Source: Gilvibacter sp. SZ-19
GTDB lineage: Bacteria > Bacteroidota > Bacteroidia > Flavobacteriales > Flavobacteriaceae
Assembly: GCF_002163875.1 (NCBI RefSeq)
Contig: NZ_CP019333.1
Coordinates: 440,864 to 504,863 of the forward strand
Reading direction: 5' to 3'
Length of the DNA: 64,000 nt
Part shown: positions 1 to 64,000 of the stretch, in pieces
Layout: the number at the start of each line of letters is the position of its first letter
Position numbering within the stretch: position 1 is the first letter of the stretch
Notes under the pieces: generated by a model
Told to the model about the DNA's origin: nothing
The model's input: only the letters and a program-made list of their open reading frames with translations
The model's database searches: none
Translations under genes and position numbers: made by a program

Positions 1-3000
1 GTGATCACGTGCTCCGCAGTTACTGTAGCTGAAGCACCTGGAAGTAGTTCCGCAATTGGGTTACCACCAGTGATCACCGCGTTGTCGTCTGTGATCTCAA
101 TGTTAGTTAAGGTCGTGTTACCCGTGTTGGTTACCACGATATCGTAAGTGATCACATCACCCTCTCCACCAGCGGCAGAAGTTTGGTTCTTGATCACGCT
201 CATGGAGCTAGCTTGACACAATCCAGTTACGGTTGGGTCGTCTTCATTAACAGAGTTATCATCTGAAAGGTCGTTCACTTCTGTACCATCAGGGTCGATG
301 GCAGCCACAAATGCTTGGTTAGTGATTAATCCCGTATCTACATCTGCAGTAGTTAAAGCATAATCAGCTTCAAATACCCAAGTCTCGTCGATATCAAGAA
401 TACCATCTCCATTAACATCTCCAGAAACCAATACAATTGGTACAACTGGATTCGGAACTTCAAACAAGGCGTCGGTCAAAGTAACGCTAGCTAGAGGAAC
501 ATTTCCTTGGTTGGTTACTGTGAAGGTATAAGCAACAACTTCACCTTCATCCGAACATCCGTTTCCGTTTCCGTCTACGAAAGCACCACTCTTTACCAAA
601 GCAATGGCAGGAGCTGGTGTTTGACGCACCAACAGATATACAGTCGCTTCATCACAAGCTACTGGAGTGCCATCATCACATACAGAGTACACGAATTGAT
701 CTGGACCTACATAACCAGCAGCTGGTGTATAAGTGAAAGTACCGTCAGGATTGATCACAACTGTCCCGTTAGCTGGTCCGCTAACAACAGTTGTACTTAC
801 AGTCTGATTGTCTGCCTCTGGATCGTTATCATTATCTAACACACTTCCGTTGATAGGTGTATCAACCTCTCCGGAGTATGCATCGTCATTAGCAACCGTA
901 ATATTACCGTTGTCATCAGTTACTGTAATGGTCACTACTGCGGTATCACAAAGTGCTGGAGTACCGTTATCACAGATAGTATATTCAAAAGTATCCTCGC
1001 CCGTGTATCCTGGGTTTGGAGTGTACGTATAAGTTCCATCAGGGTTTACTACAACTGTACCGTTAGAAGGAGTTGTGTTACCAGTTACTACGATAGGATC
1101 TCCATCCATATCGTAATCGTTGGCTAGTACAGTTCCTGTTACCGGAGTGTCTACTTCTGTTGTATTCGTGTCGTTGTTTGCAACCGGAGGATCATTCTCT
1201 AAAATAGGATCATCTACCACTTCGATAGTCACAATTGCCGTATCACAAGCAATTGGATTACCACCATCACACACTTGATACTCAAAGGTATCTTCTCCTA
1301 CAAAGTCCGTATCAGGAGTGTATGTATAGGTTCCATCAGCATTCAATACTAAGGTGCCATTAGCAGGTCCAGTCACTAAAGTAACCACTTCAGTTCCCGC
1401 AGGTCCGTCAGGATTCTCATCATTGGTCAATACCTGTCCAGATACTGGAGTATTCACAAAGGTGTCGTTGATATCGTCGATCGCTAGGATCTCGTTACCT
1501 GTTCCACCTACCGTGATGTATACCGTTGCCTCATCACAAGCCACTGGGCTACCGTCGTCGCATACCGAGTATACAAACTGATCCGTTCCTTCAAAGCCTG
1601 CGTTTGGCGTGTATTCAAAACTACCATCTGCATTAAGTACTAGTGTACCGTTAGTTGGACCGCTTACCGGAGTGGTACTTACCGTTTGGTTGTCACCCTC
1701 TGGATCAAAGTCGTTGTCGGATACATTTCCACTTACTGACGTATCTGGAGTCGTGTTATACGCATCATCGTTAGCTACAGTGATGTTTCCATTGTCATCG
1801 TTGATGGTGATGGTAACCACTGCAGTGTCACAAAGTGCTGGTGTGCCATTATCACAAATAGTATACTCAAAAGTATCTTCTCCCGTGTATCCTGGATTCG
1901 GAGTGTACGTATACGTTCCATCAGGGTTAACTACCACTGTTCCATTGGCTGGAGTGGTGTTGCCTGTCACTACGATTGGGTCTCCGTCTGGATCGTAATC
2001 GTTAGCCAGTACCGTTCCTGATACCGGAGTGTCTACCTCAGTCGTGTTGGTATCTGCATTGGCAATAGGTGCCTCATTCTCTGGGCCACTGTCTGGCAAT
2101 ACCTCGATGTATACCGTAGCCGTGTCTGTAGCCTGTGGGTTACCGTCGTCTACAATGGTATAGGTAAAGCTGTCCTCTCCCGTGTATCCTGGGTTTGGCG
2201 TATAGGTGTATGTCCCGTCAGGGTTAACTACCACAGTTCCGTTTGCAGGAGCTGTGTTTCCAGTTACCGTCTGCGTATCTCCTTCAAAGTCCTCATCGTT
2301 GGTCAGTACGTTTCCGCTAACTGCTGTGTCTTGGAAGGTGTTGTTGATATCATCGATCGCATCCGTAGTATTTAAAATACCACCTACAGTGATGTATACC
2401 GTTGCCTCATCACAAGCCACTGGGCTACCGTCGTCGCATACCGAGTATACAAACTGATCCGTTCCTTCAAAGCCTGCGTTTGGCGTGTATTCAAAACTAC
2501 CATCTGCATTAAGTACTAGTGTACCGTTAGTTGGACCGCTTACCGGAGTGGTACTTACCGTTTGGTTGTCACCCTCTGGATCAAAGTCGTTGTCGGATAC
2601 ATTTCCACTTACTGACGTATCTGGAGTCGTGTTATACGCATCATCGTTAGCTACAGTGATGTTTCCATTGTCATCGTTGATGGTGATGGTAACCACTGCA
2701 GTGTCACAAAGTGCTGGTGTTCCGTTATCACAAATAGTATACTCAAAGGTATCCTCTCCTGTGTATCCCGGGTTTGGCGTGTAAGTATAAGTACCATCAG
2801 GGTTCACTACTACCGTACCATTGGCTGGAGTGGTGTTGCCCGTTACTACGATTGGGTCTCCGTCTGGATCGTAATCGTTAGCCAGTACAGTACCTGATAC
2901 CGGAGTGTCTACCTCTGTAGTATTAGTATCTGCATTAGCAATAGGAGCCTCATTCTCTGGGCCGCTGTCTGGCAATACCTCGATGTATACCGTAGCCGTA

Positions 3001-6000
3001 TCACAAGCCTGTGGCGTTCCATCGTCACAAATAGTGTACTCAAAACTATCCTCACCAGTGTATCCTGGGTTTGGAGTATAGGTGTATGTCCCGTCAGGGT
3101 TAACTACCACTGTTCCGTTTGCAGGAGCTGTGTTTCCAGTTACCGTCTGTGTATCTCCTTCAAAGTCCTCGTCGTTGGTTAGTACGTTTCCGCTAACTGC
3201 TGTGTCTTGGAAGGTGTTGTTGATATCATCGATCGCATCCGTACAATTGAATAAGATGCTAACATCTATAGTAATAGTACATCCGTTTGCATCCAATACG
3301 CCAACTACATAGTCTCCGGCGGCTAGGTCACTAAAAGTAGCAGATGCTCCGTAAGCTCCACCATCAATATTATAAGAATAAGGAGCGGTTCCTCCTATTA
3401 CTGCTACCGTAACGCTTCCTAATCCTGAACAAACAATATCAGACTGAGAATCTATACTCACTTCTAAACCGCGTAGCGGCTGAGAAATTGTAGCTGTATC
3501 GTTTGCAACACAACCATTCGCGTCAGTAATAGTTACATTATAAGTACCAGCTGGTAGTCCTGAAATATCTTCGGTAGTGTCTCCAGTACTCCATGCAAAA
3601 GTATAAGGCGCAGTACCTCCAGTAACAGTCAGATCAAGAGATCCGGTTGACTCCCCAAAACAAAGTACGTTGGTCACAGCAATACCAGAGTCTAAAACAT
3701 ATGGCTCATCGACTGTGGTAGTCGCAGTTTGCTCACACAAGGTCACTGTATCTGTAACAGTTACCGTGTAAGATCCACCAGCTAGACCACTTACACTTGC
3801 AGTAGTATCACCAGTACTCCATAAATAGGTAAAGCTAGCTGAACCGCCCGTCACACTAGCAGAGACAGTTCCATCTGAATCGCCATTACAAGTAACAGGA
3901 GTTGAAGTTGCTGTTACAGCAAGATCTAAACAAGTTCCAGGGTTTACGGTAACTGTAGCTGACTCCACACAACCGTTTGCATCGGTAACAGTCACTGTGT
4001 AATCTCCGGCACTCAAGCCAGTGATTCCTTCTGTGGTTTCACCTCCTGGCGACCAACTATAGGTATAAGGAGGAGTTCCTCCAGTCACTACAGCTGTAGC
4101 CGTACCGTCTCCAGTTGTAGGACCAGCCTCGTCAGTTGATGTAGCCGATACATTCAATGCACTAGCAGGTTCAGTAACTGTTACGCTTTGCTCAACTGGC
4201 AAACAAACCGTTCCATCAATTGTTACACTTACGGTGTATATTCCGGCTGTAAGACCAGTTAGCGTACTAGAAGTAGCTCCGCTAACTACAGTAGGTGGTG
4301 TTGTGTCCCAAGTAAAGGTGAATGTAGCTCCAGGATTTGCCACAGAGCTTGCGCTAACGGTAGCACTACCTGTGTCATCTCCCGTACAAAGTATGTCTAC
4401 ACTATCATCGACAGCGATAACAGCATCACAAGTGTTTGAACAATCAATCACTACCCCCTGCTCTAATTCACAACCGTTAACATCTGTTACTGTAACAGTG
4501 TGTGTACCAGAAGGTAGGTTTATAGCCGTAGCAGTAGTTTGACTTCCTGCGGATGCACTCCATAAGTAAGTGTAAGGAGCTGTTCCTCCGTCTGGAGTAG
4601 CAGTGGCTTCTCCATCTGCACAGCCTTGTGCAGTGGTAGCGTTTTCTTTTGTAATTACAATGCTCAGTGGTTCTGGCTGAGTCAAGGTAACCTCGACAGT
4701 AGCCGTATTTCCAAAGGCATCTTCAATTTCTATAGTATAGACACCTGCAGCAAGACCGTCAAAGATAGGAGAGCTTTGAGGTGTTCCGCCGTTTGCACTG
4801 TAGCTATAAGGTGGTACACCACCAGTTCCTGCTACTTCGATACGTCCTGTACTATCGCCAAAACAAAGAATATCGTCTTGTGATTCTACAGTGATCGCGA
4901 TAGGATCGTAACACAAAGTCTCTACATTGATACCTGAACTTAGAATCCAAGACTGGCCATTCACAGTTTGCCCGTTCTGTCCGTTTCTAGAATCCAAGGT
5001 TATGGTTACCGTAGAAGTGGCTCCAGGTACCCCATTTAGCGTAAATGTAGGAATGGCCAAACAACAGGCGCCTCCAGGAAGCGAGCTATCTGGACCGTAT
5101 AAAATAACTTCTTCTGAAACCCCTCCTGCTTCTGCACGAACCAATAGGTAACGTCCGTCATCTGTCAACTCAGAAACAGGCACTTCGATCACAAGATCTC
5201 TTGCCGTTGGGAAAGTTGCGATCGGAATATTAAAAGTCTGTAAAGAGTTGTTACCATCGGCATCAGTAAACACACCAAATGTGGCCGACAGAGAACCTGG
5301 CACATTTCTAAAGGCATAGACCACTACAGATTGAAGGTCACAATTATCTGCACTATCACTGTATGAAATGCTGTTAGTACTTCCAGTAAACAATCCGCGG
5401 TAAACCCACTCGTTATTTGGAGCGTCAACTTCCGCACGAATAAGGGTTTGCGTAGTTCCAGAACCTTCCGTAAATTCAATTGCTGGCCCAGGGTTGCTGC
5501 TGTCGTATACAATCTCAACAATATATTGGAACACATTTGCCGCGTCTGGAATATTTACCACAGTGGTTGCCATACAGTTGGCGTTGTATCCGTACTCGTC
5601 TACCTCAACTTCTTCACCACAATCGTAAGACCAACCCTCTAGATCACAACTGATATAGGCAGTGGCCTCAAAAGTACAGCCGTTGGCATCGGTAATAACA
5701 ACTGTGTGAACTCCGTATGGCAGATTGGTTGCAGTTTGTGTAGTTTGACTACCCGCACTAGCACTCCATTGGTAACTGTAAGGTACGGTTCCTCCACTAG
5801 CGATAACTTTAGCGGTTCCGTCATTGCAAGAACCAGCTTCTGTACCGTTGGTAGCTTCTATATCAACATGGAATTCATCTGGTTGAGTTATTGTAAAACT
5901 TTGGGTGTGCTTACAGTCATTAAGATCTGTTACCGTAAGCTCATAGGTACCTGCCGCAAGATCGGTAAGATCTTCTGTGGTTTCTCCAGTGCTCCACATA

Positions 6001-7661
6001 AAGGTAAATGGAGGAGTTCCTCCGGATACTGTAACATCGATAGCACCAGTCTCTGCACCAAAACAATCTGCTGGACTTACTGAAGAAGTAACTTCTAGGT
6101 CTGGAGCATCTGCTATGGTCACATAAGAGGGTTCTAAATTACCCACACCACATTCGTCTACATAACTAGAACTTACAATGGTGCGGACAGTGGTATTGAA
6201 CTCCCCAGCATATTCCGCAGCAACCTGAACCGGCAAAGTGCTTCCTAAGGTCGCACAAGCACGAGGAACACTAAGTTGGAATTGTACATTTACAGCTGGG
6301 TCTGCTATCTCAACAATAGAATTGTCAAAATAGAACTCCAATAATCGAGTCCCAGTGTTATAATTAAAGGTAACTCCTGTTGGTAATCCACTAACCCCTT
6401 CGAACTCAAATCCGACAGGGACAGTATAACTTACTGTAAGATCTTGAATATTATCGTTTCCGGTGTTCTCTATCCCGAAGTCTACATTAAAAGTAGAACC
6501 TGGGCTAACATCACCGGTCACACTAGTGGTTAATAAAATAGGATCCAGATCAGGATTGAAAACCTCTACGGATAATCCTAATAGATAAAGTCCATAGGTC
6601 TCTTGATTAGAGGTAAGTCTAATAGAGGTTCTGGACTGGTTATTATCAAGTATGGAGTTTCCAGGGTTAGACAGTCGGAAAACGCCAATATCATAACCCA
6701 AAGTGTTTCTACTCGCTGGATTTCTATCCAGAAAATCAACACCGTTATTGGTAATGCTACTATCAAAGAAGTTATCGGCAGCACGAGAAGGTGTTGATAA
6801 ATCTACGAATGTGCCAGCAGTGTTTTGGATCTGTAAACGATCACCAGCTAAATCAAAATCTCCTTCCAATGCACCAAAAAGAACATCAGCTGTTACGGCG
6901 CCAGAATCAACGGTTTGAAATCCATCAAAATCAATATCGTATCCAAATACGTCACGTGTAACGTGGCCATAACCATCAAAAAGGGTTACGTTACGAGCGT
7001 TTAAAGACGGGGCTTCGTAAACAAATACGATCTGCCATCCACCAGAAGTTCCTACATTGGTACCTAAGTGACCCAACAGATCTCCAGCCTTTGCCTCCAC
7101 ATTGGCTACTTGGTAAGTTCCGAAAGGATCCGCAAGGCTCTGAACCATTGAGGTAATATCCTTAAAACAGATATACGGATCGTTGACAAAGTGCTCGTCA
7201 CGTCCGCGGAAAATAACATCGTCTGCATCAAGGGTCACATAAGACGAAGACCCTGGCAACATCAGCTTTACATCGTCAAAATTCCATGCAGGTTGGTTGT
7301 CTGAACCATCGTCCATTTCCTTATCTGCCGCTGCCCAGTACAAGAAGGCCTTGGTAATGACCAAACAGTCACCTTCTCCCGGAGCAGGATTGCTCATATT
7401 GGCACTACTGGAATTGAATGTTGTCGGATCTGAATCGATATCGACATATACATTGTCGATAAAATCGTGGTTTCCATCCAAGCCATTATAAGGAAGAACT
7501 GCATCTCTAGAGAGCATGTTATTTCCGATGGTCTGGTAGTTTCCGTTAATGGTCTCGCTATAACGCGGAGTGAACGGAGTTTTTAATTGCGACAAAGCCT
7601 CGCCCGTAAAACCGAGTAAGACTAGCAATAAAAGTATCGTTGATTTACCTATCGTATTCAT
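1..7661 (-). CDS. Giant SprB-like surface adhesin, 5' part only (about 2553 residues visible)
   Basis: An uninterrupted minus-strand frame runs from an ATG at 7659-7661 off the left edge. The translation starts with a signal peptide ([20 protein letters not shown], cleavage likely near residue 25). An N-terminal region without recognised fold (about 25-370) is followed by a DUF11-like segment (about 370-430). From about residue 515 to 1465 there are roughly nine SprB-type repeats with the core GGTxPYxYxWSTGxTT and the ending GxYxVTVTDxNGC, broken by a unique stretch near residues 670-910. From about 1470 come tandem ~95-residue cadherin/Ig-like repeats ([20 protein letters not shown] type), then at least two DUF11 domains. 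This architecture is known from T9SS-secreted gliding and adhesion proteins of flavobacteria. I infer a cell-surface adhesin whose T9SS C-terminal signal, and possibly an sprF/porP partner gene, lie beyond the left edge. No Shine-Dalgarno is present, which is normal for the phylum. It follows the 7670-8188 gene by 8 bp, so the two are probably one operon. Confidence 0.9.
622..3244 (-). repeat. Three tandem copies of a ~880-bp coding module in the adhesin
   Basis: Aligning the sequence to itself gives three copies: about 622-1503, 1504-2379 and 2380-3244. The second and third are spaced exactly 876 bp (292 codons). They are identical at the DNA level over at least about 325 bp (1514-1840 against 2390-2716) and differ by scattered substitutions elsewhere. 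The first copy is offset by 882 bp and is clearly more diverged. Each copy encodes three ~95-residue cadherin/Ig-like domains. All offsets are multiples of three, so the reading frame is preserved. This is a recent in-frame duplication on top of an older one. Confidence 0.9.
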
Positions 7662-7669
7662 GATGGAGG

Positions 7670-8188
7670 TTATTCAGTTTTAGATGAATCAGGAATGAAT
7701 GATTTCAAGACGAAGCTCGTCAGCGGGTTTGCCCCCGATGAGCTAAGCGCCTTTATCTCTAGGCAATTCCATGTATTCTTTTTGGTTCGTACAGATTCCT
7801 TGGTCTCCACATAAAAGGTGACACTGGCTCCTGCAGGAACGCTAAAGGTGTTTGTTTCGGTTTGCTGCTGATTAAGGATGCGAAAATCCAAATCAGAATA
7901 TGCTTTCTTTCCACAATTCGTGGTCTCCGCTTGCAGAACATATTGTTGGGTCTGACCCGAATTGTTCTGGATCTTGAGTTCGTGAAGATGAACTGGAGTG
8001 TAAATCGATTTCTCTGAACGATTCACAAGAGTTATTTCAACTTGGCTCCATGCTGTTGCAGTAAACAACATGATAAAAACAAGAGTAAGTAGCGACGAAG
8101 TCTTCCCTACTCGGATTTGTTTTGAAAATTGAAAATTCGGCTGAGCAGCCTTAATGCCTTTTGCGGGGATAAAGTACTTTTCTTTCAT
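7670..8188 (-). CDS. Small secreted protein of unknown function, first gene of the adhesin operon
   Basis: The product has 172 residues. It has a long polar N-terminus (about 32 residues) and then a hydrophobic stretch ending TATAWSQ, which reads as a signal peptide or membrane anchor. The mature part is about 120 residues, looks beta-rich ([20 protein letters not shown] and similar) and has two cysteines (CGKK and NCLE) that could form a disulfide. I do not recognise a family. The 8-bp gap to the giant adhesin and a well-formed promoter about 30 bp upstream suggest the two proteins are made together, so an accessory or co-surface role is possible. The start at 8188 fits the predicted transcription start near 8211. 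Confidence 0.75.
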
Positions 8189-8217
8189 GCGTTATATTCA
8201 TCCGCAAGCTATCTCCT

Positions 8218-8248
8218 CAAATAAATACAGACTCGTAAGAATGCCAAA
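8218..8248 (-). promoter_or_regulatory. Candidate promoter of the adhesin operon
   Basis: On the minus strand a TTTG (8245-8248) is followed after exactly 19 bases by TTTATTTG (8218-8225). The Bacteroidota consensus is TTTG-N19-TAnnTTTG, so this is a match with one mismatch. The predicted start of transcription is near 8211, leaving a leader of about 23 bases before the ATG at 8188. Confidence 0.55.
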
Positions 8249-8847
8249 TCCCAAAATTCGGCTTTGCATAAAACTAATAAGGTTGTTTGGTAATGAAAAT
8301 CTATGCGGTTTACGAGCGTTTAAAAGATTGAATAGTTAGCGTTGTTAATTAAAAAGTTTTCTACGTTAAAGGGGATGAAAAACAATTTCTTTAATCCAAA
8401 GGTAGCCGTAGTTTTGAATCTTCAACCATAGATTATTCCCTTTTCTACTAACGGTTAAAAAATGACGACGAATAACCCATATGTTACGGTTAAACCTTAT
8501 CTTTTTGTAGGATACAATTCTGAACAAATACGTATAAATACTTAATAACAAGCATTTACAGGCTAGTTCTGTGTAAGACTAACATATGTTAGATTTTGAA
8601 GAATTAACCAATTAAAATACCGTCAAAATCGCCTAATACTGAATAGTTTGAAACAACAAGTCTTTGATTTTACGTTTAACGCCCATTAACAATCTTAAAC
8701 CATCAATTTAAGATAGTTAGGTGATCAGATCGAAAGTTTCAGGCTTCTTTTGTAGCATTAACACCTTTAGCAGGAGACTAATCACATATCAGTAATTTAA
8801 TTTGATAAAAATTGGGCCCGTAAAGAATTACCTCCTAACACAAACTG

Positions 8848-8855
8848 TATATTTG
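8848..8855 (+). promoter_or_regulatory. Candidate -7 box for prfC
   Basis: TATATTTG followed by CA lies 27 bases before the prfC ATG and fits the flavobacterial TAnnTTTG box. No TTTG is found at the ideal upstream distance, so the call rests on the -7 box alone. Confidence 0.4.
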
Positions 8856-8881
8856 CAAACGAAAAGTCGATCCCTTCTTTT

Positions 8882-10480
8882 ATGAGTTTAAAAAAAGAAA
8901 TAGCCCGCAGGCGAACTTTCGGGATTATCTCCCACCCAGATGCCGGTAAAACTACACTCACCGAAAAACTCTTGTTATTTGGTGGAGCAATTCAAGAGGC
9001 CGGAGCCGTTAAATCTAATAAGATCAAAAAAGGTGCAACCTCCGATTTTATGGAAATCGAACGTCAGCGTGGTATTTCTGTGGCAACTTCTGTTTTGGCT
9101 TTTGAATATAAAGGAACCAAGATCAACATTCTAGATACGCCCGGACACAAAGATTTTGCGGAAGATACTTTTAGAACTTTAACTGCCGTTGACAGCGTAA
9201 TTGTAGTGATCGATGTGGCCAAAGGGGTCGAGGAACAAACAGAGAAGTTGGTCTCTGTCTGCAGGATGCGAAACATACCTATGATCGTGTTTATCAATAA
9301 GTTAGATCGCGAAGGGAAAGACGCCTTTGAACTCCTGGATGAGATAGAACAGAAACTAGATCTCAAGGTTACTCCTATGAGTTTCCCAATCGGTATGGGC
9401 TATGATTTTAAAGGGATCTACAACCTTTGGGAAAACAATGTGAATCTCTTTAGTGGTGATTCTAGAAAGAATATAGAAGAAACGGTAGAGATCAGCGATC
9501 TCAGCGACTCCAAACTGGACCAACTAATCAGCAAAGATGCAGCAACTGTACTGCGCGAAGAACTAGAATTGGTTACGGGTATTTATCCGGAGTTTGACAA
9601 ACAAGCTTACTTGGCCGGAAATCTACAACCGGTATTCTTTGGCTCTGCTTTGAATAACTTCGGAGTGAGAGAATTGTTGGATTGTTTTGTGAGTATAGCT
9701 CCTCCTCCACGACCAAAAGAAAGCGATACGCGTTTGGTCAATCCTGGCGAAGACGCCTTTAGCGGCTTTGTTTTTAAGATCCACGCCAATATGGATCCGA
9801 AACACCGCGATCGCCTGGCGTTTGTAAAAGTGGTTTCTGGCACCTTTGAGCGCAACAAACCCTACTTACATGTGCGGCAGGGTAAAAAATTCAAGTTTTC
9901 GAGTCCGAATGCCTTCTTTGCCGAGAAGAAACAGATTGTCGATTATTCCTATCCGGGAGATATAGTCGGACTGCACGACACAGGAAACTTCAAGATCGGA
10001 GATACCCTAACAGAAGGCGAAGAGATGCGCTATAAAGGCATTCCTAGTTTTTCTCCGGAGCACTTTAAATACATCAACAATGCCGATCCGATGAAATCCA
10101 AGCAGTTGGAAAAAGGAATCGACCAATTGATGGATGAAGGTGTTGCCCAATTGTTCATACTCGAGTTGAACGGCCGTAAAGTCATTGGTACTGTAGGGGC
10201 ACTTCAGTTCGAAGTGATCCAATACCGTTTAGAACACGAATACGGCGCCAAGTGTTCTTACGAAACGCTAAACGTACATAAGGCCTGTTGGGTAGACCCA
10301 AAGGATCCGAAAAGTGCAGAGTTTGCTGAATTTAAAAGAGTGAAGTCAAAATTCTTGGCTAAAGACAAACGGGGACAATTGGTCTTCTTTGCAGATTCTT
10401 CTTTCACACTGCAAATGACACAGCAAAAATATCCAAACGTGACCCTACACTATGTCAGTGAGTTTGAAAAAGCCCACTAG
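8882..10480 (+). CDS. prfC: Peptide chain release factor 3 (RF3)
   Basis: RF3 is a translational GTPase that removes RF1/RF2 from the ribosome after termination and recycles them in the cytoplasm. The 532 residues match the usual length. The G domain is complete: P-loop SHPDAGKTT near residue 18, RGIS in switch I, DTPGHKDF in switch II, and NKLDRE as the guanine-specificity motif. The G domain is followed by the RF3 domain II barrel and the C-terminal domain. The ATG at 8882 gives the family-typical start MSLKKEIARRRTFGIISHPD. There is no Shine-Dalgarno. Its 3' end overlaps the convergent DUF3467 gene by 4 bases, sharing a CTAG palindrome that provides the stop of both. Confidence 0.97.
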   Translation: MSLKKEIARRRTFGIISHPDAGKTTLTEKLLLFGGAIQEAGAVKSNKIKKGATSDFMEIERQRGISVATSVLAFEYKGTKINILDTPGHKDFAEDTFRTLTAVDSVIVVIDVAKGVEEQTEKLVSVCRMRNIPMIVFINKLDREGKDAFELLDEIEQKLDLKVTPMSFPIGMGYDFKGIYNLWENNVNLFSGDSRKNIEETVEISDLSDSKLDQLISKDAATVLREELELVTGIYPEFDKQAYLAGNLQPVFFGSALNNFGVRELLDCFVSIAPPPRPKESDTRLVNPGEDAFSGFVFKIHANMDPKHRDRLAFVKVVSGTFERNKPYLHVRQGKKFKFSSPNAFFAEKKQIVDYSYPGDIVGLHDTGNFKIGDTLTEGEEMRYKGIPSFSPEHFKYINNADPMKSKQLEKGIDQLMDEGVAQLFILELNGRKVIGTVGALQFEVIQYRLEHEYGAKCSYETLNVHKACWVDPKDPKSAEFAEFKRVKSKFLAKDKRGQLVFFADSSFTLQMTQQKYPNVTLHYVSEFEKAH

Positions 10481-10791
10481 GCCTCTCCTGTAGGGCCAAA
10501 ATTCAAGGGTATTGGCGGTTGCTCAACATCTTGAATACTGCCATTGGCCGCCTCAAATCGCTTGATGTTATCGCCAAGAGCCTTATGGAATCGTTTGGCG
10601 TGTTGTGGGGTAAGGATAATTCTCGCTTTAACCTTGCTTTTAGGAGTGCCTGGCATAATGGTCACATAATCGATCACAAATTCAGAGACAGAGTGATTGA
10701 TAATGGCGAGATTGCTGTAGATTCCTTCGGCCACTGCTTCGTCCAATTCGATATTGATCTGCCCTTTTTTTTGTTCTTTACTATCGCTCAT
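10477..10791 (-). CDS. DUF3467 family protein
   Basis: This is a cytoplasmic protein of 104 residues without signal or membrane segments. The sequence around INIELDEAVAEGIYSNLAII, the phrase FVIDYVTIMPG and the RIILTPQHAKRFHKAL segment identify the DUF3467 family, which is common in Bacteroidota and of unknown function. It lies downstream of rpoC on the same strand, but the strong terminator at 10811-10838 lies between them. It is therefore expressed either by read-through or from its own weak promoter in the 20 bases after the hairpin. Its association with the 3' end of rpoBC suggests a housekeeping role; that is inference only. Confidence 0.88.
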   Translation of the reverse strand: MSDSKEQKKGQINIELDEAVAEGIYSNLAIINHSVSEFVIDYVTIMPGTPKSKVKARIILTPQHAKRFHKALGDNIKRFEAANGSIQDVEQPPIPLNFGPTGEA

Positions 10792-10810
10792 AATTTTAGG
10801 TGTAAAAACA

Positions 10811-10838
10811 CAGAATCCCGCTAAAAAACGGGATTCTG
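10811..10838 (-). terminator. Intrinsic terminator after rpoC
   Basis: A perfect 10-bp stem (CAGAATCCCG at 10811-10820 pairing with CGGGATTCTG at 10829-10838) encloses an 8-base loop. Read on the minus strand it is followed by TGTTTTTA. It sits 21 bases past the rpoC stop and closes the ribosomal protein/RNA polymerase operon. Confidence 0.88.
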
Positions 10839-10859
10839 CAAATCATTTATAGTCAAGGA

Positions 10860-13800
10860 TTAATTGTAGTTAACCTCTTGCTTCTCTTCGGTCATCTGCT
10901 CTAGCTCTTCTTTAGAACCTACAATGATATGGTCGTAATGACGCATACCGGTTCCGGCCGGAATTCTGTGACCTACTATTACGTTCTCTTTCAAGCCTTC
11001 TAGGCTGTCCACTTTTCCGCTTACCGCAGCCTCGTTCAATACCTTTGTCGTCTCCTGGAAGGAAGCCGCAGAGATGAATGACTTGGTCTGTAGCGATGCA
11101 CGGGTGATCCCTTGCAAGATAGGAGTCGCGGTTGCAGGAACTGCATCACGAGCTTCTACCAAGGCTTTGTCTGCACGTCTCAAGATAGAGTTCTCATCGC
11201 GCAACTGACGTGGAGAAACGATCTGGCCTTCTTTCAAGCTTTCTGAGTCTCCTGCGCTAGATACGACCTTCATACCAAAGATCTTGTCGTTCTCTTCGAT
11301 AAAGTCGTATTTGTGCGTCAATTGGTTCTCTAAGAAGATAGTGTCTCCCGGATCGTTGATCTTCACCTTACGCATCATTTGACGTACTACTACCTCAAAG
11401 TGCTTATCGTTGATCTTCACCCCTTGCAGACGGTATACTTCTTGAACCTCGTTCACCAAGTATTGTTGTACTGCGGATGGGCCTTTGATCTTCAAGATAT
11501 CCTCCGGAGTGATAGAACCGTCAGAAAGTGGCATACCGGCGCGGATGTAATCGTTCTCCTGTACCAGGATCTGATTAGACAGCTTCACCAAGTATTTCTT
11601 AATGTCACCTAATTTAGATTCTACGATGATCTCGCGATTACCTCGCTTGATCTTACCAAAGGAAACAACACCGTCTATCTCACTTACAACTGCAGGGTTC
11701 GATGGGTTACGCGCTTCGAATAGCTCGGTAACTCGTGGAAGACCCCCTGTAATATCACCCGCTTTCGCAGATTTACGTGGAATCTTAACCAAGATCTTAC
11801 CAACCTTGATCTTCTCGGCATCGTCTACCATAAGGTGAGCCCCTACTGGTAAGTTGTATGAACGGATCACTTCTCCTTTAGCGCCGCAGATATGAAGCGT
11901 TGGGATCAGTTTCTTGTTTCTCGATTCAGAGATCACTTTCTCTTGGAATCCGGTTTGTTCGTCAATCTCTACTTGATACGTAACACCTTGTTCGATATTC
12001 TCGTACTTGATCTTACCAGCAAATTCAGAGATGATTACCCCGTTATATGGATCCCACTGACATACTACATCACCTTTCTTAAGGGTCTGTCCGTCTTTTA
12101 CAAAGATGGAAGAACCATAAGGGATGTTGTTAGTACTTAGGACAATTCCAGTTTTCTTGTCAACCACTTTGATCTCAGAAGTACGAGAGATCACGATATC
12201 TACCTCGTTTCCTTCTGCATCTTCTCCTTTTACGGTCTTCAAGTCTTCTATCTCGGCCTTTCCGTCGAACTTCACGATGAGTTTGTTCTCTTCGGAGATG
12301 TTTCCGGCAATACCACCCACGTGGAAGGTACGTAGTGTAAGCTGTGTACCAGGCTCTCCAATAGACTGAGCAGCCACAACACCAACAGCTTCACCGATCT
12401 GTACCATTTTTCCGGTCGCCAAGTTGCGGCCGTAACACTGTGCACAGATACCTTTTTTGGCCTCACAGGTCAAAGCAGAACGAACCTCTACGCTCTCTAC
12501 TGGAGAAGCATCAACTTTTTTGGCGATAGCCTCGTCAATGTGATCTCCTGCACTAACCAACAACTCGTTGGTAAGTGGATCGTAAACATCGTTTAGTGAA
12601 GTACGTCCAACGATACGCTCGCCTAGGGACTCCACTACTTCTTCGTTCTTTTTCAAAGGAGTTACCTCTACTCCTCGTAGCGTACCACAGTCGTGCTCGT
12701 TGATGATCACATCCTGAGATACATCTACCAAACGACGGGTCAAGTATCCTGCATCCGCCGTCTTAAGAGCCGTATCCGCAAGACCTTTACGCGCACCGTG
12801 CGTAGAGATAAAGTATTCTAAGATCGATAGTCCTTCCTTAAAGTTAGAAAGGATCGGGTTTTCAATAATTTCACCACCACCAGAGTTCGATTTCTTCGGC
12901 TTGGCCATCAGACCACGCATACCTGTCAACTGACGGATCTGCTCCTTAGAACCACGCGCTCCAGAGTCAAGCATCATATACACGGAGTTAAACCCTTGCT
13001 GATCTTCACGGATACGCTTCATAGAAAGCTCCGTCAAGTTCGCGTTGGTCGCAGTCCAAATATCAATTACCTGGTTGTAACGCTCGTTGTTGGTGATAAG
13101 ACCCATGTTGTAGTTGGCAATGATGCCGTCTACTTGCTCGTTCGCGTCGTCGATCATGCTGTGCTTTTCCTGTGGAATAATGATATCCCCAAGGCTAAAG
13201 GACAGACCACCTTCAAAGGCGAACTTATATCCTAGGTCTTTAATAGAGTCTAAGAACTCAGCAGTTGTAGGTACGTCGGTTACCTTTAAAATACCACCAA
13301 TGATATCACGCAAGGATTTCTTGGTCAATACTTCGTTGATATAACCTGCAGCCTCTGGTACTTCTTCGTTAAAGATCACACGACCTACAGTAGATTCGAT
13401 GATCTGATATACCAATTCTCCTGCTTCGTTGAAGTCCTTAGTGCGGATCTTAATGATCGCGTTAAGGTCAACACGCTTCTCGTTGTACGCAATGATCACC
13501 TCTTCTGCAGAGTAGAAGGTCAAGCCTTCTCCTTTAACAGGGTGGTCTTTGGTAGATTTACGTGGCTTGGTCATGTAGTATAGACCCAATACCATATCCT
13601 GAGAAGGTACCGCTACCGGAGAACCATTCGCTGGGTTCAAAATGTTATGAGAGGCAAGCATTAACAGCTGTGCTTCCAGAATCGCTTCTGGCCCAAGTGG
13701 AAGGTGAACCGCCATTTGGTCACCGTCAAAGTCGGCGTTAAATGCCGTACACACTAATGGGTGTAGCTGAATCGCTTTCCCTTCGATAAGTTTTGGCTGG

Positions 13801-15161
13801 AACGCTTGGATACCCAAACGGTGAAGAGTAGGAGCACGGTTCAGGAGTACTGGGTGTCCTTTAAGAACGTTCTCCAAGATATCCCAAACTACAGGCTCTT
13901 TCTTATCGATGATCTTCTTAGCCGATTTTACCGTCTTCACGATACCACGCTCGATCAGTTTACGGATCACAAACGGCTTGTATAGTTCTGCGGCCATGTT
14001 CTTAGGCAGACCACATTCGTATAGTTTCAATTCAGGTCCAACAACAATTACCGAACGTGCTGAGTAATCCACACGCTTACCAAGTAAGTTCTGACGGAAA
14101 CGTCCTTGCTTACCTTTTAGCGAGTCAGAAAGTGACTTCAGTGGACGGTTAGAGTCTGTTTTTACTGCGGATGACTTACGGGTATTGTCGAATAGTGAAT
14201 CTACAGATTCCTGTAGCATACGCTTTTCGTTACGCAAGATCACTTCCGGAGCTTTGATCTCTACCAAACGCTTCAGACGGTTGTTACGGATAATCACACG
14301 ACGGTAAAGGTCGTTCAGATCCGAAGTTGCGAAACGCCCACCATCTAGTGGTACCAACGGACGTAATTCTGGTGGAATCACCGGAACTACCTTCATGATC
14401 ATCCACTCTGGTTTGTTTTCGCGATTGTTGTTTGCCTCACGCAAAGCTTCCACCACTTGCAAACGCTTAAGGGCTTCAGTTTTACGCTGCTTAGAAGTCT
14501 CGTTGTTGGCCTTGTGACGCAAATCATAAGACAAAGCATCTAGATCGATGCGGTTCAACAAGTCGATCAAACACTCCGCACCCATCTTAGCGATGAATTT
14601 GTTCGGGTCTGAATCTTCTAAGTACATATTCTCCTGAGGAAGCGTATCCAATACGTTCAAATACTCCTCTTCAGTAAGGAAATCCATTTTTTGCAACGGC
14701 TCTCCCTCTTCGTTTTTGGCGATACCTGGCTGAATAACCACATAACGCTCATAATAGATAATCATATCCAACTTCTTGGACGGCAATCCAAGAAGGTATC
14801 CGATCTTGTTCGGAAGACTTCTGAAGTACCAGATGTGCGCAACAGGTACAACCAAGTTGATGTGACCTACACGATCACGACGCACTTTCTTTTCGGTAAC
14901 TTCTACCCCACAACGGTCACAAACGATTCCTTTATAGCGGATACGCTTGTACTTTCCACAGGCACATTCGTAGTCCTTAACAGGTCCAAAAATACGCTCG
15001 CAGAACAATCCGTCGCGCTCGGGTTTGTGGGTACGGTAGTTGATGGTTTCTGGTTTTAGTACCTCTCCGCGAGATTCTGCCAAAATAGACTCCGGCGAAG
15101 CCAAACCAATAGAAATCTTGTTGAATTTCTTTACCGTGTTGTTATCTTTATTTCTTGCCAT
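10860..15161 (-). CDS. rpoC: DNA-directed RNA polymerase subunit beta'
   Basis: The largest core polymerase subunit, 1433 residues, within the normal range for the phylum. The N-terminal zinc site is visible as C66, C68, C81 and C84 (CACGKYKR...CDRCGVEV). The catalytic Mg2+ loop NADFDGDQM is in the first third, and the second zinc site [13 protein letters not shown] lies in the C-terminal half before the family signature [16 protein letters not shown]. The gene follows rpoB by 68 bases in the same transcript and ends just before a strong terminator. The start [20 protein letters not shown] is the family-typical one. No frameshift or truncation is seen. Confidence 0.98.
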
Positions 15162-15229
15162 AATGCTAATATGCTATGCTATTTTATTGCTAAAGTGAGC
15201 TACACTTTATCTTTTCCCCAATCGGGCAA

Positions 15230-18200
15230 TTACTCTTCTAAACGGATATCCAATCCAAGACCTTTCAATTCGTGCATCAATACGTTGAACGACTCCGGCA
15301 GACCAGGTTCTGGCATGCTTTCGCCTTTAACGATTGCTTCATAAGTCTTGGCACGTCCGATAACGTCATCGGATTTAACCGTTAGAATTTCGCGCAAGGT
15401 GCTGGATGCTCCGTATGCTTCGAGCGCCCATACCTCCATCTCTCCAAAACGCTGACCACCAAATTGTGCCTTACCACCAAGTGGCTGCTGCGTAATGAGC
15501 GAGTAAGGTCCAATAGAACGGGCGTGCATCTTGTCATCTACCATGTGACCCAACTTAAGCATGTAGATCACACCAACAGTTGCCGGCTGATCAAAACGCT
15601 CTCCAGTTCCACCGTCATATAGATAGGTGTGTCCGAATCGTGGAATACCAGCTTCGTCGGTCAACTCATTGATCTGATCTAAAGTGGCTCCGTCGAAAAT
15701 AGGTGTAGCAAACTTGCGACCCAATTTCTGACCAGCCCATCCTAGTACCGTTTCGTAGATCTGTCCGATGTTCATACGCGATGGTACCCCAAGTGGGTTA
15801 AGTACGATATCTACAGGCGTACCGTCTTCTAGGAATGGCATATCCTCTTCACGTACAATACGTGCAACGATACCTTTGTTACCGTGACGTCCTGCCATCT
15901 TATCACCTACCTTAAGCTTACGTTTCTTAGCGATGTACACTTTAGCAAGTTTCAAGATTCCAGAAGGAAGCTCATCTCCAACAGAGATGGTAAACTTCTC
16001 GCGTCTCAGGTTACCCTGTAGGTCATTCTCTTTGATCTTGTAATTGTGCAACAACTCGGCTACCAATTTATTGGTGTCCTTATCTGTAGTCCACGTACCT
16101 TGAGTAAGGTGCGTATAATCGTCTACAGCGTTAAGCATCTTAAGGGTGTATTTCTTTCCTTTAGGGAAGATCTCTTCGCCCAAGTCATTCATTACACCTT
16201 GAGCAGTTTTACCACCAACAATCTCAAAGAGCTTCTCAACAAGCACGTCTTTCAAAGCAGCGAATTTGGTTTCGTACTTCAATTCAAGCTCGTTGATGTC
16301 TTCTTTATCTTTAGCACGCTTGCGCTTGTCTTTAATAGCGCGTGCAAATAGTTTTTTGTCAATTACTACACCGCTTAGTGATGGAGAAGCCTTCAAAGAA
16401 GCATCTTTTACATCACCTGCTTTGTCACCAAAGATGGCGCGTAGTAGTTTTTCTTCCGGAGTCGGATCGCTCTCTCCTTTTGGAGTGATCTTACCGATAA
16501 GGATATCACCAGGCTTCACCTCGGCACCCACACGGATCATACCGTGCTCGTCCAAGTCTTTGGTAGCCTCTTCGGATACGTTCGGGATATCACTAGTCAA
16601 TTCTTCGTTACCCAATTTGGTATCGCGAACTTCTAGAGAATACTCATCGATGTGGATAGAGGTAAAGATATCTTCACGTACCACTTTTTCTGAGATCACA
16701 ATCGCATCCTCAAAGTTGTAACCCTTCCATGGCATAAAGGCCACTTTCATGTTACGTCCAAGTGCCAATTCACCGTCTTCTGTTGCATAACCTTGACAAA
16801 GTACTTGTCCTTTCGCCACACGGTCGCCTTTGCGAACAATAGGCTTCAGGTTGATAGAAGTACTCTGGTTGGTCTTGCGGAATTTGATCAGCTGATAGGT
16901 TTTAGAGTCTCCATCAAAACTTACCAAACGCTCCGTATCGGTGCGGTCGTATTTAATAGTGATCTCACGAGAGTCAACATATTCTACAACTCCATCGCCT
17001 TCTGCGTTGATCAATACTCGTGAATCCGAAGCAACCTGACGCTCCAATCCAGTTCCCACAATTGGAGAATCTGCAATTAGAAGCGGTACTGCCTGACGCA
17101 TCATGTTTGATCCCATCAAGGCACGGTTCGCATCATCGTGCTCCAAGAAAGGAATAAGCGAAGCCGAGATCGAAGAGATCTGGTTTGGCGCTACATCCGT
17201 GTAGTGTACCTCTTTAGGGTCTACTACTGGGAAGTCGCCTTCCATACGAGCAATTACACGATCGTTATCGATAGTTCCGTCTTTTTTAAGCGGAATGTTT
17301 GCCTGAGCAATTAGTTTCTCTTCTTCCTCCTCTGCAGATAGGTAGATCGGTTCTGACTTCAAGTCAACTTTACCGTTCTCCACCTTGCGGTAAGGAGTTT
17401 CAATGAATCCGAGGTTGTTCACCTTGGCATACACAGAAAGTGAAGAGATAAGTCCAATGTTCGGACCTTCAGGAGTTTCGATAGGACACAAACGCCCGTA
17501 GTGGGTGTAGTGTACGTCTCGAACCTCGAACCCGGCGCGCTCACGAGATAGACCTCCAGGCCCTAGTGCAGATAGTCTACGCTTGTGCGTGATCTCTGCC
17601 AGTGGGTTGGTCTGGTCCATGAACTGAGACAACTGGTTAGTTCCAAAGAAGGAGTTGATCACAGAAGAAAGGGTCTTCGCATTGATCAAATCGATCGGAG
17701 TAAATACCTCATTGTCACGAACGTTCATACGCTCGCGGATGGTACGGGCCATACGAGCCAAACCTACGCCAAACTGAGACGAAAGCTGCTCTCCTACGGT
17801 ACGCACACGACGATTAGACAAGTGGTCGATATCATCGATCTCTGCTTTAGAGTTGATCAATTCAATCAAATACTTGATAATGGTAATGATATCTTCTTTG
17901 GTAAGCACCTGCTTGTCCATATCGATATCCAAACCGAGTTTTTTGTTCATTCGGTAACGTCCTACCTCACCCAAATTGTATCTCTGGTCAGAGAAGAACA
18001 ACTTGTTGATGATTCCACGTGCAGTTTCCTCATCGGGCGGTTCAGCGTTACGCAATTGACGATAAATGTGCTCTACCGCTTCTTTTTCAGAGTTGGTAGG
18101 GTCCTTCTGTAAAGTATTGTGGATAATCGCGTAGTCCGCCTGCTGATTATCTTCTTTGTGTAGTAAGATGGTCTTACTTCCGGACTCAAGAATTACGTCA

Positions 18201-19042
18201 ATATGTTCTTTTTCAAGGATAGTATCACGATCTAGAACGATCTCGTTTCTCTCAATAGATACAACCTCTCCAGTATCTTCATCTACGAAATCTTCGTGCC
18301 AAGTCTTAAGTACACGAGCTGCAAGCTTGCGATCCATGTATTTCTTAAGACCGGTCTTGGTTGCCTTTACTTCTTCGGCAAGGTCAAAGATCTCTAAGAT
18401 ATCTTTATCGCGCTCAAAACCAATGGCGCGGAAAAGTGTAGTTACAGGTAATTTTTTCTTACGATCGATATAAGCGTACATCACGCTGTTGATATCGGTC
18501 GCGAATTCGATCCATGATCCTTTGAATGGGATCACACGAGCCGAGTACAATTTAGTACCATTGGCGTGGAAGGACTGTCCAAAGAACACCCCTGGCGAAC
18601 GGTGAAGCTGCGAAACAACTACACGCTCTGCACCATTGATACAAAAAGTTCCAGACGGCGTCATATACGGGATAGTTCCCAGGTATACGTCTTGCACGAT
18701 AGTTTCGAAATCTTCGTGCTCCGGATCGGTACAATATAATTTTAAGCGGGCCTTTAGCGGAACGCTGTAGGTCAATCCGCGCTCAATACACTCTAAAATC
18801 GAGTAGCGTGGCGGATCAACGAAGTAATCTAAAAATTCCAGTACAAATTGATTGCGGGTATCTGTAATTGGAAAGTTCTCCATGAAGGTGTTGTACAAAC
18901 CTTCGTTTCCTCGTTCTTCTGACTTGGTCTCTAACTGGAAAAAATCTTGGAAAGATTTTACCTGAATGTCCAGGAAATCTGGATAATCCGGCTTGTTTTG
19001 CACAGAAGAGAAATTCAATCTTTCAGTTTTCGTTGCGGACAT
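15230..19042 (-). CDS. rpoB: DNA-directed RNA polymerase subunit beta
   Basis: This 1270-residue protein is the second catalytic polymerase subunit. The rifampicin region reads [20 protein letters not shown] and then [12 protein letters not shown], with Q, D, H and S at the usual resistance positions, so the enzyme should be rifampicin-sensitive by sequence. Other hallmarks are [37 protein letters not shown] and the C-terminal [18 protein letters not shown]. It is preceded in the operon by rplL, with a strong hairpin in the 138-base gap. That resembles the E. coli rplL-rpoB attenuation/processing site in position. Confidence 0.98.
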
Positions 19043-19118
19043 CTACGAACGGAATTTTAATTAACAAAAAACTAGGGTAGCGCATTGGAGGTGGAACACA
19101 CCATTATATACGCAAAAT

Positions 19119-19155
19119 GGTTTAGGCCCATCCCGCATTCGGGAAGGCCTAAACC
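19119..19155 (-). terminator. Hairpin between rplL and rpoB (attenuator or processing site)
   Basis: GGTTTAGGCC (19119-19128) pairs with GGCCTAAACC (19146-19155), and TCCCG/CGGGA extends the stem inside, leaving a CATT-like loop. On the minus strand it is followed only by a short CCATTTTG, so full termination is unlikely. Its place, after rplL and before rpoB, is where E. coli has a partial terminator and an RNase III site. I infer a role in setting the ratio of ribosomal protein to polymerase transcripts. Confidence 0.65.
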
Positions 19156-19180
19156 TTAGGGTTGGCTAACTGCCGGGAGC

Positions 19181-19558
19181 TTACTTAAGCTCAACCTCAG
19201 CGCCAGCTTCTTCTAACTGAGCTTTTAGTGCTTCAGCTTCGTCTTTAGCTACACCTTCTTTAATTGGAGAAGGAGCGTTATCAACTAGTTCCTTAGCGTC
19301 TTTAAGACCAGCACCTGTCAATTCTTTAACTAGTTTTACTACAGCTAGTTTAGAACCTCCAGCGGCTTTAAGGATTACGTCGAATTCTGACTTTTCCTCA
19401 GCGGCGTCTCCACCAGCAGCACCACCACCAGCAGCAACAGCTACAGCTGCAGCAGCAGGCTCAATACCGTACTCTTCTTTTAGGATGTCAGCTAACTCGT
19501 TTACCTCTTTTACAGTAAGGTTAACTAATTGTTCTGCGAATTCTTTTAAATCTGCCAT
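19181..19558 (-). CDS. rplL: 50S ribosomal protein L7/L12
   Basis: The 125-residue stalk protein recruits translational GTPases to the ribosome. The N-terminal dimerisation helix ([20 protein letters not shown]) is followed by an Ala/Gly-rich hinge near residues 36-52. The globular C-terminal domain then carries the usual [29 protein letters not shown] and the ending AEVELK. It lies 54 bases after rplJ, the order expected for the L10-L7/L12 stalk genes, and before the rplL-rpoB hairpin. Confidence 0.98.
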
Positions 19559-19612
19559 TTTCTATCGTTTTAATAAAATTGTATTCTAAGTGTTTGATTT
19601 TTCGTTTTGTGC

Positions 19613-20134
19613 TTATCCTTCGCGCTCAGAAAGTGTCTTAACAATTCCTGCGATGGTACCACCACTCGATTTAAGAGCAGAGATAACATTCTTAGCAGGC
19701 GATTGCAACAATCCGATGATGTCGCCGACAAGCTCTTCTTTAGACTTGATTTCAACTAGAGTATCTAATTGGTCATCGCCAATAAAGATGGCCTCTTCGA
19801 TGAAAGCACCTTTAAGAATAGGACGATCCGCTTTCTTACGGAACTCCTTGATCACCTTTGCGGGAGCGTTTCCAGTTTCAGAGATCATCAATGAGGTGTT
19901 GCCTTTAAGCACGCCTGCTAGATCTCCAAAGTCCTTGTCACTGCTCTCCATTGCTTTTTCAAGCAAGGTGTTCTTAACCACTGACAACTTAACGCCAGCT
20001 TTAAAGCATGCACGTCTTAGGTTGCTAGTTGTACCTGCGTCCAATCCTGAGATATCTGCCAAATAAACTACAGAGTTCTCAGCTAGCTGTGCAGTCAAAT
20101 CCTGAATAACTTGTGATTTTTCTTCTCTTGTCAT
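19613..20134 (-). CDS. rplJ: 50S ribosomal protein L10
   Basis: L10 (173 residues) anchors the L7/L12 dimers to 23S rRNA. The start MTREEKSQVIQDLTAQLAEN and the KNTLLEKA and KGAFIEEA segments are typical. The C-terminal helix that carries the L7/L12 dimers is present. Only 15 bases separate it from rplA, so there is no room here for the long structured L10-binding leader that precedes rplJ in enterobacteria. Any autoregulation would have to act elsewhere. Confidence 0.97.
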   Translation of the reverse strand: MTREEKSQVIQDLTAQLAENSVVYLADISGLDAGTTSNLRRACFKAGVKLSVVKNTLLEKAMESSDKDFGDLAGVLKGNTSLMISETGNAPAKVIKEFRKKADRPILKGAFIEEAIFIGDDQLDTLVEIKSKEELVGDIIGLLQSPAKNVISALKSSGGTIAGIVKTLSEREG

Positions 20135-20149
20135 TGTCTATGGGTTTTA

Positions 20150-20845
20150 CTACTCAGCAAATCTCTTGGTGTCTACACTCACTCCAGGACTCATAGTACT
20201 GGACATGTAAATGCTCTTGATGTATACACCTTTGGCCGCTTGAGGCTTTAACTTTACTAATGTGGTTATTAATTCGCGGGCGTTTCCAGCGATCTTTTCT
20301 GCGTCAAATGACGACTTTCCGATCGCAGCGTGAACGATACCGGTCTTATCTACTTTAAAGTCGATCTTACCGCCTTTTACGTCTTGCACCGCTTTAGCAA
20401 CGTCCATTGTTACTGTACCAGTCTTTGGGTTTGGCATAAGTCCACGAGGTCCTAGAATACGTCCTAGTGGTCCTAACTTACCCATTACGCTTGGCATGGT
20501 TACAATTACGTCAACGTCTGTCCATCCTCCTTTAATCTTATCGAGGTACTCGTCTAATCCAACGAAATCAGCTCCTGCAGCAGTAGCTTCGGCCTCCTTA
20601 TCTGGAGTTACCAAGGCCAATACTTTTACATCTTTACCAGTACCGTGTGGAAGTGTCACTACGCCGCGAACCATTTGGTTAGCTTTACGTGGGTCAACAT
20701 TCAAACGAACTGCAAGATCTACAGAGGCGTCAAAGTTCACGTTGGTGATCTCTTTTATTAAAGCAGAAGCTTCGGTTAAGCTGTAGTCCTTGTTAGCGTC
20801 TACCTTTCCGCGAGCTTCCTTTTGCTTTTTGGTCAATTTTGCCAT
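20150..20845 (-). CDS. rplA: 50S ribosomal protein L1
   Basis: The 231-residue protein forms the mobile L1 stalk at the ribosomal E site. Typical motifs are [19 protein letters not shown] near residue 45, the segment [20 protein letters not shown] and then TGTVT in the middle, and [19 protein letters not shown] at the end. It is 21 bases downstream of rplK. In other bacteria L1 represses its own rplKA transcript by binding a 23S-like stem; I did not identify such a stem here. Confidence 0.98.
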
Positions 20846-20866
20846 GATCCTGTTTTCTTTAAATCA

Positions 20867-21304
20867 TTAAAAAGGGGCTGTTCCTTTAATTTTAACTCCC
20901 ATGGATCTTGCAGTACCAGCTACCATTTTCATGGCAGACTCGATTGTAAATGCGTTTAAATCCGGCATTTTGTCTTCTGCAATAGTTTTCACCTGATCCC
21001 AGGAAATTGTGGCTACTTTTCGCACGTGTGGTTCACCAGAGCCTTTTTTGACTTTGGCTGCCTCAAGGATCTGTACAGCTGCTGGAGGGGTCTTAATTAC
21101 AAACTCGAAAGATTTGTCCTTATAAACCGTGATCACAACAGGTAATACTTTACCCTGCTTATCTTGAGTTCTACCGTTGAATTGCTTGCAGAACTCCATG
21201 ATGTTAACACCTGCGGCACCTAAAGCTGGTCCAACTGGTGGTGACGGGTTAGCCGCTCCACCTCGAACCTGTAACTTTACGACTTTATCTACTTCTTTTG
21301 CCAT
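20867..21304 (-). CDS. rplK: 50S ribosomal protein L11
   Basis: L11 (145 residues) forms the GTPase-associated centre with 23S rRNA. The N-terminal [20 protein letters not shown] with the proline pairs and [16 protein letters not shown] are diagnostic. The C-terminal rRNA-binding part ends in [12 protein letters not shown]. It begins the rplK-rplA-rplJ-rplL series and follows nusG by 74 bases. Confidence 0.98.
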
Positions 21305-21378
21305 TGTTTACATTTTAGGTCGATTCTTCACTGTTGGAAGCTCTGGAAGAATCAGTTTATTCGCGTAACAGTCTTTTA

Positions 21379-21933
21379 CTAAATTTTTTCTACTTGCATA
21401 TAGCTGAGTTCAAGTGGTGTCTTACGTCCGAAGATCTTCACCATCACTTCTAGCTTGCGTTTTTCTTCGTTGATCTTCTCTACGGTTCCGTTGAAGCCGT
21501 TGAAAGGACCATCGATAACTTTTACAGTCTCTCCTACTACATAAGGAATGTTCAGGTTTTCATCTTCGATAGCCAATTCGTCTACCTTACCTAACATCCT
21601 GTTCACTTCGGACTGTCTTAACGGCACAGGGTCTCCCCCTTTGGTCTCTCCTAAGAAACCAATTACACCGTTAATAGATTTTATAATGTGTGGTATCTCT
21701 CCTGCGAGGTTCGCATTGATTATGATATACCCCGGAAAGTACACACGTTCTTTACTAATTTTTTTTCCGTTGCGGATCTGAATAACCTTCTCGGTCGGAA
21801 CCAGAACTTGCTCGATATAATCTTGCAGATTCAAGCGGGCTACTTCACTCTCGATGTAGTTCTTGATCTTGTTCTCTTGTCCGCTAACCGAACGAACAAC
21901 ATACCACTTCTTAGTATTCTTTGTTTCTGTCAT
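21379..21933 (-). CDS. nusG: Transcription termination/antitermination protein NusG
   Basis: NusG (184 residues) binds RNA polymerase, suppresses pausing and links it to Rho or the ribosome. The N-terminal NGN domain starts KWYVVRSVSGQENKIKNYIE and contains RVYFPGYIIINANL. The C-terminal KOW domain contains GETVKVIDGPFNGFNGTVEK. It is 10 bases after secE, the conserved arrangement in most bacteria. Confidence 0.98.
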   Translation of the reverse strand: MTETKNTKKWYVVRSVSGQENKIKNYIESEVARLNLQDYIEQVLVPTEKVIQIRNGKKISKERVYFPGYIIINANLAGEIPHIIKSINGVIGFLGETKGGDPVPLRQSEVNRMLGKVDELAIEDENLNIPYVVGETVKVIDGPFNGFNGTVEKINEEKRKLEVMVKIFGRKTPLELSYMQVEKI

Positions 21934-21943
21934 TCTGCAGCGT

Positions 21944-22132
21944 TTATCCCTTGATTAGTTTAAAGTATTGCTCGATCACTCCGGAGAAAACTGTGTCTAC
22001 TCCCCATGTGGCCAAAGCCAGCACAACAGAAAATACCGCAACAATAACAGTAAGTCGTTGAGCCTCAGACAACGGTGTCCAAGTCACGTGATTTCTAAGC
22101 TCGTTATACGACTCTTTAATATATTCTATCAT
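21944..22132 (-). CDS. secE: Preprotein translocase subunit SecE
   Basis: A 62-residue single-span membrane protein that stabilises the SecY channel. I place the start at the ATG 22130-22132 (MIEYIKESYNELRNHVTWTP). The longer open frame upstream would read through the tRNA-Trp gene. The conserved amphipathic part (ELRNHVTWTPLSEAQRLT) is followed by a hydrophobic span, VIVAVFSVVLALATWGVDTV. The gene lies between tRNA-Trp and nusG. Confidence 0.95.
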   Translation of the reverse strand: MIEYIKESYNELRNHVTWTPLSEAQRLTVIVAVFSVVLALATWGVDTVFSGVIEQYFKLIKG

Positions 22133-22147
22133 TGTTCTTGTGTTTTG

Positions 22148-22220
22148 CACGGGTTGAGAGACTCGAACTCCCGACACCTGGTTTTGGAGACCAGTGCTCT
22201 ACCAACTGAGCTAAACCCGT
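22148..22220 (-). tRNA. trpT: tRNA-Trp (CCA anticodon)
   Basis: The minus strand folds into a full cloverleaf: acceptor ACGGGTT/AACCCGT, D arm with AGTTGGTAGA, anticodon stem around CTCCAAA, T loop TTCGAGT on a GGGAG/CTCTC stem. The anticodon is CCA. It lies 15 bases upstream of the secE start, a common position in this phylum. Confidence 0.96.
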
Positions 22221-22226
22221 AGATAA

Positions 22227-22265
22227 AAGTCAAGGTGTACCGCGTTTACGGGACACCTTTGACTT
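22227..22265 (-). terminator. Hairpin between tuf and tRNA-Trp
   Basis: AAGTCAAGGTGT (22227-22238) pairs with ACACCTTTGACTT (22253-22265) with one bulged base, and an inner CCG/CGG extends it. On the minus strand it is followed by a short TTTTATC run. It may be a weak terminator that uncouples the tRNA-tuf transcript from secE-nusG-rpl, or a processing stem for the 5' end of tRNA-Trp. Confidence 0.6.
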
Positions 22266-22289
22266 ATATATGTTATCTACTGCTTAGAC

Positions 22290-23477
22290 TTAGTCTAGGA
22301 TTTCAGTAACCTGACCAGCTCCAACAGTTCTACCACCTTCACGGATAGCGAAACGCAATCCTACGTTAAGTGCGATAGGTTGAATCAAATCTACAGTGAT
22401 GGTAAGGTTATCACCTGGCATTACCATTTCAACACCGTCAGGAAGGTTGATGTTTCCTGTTACGTCAGTTGTACGTACGTAGAACTGAGGACGGTAGTTG
22501 TTGTGGAATGGAGTGTGACGTCCACCTTCTTCTTTCTTAAGGATATAAACCTCGGCTTTGAATTTAGCGTGAGGAGTTACAGAACCTGGCTTACAGATTA
22601 CCATACCTCTTTTGATCTCAGTCTTTTCAATACCACGTAGAAGGATACCTACGTTATCTCCAGCTTCTCCGCGATCTAGGATCTTACGGAACATCTCAAC
22701 ACCAGTAATAGTAGAAGTCAATTTCTCAGCTCCCATTCCGATGATGTCTACAGCGTCACCAGTGTTGGCAACTCCAGTCTCGATACGACCAGTGGCAACA
22801 GTACCACGACCAGTAATAGAGAATACATCTTCGATTGGCATCAAGAATGGCTTATCAACGTCACGCTGAGGAAGCTCGATCCAGTTATCAACAGCATCCA
22901 TAAGCTCCATTACAGTGTCAACCCACTTTTGCTCACCGTTAAGTGCACCAAGAGCAGAACCAGCGATAACAGGACCATTGTCACCGTCATACTCGTAGAA
23001 GCTCAATAGGTCACGGATCTCCATCTCTACTAGCTCAAGTAGCTCCTCATCGTCCACCATATCCACTTTGTTCATGAATACAACGATACGAGGAATACCA
23101 ACCTGACGTCCTAGAAGGATGTGCTCGCGAGTTTGTGGCATAGGACCATCTGTAGCAGCAACTACAAGAATAGCACCGTCCATCTGTGCAGCACCAGTTA
23201 CCATGTTCTTAACGTAGTCGGCGTGACCTGGACAGTCAACGTGTGCGTAGTGACGGTTAGCCGTCTGATACTCTACGTGAGAGGTGTTAATAGTAATACC
23301 TCTTTCTTTTTCTTCTGGAGCGTTATCGATAGAGTCGAAAGAACGCAACTCAGACAATCCTGCGTTGGCTAGTACAGTTGTAATAGCGGCAGTAAGGGTA
23401 GTTTTCCCGTGGTCAACGTGTCCAATAGTACCGATGTTCAAGTGCGGTTTGGAACGATCGAAAGTTTCCTTTGCCAT
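22290..23477 (-). CDS. tuf: Elongation factor Tu
   Basis: EF-Tu (395 residues) delivers aminoacyl-tRNA to the ribosome. The G domain has GHVDHGKTT near residue 19, RGITI in switch I, DCPGHADY in switch II and NKVD. Domain II follows, and domain III ends [15 protein letters not shown]. The gene sits directly after four tRNA genes and before tRNA-Trp-secE, as in the E. coli thrU-tyrU-glyT-thrT-tufB unit. No internal anomaly is visible. Confidence 0.98.
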
Positions 23478-23609
23478 GTTTATTAATTTTTAATCTTAAT
23501 TATATTAGTGTTCAAATTTTAAATCTCTTTTGAATCCAGACCGTACAAAACACAAGATACTTACGTGCGCTTGGTGGTTAATTCAAAGAAGCAGCTTTCA
23601 GCTACCTAG

Positions 23610-23681
23610 AGCCAATGACGGGAATTGAACCCGTGACCTCTTCCTTACCAAGGAAACGCTCTACCCCTGAGCTACATCGGC
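23610..23681 (-). tRNA. thrT: tRNA-Thr (GGT anticodon)
   Basis: The minus strand gives acceptor GCCGATG/CATTGGC (one G-T pair), D arm AGGGGTAGA, anticodon loop CTTGGTAA and T loop TTCAATT. The anticodon is GGT. It is the last tRNA before tuf, with a 132-base spacer to the tuf start. Confidence 0.96.
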
Positions 23682-23796
23682 GATTGCGGGTTGGGCCGTC
23701 AGAGACCCGCTTCGTACTTCTCGATTTATTACTAAACCGATAAGTACAGCAAAAATCGCACCCTCTTGAGAAGATGCGATTTCGGCTTTACTTTTG

Positions 23797-23869
23797 AGCG
23801 GGAGACCGGGTTCGAACCGGCGACATTCAGCTTGGAAGGCTGACGCTCTACCAACTGAGCTACTCCCGC
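23797..23869 (-). tRNA. glyT: tRNA-Gly (TCC anticodon)
   Basis: The minus strand folds with acceptor GCGGGAG/CTCCCGC, D arm AGTTGGTAGA, anticodon stem CAGCC/GGCTG-like around TTCCAA and T loop TTCGAAC. The anticodon is TCC. It lies between the tRNA-Tyr side spacer and tRNA-Thr(GGT). Confidence 0.96.
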
Positions 23870-23996
23870 GTTTTTTCTTGCTGTGCAAGATTGGTTATCC
23901 AGTACGTCGAAATTTTAGTGCTGCAAAATTAATGAAAATTTGCCAGAAATAAAACAAGCGAAAAGAGGTTTTATTGAAGACCGAAATTCGCCTTTA

Positions 23997-24173
23997 GTTT
24001 CACCCTTCGGATTACTCGGCTAACGCCTAGTATAACCCTTCTGAAACACTTTCATGTTTCACCATTCGGATTACCCGGCTGACGCCTCGTATCATCCTTC
24101 TGAAACACTTTTATGTTTCACCATTCGGATTACTCGGTTGACGCCTCGTGATCTTCGGTGGTGAACCATCTTT
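23997..24173. repeat. Three tandem 59-bp repeats in the tRNA-Tyr/tRNA-Gly spacer
   Basis: The 362-base gap between tRNA-Tyr and tRNA-Gly carries no gene. It holds units starting GTTTCACC at 23997, 24056 and 24115, a period of exactly 59 bases. The first two units run from GTTTCA to a matching TGAAAC, so each can fold as a long hairpin, with small inner inverted repeats (GGC/GCC and CGG/CCG). The third unit is degenerate at its far end. A separate strong hairpin follows at 24184-24216. The function is unknown. Confidence 0.85.
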
Positions 24174-24183
24174 ATTTTTTTTC

Positions 24184-24216
24184 GTCGGCTTACAAAAGCG
24201 AGCTTTTGACGCCGAC
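24184..24216 (-). other. Strong hairpin in the tRNA-Tyr/tRNA-Gly spacer
   Basis: GTCGGC (24184-24189) pairs with GCCGAC (24211-24216), and inside it CAAAAGC pairs with GCTTTTG around a two-base GA spacer. On the minus strand the stem is followed by GAAAAAAAATAAAG, not a T run, so it is not a classical terminator in the operon direction. It could be a tRNA processing element. Confidence 0.6.
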
Positions 24217-24231
24217 CTCTAAAAAATAAAG

Positions 24232-24314
24232 TGGGGAGAGCAGGATTCGAACCTGCGAAGGTAAAAACCAACAGATTTACAGTCTGTCCTCGTTGGCCGC
24301 TTGAGTATCTCCCC
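24232..24314 (-). tRNA. tyrU: tRNA-Tyr (GTA anticodon)
   Basis: A class II tRNA with a long variable arm, as expected for tRNA-Tyr. Acceptor GGGGAGA/TCTCCCC, anticodon stem CAGA/TCTG around CTGTAAA, T loop TTCGAAT. The anticodon is GTA. It follows tRNA-Thr(TGT) by 35 bases. Confidence 0.96.
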
Positions 24315-24349
24315 GATAGCTCTAAAACATCGATTTTAAAGAACTTAAG

Positions 24350-24423
24350 AGCCGATGGAGGGACTCGAACCCACGACCTGCTGATTACAAATCAGCTGCT
24401 CTAGCCAGCTGAGCTACATCGGC
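24350..24423 (-). tRNA. thrU: tRNA-Thr (TGT anticodon)
   Basis: First gene of the tRNA-tuf operon on the minus strand. Acceptor GCCGATG/CATCGGC, D arm AGCTGGCTAGA, anticodon stem CTGAT/ATCAG around TTGTAA, T loop TTCGAGT. The anticodon is TGT. Confidence 0.96.
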
Positions 24424-24446
24424 GCTTTTAAACTTCCTTTTTGATC

Positions 24447-24475
24447 AAAAAAAAGTCCGCTATTTCTAACGGACT
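24447..24475 (-). terminator. Intrinsic terminator after hpf, upstream of the tRNA operon
   Basis: AGTCCGTTA pairs with TAGCGGACT around a GAAA tetraloop (24454-24475), and on the minus strand a run of T follows directly. It is a textbook intrinsic terminator. It lies between hpf and tRNA-Thr(TGT). A promoter-like box sits immediately upstream of it at 24477-24484. Confidence 0.85.
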
Positions 24476-24476
24476 G

Positions 24477-24484
24477 CAAATGTA
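24477..24484 (-). promoter_or_regulatory. Candidate -7 box in front of the tRNA operon
   Basis: TACATTTG followed by CA on the minus strand fits TAnnTTTG. The upstream -33 position reads TTTT rather than TTTG. If used, the transcript would begin with the terminator hairpin at 24454-24475, which is odd; the true operon promoter could instead be downstream of it. Confidence 0.35.
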
Positions 24485-24526
24485 TAATAAATTTCTTTTT
24501 TAAAAAACTTTTTGCAAAAAATTAGC

Positions 24527-24829
24527 CTAAAGATGGGCACGTTGTTTTTGCTTTCGTTTTTTGAGTTGGCGTTCTAAGGAATGAGCGCACTCATCTACAC
24601 CCTCTTCGAACTTCCTACACTCCTTTTTTACAATAACATCATCGCCAGGAATACTCAAAAGAACTTCAACGATTTTGTTCTCTTTTTGACTGGTGTTTTG
24701 CACTTTCAGAAAAACATCGGCAAAAATAATACGGTCGTAGAATGTTTCTAACTTCGACAAACGTTTTTTAATGAATTCAATTAGTTTGATGTCCGCATCA
24801 AAATTTGGAGTCTGCACATTAACTTTCAT
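24527..24829 (-). CDS. hpf: Ribosome hibernation/stability factor, short HPF/RaiA type
   Basis: The product binds the 30S subunit and helps dimerise or silence idle ribosomes. With the ATG at 24829 it has 100 residues and starts MKVNVQTPNFDADIKLIEFI, the family-typical beginning. An in-frame start eight codons earlier (24853) is less likely. The core LSKLETFYDRIIFADVFLKV and the basic tail RQLKKRKQKQRAHL fit the short HPF form; the C-terminal dimerisation domain of long HPF is absent. It follows xerC by 35 bases and ends before a strong terminator. The neighbourhood rpsU-xerC-hpf is one I know from other Bacteroidota. Confidence 0.9.
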   Translation of the reverse strand: MKVNVQTPNFDADIKLIEFIKKRLSKLETFYDRIIFADVFLKVQNTSQKENKIVEVLLSIPGDDVIVKKECRKFEEGVDECAHSLERQLKKRKQKQRAHL

Positions 24830-24864
24830 ACGCGGGTAATTTAAGTTAGACAAAAGATCGCCCT

Positions 24865-25758
24865 CTACGATTTGTTCCTCGGATGCGCCTTGCTGTGAAT
24901 CTTTTTAAGTTCGGCTACACTGTTGTGGGTGTACACCTGAGTGGAAGCCAAACTCGCATGACCTAAAAGCTCTTTGACCGCATTGAGGTCCGCACCTTCA
25001 TTGAGCAAGTGCGTTGCAAAGGAATGCCGCAAAATATGCGGGCTTTTCTTAACCTTTGAGGACGTCATACTAAAATACGAATTTATAATTCGGTAAACAA
25101 GCCTTTCGTACATTTTAGCACCCTTAGCGGTAACAAATAACCAGGGGGTCTCTGCGCCGTTTAACAGCTCCGCTCTTTCGTGATCTATATAACTGCGGAG
25201 TTCTATCAGCAACGAAGACAAAAGTGGCACTATCCGCTCTTTATTGCGCTTTCCTAAAACTTTTATAGAAGCCTGTCCAAAGTCCACATCAGACAGCTTT
25301 AAATTGATCAGCTCAGCGCGACGCATGCCGGTGGCGTAAAAAAGGCTTACTACCAATCTATCGCGAACGGGTTCAAATCCGCCTTGAGCTTCTAACTCGA
25401 CCAAGGTCTGTTCTATCTCCGCTTGCGAAAAAGGCACTTGTAGTTTCTTCGGAGTCTTGAGGGCTTTGTGTTGCGCCAAGGGTGAAGCAGATATGGAACC
25501 GATCTTTAAAAGGAATTTGTAATACGCCTTTAGGGAGGCTACTTTTCTATTGATAGACCTATTGCTTATTTGCTGATCTACCAGAGATACGATCCAAGAA
25601 CGGATCTGCGCGTAGTTCACCGACGCCAACTCACTTTGCCCATATTCCGACTCAATAAATGCACTGAAGGCCTCTAGGTCTCTTGAGTATGCAGCTAGCG
25701 TATGATGAGAATAATTCTTCTCCAGGTTCAGATACGCAATGAATTCGGTTAGGGCCAT
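24865..25758 (-). CDS. xerC: Tyrosine recombinase of the XerC/XerD family
   Basis: The 297-residue enzyme probably resolves chromosome dimers at dif. The N-terminal SAM-like core-binding domain (residues 1-90) is followed by the catalytic domain with R146 (GMRRAEL), a lysine in GKRNKER (170 or 173), H241 and R244 (HILRHSFATH), H267 (LLGHASL) and the nucleophile Y276 (VYTHNS). All catalytic residues are present. The gene lies between rpsU and hpf, a housekeeping context, and there are no attachment sites or cargo genes, so it is not a mobile-element integrase. The rpsU terminator T-run ends directly at its start codon. Confidence 0.92.
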   Translation of the reverse strand: MALTEFIAYLNLEKNYSHHTLAAYSRDLEAFSAFIESEYGQSELASVNYAQIRSWIVSLVDQQISNRSINRKVASLKAYYKFLLKIGSISASPLAQHKALKTPKKLQVPFSQAEIEQTLVELEAQGGFEPVRDRLVVSLFYATGMRRAELINLKLSDVDFGQASIKVLGKRNKERIVPLLSSLLIELRSYIDHERAELLNGAETPWLFVTAKGAKMYERLVYRIINSYFSMTSSKVKKSPHILRHSFATHLLNEGADLNAVKELLGHASLASTQVYTHNSVAELKKIHSKAHPRNKS

Positions 25759-25802
25759 AAAAAAATCCGCTGGTCGTGTAAAGTTACACTTTCCAGCGGA
25801 TT
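25757..25802 (-). terminator. rpsU terminator ending at the xerC start codon
   Basis: AATCCGCTGG (25764-25773) pairs with CCAGCGGATT (25793-25802), and inside it GTGTAA pairs with TTACAC. On the minus strand the stem is followed by a run of T that runs straight into the ATG of xerC at 25758. The stem is 23 bases past the rpsU stop. Confidence 0.88.
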
Positions 25803-25825
25803 GTTTATACTGTTGTCCTAACGAC

Positions 25826-26020
25826 CTAGATCTCTTCCTGATCTCTAAGATGTTGGATGTATTGTGCTTTTTGGATCTGCGCTCTGCGCTTTACAGAAGG
25901 CTTAGTAAACTGCTGACGTGAACGTAGTGCACGCATAGTTCCTGTTCTGTCAAACTTACGTTTGAAACGCTTTAGCGCTCTGTCGATATTTTCTCCGTCT
26001 TTAACTGGTATAATTAACAT
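25826..26020 (-). CDS. rpsU: 30S ribosomal protein bS21
   Basis: bS21 (64 residues) binds near the 3' end of 16S rRNA. I start it at the ATG 26018-26020 (MLIIPVKDGENIDRALKRFK), because this is the conserved beginning and a strong ribosome binding site stands directly before it. The longer frame from 26053 would translate that site. The basic body (KFDRTGTMRALRSRQQF and then KRRAQIQKAQYIQHLRDQEE) matches the family. It is followed by a terminator and then xerC. In Flavobacterium johnsoniae bS21 helps hide the anti-Shine-Dalgarno, so this gene's own site may serve feedback control. Confidence 0.96.
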   Translation of the reverse strand: MLIIPVKDGENIDRALKRFKRKFDRTGTMRALRSRQQFTKPSVKRRAQIQKAQYIQHLRDQEEI

Positions 26021-26026
26021 AGTGTC

Positions 26027-26036
26027 ATCACCTCCT
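26027..26036 (-). promoter_or_regulatory. Strong Shine-Dalgarno of rpsU
   Basis: The minus strand carries AGGAGGTGAT ending six bases before the rpsU ATG. All ten bases are complementary to the usual 16S rRNA tail (ATCACCTCCT). None of the neighbouring genes I inspected has anything comparable. Confidence 0.92.
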
Positions 26037-26050
26037 CTCTTTAGCGGATG

Positions 26051-26082
26051 CAAAGATAGAAAGTTAATTTTTATATCTGCAA
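26051..26082 (-). promoter_or_regulatory. Candidate rpsU promoter
   Basis: On the minus strand TATCTTTG (26051-26058), followed by CA, is the -7 box, and TTG (26080-26082) lies 21 bases upstream as a -33 candidate. The leader would be about 25 bases and consist mainly of the Shine-Dalgarno. Confidence 0.5.
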
Positions 26083-26096
26083 CTTCTTTTCGAAAA

Positions 26097-27530
26097 TTAT
26101 TCTTTGAACAAGGAAGCTCTTGTACTCAGATCGCGAATTAGTTTTTCTTCCTCCTCACTTTCTAGCAGCACATTGTAGCTTTTCCAAAACTCTTTGTTAT
26201 AAGGTCTAGGAATAAAGATATCGTCTGTCCAATCTTGGCTCAGGGCATCGGTTATCACCTCATTGTCACGAATGATCTCTGTGAACACGATCTCTTGAAC
26301 CGTATAATAGAATTGTTCTTCACGTTCTCTTTTGATCTGTTCGGCTGTTTTTTCTTGCTGATCCGAACTGCGATTTCCAATATTGACCAGTTTAGGGGTC
26401 TCGTAATAGATATAGTTCGGATACCATTTGTCTTCAAACTCCTTGTAGGTAATTACCAGCTTGTGATTGAGCGTAGTACCGAACAAACTCTTAGAGCGTC
26501 TGCGTTGGGCGTCTGAGGCAGCGATGAGTTCGTATTCGATTCGTTTTATAGCGTAGGTCTTCCAGTCGATATAGATCCAACCTTTAGGTTCGAATCCTTC
26601 ATTGTAGATCCCAGGTGTATTAAGTCCGACGTAATCAGAACCCTTCTCAATTCTGATCTTATAGACCTTGCGGCCGTCGTCCACCAAAACAGTGTCTAAG
26701 CTAAACTGATGCCGCCCTAACATCTTATCACCTAGGATAGCAAACCTATCGCCAGCATTGCGAACCATATTGAGTTTACCTTTAAAAAGGTTACCCAAAC
26801 CATTAACGCGGTTGTCGTTCCATTTTATGGCTTCTACCAACGATGCGGTTGCTATAGTATCTCTTCTGAGGTTATCGGCTTTGATGCGCATGCCTTTGGC
26901 GTCGCGCAAATAAGAATAATAGGTGAATAAGCTGTCCACATCTCGCAGATCATAACTCTTGCGATTCTCGTCCACATTCACTTTCAAATAATCTGATCCC
27001 CCTTTGGCGTAGCTGGAATCGTAAAGCGAGATCGCGCTCTCAATAAGCCATTTATATTCGATCTGATTACGCTCTTTGTGACGCAAAAATCCTTTTTGAA
27101 TATAAGAACTGTCTGGTAAGTTCCGCGGCAATCGCTCCAAGGCTCTTATCACAATATCATTTCCGGTTGTGGGTCTTGGGTCTGCAACCACAAGAACCTC
27201 ATCCAAAGAGGCAATGTCTTCTTCTAAGAAAATGTCTTCTGTAGGGTCGTAATCTGCAATGGCAGTTTTAAAACTCTTAAATCCAATAGAAGAGATAACC
27301 AGGGTGTCGTTCACATGTTTGGGCGGCACCACCAAAGAGAACTTTCCGTCGATATTACTTACGGTACCGATATAGGAATCCTTGACATAGACACTGGCGC
27401 TTTCAATGGGCATAAAAGTGGCGAAGTCTACGATCTTTCCGTTAAGTACTTTCTCTTGTTGTCCGTAAGTGAATCCGCAGGCTAAGAAAACACCTGCAAA
27501 GAGTAATTTTTTAAATAGATTGAGCTGCAT
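26097..27530 (-). CDS. Secreted or outer-membrane protein with carboxypeptidase-like regulatory domain
   Basis: The product has 477 residues. A signal peptide (FKKLLFAGVFLACGFTYGQ) is followed by a CarboxypepD_reg-like beta-sandwich at about residues 28-105 (LNGKIVDFATFMPIESASVY, then GTVSNIDGKFSLVVP). The remaining ~370 residues have no fold I can name with certainty; aromatic and charged strands such as GWIYIDWKTYAIKRIEYELI suggest a beta-rich periplasmic or outer-membrane part. Proteins of this layout are common in flavobacteria and of unknown function. The gene stands alone between rpsU and the acyl-CoA dehydrogenase repeats, with a TAACTTTG box 50 bases upstream. Confidence 0.82.
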   Translation of the reverse strand: MQLNLFKKLLFAGVFLACGFTYGQQEKVLNGKIVDFATFMPIESASVYVKDSYIGTVSNIDGKFSLVVPPKHVNDTLVISSIGFKSFKTAIADYDPTEDIFLEEDIASLDEVLVVADPRPTTGNDIVIRALERLPRNLPDSSYIQKGFLRHKERNQIEYKWLIESAISLYDSSYAKGGSDYLKVNVDENRKSYDLRDVDSLFTYYSYLRDAKGMRIKADNLRRDTIATASLVEAIKWNDNRVNGLGNLFKGKLNMVRNAGDRFAILGDKMLGRHQFSLDTVLVDDGRKVYKIRIEKGSDYVGLNTPGIYNEGFEPKGWIYIDWKTYAIKRIEYELIAASDAQRRRSKSLFGTTLNHKLVITYKEFEDKWYPNYIYYETPKLVNIGNRSSDQQEKTAEQIKREREEQFYYTVQEIVFTEIIRDNEVITDALSQDWTDDIFIPRPYNKEFWKSYNVLLESEEEEKLIRDLSTRASLFKE

Positions 27531-27580
27531 GCATGTAGGTTTAAATCTCCCATTGTTTTACAGGGAGCTTCATTCATGCT

Positions 27581-27588
27581 CAAAGTTA
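27581..27588 (-). promoter_or_regulatory. Candidate -7 box for the 26097-27530 gene
   Basis: TAACTTTG on the minus strand fits TAnnTTTG. A short inverted repeat CTCCC/GGGAG (27547-27567) lies in the resulting leader. No convincing -33 element is seen. Confidence 0.35.
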
Positions 27589-27609
27589 CACAAATCGACT
27601 AATTATGTG

Positions 27610-27813
27610 GCAGGCTTGTAGACTTTCCCGTCAATGACCATTTTAGCGATGCCATTGGGCATCTTCGCAAAAATGCATGCCCTCTAAGTTGCGGGTTTAT
27701 ATTGCTTCCCGTCAATCACCATTTTTGCGATGCCATTGGGCATCTTCGCAAAAATGCATGTCCTCTAAGTTGCGGGTTTATATTGCTTCCCGTCAATGAC
27801 CATTTTTGCGATG
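27610..27813 (-). repeat. 81-bp tandem repeats of the acyl-CoA dehydrogenase 3' end
   Basis: The last codons of the acyl-CoA dehydrogenase gene (27772-27813) recur at 27691 and 27610, each shifted by exactly 81 bases. Every copy encodes IAKMVIDGK-x-YKPAT and then a stop (TAG, TAG, TAA). The two inner units are nearly identical. The outermost ends with a synonymous but different DNA sequence (GKVYKPAT, TAA). Each joint contains a quasi-palindrome in which CATTTTTGC and GATGCC pair with GGCATC and GCAAAAATG around CAAT. The copies lie after the functional stop and are not translated as part of the enzyme. Confidence 0.9.
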
Positions 27814-28931
27814 ATCTCGCGTAAGATCTCAGAAGTACCTCCTCCGATAGGTCCTAGCCTACTATCGCGAAGTAATCGCGCCATAGGATATTCTTCCATA
27901 TAGCCGTAACCCCCTAGCATCTGCAGGCAGTCATAGGCAACTTCGTCTGCAATTTTTGTAGAAATCAGTTTAGACATGCTGGCCTCTTTAACCACATACT
28001 CCCCGTCTCCCAATCGTTTTGCAACGGTATAGTTAAAGGTTTTGCAAACTTCTACTTCGGAGGCTAACTGTGCGATCTTATGACGCAACGCCTGGAATTC
28101 AGAAATGGACTTCCCAAAGGCCTTGCGGTCTTTCATGTATTGAATGGTGTACTCTAAGGCCCATTCCGAGCGCGCGTGGGCATTTATCCCCATAATAAGA
28201 CGCTCACTAGCAAAATGCTGCATGATGTATTGGAATCCTTTGTTCTCTTCTCCCAACATATTGCTCACAGGAACTTTTACATCGGTAAAGGATATCTCTC
28301 CTGTATCGCTTGCACGCCAACCCAATTTGTCAAGTTTGGTCGCTGCAACACCCTCCATGCTTCTATCTACAATGAATAAACTAATACCCTTGTTGCCCAA
28401 AGAGGGATCCGTTTTAGCTGCTACCACCAAATAGTCGCTGTAGACACCATTAGTGATAAAGGTCTTGGAACCGTTCAGAATATAGTGATCGCCTTGCTTT
28501 ACAGCCGTAGATCGCATTCCAGATACATCAGAACCTCCAAAGGGCTCTGTCACACAAAGACAACCTATCATTTCGCCGTTAATACTCTTGGCCAAGTAAT
28601 GTTGCTTTTGTTCTTCATTGCCTTCTGCGTTCAAGTGGGTCATTGCCAAATAGGCATGCGCCCACATTGCAGCCGCAAACCCACCGGATTGCACGCGCTG
28701 TAACTCCTCTAGAAAGATCACCGTGTAGAAGAAATCTAAGCCCATACCGCCGTAGGCTTCCGGATATGCAATCCCAAAGAATCCCATCTCACCCATTTTT
28801 GTCCAGATCTCCGGATCAATGGTACCACTGGCTTCCCAGTCTTCAATATGCGGCACCACTTCCTTTTGCAAGAAGTCGCGCAAACTGTCTCTGAAAAGAT
28901 CGTGTTCTTCGGTAAAATAAGTAGTATTCAT
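27765..28931 (-). CDS. Acyl-CoA dehydrogenase
   Basis: The 388-residue flavoenzyme catalyses the first alpha,beta-oxidation of acyl-CoA. The N-terminal helical domain contains EAYGGMGLDFFYTVIFLEEL. FAD-binding signatures CVTEPFGGSDVSGMRSTA (near residue 126) and LGGYGYMEEYPMARLLRDSR are present. The position used as catalytic Glu in medium-chain enzymes reads GGGTSEIL with Gly, while E243 in FASERLIMG matches the catalytic Glu of long-chain and isovaleryl-CoA dehydrogenases. This points to LCAD/IVD-type geometry; substrate chain length cannot be told from sequence. It stands alone, with a palindrome in its leader and a repeated 3' end. Confidence 0.93.
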   Translation of the reverse strand: MNTTYFTEEHDLFRDSLRDFLQKEVVPHIEDWEASGTIDPEIWTKMGEMGFFGIAYPEAYGGMGLDFFYTVIFLEELQRVQSGGFAAAMWAHAYLAMTHLNAEGNEEQKQHYLAKSINGEMIGCLCVTEPFGGSDVSGMRSTAVKQGDHYILNGSKTFITNGVYSDYLVVAAKTDPSLGNKGISLFIVDRSMEGVAATKLDKLGWRASDTGEISFTDVKVPVSNMLGEENKGFQYIMQHFASERLIMGINAHARSEWALEYTIQYMKDRKAFGKSISEFQALRHKIAQLASEVEVCKTFNYTVAKRLGDGEYVVKEASMSKLISTKIADEVAYDCLQMLGGYGYMEEYPMARLLRDSRLGPIGGGTSEILREIIAKMVIDGKQYKPAT

Positions 28932-28958
28932 AGGTTGCAGAATGCTTTCGTTTTTACT

Positions 28959-28978
28959 GAACTCAAACGTTTGAGTTC
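28959..28978. promoter_or_regulatory. 20-bp perfect palindrome before acyl-CoA dehydrogenase, possible operator
   Basis: GAACTCAAACGTTTGAGTTC is its own reverse complement. It lies 28 bases before the start codon and about 40 bases downstream of a TATATTTG box. No T run follows it in the direction of transcription, so it is not a terminator. A site for a TetR- or GntR-like dimer is plausible, but no such regulator is in the window. Confidence 0.5.
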
Positions 28979-29006
28979 CTTATTAAAAAAAAGGCGAATA
29001 GGGCTA

Positions 29007-29861
29007 TTATTCGAATTGCAAATATACGGCAATTCCCGCTAACCAATCCGCAGTAATACCCTCTAACATAAGCAAGTCTTCTGGGGCAGAAATCCCATCT
29101 CGTAACCGTCTGAATATCACCAACTCCTTAGCCAATTCGAAATTAATTCCAGGCAAAGTTGCCAAGTCAGAAGCAGCTGCTGTATTGAAATCGATCTTAC
29201 TAATGGTGTCCTTAGTGGCAATGGTGAAATGTTTAAGTAGTTCTGCTCTCACTTCAGGTTTTAGTCCATAGATCAGCCGCAATTGCAAACTGTCGGAATA
29301 TGGACCATAGCGCTGCTTAAAACGGAGAATACGCCCTGCCAAAACTGGACCTATCCCGTAAACTGCCTCTAACTCCTCTTGGCTGGCGGCGTTCAGCTCC
29401 TTAACTTTTTCAGGGCGATCCCGGAAGGTGTTGGTCCGACTTTGCTGCGTCCATGCAGGGAATCTAAAATAGCTTTTCATTTCGGCCAGCAAGGAATCTG
29501 AGACTCCAGTGACTCGCTGAAAATCCGCAGCAGATCGCAACCACTTGTCTTGAGCGCGAAAACTTTCTAAAGCAGTCAAAGCACTATCGCTAATACCCCA
29601 CAGATAAGCATTGTACGGACTCAGAAAATTAGGGTTGAATTTATAGCGTCTCGGCTTGGCCTTGTCCAGCTTTAAGGAATCCAATGAGGCTCGCTCTTTC
29701 TGAGATACGGATGCATTGAGATCAACTGGTATATGCTCTGGTCTTTCACCACCGTGAATCAGCCATAAAAGACCTGTAAATGCAATTAGGAATAAGGCAA
29801 CACTTAGCTGGTCGCGCTTGTAGAATAGCAGTTGTTTTTTGAGTAAAAAAAATACCCCCAT
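29007..29861 (-). CDS. Membrane-anchored helix-hairpin-helix protein, ComEA-like
   Basis: A protein of 284 residues with one N-terminal membrane span (VALFLIAFTGLLWLIHG, about 21-37), a linker, and ComEA-type helix-hairpin-helix motifs: LNAASQEELEAVYGIGPVLA near the middle and FNTAAASDLATLPGINFELA near the C-terminus, with a third related segment before them. Such motifs bind DNA non-specifically, and ComEA homologues act in DNA uptake. In Bacteroidota the role is not established. The start is uncertain: the only ATG (29861) lies in the stem and T-run of the preceding gene's terminator. Confidence 0.82.
   Translation of the reverse strand: MGVFFLLKKQLLFYKRDQLSVALFLIAFTGLLWLIHGGERPEHIPVDLNASVSQKERASLDSLKLDKAKPRRYKFNPNFLSPYNAYLWGISDSALTALESFRAQDKWLRSAADFQRVTGVSDSLLAEMKSYFRFPAWTQQSRTNTFRDRPEKVKELNAASQEELEAVYGIGPVLAGRILRFKQRYGPYSDSLQLRLIYGLKPEVRAELLKHFTIATKDTISKIDFNTAAASDLATLPGINFELAKELVIFRRLRDGISAPEDLLMLEGITADWLAGIAVYLQFE
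29019..29026 (-). promoter_or_regulatory. Candidate -7 box for acyl-CoA dehydrogenase
   Basis: TATATTTG followed by CA on the minus strand, inside the last codons of the upstream helix-hairpin-helix gene. A TTGG lies 17 bases further upstream. Confidence 0.4.
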
Positions 29862-29887
29862 GTCAAATCGTTTTGCATAGGGGTATT
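29844..29887 (-). terminator. Terminator of the symporter gene overlapping the next gene's start
   Basis: AATACCCCCATG (29851-29862) pairs with CATAGGGGTATT (29876-29887) with one mismatch, and a run of T follows on the minus strand. The downstream arm contains the ATG of the helix-hairpin-helix gene, and the T run forms its first Phe/Leu codons. Confidence 0.8.
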
Positions 29888-29910
29888 AGTAAAAAAGTTA
29901 GTCTGGTCGT

Positions 29911-31560
29911 CTAGTTGGACGATTTAAGTCCTTTAATGGCAGCCAGGTATTTCTTCATTTCCTCGCGCACCTTAGGGAACAGGAAGAATAGTCCTATCAT
30001 GTTCGGGAACACCAAGGCAAGGATCATCGCATCGGAGAATTTGATCACCGCATCCAAAGTGGCAGCAGCACCAATCACCACGAACAATAGGAACATGATT
30101 TTATAGATAAGGTCGGCAGTTTTTCCTTTACCGAACAGATATTTCCAAGACTGTAGGCCGTAGTAAGACCAAGAGATCATGGTCGAGAAGGCGAACAAAA
30201 CAATCGCGATTGTCAATACATAAGAGAAGCCTGGGATAACCGAGTCGAATGCGCGGGAGGTCAAGTCCACTCCTCCGAGCTGCTCTCCGGTTCCGTTTAA
30301 GATCACGTTAGAACCTTCTACTGCTCCGTATTCAAATACACTTTGCAAATTGGTTCCGTCGATATTAAAGAAGATGATCACCAAGGCAGTCATAGTACAA
30401 ATTACTACCGTATCAATGAATGGCTCCAAAAGGGCAACTACACCCTCACTAGCCGGATATTTTGTTTTTACTGCGGAGTGAGCAATTGCTGCGGACCCTG
30501 CTCCAGCCTCGTTAGAGAAAGCCGCGCGTTGGAATCCAACAATAAGCACTCCGACAAAACCACCTAAACCAGCCATAGGCGTGAAGGCTCCTTTAAAGAT
30601 CAGCCCAAAAGCATCTCCGATATAAGAGATATTGGCAAAGATGATGATCAAGGCTGCTAGTACATAGATACCCGCCATAAATGGAACGATCTTCTCTGTA
30701 ATTTTAGCGATACGCTTGATACCCCCAATAATTACAATTCCTACTAGAACTGCAAGAATAACTCCAATGATGAATCCGGTAGCTCCGCCCTCTAATCCCA
30801 TAAGCGAAGAAAGCTGCACTGTGGCCTGGTTAGACTGAAATGCGTTTCCTCCTCCAAAGGAAGCTCCGACACAAAGAATGGCGAACAATCCGGCAAGCAC
30901 TTTACCAAGACCGCCCATGTTCTGCTCCTTAAGTCCTTTAGACAAATAGTACATCGGACCACCGTAAACGGTTCCATCAGGACCAACATCACGATACTTA
31001 ACACCCAAGGTACATTCCACAAATTTGGTAGCCATACCAATAAGACCACAAACGATCATCCAGAAAGTTGCTCCAGGACCACCCAAGGCGATCGCTACAG
31101 CAACCCCAGCAATGTTTCCTAAACCTACGGTACCAGAAACAGCTGTGGCCAAAGCCTGAAAGTGAGATACCTCTCCTTCTTGACTTTCGTCACGAATGGT
31201 ATCTGGCAAATCGCCATCTACAATATTTACGTCTGATTTTTCAACTCCGTGTCCGTCCGCACCTTCAATGTCGTCGTATTTCCCGCGCACCGTATTAATG
31301 GCCAACGGAAATCTTCGGATGCTTGGCACTTTGAAATAAACTGTAAAGAAAGTTGCTCCTAAAACCAATAGAATTACTACTACAGAAACATTGTATTCGC
31401 CTAAGGGAACCGTGGTTAGAACAAGATTCTCCCACCAAACGGCAGCGGGCATAACCGCATCGTTTATCTTTTCGTCGATGCCGGCTTCTTGGGCCTCTTG
31501 AGCGAAAGAAAATAAAGGTGATAATAAAGCGAATGCTAACAGAAGTACTCTTTTGTACAT
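29911..31560 (-). CDS. Sodium:alanine/glycine symporter, AGCS family
   Basis: The 549-residue inner-membrane transporter should import alanine or glycine with Na+. The family signature GGPGATFWMIVCGLIGMATK is present at about residues 159-178, along with SGTVGLGNIAGVAVAIALGG and GFQRAAFSNEAGAGSAAIAH in the second half. About eleven membrane spans can be seen. Unusually for an E. coli-like AGCS protein it begins with a signal-peptide-like stretch (LLLAFALLSPLFSFAQ) and has a charged insert (about 95-130) after the first membrane span; both are features I associate with Bacteroidota members. It is probably a single-gene unit. Confidence 0.92.
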   Translation of the reverse strand: MYKRVLLLAFALLSPLFSFAQEAQEAGIDEKINDAVMPAAVWWENLVLTTVPLGEYNVSVVVILLVLGATFFTVYFKVPSIRRFPLAINTVRGKYDDIEGADGHGVEKSDVNIVDGDLPDTIRDESQEGEVSHFQALATAVSGTVGLGNIAGVAVAIALGGPGATFWMIVCGLIGMATKFVECTLGVKYRDVGPDGTVYGGPMYYLSKGLKEQNMGGLGKVLAGLFAILCVGASFGGGNAFQSNQATVQLSSLMGLEGGATGFIIGVILAVLVGIVIIGGIKRIAKITEKIVPFMAGIYVLAALIIIFANISYIGDAFGLIFKGAFTPMAGLGGFVGVLIVGFQRAAFSNEAGAGSAAIAHSAVKTKYPASEGVVALLEPFIDTVVICTMTALVIIFFNIDGTNLQSVFEYGAVEGSNVILNGTGEQLGGVDLTSRAFDSVIPGFSYVLTIAIVLFAFSTMISWSYYGLQSWKYLFGKGKTADLIYKIMFLLFVVIGAAATLDAVIKFSDAMILALVFPNMIGLFFLFPKVREEMKKYLAAIKGLKSSN

Positions 31561-31648
31561 AGTAATTGATTTAGTTTGCGTTTTTCAGGCTCACAAGATG
31601 CTAAAAAAAACTGCGAATTCAAATTTTTGGCCGTTAAAAAGTGGGCTG

Positions 31649-32680
31649 TTAAACCTTGTAAACTTCCTTTAAACGCTCGATTTGCGGCGGCCTTCCAATA
31701 AGGATGAGTTTGGACTCTTTTTTAAGGATCATTTCTGGCTCCGGATTCACAACATACTCGCCGTTAGGAGATTTATATCCGATTATAGAACAGCCTGTAC
31801 GTTTGCGAAGATCAAGATCGCGGATGGCCATTTCTATACCATCTGGGCAGATGTTCTCAAAAGAGACCTGCTCTACGTTTATACTATCCTCTTCTCCGGA
31901 AACTGTAAGATTATCTAAAAATTCGACCAGATCTGGAACCACTACTAGCGATGCCATATGCTCTCCGCCTATCTTGTCTGGCATGATCACATTGTCGGCT
32001 CCGGCCAATTTGAGTTTTTGATAACTGGTCTCTTCGGTGGCACGGCTAATGATTCGCAGCTTGGGATTGATCTGTCGGGCAGACAAGACAATAAATAAAT
32101 TATCTGCATCGCTCGGCAAGGCACAGATCAAGGTTGAAGCTCTATCGATACCTGCCTGATAAAGCACCTCATCCTCGTCTGCATTTCCAAGGACCATGAG
32201 TATGTCGTCGTCAAGAACGGCTCTAGAAACTATTTCTTCGTCAATTTCCACTACAACAAATGGTTTGTTATAGGCGCGTAGTTTTTGCACGGCTTGACGC
32301 CCGTTTCGGCCATAACCACAGACAATTACATGTCCACTTAAAGATTCAATTTGCTTTTTCACTCTTTTCTGGGTAAGGTTTCCAATATTGCTTTTACCGA
32401 GCAAATACTCGGAGATCACCGTAATGGCATATCCCACAATAAAGATACTGGATATGATCAATACAGAGGTAAATATCTTTTCGCTGGGTCCTAGCGGCTC
32501 CACCTCTTGGAATCCAACGGTGGTAATAGTAATAATGGTCATGTAGACCGCATCTATCCAACTGTAGTCCGCATAGAATTTAAACCCGAAAACTCCTGCA
32601 ATAAAAACCACAAGCAACAAGCCAAGGGCAATGTTGATCTTAGATCTAAAATATCGTGTCAGCAGGGTAACTTTAGGCAT
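31649..32680 (-). CDS. Two-span potassium channel with cytoplasmic RCK (TrkA-N/TrkA-C) domain
   Basis: With the ATG at 32680 the product has 343 residues; an in-frame GTG six codons upstream is possible. Two membrane spans flank a pore helix, and the filter reads TTVGFQ (residues 54-58 are T-V-G-F-Q) where most channels have TVGYG or TVGFG. The cytoplasmic part begins with a Rossmann fold, HVIVCGYGRNGRQAVQKL (near residue 110), and ends with a TrkA-C domain. The layout is that of MthK/Kch-type channels gated by a ligand on the RCK ring. The pspC gene lies downstream in opposite order 32 bases upstream on the same strand and may be cotranscribed. Confidence 0.9.
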   Translation of the reverse strand: MPKVTLLTRYFRSKINIALGLLLVVFIAGVFGFKFYADYSWIDAVYMTIITITTVGFQEVEPLGPSEKIFTSVLIISSIFIVGYAITVISEYLLGKSNIGNLTQKRVKKQIESLSGHVIVCGYGRNGRQAVQKLRAYNKPFVVVEIDEEIVSRAVLDDDILMVLGNADEDEVLYQAGIDRASTLICALPSDADNLFIVLSARQINPKLRIISRATEETSYQKLKLAGADNVIMPDKIGGEHMASLVVVPDLVEFLDNLTVSGEEDSINVEQVSFENICPDGIEMAIRDLDLRKRTGCSIIGYKSPNGEYVVNPEPEMILKKESKLILIGRPPQIERLKEVYKV

Positions 32681-32712
32681 AAAGTATTCGGTTGGCACAA
32701 CTGCAAAACCTA

Positions 32713-32940
32713 CTAGAGGTCAAAAACAGAAGTTCGTTTGGTGTAAATTAAGTCTTTTAGTTTAAGCCAAAAAGCCAAGGTGAGATAAATTGCAAATCCG
32801 GCTCCCAAAGTGGCAAAGCTCACGTAGATAAAAAACAGGCGAACACTTTTAGCGCGCATGCCCAAGCGTTCGGCCAAGCGAGAGGACACATAAAACCCTC
32901 GTCGTTCTAGATAATGCCTTAAATCGTAAACCCAATTCAT
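32713..32940 (-). CDS. PspC domain protein
   Basis: This 75-residue protein fits the PspC domain: a polar N-terminus with RLAERLGMRAKSVRLFFIYV and then a hydrophobic span (SFATLGAGFAIYLTLAFWL). In proteobacteria PspC is a membrane sensor of the phage-shock response. Here no pspA, pspB or pspF is nearby and the protein is little more than the domain itself, so the role is open. It lies 32 bases upstream of the K+ channel gene and shares its direction; both follow the terminator of the synthase gene. Confidence 0.82.
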   Translation of the reverse strand: MNWVYDLRHYLERRGFYVSSRLAERLGMRAKSVRLFFIYVSFATLGAGFAIYLTLAFWLKLKDLIYTKRTSVFDL

Positions 32941-32967
32941 AGCTATTGGCCTTTAGTGCAAGATAAG

Positions 32968-32996
32968 AAAACCCCCGATTTTCATCGAGGGTTTTT
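32968..32996 (-). terminator. Terminator after the cysteine/cystathionine synthase gene
   Basis: AAAACCC (32968-32974) pairs with GGGTTTT, and CGAT/ATCG extends the stem with one mismatch. On the minus strand the arm ends in TTTTC. It lies 20 bases past the stop at 33016. Confidence 0.75.
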
Positions 32997-33015
32997 AAGG
33001 TTTTCAAGGGTAAAT

Positions 33016-33996
33016 CTATTCGATATAACCCATTTTTCGCATCCAATCGTCGTTGAACATTTTACCCACATAACGACTGCCGTGATCGTGAAATAGTACC
33101 ACCACCACATCGTCTTCATTAAAGTGTTCTTTGAGTTGCAGCAGGCCTTTCATAGCTGCTCCTGCAGAGTTTCCTAAGAACATCCCTTCTGTTTTAGCCA
33201 ATAATTGGGTATAGATGGCAGCATCCTTATCGGTTACTTTGGTAAAGCCATCTATGATGCTAAAATCGACGTTTTCTGGTAAAATGTCTTCGCCTATCCC
33301 CTCGGTAACATATGGGTAGATCTCCTTTTCGTCAAAGATTCCGGTCTCGTGGTATTTTTTAAACACGCTTCCGTAGGTATCAATTCCCCAAACTTTAATA
33401 TTAGGATTCTGCTCTTTCAAATATTTCCCAACTCCAGAAATAGTCCCCCCTGTTCCAACGCCAACAACAAAGTGGGTTACCTTACCGTCTGTCTGCTTCC
33501 AGATCTCCGGCCCGGTACTTTCGTAATGTGCTACAGCATTACTCGGATTGTCGTACTGATTCACATACCAACTGTTTGGAGTTTCTTCTCCTAGGCGTTT
33601 AGAAACCGAATAATAAGACCGTGGATCGTCTGGAGCCACATCTGTAGGACATACAATCACTTCTGCCCCCATGGCTTTTAACACATCTACTTTTTCTTTG
33701 GACTGCTTATCTGTAGTAACAAAGATGCTTTTGTAGCCTTTTACCACCGCAGCAAGGGCCAAGCCCATTCCAGTATTTCCGGAAGTTCCTTCAATGATGG
33801 TACCTCCTGGTTGCAAGCGCCCATCGGCCTCAGCGTCTTCTACCATCTTTAGGGCCATGCGGTCTTTTACCGAATTCCCAGGGTTGAATGTTTCGTATTT
33901 TGCCAACACCAAGCAAGGTAGATCCTTAGCCAAGTGATTGATCTTTACCAAAGGAGTATTTCCTATAGTGCCTAATATATTTTCTGCGTATTCCAT
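33016..33996 (-). CDS. PLP-dependent cysteine synthase / cystathionine beta-synthase
   Basis: I start at the ATG 33996 (MEYAENILGTIGNTPLVKIN), giving 326 residues; the longer frame adds ten atypical residues. The PLP lysine is K44 in NPGNSVKDRMA, the substrate loop is TSGNTG (71-76) and the phosphate-binding loop is GTGGTISGVG. The length fits the catalytic domain alone, without C-terminal CBS domains. Members of this group act as O-acetylserine sulfhydrylase or cystathionine beta-synthase; I cannot separate the two from sequence alone. It is a single-gene unit ended by its own terminator. Confidence 0.88.
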   Translation of the reverse strand: MEYAENILGTIGNTPLVKINHLAKDLPCLVLAKYETFNPGNSVKDRMALKMVEDAEADGRLQPGGTIIEGTSGNTGMGLALAAVVKGYKSIFVTTDKQSKEKVDVLKAMGAEVIVCPTDVAPDDPRSYYSVSKRLGEETPNSWYVNQYDNPSNAVAHYESTGPEIWKQTDGKVTHFVVGVGTGGTISGVGKYLKEQNPNIKVWGIDTYGSVFKKYHETGIFDEKEIYPYVTEGIGEDILPENVDFSIIDGFTKVTDKDAAIYTQLLAKTEGMFLGNSAGAAMKGLLQLKEHFNEDDVVVVLFHDHGSRYVGKMFNDDWMRKMGYIE

Positions 33997-34073
33997 TTGT
34001 GTTTTTAAGACCTGGCAAAGGTACAAAACCCCTCGGTCTTTCCTTAGATAGCTATTCTTTAATTGCTGCGGAT

Positions 34074-35312
34074 TTATTCAAAGCGGATCGCCTTAATAGG
34101 ATCAATTCTCGAGACCGTAAAACTAGCGCCCCATAGCATCAGAAGACAAAGAGCTAATGTCCCAGCATTCAAGGCCAAAACATAAAAGGCGTTCAGGTAT
34201 ACTGGAGCTTCTTTCATATAGTATACCTCTGGGTCAGGATACTCAAACAGCCCAAACTGCGCCTGGATAAATATGAGGCCGAGCCCTATCAGATTTCCCC
34301 AAAACAAACCGCGCAAAATAATATAACCCGCATTGTATAAAAAGACCTTTTGTATACTCCAGTCGGAGCTACCTAGAGCCTTTAAAGTTCCTATCATTTG
34401 GGTACGTTCTAAAATAAGCACCCACAAGGCCGTTATCATATTGATCCCGGCAATAACGATCATGATCCCAATAATGAGGTAGATATTAAAATCGAACAGA
34501 TCCAACCACTCAAAAATAGAGAGGTATTTCTCCCTTATGCTGATGGCGTTGAGTTCCGAATCGATATTCTCATAAACTGCTGCACTGGTCTCAGCGAGCT
34601 TGTCAAAATCGGCCACAAAAAGCTCAAAACTGCCTATCTGATCTGGCTCCCATTTGTTCAAGCGCTGAATGTGACGAATATCGGCCACCAAGAATTGCTG
34701 GTCAAACTCTTGGAACCCGCTGTTGTATATACCCACCAGATCAAAACCCCGTGTTCTAGTTGGGCGTTCGCTATCGTTATTGACAAAATAGGTCGCAACC
34801 TTATCTCCCAACTTTAAATTTAGTCGTTTGGCTAAATATTCAGAAATGAGGATCTCCGCGTTTAAGTTCCCGCTATAGTCTGGCAATCGGCCTGCTGTGA
34901 GATACTCCTCAAAATGCGAGAAGTCGTAATCGGCATTTACTCCTTTAACAACTACACCTTCAAAGGTCTCTTCGGTGCGGATTATCCCACCTTTTAAAGC
35001 GGTGACCTGTATATGCTTTATCCCTGGGACCAGATTAAACTCCGGATAGAATTCTTGGTTTATGCTGATGGGGATCTGAGAATCAAAAGAAAAGTTGGTA
35101 TCATAATTGGAGATGATGATATCGCCGTGAAAAGCAGAAACCTTTTCTTTGATCTTGCGTTGCAGTCCAATCCCCGTAGCAATGGCAATAAGCATCACTA
35201 TGGTGCCAATGGCAATAGCCGCTATGGCTATTTTTATAATTGGACCCGATACGCTACTTTTATGATCCTTGGAACGCGCAATGCGGCGGGCTATAAAATA
35301 TTCGAAATTCAC
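34074..35312 (-). CDS. FtsX-like ABC transporter permease, LolC/LolE type
   Basis: The product has 412 residues and starts at a GTG (MNFEYFIARRIARSKDHKSS). The first membrane span is at about 24-50 (IKIAIAAIAIGTIVMLIAIA). A large periplasmic domain follows (about 50-270), then three C-terminal spans including the FtsX motif region GTLKALGSSDWSIQKVFLYN. This is the layout of LolC/LolE, which help move lipoproteins out of the inner membrane. No LolD ATPase gene is adjacent. The start codon is only 9 bases from that of the divergent namZ gene, so each gene's promoter must lie inside the other; a TATTTTTG box for this gene is at 35339-35346. Confidence 0.88.
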   Translation of the reverse strand: MNFEYFIARRIARSKDHKSSVSGPIIKIAIAAIAIGTIVMLIAIATGIGLQRKIKEKVSAFHGDIIISNYDTNFSFDSQIPISINQEFYPEFNLVPGIKHIQVTALKGGIIRTEETFEGVVVKGVNADYDFSHFEEYLTAGRLPDYSGNLNAEILISEYLAKRLNLKLGDKVATYFVNNDSERPTRTRGFDLVGIYNSGFQEFDQQFLVADIRHIQRLNKWEPDQIGSFELFVADFDKLAETSAAVYENIDSELNAISIREKYLSIFEWLDLFDFNIYLIIGIMIVIAGINMITALWVLILERTQMIGTLKALGSSDWSIQKVFLYNAGYIILRGLFWGNLIGLGLIFIQAQFGLFEYPDPEVYYMKEAPVYLNAFYVLALNAGTLALCLLMLWGASFTVSRIDPIKAIRFE

Positions 35313-35321
35313 TCCAGATCT

Positions 35322-36551
35322 ATGACTGTTCTAAGTCTCAAAAATACGTTTTTATTCCTTCTGATTGTTATGTGTTCCTGCGGATCCAAATCGCAAGAAG
35401 CTGATGAAAGTCTTCCAGATCAAAATCCGAAAGCACAAATCACACCGGTTCCTGCAGCAAATCAAACAGAAGAATATTTTCCATTACTACAAGGCAAGCG
35501 TGTAGCGGTTGTTGCCAATCAGACCAGTATAATATCGGCCACAAAAAACAGCTATACACATCTTGTAGACAGCTTACTTGCCAGAGGCGTTGATATTGTA
35601 AAAGTATTCGCTCCAGAGCACGGCTTTAGAGGTCGCGCTGATGCAGGCGAGGCCGTTAAAGATGGCCTAGACACAAAAACAGGCTTAGCCTTGTTGTCAT
35701 TACATGGCAAACACAGAAAACCAACTCCGGAGCAACTAACAGATGTAGATATAATAGTCTTCGACATACAGGACGTAGGCGTACGTTTCTACACCTACAT
35801 CTCAACCATGAGTTTGGTCATGGAAGCCGCTGCAGAAGCGGGCATTCCGATAATTGTTTTGGATCGACCCAATCCCAACGGACATTATGTTGACGGCCCT
35901 ACTATGCTTAAAGAGCATACAAGCTTTCTAGGTATGCACACGGTTCCGCTTGTTTATGGAATGACCATTGGCGAATACGCCTTAATGGTCAATGGCGAAG
36001 GTTGGTTAAAAAATGGGATCAAAGCAGATTTAACAGTAATTAAAAACACAGCATACAACCACCGTTCTAAGTATATGTTGCCGGTTAGGCCATCACCAAA
36101 TTTGCCTAACGCAACGGCAGTTAACCTTTACCCGAGTTTAGGCCTTTTAGAGGGAACCAACCTCAACGCTGGCCGTGGTACTGACTATCAGTTTCAACTA
36201 TTGGGCTCGCCTTATTTACCAGCAGAAAAATACACCTATCAGTATACCCCAAAACCCAACTTCGGATCTAAATATCCAAAACACCAAGACACCGAATGCA
36301 ATGGTTTGTTCTTAGGGCAGCAACCTTATTTGAGTCAGGTGGATCTGCAATGGATAGTACAAGCCTATCGCGATCACACCAAAAAAGATAAGTTCTTCAA
36401 TACAGCGAATTTCACCACTCACGCCGGCACTCCCCTGCTGCAACAGCAAATAGAGCAAGGCTTAAGCGCCGAAGAGATCCGAGCGAGCTGGCAAGCCGAA
36501 ATAGAAGAATTTAAAAAGACCCGCGCTAAATACCTGCTTTACGACGAATAA
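35322..36551 (+). CDS. namZ: NamZ-like exo-beta-N-acetylmuramidase (DUF1343), probable lipoprotein
   Basis: The frame is open from 35013, but that part is antisense to the permease gene, so I use the ATG at 35322 (409 residues). A hydrophobic start ends in MCSCGSKSQ, which reads as a lipoprotein signal. The DUF1343 core is clear: QGKRVAVVANQTSI, FAPEHGFRGRADAGE near residue 100, PIIVLDRPNPNGHYVDGP in the middle and NLYPSLGLLEGTNLNAGRGT. Characterised NamZ removes terminal N-acetylmuramic acid from peptidoglycan fragments in cell wall recycling. Nearby glycan or sugar-kinase partners are not seen. The 3' end overlaps the convergent YkgJ-like gene by 13 bases. Confidence 0.88.
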   Translation: MTVLSLKNTFLFLLIVMCSCGSKSQEADESLPDQNPKAQITPVPAANQTEEYFPLLQGKRVAVVANQTSIISATKNSYTHLVDSLLARGVDIVKVFAPEHGFRGRADAGEAVKDGLDTKTGLALLSLHGKHRKPTPEQLTDVDIIVFDIQDVGVRFYTYISTMSLVMEAAAEAGIPIIVLDRPNPNGHYVDGPTMLKEHTSFLGMHTVPLVYGMTIGEYALMVNGEGWLKNGIKADLTVIKNTAYNHRSKYMLPVRPSPNLPNATAVNLYPSLGLLEGTNLNAGRGTDYQFQLLGSPYLPAEKYTYQYTPKPNFGSKYPKHQDTECNGLFLGQQPYLSQVDLQWIVQAYRDHTKKDKFFNTANFTTHAGTPLLQQQIEQGLSAEEIRASWQAEIEEFKKTRAKYLLYDE

Positions 36552-37042
36552 TTAGGCAAGCGCTTTTTCATTTCCTCCACAATATTATAAGCCGCTGGGC
36601 AGATGGCTACATTCTTTAAGGTCAGGTTGGAGATCTGCTGAAACTTCTTGCGGTCCGTATGCGGAAATTCACGACAAGCCTTAGGGCGATGATCGTAGAC
36701 CGAACAGTAATTATCGGCACCTAGAAAAGGACAAGGCACCGTCTGCAGAACATAGTCGTTTTCTTCATCGATCCGCAAATAGGTTTCAATGAACTGCTGC
36801 TGTTTCATTTTAAAGAGCTTGGCAAGTCTATCAATGTCCTTATCGGTAAACAAAGGACCTGTGGTCTTGCAGCAGTTGGCGCACTCCAGACAATCTGTTC
36901 GTGTAAACTCGTCCTCGTGCAGTTCTACCATCAGGGCATCCAGATGCTTTGGCGGACGCTTTTTGAGCTTGGCGAAGAACTTCTTGTTCGCTTTATGGTT
37001 AACTTTGGCTTTTTCTGCCAGCTGTTCGAGCTGCTTATTCAT
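36539..37042 (-). CDS. YkgJ-family cysteine cluster protein (zinc/iron binding)
   Basis: A cytoplasmic protein of 167 residues. The cysteine cluster CLECANCCKTTGPLF (about 55-69), CPFLGADNYCSVYDHRPKAC (about 99-118) and a late Cys (ICPAAY) are typical of the YkgJ/UPF0153 group, thought to bind zinc or iron. The N-terminus is lysine-rich. The function is unknown in any organism as far as I know. It is divergent from the methyltransferase gene (starts 11 bases apart) and convergent with namZ. Confidence 0.85.
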   Translation of the reverse strand: MNKQLEQLAEKAKVNHKANKKFFAKLKKRPPKHLDALMVELHEDEFTRTDCLECANCCKTTGPLFTDKDIDRLAKLFKMKQQQFIETYLRIDEENDYVLQTVPCPFLGADNYCSVYDHRPKACREFPHTDRKKFQQISNLTLKNVAICPAAYNIVEEMKKRLPNYSS

Positions 37043-37053
37043 AGTTTCTGCGG

Positions 37054-37767
37054 ATGCGTGTTACCGATCTCATGGGCCAGGCCATAAAAGACCACTTTGC
37101 GGGTAAAGATACAGAAGACCTCTGGAACGAAACCTCCATTAGCGAAAAGGATGTCTTGCCACTAAAACATTTGTTCCGTGACTATGACGACATGCCTTTT
37201 ATTGAACAAAAGGCTTTGGAACTAGCTCGTGGTAAAATTTTGGATGTTGGCTGCGGAGCTGGCTCGCATAGCCTATACCTCCAAAAGCAAGGTCATGACG
37301 TAACCGCTTTAGATCTTAGCACCGATAATATTGAAGTAACTAAAGCTCGCGGTGTAATGCAAACGCGCTGCGAATCTATCTACGAGCTTGAACATGAAAA
37401 GTTTGACACCTTACTACTTCTGATGAACGGCACTGGGCTTTTTGGGCGCTTGGATCAGACTAAAAAAGCCTTGGAACATCTCAGATCGCTCTTGGCTCCG
37501 CAGGGACAAATCCTCATAGACTCCAGTGACCTGCAATATATGTATGACTACGATGAGGCTGGAAACTTGGACGTGCCCGAATATTTAAAATATTACGGGG
37601 AGCTGGAATGTGTGTTGCATTACAAAGGGCAACAATCCGAACCTTATTATTGGTTGTACCTGGACCCAGAGACCTTTGGGATCTTGGCCCAATTGGCGGG
37701 TTTACAGTTTGAACTTATCGAAGAAGGGGAGAACTTCGATTATCTCGCCAGACTTACTGCTGTTTAG
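37054..37767 (+). CDS. Class I SAM-dependent methyltransferase
   Basis: The product has 237 residues. Motif I is ILDVGCGAGSHSLYLQKQG (about residue 63), followed by the acidic DVTALDLS that binds the SAM ribose. FDTLLLLMNGTGLFGRLDQT corresponds to motif II/post II. A Rossmann methyltransferase domain occupies most of the protein; the substrate cannot be told. The start could also be the ATG at 37072 (MGQAIKDHFAGK). It overlaps the convergent DUF2059 gene by 14 bases. Confidence 0.86.
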   Translation: MRVTDLMGQAIKDHFAGKDTEDLWNETSISEKDVLPLKHLFRDYDDMPFIEQKALELARGKILDVGCGAGSHSLYLQKQGHDVTALDLSTDNIEVTKARGVMQTRCESIYELEHEKFDTLLLLMNGTGLFGRLDQTKKALEHLRSLLAPQGQILIDSSDLQYMYDYDEAGNLDVPEYLKYYGELECVLHYKGQQSEPYYWLYLDPETFGILAQLAGLQFELIEEGENFDYLARLTAV

Positions 37768-38257
37768 GAGCATAACCTAGTGCCTTCAACTCATTGATGG
37801 TATCCATATACAGATCGCGACTCCAAGATTCTGATGCGGCAGAAATATTCTGAATAAGACTTTGTTGCACTGCTACCAACTTCTGTCCGGTAGCAGAATT
37901 GATAAACGTATTCTGATTGGCTCGCTGCTGCTCTGGGGAACTGCTGTAATGTGTATATAGGTTCTGAATATCGGTTTCTTCGAAATAACTACGGTATACA
38001 GAAGCTAGCATATTCACTATACCCGATACAGCTTCGGATTTTTTAGCCTCTAATTTTTCCCACTGCGATGCAGGCACCCCAGAACCTTCGAATTGATTCT
38101 TTATCAGTCCGACCATTTGGTCAAAAGCCGCTTCGTACTGGGTTTGCGTCCCGTTTATTTTAAGATAATTGATGGTCTGTTGTTGTGCAGCATCTGTTTG
38201 GGCATCCGCAGAAAAACAAAACAGTGAAAGTAGCGTTAATAGAAAGAGAGCTCTCAT
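37754..38257 (-). CDS. DUF2059 secreted protein
   Basis: The product has 167 residues: a signal peptide (MRALFLLTLLSLFCFSADAQ) followed by a helical periplasmic domain. VYRSYFEETDIQNLYTHYSS and then NSATGQKLVAVQQSLIQ are the DUF2059 hallmark. The function of the family is unknown. The gene is divergent from the metalloprotease gene, with 185 AT-rich bases between them that must hold both promoters. Confidence 0.86.
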   Translation of the reverse strand: MRALFLLTLLSLFCFSADAQTDAAQQQTINYLKINGTQTQYEAAFDQMVGLIKNQFEGSGVPASQWEKLEAKKSEAVSGIVNMLASVYRSYFEETDIQNLYTHYSSSPEQQRANQNTFINSATGQKLVAVQQSLIQNISAASESWSRDLYMDTINELKALGYAPKQQ

Positions 38258-38442
38258 AAGAATAAAAAAATGCTTTAATTTTGTGCAAAGTACACAATCA
38301 CGCTATGAAATGAGCACAAACAAATTTAATTGCTAAAATGAGTTTAGTTTAAATTAAATTTTTTGTGCGAAAGCAAAGCGGTTGATCGATGCAAATATTT
38401 TTTATTTGATTAATTGACCGTACAAAGAAAAATATTAAATCG

Positions 38443-39231
38443 ATGAATAAATTAAGATACCTCCCCTATTTACTCCTGTTGACCTTTTTTGTCCTTTCAT
38501 CCTGTAAAAGTGACGATTCCTCGGGAGGCGATGATACCGAAGAACCCAATCCCAACGCCGCCAACCTTTTGAGTGTTGGAGATTCGGCTGCCGATCTTTT
38601 GGGAAACACCAATTTTGACGCCATTAATGTGGAGCTGGTCTTTGTAGAGAATTTCAATCCACGTGCCGAAACCATAGATAATTTGCGCATCTTTCTAGAA
38701 GAACGACTCAATAAACCTGGAGGAATCACTTTTACCCAAAGATCCATTGCGCCTATTGGCATGCAGCCTTTTAGTACTGCGGAGATAGCCGAGATAGAAG
38801 ATCAAGTTCGTACGGTATACAACCAGGGCACTACCCTAGGGGTATTTATTTTCTTTACTGATGGAGCCAATATAAACGATACCCAGTTCAGTAAAACCCT
38901 GGGTACAGCTTACAGAAATACTTCCTTGGTGATCTACGAAGAGACCATTCGCGAGTTCAGTGACGAAACTGGAGAGCCAGGACGTGTCGCTTTAGAAAGC
39001 ACTACCCTTAATCACGAGTTTGGTCATTTACTTGGTCTGGTAGATCTGGGAACTCCCTTGGCTTCAGATCACGAAGATCCTATCAATACCCATCACTGCG
39101 TAGTTGAAGACTGCCTGATGTTCTTCCAAACGGAAATTCAAGGAGGAATCTTTAAGATGAAGAACTACAACGCCATTACTCCTTTAGATCCGCTTTGTAT
39201 TGCAGATCTACAGGCCAACGGCGGACTCTAG
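38443..39231 (+). CDS. Zinc metalloprotease-like lipoprotein
   Basis: The product has 262 residues with a lipoprotein signal (LLLLTFFVLSSCKS, Cys at about 21). The motif HEFGHLLGLVDLG at about residues 192-204, followed by SDHED, is a zincin site of the HExxHxxG type; D or H after the motif may supply the third ligand or close the site. The mature part starts with an acidic Ser/Asp/Glu linker. Proteins of this kind in flavobacteria are described as membrane metalloproteases with unknown substrates. Cys-His-rich NTHHCVVEDCLMFF near the end could add a disulfide or metal site. Confidence 0.85.
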   Translation: MNKLRYLPYLLLLTFFVLSSCKSDDSSGGDDTEEPNPNAANLLSVGDSAADLLGNTNFDAINVELVFVENFNPRAETIDNLRIFLEERLNKPGGITFTQRSIAPIGMQPFSTAEIAEIEDQVRTVYNQGTTLGVFIFFTDGANINDTQFSKTLGTAYRNTSLVIYEETIREFSDETGEPGRVALESTTLNHEFGHLLGLVDLGTPLASDHEDPINTHHCVVEDCLMFFQTEIQGGIFKMKNYNAITPLDPLCIADLQANGGL

Positions 39232-39237
39232 GTCATT

Positions 39238-40875
39238 TTATTTTTGCTCGTAAACGAGCTCCCCGTTTATATAGGTACGAACAGCAGTAACATTCGGTAT
39301 ATCTGATTCGGCTATTGTCATAATATCTGCGGATAGCACCGTAAAATCGGCCAATTTACCTACTTCTATACTGCCCTTTTCTTCTTCTTCAAAGTTCGAA
39401 TAAGCGGCCCAAATGGTCATTCCTTTAAGCGCTTCTTCTCTGCTGAGTTTTTGCTCAGGCAAGAACCCACCTTCTGGATATCCTTCCAGATCTTGGCGCG
39501 CTACAGCGGCGTAAAAGGTCAGCATAGGATTCACTTGCTCCACCGGAAAATCGGTTCCTAGAGCAACCAAGCCTGCCTTGTCCAATAAGGTCTTAAAAGA
39601 ATAGGCTCCTTTAATGCGGTCTGGACCAACGCGATCTTCTGCCCAATACATATCACTGGTAGCGTGGGTGGGTTGTACTGAAGGGATAATATTCTTAGAA
39701 AAATAATCGAAGTCTGCCACACTGATCACTTGGGCGTGCTCTACCTTCCAACGGGCATCTGTTTGATCTTTTAGCACTTCTGAATAAGCGCGCAAAACAG
39801 CAATGTTTGCAGAGTCGCCAATAGCGTGGGTGTTCATTTGATATCCTGCCGCATTAATGCGCTTGGCCAAAGCCAGAAGATCTTCTTCTGTGGTGATCAT
39901 GGCCCCGTAATGTCCATCTTGGTCGCTGTAGGGTGCACGTAAGGCAGCTCCTCTAGAACCCAGGGCTCCGTCGCCATAAACTTTTACAGAACGTACATTG
40001 AGTCTATCGGTCTTGAGAATTCCTTTATTTAAAAAGTGATCCAGATTTTCTGGAGCATTAGATACCATGGCGTACAAGCGCAGTTTCAAAGTACCGGCTT
40101 GCTGCAGGGAATCAATAAGTTCGATTGCGGCTCTGTCTAGACCAGCATCGTTTACTGTAGTTAGCCCGTAGGAAAGACAATTCGATTCTGCATCGGTCAG
40201 GGCTTTTACGTAATAGGCAACATCTTTTGCAGGGCGTACGGCATCTACTAATCGCATAGGTGCATCAACTAGGATTCCGCTTGGAGCTCCGTTTTTTAAG
40301 ATGACCTCACCACCTGGCAATTTAGTGCTAGCCGTTACTCCAGCCATTGCTAATGCTTTGGAATTTACCCATAAGGCGTGACCGTCTATTCTGCGCAAGG
40401 CCACCGGAGTATCTGGAAAGGCTGCATCTAATTGCTCTTTGGTTGGAAACTCTTTGACCTCCCAGTCGTTCTGATCCCAGCCACGACCGCTAATGAACTC
40501 GCTTTGGTTTTGCGCTTGAAAGGCCTTCACCCTTGCAATGACATCCTCGGCACTTTTGGTGCCAACCAAGTCTACTTCTTGCATACCAACTCCTAAATTG
40601 AGTAAGTGCGCATGTGCATCTATAAGACCCGGAACTATGGTTTTTCCTTGTGCATTATAGACATTTTCACTTTCGTATTCAGCTGTGATCTCATAGTCCG
40701 AACCGACTCCTAAAATCACCCCTCCTTCACCTACAGCAAAAGCATTGGCGGTTCTGAACTGAGCATCTACCGTGTAGATATTGGCATTGGTAACGATAAG
40801 CTCCGCAGGGATCTTTTCTGTTGCAGTCTTACAAGAGAACAAGCTGCAAAGTAGCAGCAAGGATAAAATTCGCAT
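39238..40875 (-). CDS. YtcJ-like metal-dependent amidohydrolase, lipoprotein
   Basis: I start at the ATG 40875 (MRILSLLLLCSLFSCKTATE), giving 545 residues and a clean lipoprotein signal; the longer frame adds ten residues without value. The metal ligands are visible: HAHLL (first strand), HAIGDSAN and VEHAQVI in the barrel, and LGTDFPVE as the terminal Asp. The composite-domain strands flank the barrel. YtcJ-like enzymes hydrolyse amides or formamides; the substrate is unknown. The anchor implies a role outside the inner membrane. The gene is convergent with the metalloprotease gene, 6 bases apart. Confidence 0.9.
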   Translation of the reverse strand: MRILSLLLLCSLFSCKTATEKIPAELIVTNANIYTVDAQFRTANAFAVGEGGVILGVGSDYEITAEYESENVYNAQGKTIVPGLIDAHAHLLNLGVGMQEVDLVGTKSAEDVIARVKAFQAQNQSEFISGRGWDQNDWEVKEFPTKEQLDAAFPDTPVALRRIDGHALWVNSKALAMAGVTASTKLPGGEVILKNGAPSGILVDAPMRLVDAVRPAKDVAYYVKALTDAESNCLSYGLTTVNDAGLDRAAIELIDSLQQAGTLKLRLYAMVSNAPENLDHFLNKGILKTDRLNVRSVKVYGDGALGSRGAALRAPYSDQDGHYGAMITTEEDLLALAKRINAAGYQMNTHAIGDSANIAVLRAYSEVLKDQTDARWKVEHAQVISVADFDYFSKNIIPSVQPTHATSDMYWAEDRVGPDRIKGAYSFKTLLDKAGLVALGTDFPVEQVNPMLTFYAAVARQDLEGYPEGGFLPEQKLSREEALKGMTIWAAYSNFEEEEKGSIEVGKLADFTVLSADIMTIAESDIPNVTAVRTYINGELVYEQK

Positions 40876-40950
40876 GGTTGGATTTTTTTTATAAAAATAC
40901 AACAATAGACGCGAAATCTACCGCAAGTTCACCGGGTCACCTCCGCAGTA

Positions 40951-42690
40951 CTACCAATTGAATTTATAGGTAGCTCCTGCTAAGAGCTGCAACCCTTGCA
41001 CCGGAAAGTTAAACCACTTCTGGTAGTTGGTTCCCACTAAGTTATTCCCACGCGCAAAGATAGAAACCCGCTCATTGATGCGATAGGTCGCGTAGAGGTT
41101 GGCATCGAAATAATTGTCTAAGGTAACTACCACTGGTAAGGTTGTGGTGAAGGTGTCAGAAAAAACGTCTTGGCGCTCGCCTACAAAGAACAGGCTGGCT
41201 CCAGCAAATAATTTTTCTGAGAATTGAACATCTACAGTAGCAGCAGCGGTAAACTCTGGTAAATTCCAAGGGTTGCTGCCGGTAAGCTCTCCATCATAAC
41301 CGTAGTAGTTTCCACTAACACCAAAAGTGGCTTGCTCGGTTAAAGCAATCTTCAGCTCTCCAAAGAAATTCAAGGTCTGTACATTGTCATAGACCACTTG
41401 GAAGGAGTTGCCAAATTCATAACCTTCAAATCCTTGGCCTGCACCTTTGTACGGATTAGCCAGGAATAATGGTTTATTGTTCTCATTGGAGTAACCTCCG
41501 CGGAAGTTATAACTCAGGTTCCCACCAAACTTTCCCTTAAGACCTAAGTAGGCATCGTAAACCTGATCTGTTGGGGCTATGGTCAAGGTAGGAGACACAA
41601 ATGGATTCTCTTCTTTTAAGTCGTAGTAGGAGTTCTGATTCAGATCTCCCTCTATTCCTCCGTAGGCAATAACGGTATCGTCCAACAAACGATAAGAAGC
41701 TCTAACCCGCGGATACACGAACAGATCCGTATCACTGTTTTCAATATCCTGTCCCATATACACGGCAGCTCCGAGGTATAGTGTTAGATCGTCAGTTAAG
41801 ATCTCTAGAGCTGGGCTTAGACCAAGGTTAAGGAACCCATAATCTATTGGCATATCGTCAAAATAACTGCGTTCAAAACTGCCCGAAACAAAGTCCAGGT
41901 CTACATCAACCAGAAAGCGATAGTCTGTGATGGGTAATTCTATTTGTGGATTCAGAGTCGCGCGGATCTCGTTAGAACCAAATTTATCTGACAAGAAACC
42001 AATGCTCCCACGGCCGGACTTGAAATAAGAATCTTCTAAGGTCAATCCACCGCTTAAAAAAGCACTGAAATAGGTTTGTGTTGGGTCAATACTTTCAATT
42101 AGCTCTTGCGGGAGTGATACAGTTGGATTGACTCCGTACCAATTGTAGAGCTGATGCGTAACATCTAAATTAATGTCGTACCCCAGATCGCGTTGAAAAG
42201 AGGTATAGGACAAAGCCAGATCGGTATCCAGAAAACTGGCATCTAAGGGAATATCTTCTATATCTCCCTGTGCCGAATTGTGCTGCAAGAAAAGGCCAAA
42301 GTTATCAGTACGGCTCAGTTGCCAACTCGAATAGAACTCTGCCAAAGCAGTCGTGTAACTACCCAAGCCTAAGGTCGCATAATTATCATAAAGCGGCGCG
42401 CGTTCTGCTTTTTCTACGCCAACGGCAGTTCCTTTGGCTGGCGTAAAAGTAGAAGCTACTGGTACAGAATAGATCCCGTAGGTTACGTCTTGCTTTTGAC
42501 TGGTTATAGAATCGTTGATCTCTGGGGTTTGTTTTATCTTAAATGCATCTGACAAACTCGGCGTATAGGGCCGCACCACATTGACCACTTCCGTATCTAA
42601 TGTTTGGTCTTCATCGTCTTGTGCAAAGGAAGAAAAACTCCCTAGCAATAATAGCATGCTGAGCGCAATCAGTCTGTTATATAAAGTCAT
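40951..42690 (-). CDS. Outer-membrane beta-barrel protein (TonB-receptor-like barrel without plug)
   Basis: The product has 579 residues with a signal peptide (LIALSMLLLLGSFSSFAQ). The mature protein consists of many alternating aromatic strands, for example LALSYTSFQRDLGYDINLDV and TLNFFGELKIALTEQATFGV. The C-terminus GLQLLAGATYKFNW ends in an aromatic residue, as outer-membrane barrels do. A TonB box and plug domain are not seen; only a short NVVRPYTPSLSDAFKI segment precedes the barrel. It is 21 bases after the TPR gene and surely cotranscribed, which suggests that the two proteins work together in the periplasm and outer membrane. Confidence 0.85.
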   Translation of the reverse strand: MTLYNRLIALSMLLLLGSFSSFAQDDEDQTLDTEVVNVVRPYTPSLSDAFKIKQTPEINDSITSQKQDVTYGIYSVPVASTFTPAKGTAVGVEKAERAPLYDNYATLGLGSYTTALAEFYSSWQLSRTDNFGLFLQHNSAQGDIEDIPLDASFLDTDLALSYTSFQRDLGYDINLDVTHQLYNWYGVNPTVSLPQELIESIDPTQTYFSAFLSGGLTLEDSYFKSGRGSIGFLSDKFGSNEIRATLNPQIELPITDYRFLVDVDLDFVSGSFERSYFDDMPIDYGFLNLGLSPALEILTDDLTLYLGAAVYMGQDIENSDTDLFVYPRVRASYRLLDDTVIAYGGIEGDLNQNSYYDLKEENPFVSPTLTIAPTDQVYDAYLGLKGKFGGNLSYNFRGGYSNENNKPLFLANPYKGAGQGFEGYEFGNSFQVVYDNVQTLNFFGELKIALTEQATFGVSGNYYGYDGELTGSNPWNLPEFTAAATVDVQFSEKLFAGASLFFVGERQDVFSDTFTTTLPVVVTLDNYFDANLYATYRINERVSIFARGNNLVGTNYQKWFNFPVQGLQLLAGATYKFNW

Positions 42691-42711
42691 TCGAATAAGA
42701 TTGATGATGAA

Positions 42712-45700
42712 TTAATTGCTACCTCCGGTCTCTACCGAAGCGTTCGTTTTGGCCTGAGCGGCTTTGATGGTTGCTAACTCCTGTTCTGCCTCGGTAACAA
42801 CTTCCGGAAAGTCAGCAAAATTGCTAATTACACTTTCCAGTATGTAGGTTGCCTGGTAAGCGTCATCTAAGGCAAAGAAATTCTTGGCCATGACCACCAA
42901 GCCTTTAGCGCCGAGCTCTTTATAGCCGGAGTAATCTTTTGCCAGGATTTGTACTGTGGCATTAGAATCAGCATACTCCCCGTCTGTATTTTGGAAGTAG
43001 GCTTTATAGTACAAGGATTCTGCTTTCAAGGCACCAGAAGCGATTTTGTTCACTTCGTTGTAGGCTGCTTTTGCCTTGGCCATATCGCCGGTCTGCCATG
43101 CAGCGCGAGCAATGATGATCTGAGCATCACTTTTTACCTTGGTATCTATCTTGGGGTTGGCCAAAACTTTATCGGCATAGGTCACAGCCTGCTCGTAGCG
43201 CTTTAGTTCATAACTGGACTTCATAATATTGGACTGGGCAAAGATGATGTTCTCCGGAAAATCCGCCACTTGTTCCAACTCTTCTAAAAGTCCTATCGCC
43301 TGAGCGTAGTCTTGCTGCTCCAAATATACCTGAGATAGCCTCGAAAGCGCCTGTTCGGTATATTCACTCCGCGGCTGCTCCACCACATAAGTATAATGAG
43401 GAATGGTCTCTGCATAGGCCTGTTCCCCATAATACAACTGCCCTAAATAAAAATTTGCTTGCAAGGCGTGGCGTCCGCTGGGGAAGTCTTCAACATACTT
43501 TTTAAATCTGCTAATCGCTTGGCGTTTGTTATTTGCCAAGAAAGACTGCTCGGCAGCCTTATATGTAGCATCGTCTAGTTCAGAATCGGCTACCTCAACA
43601 AAATCCAAAGAAGAAACCCAGGCTCCGTATTCGTCTACACGTCCCTGATCAATATAGATCAACTTGGCAGAAGAAACCGCTTGCAAAGCTTCCGGGGTTC
43701 CGGGATAATTGGCCACAACATCTCTAAAGATACTCAAGGCTTCATCGGATCTGTTGTCGTTATCCAGTAAGAGCGCTTTTTTAAGCAGGGCACGTGGAAC
43801 ATAACTGCTTTGCGGAACCTCCTGTACCAACTGATCGTAAGTGCGCATGGCCTCCGGAATATTGTCTATGCTCACATAGGTATTCCCCAATTCGTAAAGT
43901 GCATCGTCTTTGTAGGCAGAGCGTGGATATTTACTAGCAAAGTTCTTTAAGCCTTCTATTTTCTGCGGATTTCTATCTACAAAACCGTAGGATATTGCCT
44001 TTTGAAACTCGGCATAGTCTGTCGAGGGAACCCCGCCTTCAATAGCCATATTGTAGTGTTCCATAGCCGGCCAGTATTTGCTGGTCACAAAATAACTATC
44101 TCCCAACCGCAAAAGGGCATCATTCTTTAGGTCGAGGTTTGAAGAAGTCACAGAAAAACTCGTAAAATCAGTAATGGCCTCGTTGTACTCTTTGAGTTTG
44201 AAATGCACATAGGCTTTGTGATATTTAAAATCCTGCCATTCGGGAATATTGGAACTTCCGCCGAGTTGTGCAAATTGTCTATAACCAACAAGCGCTTCTG
44301 CATAATTGCTGAGTTCGTAATCACATTGCGCCTTCCAATAGGTGGCCCTAGCGGTAAAGCTCGGGTCTAATTTGTGGATCAAAGATTTATCTAAATATTC
44401 TTCGGCGCTTGCGTATTCACTGTCCAAGATCAGTTCCACGGCGCGATAAAAAGCCACTTTCTGATAAGCCGCCTTACTGGCTGCGTCATTTTCGCGCTCC
44501 AATAAATTCAAGGCTTCCTCGTAGTTCTTAGAAGTGATATAAGAGTCAATAAGTAAGGCTTGCAATTCTGCATTGGCTTCAGACTCCGGATAGGTGTCCA
44601 TATAACTGGCCAATACCTGTGGCACACTGGTGTAGGGATTCCCGATCTCGTAACTCAGCTTGGCGTAGTTGAGCCAAGCATCCTGTCTTATCTCCGCAGA
44701 AAAATCCATCTCCGAAGCATTTTTAAACGCATTTAAAGCCTCTTGTTTCTTGTCTAATTTGAGGTAAGATTCTGCCAAATGGTAAAAAGCGTTTTGCGCA
44801 ACCGAGTTACGCCCGTCCACTATCTTATTGAACTCTGCAATTGCCTCGGCATATTGTCCTTGTTTGTAATACGCATAGCCCAATTGGTAATAATCGGTAT
44901 TGTTCCATTTGCCTCTGCGGCCTTTGAATTCCTTTAGATACGGAATGGCCGCTGCATATTTTTCAAGGTTGAAATAACTCTCTCCAATGATCTTGGCAAG
45001 CTCGGAGCGTTCTCTTGGTGCTGCGGAGTCGTACTGCTCCAAACCGAGGTCTATGGCCTTTTGAAAATTCCCGAGCTTGAAGTTCATATCGGCCTGATAG
45101 TAAGACAGCTCTTCGTTATAGGCCGGGTTGTCCCCTACTTGGTCAAAATAATCGTTGGCCTCCTCATAGGAATCATTCTCATAGGCGATGAAGCCTAAGT
45201 AATATTTGGCCTGAGAACCGTAGTTCTTAGAGTCGGCTACACGGTTGAGATAGGTCTTGGCCTCCTCCCAGTTCTTGCTTTTAAAATAGGCGTATCCGTT
45301 GTTGAAATAGAAACGTTCCAGATCGGCGCGGTTAAGACGACTGTCGTCTACCTTGTCATACCACTTGCGCGCATAAGAATATTTGCCGTTCTCAAAATAA
45401 TATTCGGCCACATCTATATAGGCAGAATTTCTGCGGACACTGGTTGGGTAATCGGCCACAAAGGCCTCCATCATAGCATCTGCGCCTTGCTGGTTGAGAC
45501 GTACCGCGCAGTTGGCTGCAAAATAGGCGCACTCGCCTTTAAGGCCTTCGTCTTCGGCCTCGCGACCAATACGTTGAAATAATGGCTGAGCAGCCAAATA
45601 CTGGCCTGCATTATAGAGTGCTACGGCTTTTTTAAAGGTGACATCGTCACTGGTATAGACTGCAGATTGCTGAGCAAAGCTACCTAAACTCAGCATAAAG

Positions 45701-45732
45701 AATAGGAAAAATACGGTGAGGTATCTGTTCAT
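42712..45732 (-). CDS. Large periplasmic tetratricopeptide-repeat protein
   Basis: The product has 1006 residues, starting with a signal peptide (LTVFFLFFMLSLGSFAQ) and continuing as TPR-type helical repeats almost to the end. Examples are AVALYNAGQYLAAQPLFQRI near residue 31 and YYQLGYAYYKQGQYAEAIAE in the first third. I estimate well over twenty repeats of about 34-38 residues. It has no enzymatic motif, so a scaffold role is likely. Its partner is the barrel gene directly downstream. It is divergent from ftsE; the 222-base gap carries an imperfect hairpin (45836-45856). Confidence 0.87.
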   Translation of the reverse strand: MNRYLTVFFLFFMLSLGSFAQQSAVYTSDDVTFKKAVALYNAGQYLAAQPLFQRIGREAEDEGLKGECAYFAANCAVRLNQQGADAMMEAFVADYPTSVRRNSAYIDVAEYYFENGKYSYARKWYDKVDDSRLNRADLERFYFNNGYAYFKSKNWEEAKTYLNRVADSKNYGSQAKYYLGFIAYENDSYEEANDYFDQVGDNPAYNEELSYYQADMNFKLGNFQKAIDLGLEQYDSAAPRERSELAKIIGESYFNLEKYAAAIPYLKEFKGRRGKWNNTDYYQLGYAYYKQGQYAEAIAEFNKIVDGRNSVAQNAFYHLAESYLKLDKKQEALNAFKNASEMDFSAEIRQDAWLNYAKLSYEIGNPYTSVPQVLASYMDTYPESEANAELQALLIDSYITSKNYEEALNLLERENDAASKAAYQKVAFYRAVELILDSEYASAEEYLDKSLIHKLDPSFTARATYWKAQCDYELSNYAEALVGYRQFAQLGGSSNIPEWQDFKYHKAYVHFKLKEYNEAITDFTSFSVTSSNLDLKNDALLRLGDSYFVTSKYWPAMEHYNMAIEGGVPSTDYAEFQKAISYGFVDRNPQKIEGLKNFASKYPRSAYKDDALYELGNTYVSIDNIPEAMRTYDQLVQEVPQSSYVPRALLKKALLLDNDNRSDEALSIFRDVVANYPGTPEALQAVSSAKLIYIDQGRVDEYGAWVSSLDFVEVADSELDDATYKAAEQSFLANNKRQAISRFKKYVEDFPSGRHALQANFYLGQLYYGEQAYAETIPHYTYVVEQPRSEYTEQALSRLSQVYLEQQDYAQAIGLLEELEQVADFPENIIFAQSNIMKSSYELKRYEQAVTYADKVLANPKIDTKVKSDAQIIIARAAWQTGDMAKAKAAYNEVNKIASGALKAESLYYKAYFQNTDGEYADSNATVQILAKDYSGYKELGAKGLVVMAKNFFALDDAYQATYILESVISNFADFPEVVTEAEQELATIKAAQAKTNASVETGGSN

Positions 45733-45954
45733 GATTTTGGGTTAAAACGCCGATAAAGATAGCGTGATACTTATCCTAATAACGTCCCGATTCGCGCTAA
45801 ATTATAAAGGGGTTATAAACATTATTGCAATTCGAGCGTTGTTTACTAACAAACGCCTTGTTGGTGACTTTGTTACAAAAAACTAAGTCGCCTGGCAAAG
45901 ACCTTAGCACAAAAAGAGTATTTTCGTAACAGACGCTAAAACCCGAACCCTTTT

Positions 45955-46638
45955 ATGTCAGAAGCCGTTGTAAAACTTTCTAAAGCTGCCATTTTTCAGA
46001 ATCAGAATCTCATTCTAAAAGATGTGGATCTTACTGTGAACAAGGGAGAATTTGTTTACCTAATTGGAAAGACAGGCTCCGGGAAAAGTAGTTTTATGAA
46101 AACCCTTTACGGAGACCTGCCGCTAAAACAAGGAGAAGGTTTTGTAGCAGACTACGACCTAAGCACTTTAAAGGAAAAGGACATTCCGTTCTTACGCCGA
46201 AAATTGGGCGTGGTTTTTCAAGACTTTAAACTGCTAAATGACAGAACGGTCAAGGAGAATTTACTGTTTGTCCTTAAGGCGACAGGTTGGAAAGAGAAAC
46301 CTAAAATGGATCAGCGCATAGAAGCAGTGCTCTCTAAAGTAGGCATGGAAACCAAGGCTTTCAAGTATCCCTATGAGCTGTCTGGCGGAGAACAACAACG
46401 CATCGCCATAGCGCGCGCCTTGCTCAACGAGCCAGAGATCATTTTGGCAGACGAACCTACCGGAAACCTAGACCCGCAAACCTCTGTAGAGGTCATGGAA
46501 GTATTGCAAGAGATCAACAAGAACGGGAATACCATCTTAATGGCCACCCACGATTACGCCTTGATCTTGAAATACCCTTCTAAAACCCTCAAGTGTGACG
46601 AGCAACAGATCTTTGAGGTGGTACAAAAGACCGTATAG
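45955..46638 (+). CDS. ftsE: Cell division ATP-binding protein FtsE
   Basis: The 227-residue ABC ATPase acts with FtsX in controlling peptidoglycan hydrolysis at division. Walker A is GKTGSGKSS (about 37-45), the signature is LSGGEQQRIAIARAL, Walker B is EIILADEPTG, and the switch His is in MATHDYAL. The sequence VFQDFKLLNDRTVKENLLFV is typical of FtsE rather than LolD. No ftsX follows; the next gene starts 1 base after the stop and encodes a glycosyltransferase-like membrane protein. The partner is presumably elsewhere on the chromosome. Confidence 0.88.
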   Translation: MSEAVVKLSKAAIFQNQNLILKDVDLTVNKGEFVYLIGKTGSGKSSFMKTLYGDLPLKQGEGFVADYDLSTLKEKDIPFLRRKLGVVFQDFKLLNDRTVKENLLFVLKATGWKEKPKMDQRIEAVLSKVGMETKAFKYPYELSGGEQQRIAIARALLNEPEIILADEPTGNLDPQTSVEVMEVLQEINKNGNTILMATHDYALILKYPSKTLKCDEQQIFEVVQKTV

Positions 46639-46639
46639 C

Positions 46640-48247
46640 ATGACCACAATTGCCCAAGAGCAACTAATTTCTTGGTTCAAGAATCCTTTTAAACTCGCTT
46701 TTTGGACTTGCCTTGTAGGCTATTTGCTTTTTTACACTCCTTATGGTCTTGAGAACGGCGACATGGGCTCCATTTTTGGTATTTCTTGGTCGATGTACAA
46801 CGGCTACTTTCCGCATTTGGATTTCTACTATATCAAGCCTGCGCTACCGCCTTACTTTCATTCGCTTTTTCTCTATTTGACAGAAGATTACGCTTATGTG
46901 CTCAATCGCGGCTTTTACTTTGTGCAAGTTTTTAGTTTTTCCTATTTGGCTGTAAGACTCGTGTCGGATCTTTGGCTACAGTTAAAAGCAGAGGAGCGAT
47001 ACTTTCTGGCCACTCTGGCTGCAGTAGTGACCATACACAACTACCCACCCATGCCGTGGAACACCATAGACGGCGTGTTCTTTGGCGTAATCGGCTTATT
47101 TCTACTCTTAAAATATCGGCCTTGGTATACCATTGCTCTTGCGGCGTTCTTTATCGCCTTAAGCGTGCTCAGCAAACAATCATTTTATTTCTTTCCGGTA
47201 ATGATCGCTGGCTATTTGGTCTTGCAGAAAGAATTTAAAAAATTGCTGATCTTGATCGGCTTCGGACTTTTTTACGCTTTGTGTTTTGCAGGGCTACTAT
47301 ACGGTAAAGGCGCTTGGGAAGCATTCTACGCCCAAACCTTCAGTTTTACCAGCGGTAGTTCCCTTTTTAATGCCGGATTTAAGAATTACGCGCTAGCTTT
47401 TAAAAGTCAAGCTTTATGGTTGATCCCATTGAGCGGCTTCTTGTATTATTTTAGAAAAAAGATCCCTGCGGATATAAGCTATGTGGTATTTCACTTGGCA
47501 ATCGCTGCTTATTTGATCTACCTTTATTTAAACCCGGATTCGTATCACACCGTTAAGGCTTGGCTGTATCAAGTGTGGTTCTTATTAGCGGTTCTTTTTG
47601 GACTGCTGATGTGGACTAAAGACAAAAAATACAGCCTGCTGCTGTTGCTTTTAGGCCTGAGCTGGTGTGCGTCTATAAGCAATGGCTTTAAGACTCCGGT
47701 ACACTTTGCTGTGGCCATGGTCATTGCTGCCTATGTGCTGCTTATCAAAGCCCCTAAAATCAAATTAAGCAAAGGCTGGGCTTTTGCGGTTTTGCTAGGC
47801 TTTGTGACCTGCTTTTCTATAGGATATCAGAGCGTTTACAACGATTCTAATCGCAGTCAGCTCACCTACAATATGGGCGAAGTATTTCCTCGCTTATCTG
47901 GCATAAAAAGCGATGCCGAAACCTATCAGCAGTATCAAGAACTCAAAACCTTAAGTGCGGATTACACTAATTTTACGGTAATTCCCAGCATGACCTTGGC
48001 ACACTATGTGACCAATACCAAAAACCCTATAGGCGTGGATTGGGTTTTTGATCATCACTTGGCTGGGGAGATAGAAAAGCATTATCAAATGCTTGTAGAT
48101 AAAAAGGTGACGGTCTTTTTGGAACCTTTTGAAGATCACCCCAACAATTACGAAGAATCTGCAAGGCTTTCCGGTTTGATAAAAGAACGTTGGCAATTGG
48201 TTGAACGAACACCTTACTTTAGAGTTTACCAGCCGCCCAACTTCTAG
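46640..48247 (+). CDS. Polytopic membrane protein, GT-C glycosyltransferase-like
   Basis: I start at the ATG 46640 (MTTIAQEQLISWFKNPFKLA), one base after the ftsE stop, giving 535 residues. About eleven membrane spans are followed by a soluble C-terminal tail of about 120 residues. An early acidic loop, GLENGDMGSIFGISW, sits where GT-C enzymes have their catalytic Asp, and WNTIDGVFFGVIGLFLLL resembles PMT/ArnT-type repeats. I infer a lipid-linked sugar transferase, with moderate certainty. The downstream GT2 gene (34 bases later) makes the type of polyprenyl-phosphate sugar that such enzymes use, which supports the idea. Confidence 0.7.
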   Translation: MTTIAQEQLISWFKNPFKLAFWTCLVGYLLFYTPYGLENGDMGSIFGISWSMYNGYFPHLDFYYIKPALPPYFHSLFLYLTEDYAYVLNRGFYFVQVFSFSYLAVRLVSDLWLQLKAEERYFLATLAAVVTIHNYPPMPWNTIDGVFFGVIGLFLLLKYRPWYTIALAAFFIALSVLSKQSFYFFPVMIAGYLVLQKEFKKLLILIGFGLFYALCFAGLLYGKGAWEAFYAQTFSFTSGSSLFNAGFKNYALAFKSQALWLIPLSGFLYYFRKKIPADISYVVFHLAIAAYLIYLYLNPDSYHTVKAWLYQVWFLLAVLFGLLMWTKDKKYSLLLLLLGLSWCASISNGFKTPVHFAVAMVIAAYVLLIKAPKIKLSKGWAFAVLLGFVTCFSIGYQSVYNDSNRSQLTYNMGEVFPRLSGIKSDAETYQQYQELKTLSADYTNFTVIPSMTLAHYVTNTKNPIGVDWVFDHHLAGEIEKHYQMLVDKKVTVFLEPFEDHPNNYEESARLSGLIKERWQLVERTPYFRVYQPPNF

Positions 48248-48280
48248 TTTTATACTATATTGCAGCCCAAACCCAACCCA

Positions 48281-49222
48281 ATGTCTGACGCTTTGAAATT
48301 GTCGCTGGTCATCCCCTTGTATAACGAGGAAGAGAATGTGGCACCCTTAACGGCCCAGATCAGCGAGGCTTTAGCAGACATATCTTACGAAATCATCTAT
48401 ATTGACGACTGCTCTACCGATGCAACTCGACAAGAAGTATTGCAACTGGGGCACGAGCGGGTTCATCTCTTAGAACTGAAAAAGAATTACGGCCAGTCTA
48501 TGGCCTTGGCTGCAGGTATAGAATATGCAAGTGGTGATTATATAGTCACTTTGGACGGCGATATGCAGAACGACCCTGCGGATATTCCGGCTTTACTGGC
48601 TAAAATGGAAGCCGAAGATTGGGACCTTATTACTGGCTTTCGCAAAAACCGCAAGGATTCGTTCTTAAAGAAGATCCCTTCTAAAATAGCCAACTTCATA
48701 ATTAGGAAGGCGACAAAATTCAATGTCAAAGACCAAGGCTGCGCGCTAAAGGTCTTTAAATCAGAAACAGCAAAAGAGCTGAATCTTTACGGAGAAATGC
48801 ACCGCTTTATTAGCCTGTTGACCTATCTAAACGGAGCCCGAATCACAGAGGTTGCCGTAAACCATAGGCCGCGCAAGTTTGGCAAATCCAAGTACGGCTT
48901 AGGGAGAACTGTAAAAGTGGTGAATGATTTGATCTTGATCCTTTTTCAGCGCAACTACTTGCAAAAACCCATGTACTTGTTCGGGAATCTCGGCTTGCTC
49001 TTTTTTACGCTCGGGGTATTGATCAATGGATATTTGCTCTACGAAAAACTAATAGGCAATGAGATTGGTGATCGTCCTTTGGTTTTTGTGGGTGTCTTAT
49101 TTGTGCTGATGGGAATTCAGTTCTACACCTCCGGGATCATCATCGACTTGCAAATGCGTACCTATTTTGAGTCCCAGCAGCAAAAGCCGTTCAAGATCCG
49201 TAAGATCCATCGGCCTCAATAA
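48281..49222 (+). CDS. GT2 glycosyltransferase, polyprenyl-phosphate sugar synthase type (DPM1/GtrB-like)
   Basis: With the ATG at 48281 (MSDALKLSLVIPLYNEEENV) it has 313 residues; an upstream TTG is less likely. The GT-A fold shows IDDCSTDATR and TLDGDMQNDP (the DxD-like metal motif), then DQGCALKVFK and HRPRKFGKSKYG. Two C-terminal membrane spans (YLFGNLGLLFFTLGVLINGY and VFVGVLFVLMGIQFYTSGII) are typical of GtrB/ArnC-type enzymes that load a sugar onto polyprenyl phosphate. It probably feeds the GT-C-like protein encoded just upstream. Confidence 0.9.
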   Translation: MSDALKLSLVIPLYNEEENVAPLTAQISEALADISYEIIYIDDCSTDATRQEVLQLGHERVHLLELKKNYGQSMALAAGIEYASGDYIVTLDGDMQNDPADIPALLAKMEAEDWDLITGFRKNRKDSFLKKIPSKIANFIIRKATKFNVKDQGCALKVFKSETAKELNLYGEMHRFISLLTYLNGARITEVAVNHRPRKFGKSKYGLGRTVKVVNDLILILFQRNYLQKPMYLFGNLGLLFFTLGVLINGYLLYEKLIGNEIGDRPLVFVGVLFVLMGIQFYTSGIIIDLQMRTYFESQQQKPFKIRKIHRPQ

Positions 49223-49224
49223 AG

Positions 49225-50898
49225 CTAATTCCCTCTATTTCCGAAAGATCGCTTAGGCTCCTTCGCCTTATCTGGCATAATGATCTCCCGATTCTCGGGG
49301 AGTTTCTCCGGGCAGCTAAAATCCAGCTCAGGATCCATCTCTAAAAGGATACTACCTCCTACATCCGGAGCCAATAAAACCCCATCTTGTAGCTCAATAC
49401 CTTGCTTGGCTTTTAGGTCTAGTGTAGCGGTTCCTGTAAATACCTGATTGCGCAGCACGGTATTCTTGGCCAAAGAGCGAAATTCAAAATCCCAACGATC
49501 AAAGCGCTGATTGACCAGCTCCGCTACCTCCTGCGGATTCATTAAATGATGCGTAAGCGTTACGGCGCGTCCGGTATTCAAAGCCCCGGATCCGTAGTAA
49601 CCCTTAAAACGCTTGTTGGGTTCAAGATCATCGATATTGGTAGAGGTTGCCTTGAGAATAGACTCCACTTCCTCAAAACTCAGACAGAGATTTAGCGAAA
49701 GCATTAAGCCAATAGTCCCGGAAACCAAAGGCGTGGCTCCAGAAGTCGTCTCGGATATACTGTAACTGATGGTATCGTTAAGAATGAACTTGGAATAACT
49801 GAAAAGCCCCACACTGGGTGCTAGAATATCGACCTCTTTGTTCAGATTGGCCGTAGAAACCGGCCAAACAAAAGGCTGAGCGGTCAGGTCATTATTGGGA
49901 TAGCCCATGGTACGACCCACGATATTCTTGATATTGGCAGAATAGTAGTTTCCCTTGACATCGATTAGAATATTGTCCGCTGGGTCGTCATAACGATGCA
50001 TTACAGCGCTTACCGAGATCACCTTATCGTAAGAGGCCGGATAATACGGCTTCTGTCCTTTGGTGACTTTCCAATCCTTGTTGTGTGCCGCCGCAACTAC
50101 TATGCTTCCGTTGTTATATATCTCGTAAATGGCCTGTTGCGCGGTCTCGTAATAGATAGGCGAACCCCAACTGCAGTTGATAACATGAGCTCCCGCATAA
50201 GACAGTTCCACCAGTTGCTCCAAGGTCTTAAAATGGCCATAGCTGGTGCCGTATATGCTACAATCGTAACAGATCCCTGGGATCCCATAACCATTGTTTC
50301 CCTGTGCTGCTGCATTAGCCGATATGCTATAGCCATGCCCTTTAGACAAGGAAGAATTTCTTAGCTGTTTGCTCTTGCCTTTAAAATCTACTCTGGTAGT
50401 GTCTAGACTTCCGTCTGAGATACCAATAATGATGTCTCTGGATCCGGTAGTATAATACCAAGCCTTGGGCGCGTCCAAGTAGTCTAAATAGTCAAGGGTA
50501 AAACCTTCGGTGGTGGTTGTACCTAAGGGGTTGGTGCTACCGTAGTCGTTCGGGTAGAACACCTTGGCATCTTCTGGTCTAAGGTTTTCATAGAATTCAA
50601 AGATCTCCGGAAAAGCTTCCATCAAGTCCGCAGCCAAAGTTTCGGACGCACTGATCAATAAATAGGTTCGGCTTAATACAGGATTCTTTGAATAGAGAAA
50701 TGCCTTTCTTAGGATCGAATTCGGCACCGCATTGAGTTTGGAATCCAAAGCAGTGTTACCCGTGCGGGCCTCTTCTTCAGCCAACTTATCCAAGAGCATA
50801 GGAACCTCAGGCTTTAGCCGAATATAGGACCAGCTGGCCTCTTGCCCAAAAACCAGTACACTCCAAAAACAAAACAGTAAAAGCACTATTGGCCGCAT
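49225..50898 (-). CDS. Diverged S8-family (subtilisin-like) serine peptidase, secreted
   Basis: The product has 557 residues with a signal peptide (MRPIVLLLFCFWSVLVFGQE). The catalytic triad can be placed: D162 in GISDGSLD, H188 in KGHGYSIS, and a Ser in ETTSGATPLVSG about 400 residues in, with the oxyanion region INCSWGSP between. All three motifs depart from the usual DTG, HGTHVAG and GTSMAAP, so the enzyme is diverged but not obviously dead. No T9SS sorting domain is seen; the tail is basic and Gly/Asn-rich (KEPKRSFGNRGN). The upstream gene (50900) ends one base before this one begins and is probably cotranscribed. Confidence 0.85.
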   Translation of the reverse strand: MRPIVLLLFCFWSVLVFGQEASWSYIRLKPEVPMLLDKLAEEEARTGNTALDSKLNAVPNSILRKAFLYSKNPVLSRTYLLISASETLAADLMEAFPEIFEFYENLRPEDAKVFYPNDYGSTNPLGTTTTEGFTLDYLDYLDAPKAWYYTTGSRDIIIGISDGSLDTTRVDFKGKSKQLRNSSLSKGHGYSISANAAAQGNNGYGIPGICYDCSIYGTSYGHFKTLEQLVELSYAGAHVINCSWGSPIYYETAQQAIYEIYNNGSIVVAAAHNKDWKVTKGQKPYYPASYDKVISVSAVMHRYDDPADNILIDVKGNYYSANIKNIVGRTMGYPNNDLTAQPFVWPVSTANLNKEVDILAPSVGLFSYSKFILNDTISYSISETTSGATPLVSGTIGLMLSLNLCLSFEEVESILKATSTNIDDLEPNKRFKGYYGSGALNTGRAVTLTHHLMNPQEVAELVNQRFDRWDFEFRSLAKNTVLRNQVFTGTATLDLKAKQGIELQDGVLLAPDVGGSILLEMDPELDFSCPEKLPENREIIMPDKAKEPKRSFGNRGN

Positions 50899-50899
50899 A

Positions 50900-51385
50900 T
50901 TATTGCTTGTTTAAAAGAGCTTGTTCTAATCTGGCCAAACGCGCTTCTAATGCCTTGACCTCTTTATCTTTTGCTATAAGATGCAGCGTGAGTTCTTCGA
51001 CCTTTTGCAAAAGCAAAGTGTTCATTTCACCTAGATCTATTCCGGCAGCCAAGGCCTCTGCCTCCGATGGAATTCCCTGCAGATGCCCATACTTTTTAAT
51101 ATGAGCCTCTATGGCAGTGAGACTCGGAAGATCGTAATCCGCAGCAAAAACAAAATCTGCCCAACCTTCAAGATCCACTTTTACCGACTTGGCATGTATG
51201 CGACCATTGACCTCCAAAGCATCTGCAGGATCCGCTTTTCCGATCCCCACTTTACCTTCTGGAGTAATGATCAAGGAATTATCTACTGTTTTAGTAGCAG
51301 TAGGACTCAGATACAAATCGTCTTGAGCTAAGCTTACTGTGCTAGCCAGCATGGCGACCACGAGCATTAATTTTGTAATTCGCAT
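50900..51385 (-). CDS. Small secreted protein with beta-helical/coiled-coil tail, S74/tail-fibre-like
   Basis: With the ATG at 51385 (MRITKLMLVVAMLASTVSLA) it has 161 residues; an upstream TTG is possible. After the signal peptide comes GKVGIGKADPADALEVNGRI, the repeat-like motif seen in tail-fibre and S74-type proteins, then DLPSLTAIEAHIKKYGHLQG. A C-terminal coiled coil (about 120-160) is rich in Leu, Glu and Lys. Such proteins are common in Bacteroidota as surface proteins, but the role is unknown. It precedes the S8 peptidase by one base. Confidence 0.72.
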   Translation of the reverse strand: MRITKLMLVVAMLASTVSLAQDDLYLSPTATKTVDNSLIITPEGKVGIGKADPADALEVNGRIHAKSVKVDLEGWADFVFAADYDLPSLTAIEAHIKKYGHLQGIPSEAEALAAGIDLGEMNTLLLQKVEELTLHLIAKDKEVKALEARLARLEQALLNKQ

Positions 51386-51449
51386 AATGAACAATTTTGT
51401 TGCTCACTAAAGATACAAAAGTTGTGCCGCGGATTTAAGCTACTAAGAT

Positions 51450-52271
51450 TTAGGATTGGTCTTTCTTGTAAACATGTGGATTTTCTCGCACACCTTTTTT
51501 AAACACTTTACGCAGGGCCATACGCGCTTTGGCATCTAATTGAAGGACCAGGTCTCGAAGTTTTTGGTCCGGTCGACCTCTAAAAGAAGTCACGTGAAAG
51601 CGATCTTCTGGTGTTAAGGCCGTATCAGAAAAGTAGTAGTTCGATACACATTGTCGCGTTCCCTGGTGAGCCACCGGACTCACGCTGTGCCAAGACTTCT
51701 GATGCGTTGCCATCACTGCCAACCGATTGAATCTGCTGTGTAAAGTGATCTGCGGTTTCTTAACTCCCTCGGGCCAGAGTTCCAAATGCCCTCCGTACTG
51801 GTCTTTCCAATCTGGAGTTACATAAAACAAGAGGTTCAACACCCGCCATTTGTTCCGATCCTTGTCGTGTGAATTATCGAGATGCGGATTAAGAAAATTG
51901 CCTTGAGCCATGGCTGATATTCCTCCAGCGTACAAATTCTCGTCGGGTTCCAAACCTGTAATTCCTGTAATTTCATGCACTAAAGCCACTACCCTCGGGT
52001 CTTGAAAGGCATAAATGGCCTCTTCTAAGATGGGATTGTACTGGTCCATTTGAGCCGCAATGTGCTTGTATTCGCGGATACTCTTTTTAAGGGTCATGTC
52101 ACGATTGTCTGGAAATGCCTCGTGTATCTGCAATGCAAGAGCTTCGGGCAGCAACTCATCGACCACAAAATGTCCAATAGCAGTGCTGCTCGCTTGGAAT
52201 TGTGCTGCGGCTTCGGATTTAGCCTCAGTTAAGCGTTCTACGATCAGATCGGCAATTTTGGTACGTGTCAT
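51450..52271 (-). CDS. 2OG-Fe(II) oxygenase, prolyl-4-hydroxylase-like
   Basis: The product has 273 residues, cytoplasmic. The iron site is H-x-D in LNPHLDNSHD (about 130) with a distal His in SWHSVSP; the 2OG-binding Arg is probably in TRQCVSNYYF. The core VLNLLFYVTPDW and then GGHLELWPE are typical of the 2OG-Fe(II) oxygenase fold used by prolyl hydroxylases and some sugar or lipid hydroxylases. It is transcribed away from the glycan genes that begin 95 bases to the right, so a role in modifying glycan or surface protein is possible but unproven. Confidence 0.85.
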   Translation of the reverse strand: MTRTKIADLIVERLTEAKSEAAAQFQASSTAIGHFVVDELLPEALALQIHEAFPDNRDMTLKKSIREYKHIAAQMDQYNPILEEAIYAFQDPRVVALVHEITGITGLEPDENLYAGGISAMAQGNFLNPHLDNSHDKDRNKWRVLNLLFYVTPDWKDQYGGHLELWPEGVKKPQITLHSRFNRLAVMATHQKSWHSVSPVAHQGTRQCVSNYYFSDTALTPEDRFHVTSFRGRPDQKLRDLVLQLDAKARMALRKVFKKGVRENPHVYKKDQS

Positions 52272-52365
52272 GCTTCGGATTTCTGCAAAGAAAAGTAAAA
52301 CAAAATTAGCTTTTAAGGCATATCGATGCTAAAAATGTATTTTTACCCTTGAAGACCAGTTGCGC

Positions 52366-53247
52366 ATGCTTTCAATTTTAATTCCAACCTATAATGCCGA
52401 CCTGACAGCGCTGCTGCAAGAGTTGCACAGGCAGATCCAAAAGGATCAGCTAGCAGTCAGCGTTTGGGTCTGTGATGATGCTTCTACAGATAAAACCCTA
52501 GAAGCACAAAACAAAAATATAAGTGAGCAACTCGGTTTTAACTACCTCAGCAATACTGAAAATTTAGGCCGAACTGCTACCAGAGCCAAGCTTGCACAAA
52601 TGGCACCGACCCAGTGGTTGTTGTTTTTGGATGCAGACGTAATTCCTGCGCGAGGCGATTTCTTAAACCAAATGCTCAGCGACATTTCTGATGAGCTTGA
52701 CCTGGTCTTCGGAGGTGTTAGCTATGCAGATGCTCCTCCGCCACAAGCGCAGCTGTTGCGTTATGTATACGGCAAGAAGCGGGAGGCCAGATCGGCATCA
52801 GAAAGAACTAAAAATCCGCACTTCATCATCTCACAAAACCTGTGCATTACCAAGAGCATGTTTGAAAGTTGCAACACAGTTACCGCTAACGGTTACGGCA
52901 TGGACAACCTTTTTAGTAACAATCTAAAGAACCATAAGGCCCGCATTAAGCACACAGACAATCCTGTGATCCATTTGGGCTTGGAATCTTCGGAGCAGTT
53001 CTTGCAAAAATCCCTAGAAGGAATTCAAACCACAGTCCAGCTCGAGGCCAAGGGTTTAATAGCACCGAACCTTAGACCTATTCAGCGCTTGTATAACAAA
53101 TTGAATAAATTCGGACTGACTAGCCTCTTCTTAGCAATTTCCAACGGCTTTAGTAAAAGCATTGAAAGGAATTTAAAAGGCAAAAGACCGAGCCTAATAC
53201 TCTTTGATATTTACAGGATGAATCACTTAATAAAACTGAAAAAGTGA
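52366..53247 (+). CDS. GT2 family glycosyltransferase
   Basis: I start at the ATG 52366 (MLSILIPTYNADLTALLQEL; a TTG two codons upstream is an alternative), giving 293 residues. The GT-A signatures are CDDASTDKT and LFLDADVIPARGD (DxD), with a C-terminal part (ENLGRTATRAKLA and HTDNPVIHLGL) that fits GT2 enzymes of capsule or O-antigen synthesis. There are no membrane spans. It overlaps the next GT2 gene by 4 bases (GTGA), so the pair is cotranslated. Confidence 0.88.
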   Translation: MLSILIPTYNADLTALLQELHRQIQKDQLAVSVWVCDDASTDKTLEAQNKNISEQLGFNYLSNTENLGRTATRAKLAQMAPTQWLLFLDADVIPARGDFLNQMLSDISDELDLVFGGVSYADAPPPQAQLLRYVYGKKREARSASERTKNPHFIISQNLCITKSMFESCNTVTANGYGMDNLFSNNLKNHKARIKHTDNPVIHLGLESSEQFLQKSLEGIQTTVQLEAKGLIAPNLRPIQRLYNKLNKFGLTSLFLAISNGFSKSIERNLKGKRPSLILFDIYRMNHLIKLKK

Positions 53248-54173
53248 TTGCCTTTTCGATAGTAATTCCGGTTTACAACAAAGAGGCTTTTATTGGCAAG
53301 ACCATTGAAAGTGTATTGGCGCAATCTTATGTAGGTTTTGAGCTGATCTTGGTGAATGATGGCTCAACCGATAACAGCGAAACGATCATTAAGGACTATA
53401 CCAATGATACTAGAGTGCGTTTGGTCTCACAAGAGAATCAAGGTGCTGCCGCAGCAAGAAATCGGGGAATAGCTGAAGCCAAGAACGACTATATTGCCTT
53501 ATTAGATGCTGACGATCTGTGGTATGCTGACCATTTGCAAACCCACGCAAAGAATATCCAGGCATTTCCAGAAAAGGAGTTGTTTGCCTCCAACAGTTAT
53601 TTGCAGGTAGGCAATAAAAAAAGAAGCCGCGTTTTTTCTATTCCAACACCGAAAAAGCCAAGTCTGGTCGATTTTTTTGAGGCCAGTTTGATCGACTCCC
53701 TTATTAATAGTTCCACAGTAGTAATTAAGCGTTCCTTATTGGATCGCTGCGGAGGTTTTGACGAGCGTCTTACCCGAACCGAAGATACTGATCTTTGGGT
53801 TCGACTTGCCCATGAGACCCAAGTGGTCTTTGACCCTAAGCACACGGTATGCGTGGTTCGCGATAGTAAAGGTTTGTCTCAAAAGTCAGTAGCACAGCAG
53901 CACAAATTGAAATTCGAAAAATTCAAGGACTTGGAGGCTAAAAATCCTACAGCAAAACGCTACTTGGACCTCAATCGCTACGCCTTGGCTTTAGAATCGC
54001 GATTGCAAGGCGACGCTCAAGAGGCAGCACAATTAAGCTCCGAAGTAGATCTAAAAAATCTAAACAGTAAACAGCGCTTTTTACTGGCTCGCGGAACCGC
54101 ATCGCTGCGTATGCTCTTTAAAATAAAAGGGATCTTAGCTCGACTAGGCCTTGGTTTAAGCGCCTACAAATGA
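53244..54173 (+). CDS. GT2 family glycosyltransferase
   Basis: The product has 309 residues and starts at a GTG overlapping the previous stop. FSIVIPVYNKEAFIGKTIES, NDGSTDNSE and LLDADDLWY are the nucleotide-sugar and metal motifs of GT2. The region GGFDERLTRTEDTDLWVRLA matches the base-helix segment of this family. Its 3' end overlaps the convergent ketoisomerase gene by 18 bases. Confidence 0.9.
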   Translation: MIAFSIVIPVYNKEAFIGKTIESVLAQSYVGFELILVNDGSTDNSETIIKDYTNDTRVRLVSQENQGAAAARNRGIAEAKNDYIALLDADDLWYADHLQTHAKNIQAFPEKELFASNSYLQVGNKKRSRVFSIPTPKKPSLVDFFEASLIDSLINSSTVVIKRSLLDRCGGFDERLTRTEDTDLWVRLAHETQVVFDPKHTVCVVRDSKGLSQKSVAQQHKLKFEKFKDLEAKNPTAKRYLDLNRYALALESRLQGDAQEAAQLSSEVDLKNLNSKQRFLLARGTASLRMLFKIKGILARLGLGLSAYK

Positions 54174-54566
54174 TTTGAACTCGCTGTAGTCACGAATGTA
54201 GTCGGACTCCTTATAAACATCAGAAACCAAAGAAAGACAAACGGCTCCAGAGGAGAAATTCTCCAATTCTCGCCAGATTCTTGTTGGGATCAAGACACCT
54301 TCATCGGGTCTATTCAAGGAAATGGTACGCCTGGTATTGCCGTCGTCTACAACAACATCAAAGCTTCCGCTAAGGGCGATCAGGAATTGCTGCAGTTCTT
54401 TATGGGCGTGTCCGCCGCGAGTAGAACCACTGGGCACATCATAAAGGTAGTACACGCGTTTGATAGCAAAAGGTAAGATGTCCTTTTCTAGAACAGAGAG
54501 GTTCCCGCGCCCATCAGGATCGGAGATCTTAGGAATATTAATTTTGATGCAATCTGTTACTTTCAT
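54156..54566 (-). CDS. fdtA: dTDP-4-oxo-6-deoxyhexose 3,4-ketoisomerase, FdtA/QdtA family
   Basis: A cupin of 136 residues that converts dTDP-4-keto-6-deoxyglucose into a 3-keto sugar. Features are DPDGRGNLSVLE, VYYLYDVPSGSTRGGHAHKE with the active-site H53 and H55, and PTRIWRELENFSSGAVCLSL. FdtA and QdtA give different C4 stereochemistry and cannot be told apart by eye. The product would be the substrate of the FdtB-like aminotransferase at 58136. rmlA and rmlB, which make the precursor, are not in the window. It overlaps the GT4 gene by 4 bases (ATGA). Confidence 0.86.
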   Translation of the reverse strand: MKVTDCIKINIPKISDPDGRGNLSVLEKDILPFAIKRVYYLYDVPSGSTRGGHAHKELQQFLIALSGSFDVVVDDGNTRRTISLNRPDEGVLIPTRIWRELENFSSGAVCLSLVSDVYKESDYIRDYSEFKSFVGA

Positions 54567-55669
54567 AGCAATTCTTGGATGAGCTTATCCCAGTGATCGG
54601 CAATGACATCGACATCTAAATGCGCCACAGAGGTCTTTGCATTTTGGCGACACTTGGCTAGGAGCTCTTGGTCAAATATAATATTATTTAAAGCTTCTGC
54701 TAAAGCGGCAACATTGTAATTGGGAACCAACAGACCGTTCTCTCCGGGTTGAATGATCTCTGCAGGGCCGCTTTGACAATCTACAGAAACAACAGGGGTG
54801 CCAACTGCCAAGGACTCTATGACCGCTCGCGGAAACCCTTCGTAATGGCTGGTCAAAACAGAACATTTAGCCCCTTGCAAGAAGGGATATGGATTCGGGT
54901 TGAACGGTAGGAACTGTACCATTTTATCCAGTTCCAAAACATGTGCTTTGTCTTGTAATTTGACCTTATCTGGGCCATCGCCCATAAGAAACAATTGAAT
55001 TTTGTTAGCTGGGAGCTTAGAAGCTGCGTAGGCCTCCAGAAGCAAGGAGTAGTTCTTTACATCGTCGTACAACCTGCCCATAGCCATGATATAGTCGCCG
55101 GCCATCATCTTAGTTCCGGCCTGAGCCTGAATACTTGCTAAAGGAACAGGATTATATACTTGATAGACCTTCGCGGTGCTATACTGCTCCTTTACGGCCT
55201 TTGCAATAGCTTTAGAGACACCTACAACACCCAAGGCGCGATCTATCATCTTATGAGCGAGCGGCTTGCTGGCCGGGAAATAAGTTGCCAATCTAAAACT
55301 CCGCACCACATAGAGCAGCTTAAACCCTTTGTATAGATATCCGCTGTAAATGCGTTCTTTAAAGTTTTCTGGGCGAGATCTGTTGTCTATGATAAGATCG
55401 AACTGCTCTCGCTTTAAGAAACTGCGAAAACGCCTCAATCGCATGAAAGAGCTTATAAAACCAAAGGACTTTTTGCCTGACCCGATGGCGTATAAGGATC
55501 CGGAGTATTCGTAGTCAACTGCGTTGACCACAACGGCAGTAGTTACATAGTATCCTTTTGAAGTGAGCATCTGTGAAAGTACTGCTGTGGATCGTTCTGC
55601 CCCACCTCCTGCTAGTGAGATGGTGACCAGACAAACCTTCTGTTTCCGCTCTGGAGTTTCGACCCCCAT
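54563..55669 (-). CDS. GT4-family glycosyltransferase
   Basis: The product has 368 residues with a GT-B fold. The N-terminal SLAGGGAERS glycine-rich loop and the C-terminal donor site GPDKVKLQDKA, SHYEGFPRAVIESLAVGTPV and CQSGPAEIIQPGENGLLV are typical of GT4 (retaining). The ExxxxxxxE motif is in the EGFPRAVIE segment. It is translationally coupled to the downstream fdtA-like gene, so both probably serve the same glycan. Confidence 0.9.
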   Translation of the reverse strand: MGVETPERKQKVCLVTISLAGGGAERSTAVLSQMLTSKGYYVTTAVVVNAVDYEYSGSLYAIGSGKKSFGFISSFMRLRRFRSFLKREQFDLIIDNRSRPENFKERIYSGYLYKGFKLLYVVRSFRLATYFPASKPLAHKMIDRALGVVGVSKAIAKAVKEQYSTAKVYQVYNPVPLASIQAQAGTKMMAGDYIMAMGRLYDDVKNYSLLLEAYAASKLPANKIQLFLMGDGPDKVKLQDKAHVLELDKMVQFLPFNPNPYPFLQGAKCSVLTSHYEGFPRAVIESLAVGTPVVSVDCQSGPAEIIQPGENGLLVPNYNVAALAEALNNIIFDQELLAKCRQNAKTSVAHLDVDVIADHWDKLIQELL

Positions 55670-55715
55670 AAAATTATACTACCTTTGAGATACCTCGCGT
55701 AAATATAGGGCATTT

Positions 55716-56852
55716 ATGAAGATACTCCTGCTTGGGGAATACAGCGGTTTGCACAACTCCTTAAAAGAAGGACTTAAGGCCAAAGGCCATGAAGTGACTC
55801 TTATTGCTTCAGGCGACGGGTTTAAAAAATTCCCTGCTGATCTACTGCTCAAAAAAAGATTTCAAACAGGACTGTCCAAGAAGTTCCGCGTGGCTATCCA
55901 CAAGCTTTTGGGCTTTGATCTGAGCTCTCGTTTGTTGTACAGCGACCTCATGAAACACAAAGCCCAGTTGAGCGGATTTGATGTAGTTCAACTCATAAAC
56001 GAAAGCCCACTGGGCATGCAACCCAAGCAGGAGCGCAAACTAATCAGTTGGCTCAAAGAGAACAATCAGAAACTCTTTGTGCTCTCTTGCGGTACCGATC
56101 ACCCTAGCGTTGCCTATGCCAATTCCGGAAAGTTGAGATATAGCGTATTAACGCCCTATGAAGCCGGTAAGATAAACGCCAAACAGGCTTATGCCATGCT
56201 TAAGTATTTAAGACCGGAGTTTGAGGCCCTGCATCGCTTTGTTTTAGATACTGCGGATGGGTATATCGCTTCGGACCTAGACTATCATTTACCGCTTGTT
56301 GGAGTACCGAAATACAAAGGTCTGATCCCAAACCCAATAAATTTAGAGAAGCTTGCCTTTATGGAACCTAAGATAGACGACAAACTGGTGATCTTTCACG
56401 GGATCAATCGAGAGAATTATTACAAAAAAGGCAACGACTATTTTGAGAAGGCCTTGGACGAATTAGCAAAGACCCATGCCGACCGCTTTGAATTCATCAC
56501 TGCAGAAAGCTTGCCATATGCTGAGTACATCAAGGCCTACGACAAAGCGCATATAGTATTGGATCAGGTGTATAGTTATGATCAGGGTTATAATGCGCTA
56601 GAAGCCATGGCTAAGGGGAAAGTTGTGTTTACTGGCGCCTCCGAAGAATTCTTAAAACACTACCAGCTAAAAGACAGGCAGATCGTTATCAATGCCCTGC
56701 CACAGGTGGAATATTTAAAAAACGAATTGCTACGACTACTGGAGAATCCGCAGGAAATTAAAAGTATAGCCAAAGCTGCTCGTCAGTTTGTAGAGCAAGA
56801 ACACGATCATATAAAAATCGCAGGCCGTTACACTTCTGTCTGGACCTCTTGA
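55716..56852 (+). CDS. GT-B fold glycosyltransferase (family not certain)
   Basis: The product has 378 residues. MKILLLGEYSGLHNSLKEGL and KAKGHEVTLIASGDGF form an N-terminal Rossmann half; the C-terminal half has HGINRENYYKKGNDYFEKAL and QGYNALEAMAKGKVVFTGAS, which fits the nucleotide-sugar site of GT4/CgeB-like enzymes. No signal or membrane segments. It is the only plus-strand gene in this part of the cluster and overlaps the convergent flippase gene by 25 bases. Confidence 0.78.
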   Translation: MKILLLGEYSGLHNSLKEGLKAKGHEVTLIASGDGFKKFPADLLLKKRFQTGLSKKFRVAIHKLLGFDLSSRLLYSDLMKHKAQLSGFDVVQLINESPLGMQPKQERKLISWLKENNQKLFVLSCGTDHPSVAYANSGKLRYSVLTPYEAGKINAKQAYAMLKYLRPEFEALHRFVLDTADGYIASDLDYHLPLVGVPKYKGLIPNPINLEKLAFMEPKIDDKLVIFHGINRENYYKKGNDYFEKALDELAKTHADRFEFITAESLPYAEYIKAYDKAHIVLDQVYSYDQGYNALEAMAKGKVVFTGASEEFLKHYQLKDRQIVINALPQVEYLKNELLRLLENPQEIKSIAKAARQFVEQEHDHIKIAGRYTSVWTS

Positions 56853-58135
56853 GGTTCTCCTTTAGGCGGTTTGAAGTAGGTGAAGGCAATGATCAACACC
56901 GCGACAAAATAAACCCCATAGCGCAGCATATGCGCAAAGACCACTCCTTCTGCGCCATAGTCGTCAATAAACCACTTAGAAAAAGCGTAGAACAATCCTA
57001 AAGACAACAATTCGGTGACAACGAACGGAATAACACGCCTTTTGGCTAAGAATTGATAGGCCAAGATCAACGCAGCGAACCTTATAAAGTCACCTATAAG
57101 CTGCCATTTGAAAAGAGGTTCCATCCCGTAAAATTCCGGATAGACCAACTTAATAACATAGTCTCTAAAAATAAAGACCAATAACATTCCAGCACCAAAA
57201 AGCGGCAGCAAGGTTTTATAAATATGGAGTACTTCTTTGGTGAATTCTTTGCGTGTTGTAATAGTAGCGAACTTTGGAATGATATACAGGGTAAAGATCG
57301 CATTGGCAAAGACCATATAATTCTTAGAAATGTTGGTCATCGCTGTCCAGTAACCTGCATCGGCCTCTGTGATATTGTTCTCGATCATCAATCGGATATC
57401 GATCTCGATATAGTTTAGCAAGATCGTCGAAACGAAACTCATCAATGTAAAGGCGAGTAATTCCTTCCAATACGGAAAGCTGAATTTAAGCTGAGACAGC
57501 TTAATATGCTCTCGCAAGATCTTGTGGAACAAATAGACTAGCGTGAGTAATTGTATGACCGGAGTGATCGCAATAGCGATAAGAATGCCATCTAATTTGT
57601 AAGTGTATAAGCAGTAAATGGTAATGGCCGTTGCCAACAAATACGCAAACAGCTCGATCTTCACGAACTTCTTATAAGCTGAAAGTCCGTTAACTATACC
57701 ATTAAAGACCCTTTGCATAGCTACCGCCGGAACAATCAAGGCCAGCAACTTAAAAACAAAGCCAAACTCAGAACTGGAGAACATTTTTTCGCTCCAATGA
57801 TCCGCCCAAAAGTAAAGCCCTATAGCTGCTATAGAACTTCCCAAAAAGGCAAAACTGAATACCGTGGAGTACACCTTGCTGAGCTCTGACTTGTTATTCT
57901 TGTGCTCGGCAACATATTTGACCACTCCATTAAAGACCCCTAGGGTTGTAATAGACATGAGCATGGACATTACGTTGCGCAACTGTCCTATTGCCGCCAC
58001 ACCTCCAGGTCCTAAAAGCTGAGCAATGATTCGCTGTACAAAAAGCGAAATAACCAAACGCACTACGATCACCCCCGCGTTGAGTGAGGTCATCTTAAGT
58101 AGGGCGTTCTTTCTTATGAATTCGGGAATTTTCAA
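56828..58135 (-). CDS. wzx: Wzx-like polysaccharide flippase (MATE/MVF superfamily)
   Basis: The product has 435 residues and about twelve membrane spans. The N-terminus (NAGVIVVRLVISLFVQRIIA and QLLGPGGVAAIGQLRN) is typical of O-antigen and teichuronic acid exporters. The protein should move lipid-linked glycan units across the inner membrane. The start codon follows the stop of the aminotransferase gene with no gap (58135/58136), so they form one unit: acyltransferase, aminotransferase, flippase. No wzy-like polymerase is visible in the window. Confidence 0.88.
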   Translation of the reverse strand: MKIPEFIRKNALLKMTSLNAGVIVVRLVISLFVQRIIAQLLGPGGVAAIGQLRNVMSMLMSITTLGVFNGVVKYVAEHKNNKSELSKVYSTVFSFAFLGSSIAAIGLYFWADHWSEKMFSSSEFGFVFKLLALIVPAVAMQRVFNGIVNGLSAYKKFVKIELFAYLLATAITIYCLYTYKLDGILIAIAITPVIQLLTLVYLFHKILREHIKLSQLKFSFPYWKELLAFTLMSFVSTILLNYIEIDIRLMIENNITEADAGYWTAMTNISKNYMVFANAIFTLYIIPKFATITTRKEFTKEVLHIYKTLLPLFGAGMLLVFIFRDYVIKLVYPEFYGMEPLFKWQLIGDFIRFAALILAYQFLAKRRVIPFVVTELLSLGLFYAFSKWFIDDYGAEGVVFAHMLRYGVYFVAVLIIAFTYFKPPKGEPQEVQTEV

Positions 58136-59236
58136 TTAATAGCTATTGATGGTATTTACAATGGTAATGAGTTCGTCGTCAGTTAGCCCGGGAAACAAGG
58201 GCAAACTGATTACTTCTTTGTGAATCTGCTCACATACAGGAAAACGCAAAGCCTTGTACTCTGCCAGTGCCTCTTGTTTATGTGGCGGGATCGGATAATG
58301 TATCAAAGTGCCTATTCCCTTTTTTCCTAAATGCGTCACAAAGCTGTCGCGGTCTTTGACCCGAACTACAAACAAATGAAATACGTGATCTTTTCCACCT
58401 GTGTAATCCGGAAGACTAATTTTATCATTTTTAATATGCTCCAAGTAGAATTTCGCCATTTGCTGTCTTGTCCCATTAATGGCATCGAGATCCTTTAACT
58501 TTTCTAGTAAGAACGCAGCTTGCAGCTCGTCCAAACGCGAGTTGAAGCCTTTAAGCGCATTGACATATTTACTGGTAGTTCCGTAATTAGCTAAGCTGCG
58601 AATAATAGCAGCCAATTGAACATCATTAGTAGTAACTGCTCCGCCGTCACCTAAGGCGCCTAAATTCTTTGTCGGATAAAAACTAAATCCAGCTGCATCG
58701 CCTAAGTTACCAGCACGCTGGCCTGATGTGATTTGGGCTCCGTGAGCTTGGGCTGCATCTTCGATGATCAAAAGCCCGTGCTGCTCGGCAATTTCTTTAA
58801 GCGCTCTCACGGGGCTCAATTGTCCGTAGAGATGCACTGGCATTATTACCTTAGCCGCCGGCGTGATCGCCGCCTTTAAAGCTTCGATATCAAAATTGTA
58901 ATCCTTGGGGTTGGTTTCGACCAAAACCGGTTTTAGTCCGGCTTGTAAGACCGCAAGCACTGTGGCGATGTAAGTGTTCGATGCAATGAGAACCTCATCG
59001 TTCTCTTTTAGTCTTCCAAGCTGTTTATACCCTTCTAAGATCAAACGAAGCGCATCCAATCCGTTGCCAACGCCAATACAGTGATCGGTACCACAATAGC
59101 TAGCAAATGCCGTTTCAAAAGACTTTACCTCATTCCCCAACACATAATAACCGCTATCGAGAAAAGCCTTGAACTTGCTTTGAAAGACTGCTTCATACTT
59201 ACTATTTACCCGCTTGAGGTCTAAAAAGGGTATCAT
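58136..59236 (-). CDS. fdtB: DegT/DnrJ/EryC1/StrS aminotransferase, FdtB-like
   Basis: A PLP enzyme of 366 residues that installs an amino group on a keto-sugar nucleotide. K190 in SFYPTKNLGALGDGGA is the PLP lysine; IIEDAAQAHGAQ holds the PLP-ring Asp. FLDLKRVNSKYEAVF and the C-terminal FPVCEQIHKEVISLPLFPGL are family-typical. FdtB makes dTDP-3-amino-3,6-dideoxyhexose from the FdtA product, and both enzymes are encoded here, about 3.6 kb apart. It overlaps the upstream acyltransferase gene by 4 bases and abuts the flippase gene. Confidence 0.88.
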   Translation of the reverse strand: MIPFLDLKRVNSKYEAVFQSKFKAFLDSGYYVLGNEVKSFETAFASYCGTDHCIGVGNGLDALRLILEGYKQLGRLKENDEVLIASNTYIATVLAVLQAGLKPVLVETNPKDYNFDIEALKAAITPAAKVIMPVHLYGQLSPVRALKEIAEQHGLLIIEDAAQAHGAQITSGQRAGNLGDAAGFSFYPTKNLGALGDGGAVTTNDVQLAAIIRSLANYGTTSKYVNALKGFNSRLDELQAAFLLEKLKDLDAINGTRQQMAKFYLEHIKNDKISLPDYTGGKDHVFHLFVVRVKDRDSFVTHLGKKGIGTLIHYPIPPHKQEALAEYKALRFPVCEQIHKEVISLPLFPGLTDDELITIVNTINSY

Positions 59237-60207
59237 ATCAAAGCTCGGATTTTGTTTGTTTGCTTCGGATCGAATCCGTAGGTCTTATTCGCTGTGGTAC
59301 GTGCACCAAAACACTCCTTCCAATAGAGCAGGCCGCTGTTGAGTTCCAAGCCTCCATCCACTGTAGAGATTCCAAAGTCAAAATAATCCTTGGCCCTGAA
59401 TTCTTCTTTTATCAACTGCTCGAACAAATAGTCGAGCGTACCCAGTTGTTGTCTATCAGCTCCTGCAGCAATATACTGCACATGGGCAGTGGTAAGGGTT
59501 TCAAATAGGACCGCTCCTCCAACAATACGCTCTTTGTCAAAAACCAAATACAAGTGAATTTGATCTGGAAAAGTAGCCTGTAGGACTGCAATTTCTGCCG
59601 CAGTATGTACAGGTTTAGCTTCGTGACGCGCCTCTAGATTTGGAATAAGAATGCTATTCCAAAAGGCCTCAAAATCATTGGACTTTGCTATATGCAAGCC
59701 ACTCTTTTGCGCCTTTTTTACACCCTCTAAACGATTGGATTGAATAGGTAATGCATTGTTTAAAGCAATAGTGCTGGCAGATTCTACCTTTAAGATCTTT
59801 GCCCCGGCAATAAAACTCAAATAGTCTAACTCTTGCGACGGTTGACTGCAGTATATGTCTGGCATGGCTTTGATGATGACTTCCTTAATGCCTTGCCCAT
59901 CCGCAGCTTCTAAAAGGGTAAGTAGCATCTCTGCATAGGCTGCAAACTTCACCTCTGACCGTACTACCAAACCTCCGTATGAAAGTCCGCCGTGAGAGAT
60001 CCATTTTTCATCTTTAATATTCGCCGGAAAAACGGCTACAAGCGTATCGCCTTTAAAAATGCACTGAGACGCATCTTTAAATCGATCGGCATGATATTCC
60101 ATAAAATCTCGATGGAACAAAAAGGTGGCGTTCTTGGCCTCGCTTATAAGCTGGTTCCAAGCTTCGGCCCACTGTGGACCATATGCGGCTACGCGATACG
60201 TACTCAA
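59233..60207 (-). CDS. FemAB/GNAT-like acyltransferase of the amino-sugar unit
   Basis: The product has 324 residues, cytoplasmic. The fold looks like two GNAT halves, as in FemAB/BioF2-type proteins: NATFLFHRDFMEYHADRFKD and WISHGGLSYGGLV in the first, IHLYLVFDKERIVGGAVLFE and TLDYLFEQLIKEEFRAKDYF in the second. It overlaps the aminotransferase gene by 4 bases, so I infer that it acylates the amino group that enzyme creates, or adds an amino acid to it. FdtC of the known pathway is a hexapeptide-repeat acetyltransferase of a different fold, so the acyl group may differ. Moderate certainty. Confidence 0.75.
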   Translation of the reverse strand: MSTYRVAAYGPQWAEAWNQLISEAKNATFLFHRDFMEYHADRFKDASQCIFKGDTLVAVFPANIKDEKWISHGGLSYGGLVVRSEVKFAAYAEMLLTLLEAADGQGIKEVIIKAMPDIYCSQPSQELDYLSFIAGAKILKVESASTIALNNALPIQSNRLEGVKKAQKSGLHIAKSNDFEAFWNSILIPNLEARHEAKPVHTAAEIAVLQATFPDQIHLYLVFDKERIVGGAVLFETLTTAHVQYIAAGADRQQLGTLDYLFEQLIKEEFRAKDYFDFGISTVDGGLELNSGLLYWKECFGARTTANKTYGFDPKQTNKIRALI

Positions 60208-60285
60208 ATTGCTGCAGAATTTAGCGTGAAGGTAAAAAAATTGATGGCCCTGACCTAATACCTACTGCAACTTAAACGCCAGAAT

Positions 60286-62085
60286 CTAGGAATTGTTTTT
60301 CGCGCGTTTACGATCCACTTCCTTGAGCAAAATCTTGCGAAGTCTCAAATGGTTTGGAGTCACCTCAACGTATTCGTCCTTTTGGATGTATTCCAATGCT
60401 TCTTCTAGAGAGAACTTGATTGCAGGCACAATCCGCGCCTTATCGTCAGCTCCTGCAGAACGTACGTTAGTCAATTTCTTGGTCTTGGTTACGTTAACGG
60501 TCATATCATCACCACGAGAATTCTCTCCAATTACCTGCCCTTCGTAGATCTGCTCTCCCGGATCGATAAAGAATTTTCCGCGTTCCTGGAGTTTATCAAT
60601 AGAATAAGGAATAGCTGTTCCGTTCTCCATAGAGACCATACTTCCGTTGATGCGCTCTGGAATTCCTCCTTTTAGCGGTTGGTATTCCAAGAAACGGTGG
60701 GTCATAATTGCCTCACCTGCAGTTGCGGTGAGTAATTGATTTCTAAGACCGATGATCCCACGAGAGGGAATCAAGAAGGTACAGATCATACGATCTCCTT
60801 TGGCCTCCATAGAAGTTATATCACCTTTACGCATGGTAACCAATTCCACAGCCTTCCCACTTACCGTTTCTGGCAAGTCGATGGTCAATTCCTCAAAAGG
60901 TTCGCATTGCACTCCGTCTATGGTCTTTACAATAACCTGTGGTTGCCCTATCTGCAATTCATAACCTTCTCGACGCATGGTCTCGATAAGTACAGAAAGG
61001 TGTAACACCCCACGGCCAAAGACCATGAATTTATCGGCGCTGTCTGTTGGCTGAACACGCAAGGCCAAGTTCTTTTCCAATTCACGCTCCAAGCGCTCTT
61101 TGATGTGACGCGAGGTCACGAACTTGCCGTCCTTTCCGAAGAAAGGAGAATCGTTGATGGTAAAAAGCATGCTCATGGTTGGCTCGTCTATAGCAATGGT
61201 AGCCAAAGCTTCTGGAGCTTCCACATCGGCAACAGTATCGCCGATCTCGAATCCTTCCAATCCAACTAGCGCACAAATATCACCAGCGTGAACTTCACTT
61301 ACTTTTTTACGCCCAAGACCTTCGAAAGTGTGTACTTCTTTGATCTTAGATTTTATCTGAGTGCCGTCTCTTTTGATCAGAGACACCTGCATTCCTTCTT
61401 TAATGTTTCCGCGTTGTACGCGTCCGATGGCGATACGTCCGGTAAAAGATGAATAGTCCAAACTGGTCACCAACATTTGTAGGCTACCCTCCTCCACTTT
61501 TGGCGATGGAATGTGCTCCATAACCATTTCTAAAAGCGGCTCAATGGAGTCGGTTGGCTGCTGCCAATCCTCGCTCATCCAATTCTGCTTGGCCGAACCA
61601 TAAACAGTTGGGAAGTCCAGCTGCCACTCTTCTGCTCCCAATTCGAACATTAGGTCAAAGACAGCTTCGTGTACCAAGTCAGGTGTACAGTTCTCTTTGT
61701 CCACTTTATTGATCACCACACAAGGTTTCAACCCAAGGGAGATGGCCTTTTGCAGTACAAAACGAGTTTGTGGCATTGGACCTTCAAAGGCATCCACTAA
61801 CAAAAGTACACCGTCTGCCATATTCAATACGCGCTCCACTTCTCCACCAAAATCGGCGTGACCTGGAGTATCGATGATGTTGATCTTGGTCCCTTTGTAA
61901 TTTACCGCTACGTTCTTAGAAGTAATGGTGATCCCGCGCTCGCGTTCCAGATCGTTATTGTCTAGAATAAGCTCTCCGGTCTGTTGGTTCTCGCGAAACA
62001 ACTCACAGTGATACATGATCTTGTCTACCAAGGTGGTCTTACCGTGGTCTACGTGCGCAATAATGGCGATGTTCTTGATGTTCAT
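60286..62085 (-). CDS. typA: Translational GTPase TypA/BipA
   Basis: TypA (599 residues) binds the 70S ribosome and is needed for ribosome assembly and growth in the cold or under stress. The G domain has AHVDHGKTT near residue 12, RGITITSKN in switch I, DTPGHADFGG in switch II and NKVDKE. The C-terminal half has RGIIGLRNQLLTATAGEAIM and the family-typical tail. It is a single-gene unit with a TACTTTTG box 23 bases upstream. Confidence 0.97.
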   Translation of the reverse strand: MNIKNIAIIAHVDHGKTTLVDKIMYHCELFRENQQTGELILDNNDLERERGITITSKNVAVNYKGTKINIIDTPGHADFGGEVERVLNMADGVLLLVDAFEGPMPQTRFVLQKAISLGLKPCVVINKVDKENCTPDLVHEAVFDLMFELGAEEWQLDFPTVYGSAKQNWMSEDWQQPTDSIEPLLEMVMEHIPSPKVEEGSLQMLVTSLDYSSFTGRIAIGRVQRGNIKEGMQVSLIKRDGTQIKSKIKEVHTFEGLGRKKVSEVHAGDICALVGLEGFEIGDTVADVEAPEALATIAIDEPTMSMLFTINDSPFFGKDGKFVTSRHIKERLERELEKNLALRVQPTDSADKFMVFGRGVLHLSVLIETMRREGYELQIGQPQVIVKTIDGVQCEPFEELTIDLPETVSGKAVELVTMRKGDITSMEAKGDRMICTFLIPSRGIIGLRNQLLTATAGEAIMTHRFLEYQPLKGGIPERINGSMVSMENGTAIPYSIDKLQERGKFFIDPGEQIYEGQVIGENSRGDDMTVNVTKTKKLTNVRSAGADDKARIVPAIKFSLEEALEYIQKDEYVEVTPNHLRLRKILLKEVDRKRAKNNS

Positions 62086-62107
62086 GGTTCCTTTGTTTAA
62101 GGCGGTG

Positions 62108-62115
62108 CAAAAGTA
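62108..62115 (-). promoter_or_regulatory. Candidate -7 box for typA
   Basis: TACTTTTG followed by CA on the minus strand fits TAnnTTTG; the distance to the start codon is 22 bases. No clear -33 element. Confidence 0.4.
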
Positions 62116-62196
62116 GGGTTTAATAATTGATTTAGATGGGGTTAGCTAAGGTTATTTTAGTATATTTATTTAGTCCCCACCAATTCAAATACATTA

Positions 62197-63621
62197 GTGG
62201 TGAAAATCAACAGCTTACTTTGTTTATTACTATGTTTTCAGACCCTCGGTTTTGCGCAGTTCGGGGAGCAACAGATTATAGATGCCTCAGTAGCGAATAG
62301 TAGAAGTGCACGAGCAGGTGATATCGATGGGGATGGCAATTTAGACCTTGTGACCAATTCGAACTTTGGCAACGAACTAATTTGGCATAAACAGCTAGAT
62401 GGCGACGGAAATTTTTCTGAGGCCATACTTATCACTGCCGCTATTGGAAATGTAGAATTCTTTGAGCTCGCAGATATGGACAATGACACCGATCTGGACA
62501 TAGTTTTCCTGACCAATACAATAGACAAGATCGCTTGGTTAGAGAACCTAGACGGACTTGGTAATTTTGGCCCTGAACAAGTGATCTTTGCCGATCATTA
62601 TGGCTATACCCTATCTGTTGCCGATGTAAATGGCGACGATCTGCCAGATATATTTACAACGATGGTCTTTGTAGAAGGAGGGTTTAATGTGGTGAAATTC
62701 TTTTGGTTAAAAAACGAAGGCGACGGCAGTTTTACACCCAATTTTATAGAAGACAGCTGGAATGAACTAACCGATGTGATCCCTGCGGACCTTGACGGCG
62801 ATGGCGATCTAGACATCATTACCGGAGTAAGTCCCGTTTTAGCTCCAGGAGCCTTTCTTTGGTACGAGAACACCGATGGTATGGGTAACTTCGGAGCCTA
62901 TAATTTCATCTATCAGCACGATCTATTCTTGGAAGCCTCCTATCAGATTGTCCTTTCGAACATCTCACATAGTGATATCAATGGCGATGATATTCCAGAT
63001 CTGGTATACAGTGTCATTCAGCCAGAAACAGGCTTTCGCATTTATTGGATGAGAGGCTTAGAAGCTACAGGTGGTTTTTCGAACCCTATAGAAATAGACA
63101 ATCCACCCGGGGAATATATCATAGACCTGCAATTGGCCGATATCGACAACGACAACGATCTCGATCTGGTTTGTGGGTTGCTCGTAGCCAACGATATCCG
63201 TTGGTATGAGAATATTGAGGGAGAAGCTGTTTTTGCCGACGCCCGAATCGTCTCCACAGCGATAAATGAAATAGTTAGTTTAAATAGCGGCTTTATAGAT
63301 TCAGACGAGTATATCGATCTGTTCTCTGTTTCCAAGGTAGACTCCAAGGTAGCTTGGTACAAGAACCTCGGAGTTTTAAATAATCCTGAATTTGATAGTT
63401 ATAAGATTGAGGTATATCCCAACCCCAGTGATGGTGTGGTACATGTTCGATCCGAAGTACCTCTAGCTCAGCTGAGGGTCTACAATATTCTCGGGCAAGA
63501 AATAAAGTCACTAGCCGCTGCAAGCAGCATAGATCTCTCGGAGCTTAACGCTGGTGTTTACTTCTTAAAAATAACTACTGCGGATGGGCAGCAGCTTGTA
63601 AAAAGAATCCTGCTCGATTGA
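62197..63621 (+). CDS. Secreted FG-GAP/VCBS repeat protein with T9SS type A sorting domain
   Basis: The product has 474 residues and starts at a GTG (62197 or 62200); no ATG is near. The signal peptide is SLLCLLLCFQTLGFAQ. Seven Ca2+-binding-type motifs (DIDGDGNLDL, DMDNDTDLDI, DVNGDDLPDI, DLDGDGDLDI, DINGDDIPDL, DIDNDNDLDL, FIDSDEYIDL) are spaced about 50-60 residues apart, the pattern of an FG-GAP beta-propeller. The last ~75 residues (VYPNPSDGVVHV, LRVYNILGQEI, LNAGVYFLKI, KRILLD) are a T9SS type A sorting domain. The protein is thus exported to the cell surface; its ligand is unknown. Confidence 0.92.
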   Translation: MVKINSLLCLLLCFQTLGFAQFGEQQIIDASVANSRSARAGDIDGDGNLDLVTNSNFGNELIWHKQLDGDGNFSEAILITAAIGNVEFFELADMDNDTDLDIVFLTNTIDKIAWLENLDGLGNFGPEQVIFADHYGYTLSVADVNGDDLPDIFTTMVFVEGGFNVVKFFWLKNEGDGSFTPNFIEDSWNELTDVIPADLDGDGDLDIITGVSPVLAPGAFLWYENTDGMGNFGAYNFIYQHDLFLEASYQIVLSNISHSDINGDDIPDLVYSVIQPETGFRIYWMRGLEATGGFSNPIEIDNPPGEYIIDLQLADIDNDNDLDLVCGLLVANDIRWYENIEGEAVFADARIVSTAINEIVSLNSGFIDSDEYIDLFSVSKVDSKVAWYKNLGVLNNPEFDSYKIEVYPNPSDGVVHVRSEVPLAQLRVYNILGQEIKSLAAASSIDLSELNAGVYFLKITTADGQQLVKRILLD

Positions 63622-63643
63622 AATACACAAGGCGGCAATTAAT

Positions 63644-63651
63644 TATCTTTG
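63644..63651 (+). promoter_or_regulatory. Candidate -7 box for kdsA
   Basis: TATCTTTG followed by CC lies 18 bases before the kdsA ATG and 22 bases after the stop of the FG-GAP protein gene. An ATTG lies 23 bases upstream. This suggests that kdsA has its own promoter. Confidence 0.42.
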
Positions 63652-63669
63652 CCCAATAAATTCAAGTTG

Positions 63670-64000
63670 ATGAACCTTAGCAGTATTCCAAAGCTCAAAA
63701 ACACCGACAGCAATAACTTTTTCCTAATGGCCGGCCCTTGTGCCATTGAGGGGGAAGAAATGGCCATGCTTATAGCAGAAAAGGTCAAAGCCATCACCTC
63801 ACGCCTGAAGATTCCTTACATCTTTAAAGGGAGCTTTAAAAAGGCGAACCGCAGCCGTTTGGACAGCTTCACGGGTATTGGAGATATCAAAGCCTTAGAA
63901 ATTCTCAATAAGGTTGGAACTGCATTCGATCTGCCAACCGTTACCGATATTCACGAGGTAGAAGATGCGGCAAAGGCTGCAGCATATGTAGACGTGCTTC
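63670..64000 (+). CDS. kdsA: 3-deoxy-8-phosphooctulonate synthase, 5' part only
   Basis: The first 110 residues are visible, then the window ends. MAGPCAIEGEEMAMLIAEKV, the segment YIFKGSFKKANRSRLDSFTG and PTVTDIHEVEDA are the hallmarks of KDO-8-phosphate synthase, which joins arabinose 5-phosphate and phosphoenolpyruvate in the first step of KDO synthesis for lipopolysaccharide. The ATG at 63670 is the only fitting start. It is a separate unit from the FG-GAP gene, and fits an organism with an outer membrane. Confidence 0.95.
   Translation, partial: MNLSSIPKLKNTDSNNFFLMAGPCAIEGEEMAMLIAEKVKAITSRLKIPYIFKGSFKKANRSRLDSFTGIGDIKALEILNKVGTAFDLPTVTDIHEVEDAAKAAAYVDVL

Follow-up and report, generated by a model that had tools for sequence, protein, structure and literature searches.

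A probable bS21 autoregulation element in front of rpsU in Gilvibacter sp. SZ-19

Introduction

In Flavobacterium johnsoniae, the synthesis of ribosomal protein bS21 is autoregulated through a Shine-Dalgarno (SD) sequence in front of its gene, rpsU, as described from reporters, depletion and purified ribosomes (McNutt et al., 2023; PMC9976891). Mutation or depletion of bS21 raises the translation of an rpsU'-gfp reporter, and a second reporter with a strong SD is also raised by bS21 loss whereas SD-less reporters are not. Initiation on rpsU mRNA is faster for ribosomes devoid of bS21 or of its C-terminal region, and complete ribosomes yield little protein from rpsU'-gfp in vitro. According to the passages of that paper on distribution, the autoregulation is widespread in Flavobacteriales and an extended SD is characteristic of rpsU: among 200 Flavobacteriales, a single gene per genome carrying such an SD is the most frequent case, the other ribosomal genes are generally without SD, and about 80% of Flavobacteriales satisfy the two criteria of McNutt et al. 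(PMC9976891). On the ribosome side, A1534, CCUCC at 1535-1539 and U1544 of the 16S tail are documented (PMC9976891, PMC8710568). Proteins of the bS21 family are also encoded by phages, with Tyr54 in 54 of 61 as reported in PMC9723584.

Here, we analyzed a 64,000-nucleotide stretch of the Gilvibacter sp. SZ-19 genome (contig NZ_CP019333.1), hereafter the window, which contains an rpsU gene preceded by a strong SD.

Results

The rpsU locus and its pairing with the 16S tail

The gene, its SD and the pairing stretch are as follows.

25826..26020, minus strand: rpsU, encoding ribosomal protein bS21 (64 amino acids plus stop, ATG at 26020-26018, Tyr at residue 54)
26027..26036, minus strand: Shine-Dalgarno AGGAGGTGAT, read directly, AGGAGG being separated from the ATG by 10 nt
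26028..26040, minus strand: AGAGAGGAGGTGA, the entire segment that can pair with the 13-nt tail of the 16S rRNA (RNAduplex)
26014..26028, minus strand: out-of-frame ORF of four codons (ATG ACA CTA TGT TAA), read directly

The rpsU product matches PF01165 in a profile search (E 7.9e-20) and corresponds to the single bS21 match in the genome. Two further members of the genus encode this protein with 100% identity, and no match to rpsU was obtained in a fourth genome (G101, 92% complete). Its residue 54 is Tyr, a feature of the autoregulated system. An in-frame TTG at 26053 was rejected as the start codon because the aligned relatives use the ATG, which is preceded by CTAAAGAGAGGAGGTGATGACACT.

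For the pairing calculations, the 16S tail (nt 1532-1544) was written as UCACCUCCUUUCU; beyond A1534, CCUCC at 1535-1539 and U1544, its letters are assumed, because searches of the available genome data with the RF00177 profile and a tail pattern did not yield a 16S gene. Across 100 genomes of the family, a pattern search gave one match each in four genomes, none resembling a 16S gene. With this partly assumed tail, RNAduplex gives 13 continuous pairs with the rpsU leader, including one G.U, and an energy of -22.1 kcal/mol, so that the ten-base match described in the first-pass annotation stands and is in fact longer. Hence rpsU, at this value and with the tail so defined, lies below the -13 kcal/mol that delimits an extended SD, our energies being from RNAduplex whereas free_scan was used in PMC9976891. 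The ATG of the four-codon ORF falls within the SD, and this ORF overlaps the rpsU start codon.

Leader, promoter and neighboring genes

The surroundings of the SD comprise the following features.

26021..26045, minus strand: predicted leader of about 25 nt, deduced from the -7 box
26051..26058, minus strand: TATCTTTG, candidate Bacteroidota-type -7 box (TAnnTTTG), read directly
26080..26082, minus strand: TTG, candidate -33 element, read directly, 21 nt 5' of the -7 box and weak alone
25759..25802, minus strand: terminator-like hairpin and run of seven T 3' of rpsU (region fold -29.9 kcal/mol, z -5.6)
24865..25758, minus strand: xerC-like tyrosine recombinase (PF00589, PF02899), no SD (-3.3 kcal/mol)
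24527..24829, minus strand: hpf-like protein (S30AE, PF02482), no SD (+1.0 kcal/mol)

The identity of TATCTTTG depends on TAnnTTTG, which we take to be the Bacteroidota -7 consensus, and the TTG at 26080..26082 was likewise compared with a -33 consensus that we assume. The box was spotted by eye and afterwards counted in relatives: of the 85 family copies with an SD, 84 have a TAnnTTTG 15-60 nt upstream, as do all 80 named relatives (the best 80 of at least 569 found by contig scan, and not a random sample), against 13 of 55 SD-less copies. A sigma-70 promoter scan of 24400-27600 did not rise above shuffles (5 found, 5.6 expected). In F. johnsoniae, the native leader of rpsU measures 25 nt (PMC9976891). 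The leader in the window is weakly structured (z 0.37 for the fold against shuffles). A riboswitch or attenuator in it is unsupported, its folding being no better than that of shuffled sequences, and Rfam at gathering thresholds found five tRNAs and nothing else in 18000-34000.

In an alignment of eight genomes, three of one genus and five hand-picked from genomes with the same leader type, TTTGC in the -7 box shows no variation, nor does the segment extending from AAAGAG up to the start codon, and the DNA further upstream is variable. The constancy of the spacer is overstated by this alignment because of that choice of genomes; spacers differ in other relatives, e.g., GGTTGTAGCCC.

On the 3' side, a hairpin followed by a T run was found in 77 of the 80 named relatives under a permissive rule. 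The T7 run behind the rpsU hairpin directly abuts the xerC ATG, and a T run with an ATG immediately after it also occurs in several relatives among the 12 examples listed.

Rarity of the site in the window and in the genome

The AGGAGG motif occurs in the window at chance frequency (26 found, 26.55 expected). Pairing below -15 kcal/mol was reached by only two of its 1,675 ATGs on both strands, namely that of rpsU and one located 8 nt upstream (-19.7 kcal/mol) that uses the same SD site. Among the 86 ORFs of at least 60 codons, the value next after rpsU was -13.4 kcal/mol, at an ORF of 78 codons.

At the scale of the 3.1-Mb genome, the comparison went by motif, with pairing calculated for matched sites rather than for all annotated starts. 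AGGAGGTGA has 28 sites, and the only one placed 5' of an ATG-started ORF outside any longer open frame is that of rpsU. No enrichment over the reversed control was observed genome-wide for AGGAGGT-N(2-12)-ATG (60 against 60) or for AAAGGAGG-N(3-13)-ATG (9 against 15). Among these 60 and 9 sites, some of which are shared, one plausible gene start was found besides rpsU, that of a class-III aminotransferase (L268, -13.7 kcal/mol) whose AGGAGGT forms part of the final codons of the frame ahead of it. The remaining sites of both lists lie within longer open frames or open very short ones; several are in-frame ATGs of long frames with earlier start codons (e.g., L290, -16.0 kcal/mol, and L301, -17.3 kcal/mol), taken as internal without curation. 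The strongest pairing outside rpsU among the examined sites was -17.3 kcal/mol (L301, L315), in a longer frame, with the nearest ATG alone scored per pattern site, so that a second ATG at 3038507-3038523 carries no separate score. Elsewhere among the sites, L295 (G000:C1:1550408-1550853) is a tandem repeat with four copies of AGGAGGTTGTTTCAAATG at a spacing of 142-143 nt and frames of only 17-19 codons.

The survey of ribosomal protein genes beyond the window covered rpsF and rpsR individually, and neither has an SD. The first-pass annotation had stated that the genome otherwise lacks such SDs and that xerC and hpf are without one, and had named many genes with equal sites as the observation that would speak against its reading. 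Both statements agree with our results: no equal site was present among those returned by the motif search, and the energies of the two neighboring genes are those listed above.

Conservation in relatives

The rpsU leader pairs at -17.5 kcal/mol or stronger, and Tyr54 is present, in 80 of the 80 named relatives, i.e., the best 80 of at least 569. In the family set, a bS21 match was obtained in 97 of 100 genomes, the three others (G082, G088, G089) being 82-89% complete, and 96 genomes were readable, with 140 copies. Left out of these counts are the copy of G003 (L255), truncated at the end of its contig and not readable, and two weak matches, namely a fragment of G027 (L226) that gave no hit and a stop-containing fragment of G041; G027 and G041 were counted as one-copy genomes. 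With the SD defined as pairing below -13 kcal/mol (G023 being counted by energy), 85 of the 140 copies carry one. A single copy is present with SD in 46 genomes and without SD in 11, while 34 genomes have two copies and five have three, one of the copies carrying the SD in each case. Every one of these 39 multi-copy genomes (two or three readable genes) thus has exactly one SD-bearing copy.

In a protein tree built on 64 columns, with many forks unresolved, one supported branch (98/96) gathers 92 canonical copies, 85 with SD and seven without. None of the other 48 copies, the paralogues, has an SD, the strongest pairing being -6.8 kcal/mol. This division is also visible in the gene neighborhoods, a xerC-like frame lying downstream of 87 of 92 canonical copies and of 0 of 48 paralogues. 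Instead, 18 paralogues stand behind an rpoD-like frame, five behind a cold-shock-like frame and one has rpoD downstream, with these reference neighbors presumably being rpoD and cold-shock genes from a reading of their sequences and not from a family search; 24 of the 48 have none of the five reference neighbors. In three cold-shock-linked paralogues (L158, L174, L222), a terminator-like hairpin lies just 5' of the bS21 ATG. The extra SD-less genes (L144-L225 and others) occur in 39 family genomes, and a paralogue-type copy stands alone in four genomes (G022, G053, G066, G091). Of the 48 paralogues, 44 carry Tyr54 and 34 have Tyr-Ile/Val-Gln at positions 54-56.

The site is not a universal trait, since seven of 92 canonical family copies are without it. 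All seven belong to genomes of 1.3-1.9 Mb, and Tyr54 is absent in three of them against one of the 85 SD-bearing copies (Fisher p 0.001). Because these three copies form one branch, the joint loss of SD and Tyr54 may be a single event and no conclusion was rested on it. This small-genome branch without rpsU SD and without Tyr54 consists of L229, L240 and L242 (G081, G095, G065).

A phage origin of the SD-bearing copy was also considered and rejected: among the 31 viral loci examined, with seven further phage records left out, none has an extended SD, and the strongest pairing is -8.5 kcal/mol.

Discussion

Proposed regulation and rival explanations

Directly observed at this locus are the rpsU gene with its extended SD, a layout that is conserved, and Tyr54, and no equal site occurred among those retrieved from the genome. 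We consider it about 85% probable that the rpsU of the window is the Flavobacteriales bS21 autoregulation element, the regulation having been shown in F. johnsoniae and its operation in Gilvibacter being expected by analogy. In complete 30S subunits, bS21 (with its Tyr54), bS18 and bS6 would keep the 16S tail on the platform, and with this tail hidden, ordinary genes would be translated without Shine-Dalgarno. In subunits lacking bS21, the tail would be freed and could form the 13-base pairing with the short rpsU leader, and rpsU translation would rise until bS21 is replenished. The feedback loop proposed in the first-pass annotation is the same as the model of McNutt et al. from F. johnsoniae, and it gains support from the presence here of its testable sequence features, i.e., a site below -13 kcal/mol, Tyr54, rpsR and rpsF without SD, and no equal site among the other sites retrieved from the genome.

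A motif such as AGGAGG may arise by chance, all the more so as it is at chance frequency in the window and as SD-ATG patterns are at control level across the genome. However, rpsU is the best of the 1,675 ATGs by a wide margin, and a chance occurrence is contradicted by the conservation of the site in all 80 named relatives and in 85 of the 92 copies on the canonical branch of the family, which leaves this explanation with practically no weight. Alternatively, the strong SD could merely ensure a high constitutive translation of rpsU without any regulation by bS21, a view helped by the fact that regulation here rests on analogy with F. johnsoniae. Yet rpsF and rpsR, which likewise need a high output, do without an SD in this genome, as ribosomal genes are generally reported to do in Flavobacteriales (PMC9976891). 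Besides, the SD is restricted to one bS21 copy in 39 of 39 multi-copy genomes, and complete F. johnsoniae ribosomes made little product from rpsU'-gfp in vitro according to the same source (PMC9976891). We therefore regard constitutive translation as improbable and retain bS21 autoregulation.

Within the autoregulation model, a refinement may be formulated from the out-of-frame ATG at 26028-26026. This ATG could act as a decoy for ribosomes with a hidden anti-SD and be buried by SD pairing, which we think is hardly likely; that bS21-less ribosomes would thereby be directed to the rpsU ATG, sharpening the switch, appears just as doubtful. The ATG does form part of the pairing stretch, and the base after GGAGGTGAT is the G that completes ATG in 10 of the 12 leaders from the family and in 18 of the 20 from named relatives. 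However, an ATG within 14 nt upstream of the start is found in just 12 of the 85 family leaders with an SD and in 19 of the 80 leaders from named relatives, leader ends differ in many relatives, and the carriers of the ATG may share descent.

One SD-bearing copy per genome

The occurrence of one SD copy in 39 of 39 multi-copy genomes suggests that the bS21 loop may be confined to one lineage of bS21 genes. A further, speculative reading, which we judge unlikely but worth stating, is that in relatives the rpsU SD is an isoform switch, the canonical copy alone sensing bS21-less ribosomes. If so, a paralogue filling the bS21 pocket would occupy the ribosomes and shut down canonical rpsU, paralogues altered at the C-terminus could keep the anti-SD exposed, and the genome of the window, with its one bS21 match, would represent the simple state. 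The multi-copy relatives could be natural strains in which bS21 isoform exchange might be studied. In the discussion by McNutt et al. of groups with extra bS21 genes, Bacteroidota are not named in the part concerned (PMC9976891). The pattern was not found in a literature search of titles and abstract openings, with most subscription journals outside its reach; the one-SD-copy rule is hence offered as an observation not found in print, and not as one proven new.

Comparison with known systems

Because the loop is the published bS21 autoregulation (PMC9976891), the finding is known biology and not new. It adds one more genome, with its own whole-genome pattern check, to a documented case of ribosomes of altered composition choosing their own mRNA. 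Two details go beyond the published model, namely the out-of-frame ATG in the SD, found in a minority of relatives, and the one-SD-copy rule.

Phage-encoded bS21, as described in PMC9723584, is a related protein, and the viral loci fetched here are without extended SD, unlike the rpsU of the window. The bS21 paralogues of other phyla mentioned in PMC9976891, e.g., those of Francisella tularensis, resemble the situation in Gilvibacter relatives in that several bS21 genes coexist; they differ from it in that the genome of the window has a single bS21 and its relatives exactly one SD-bearing copy. The closest system is the bS21 autoregulation of F. johnsoniae as presented in PMC9976891. This likeness, drawn by description and not from a letter-by-letter comparison of leaders, includes a short leader, an own promoter, no comparable SD found elsewhere, a gene for bS21 whose extended SD pairs below -13 kcal/mol, and Tyr54. 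The rpsU of the window differs in belonging to another organism, in a leader that ends with GGTGATGACACT and in the out-of-frame ATG carried within its SD.
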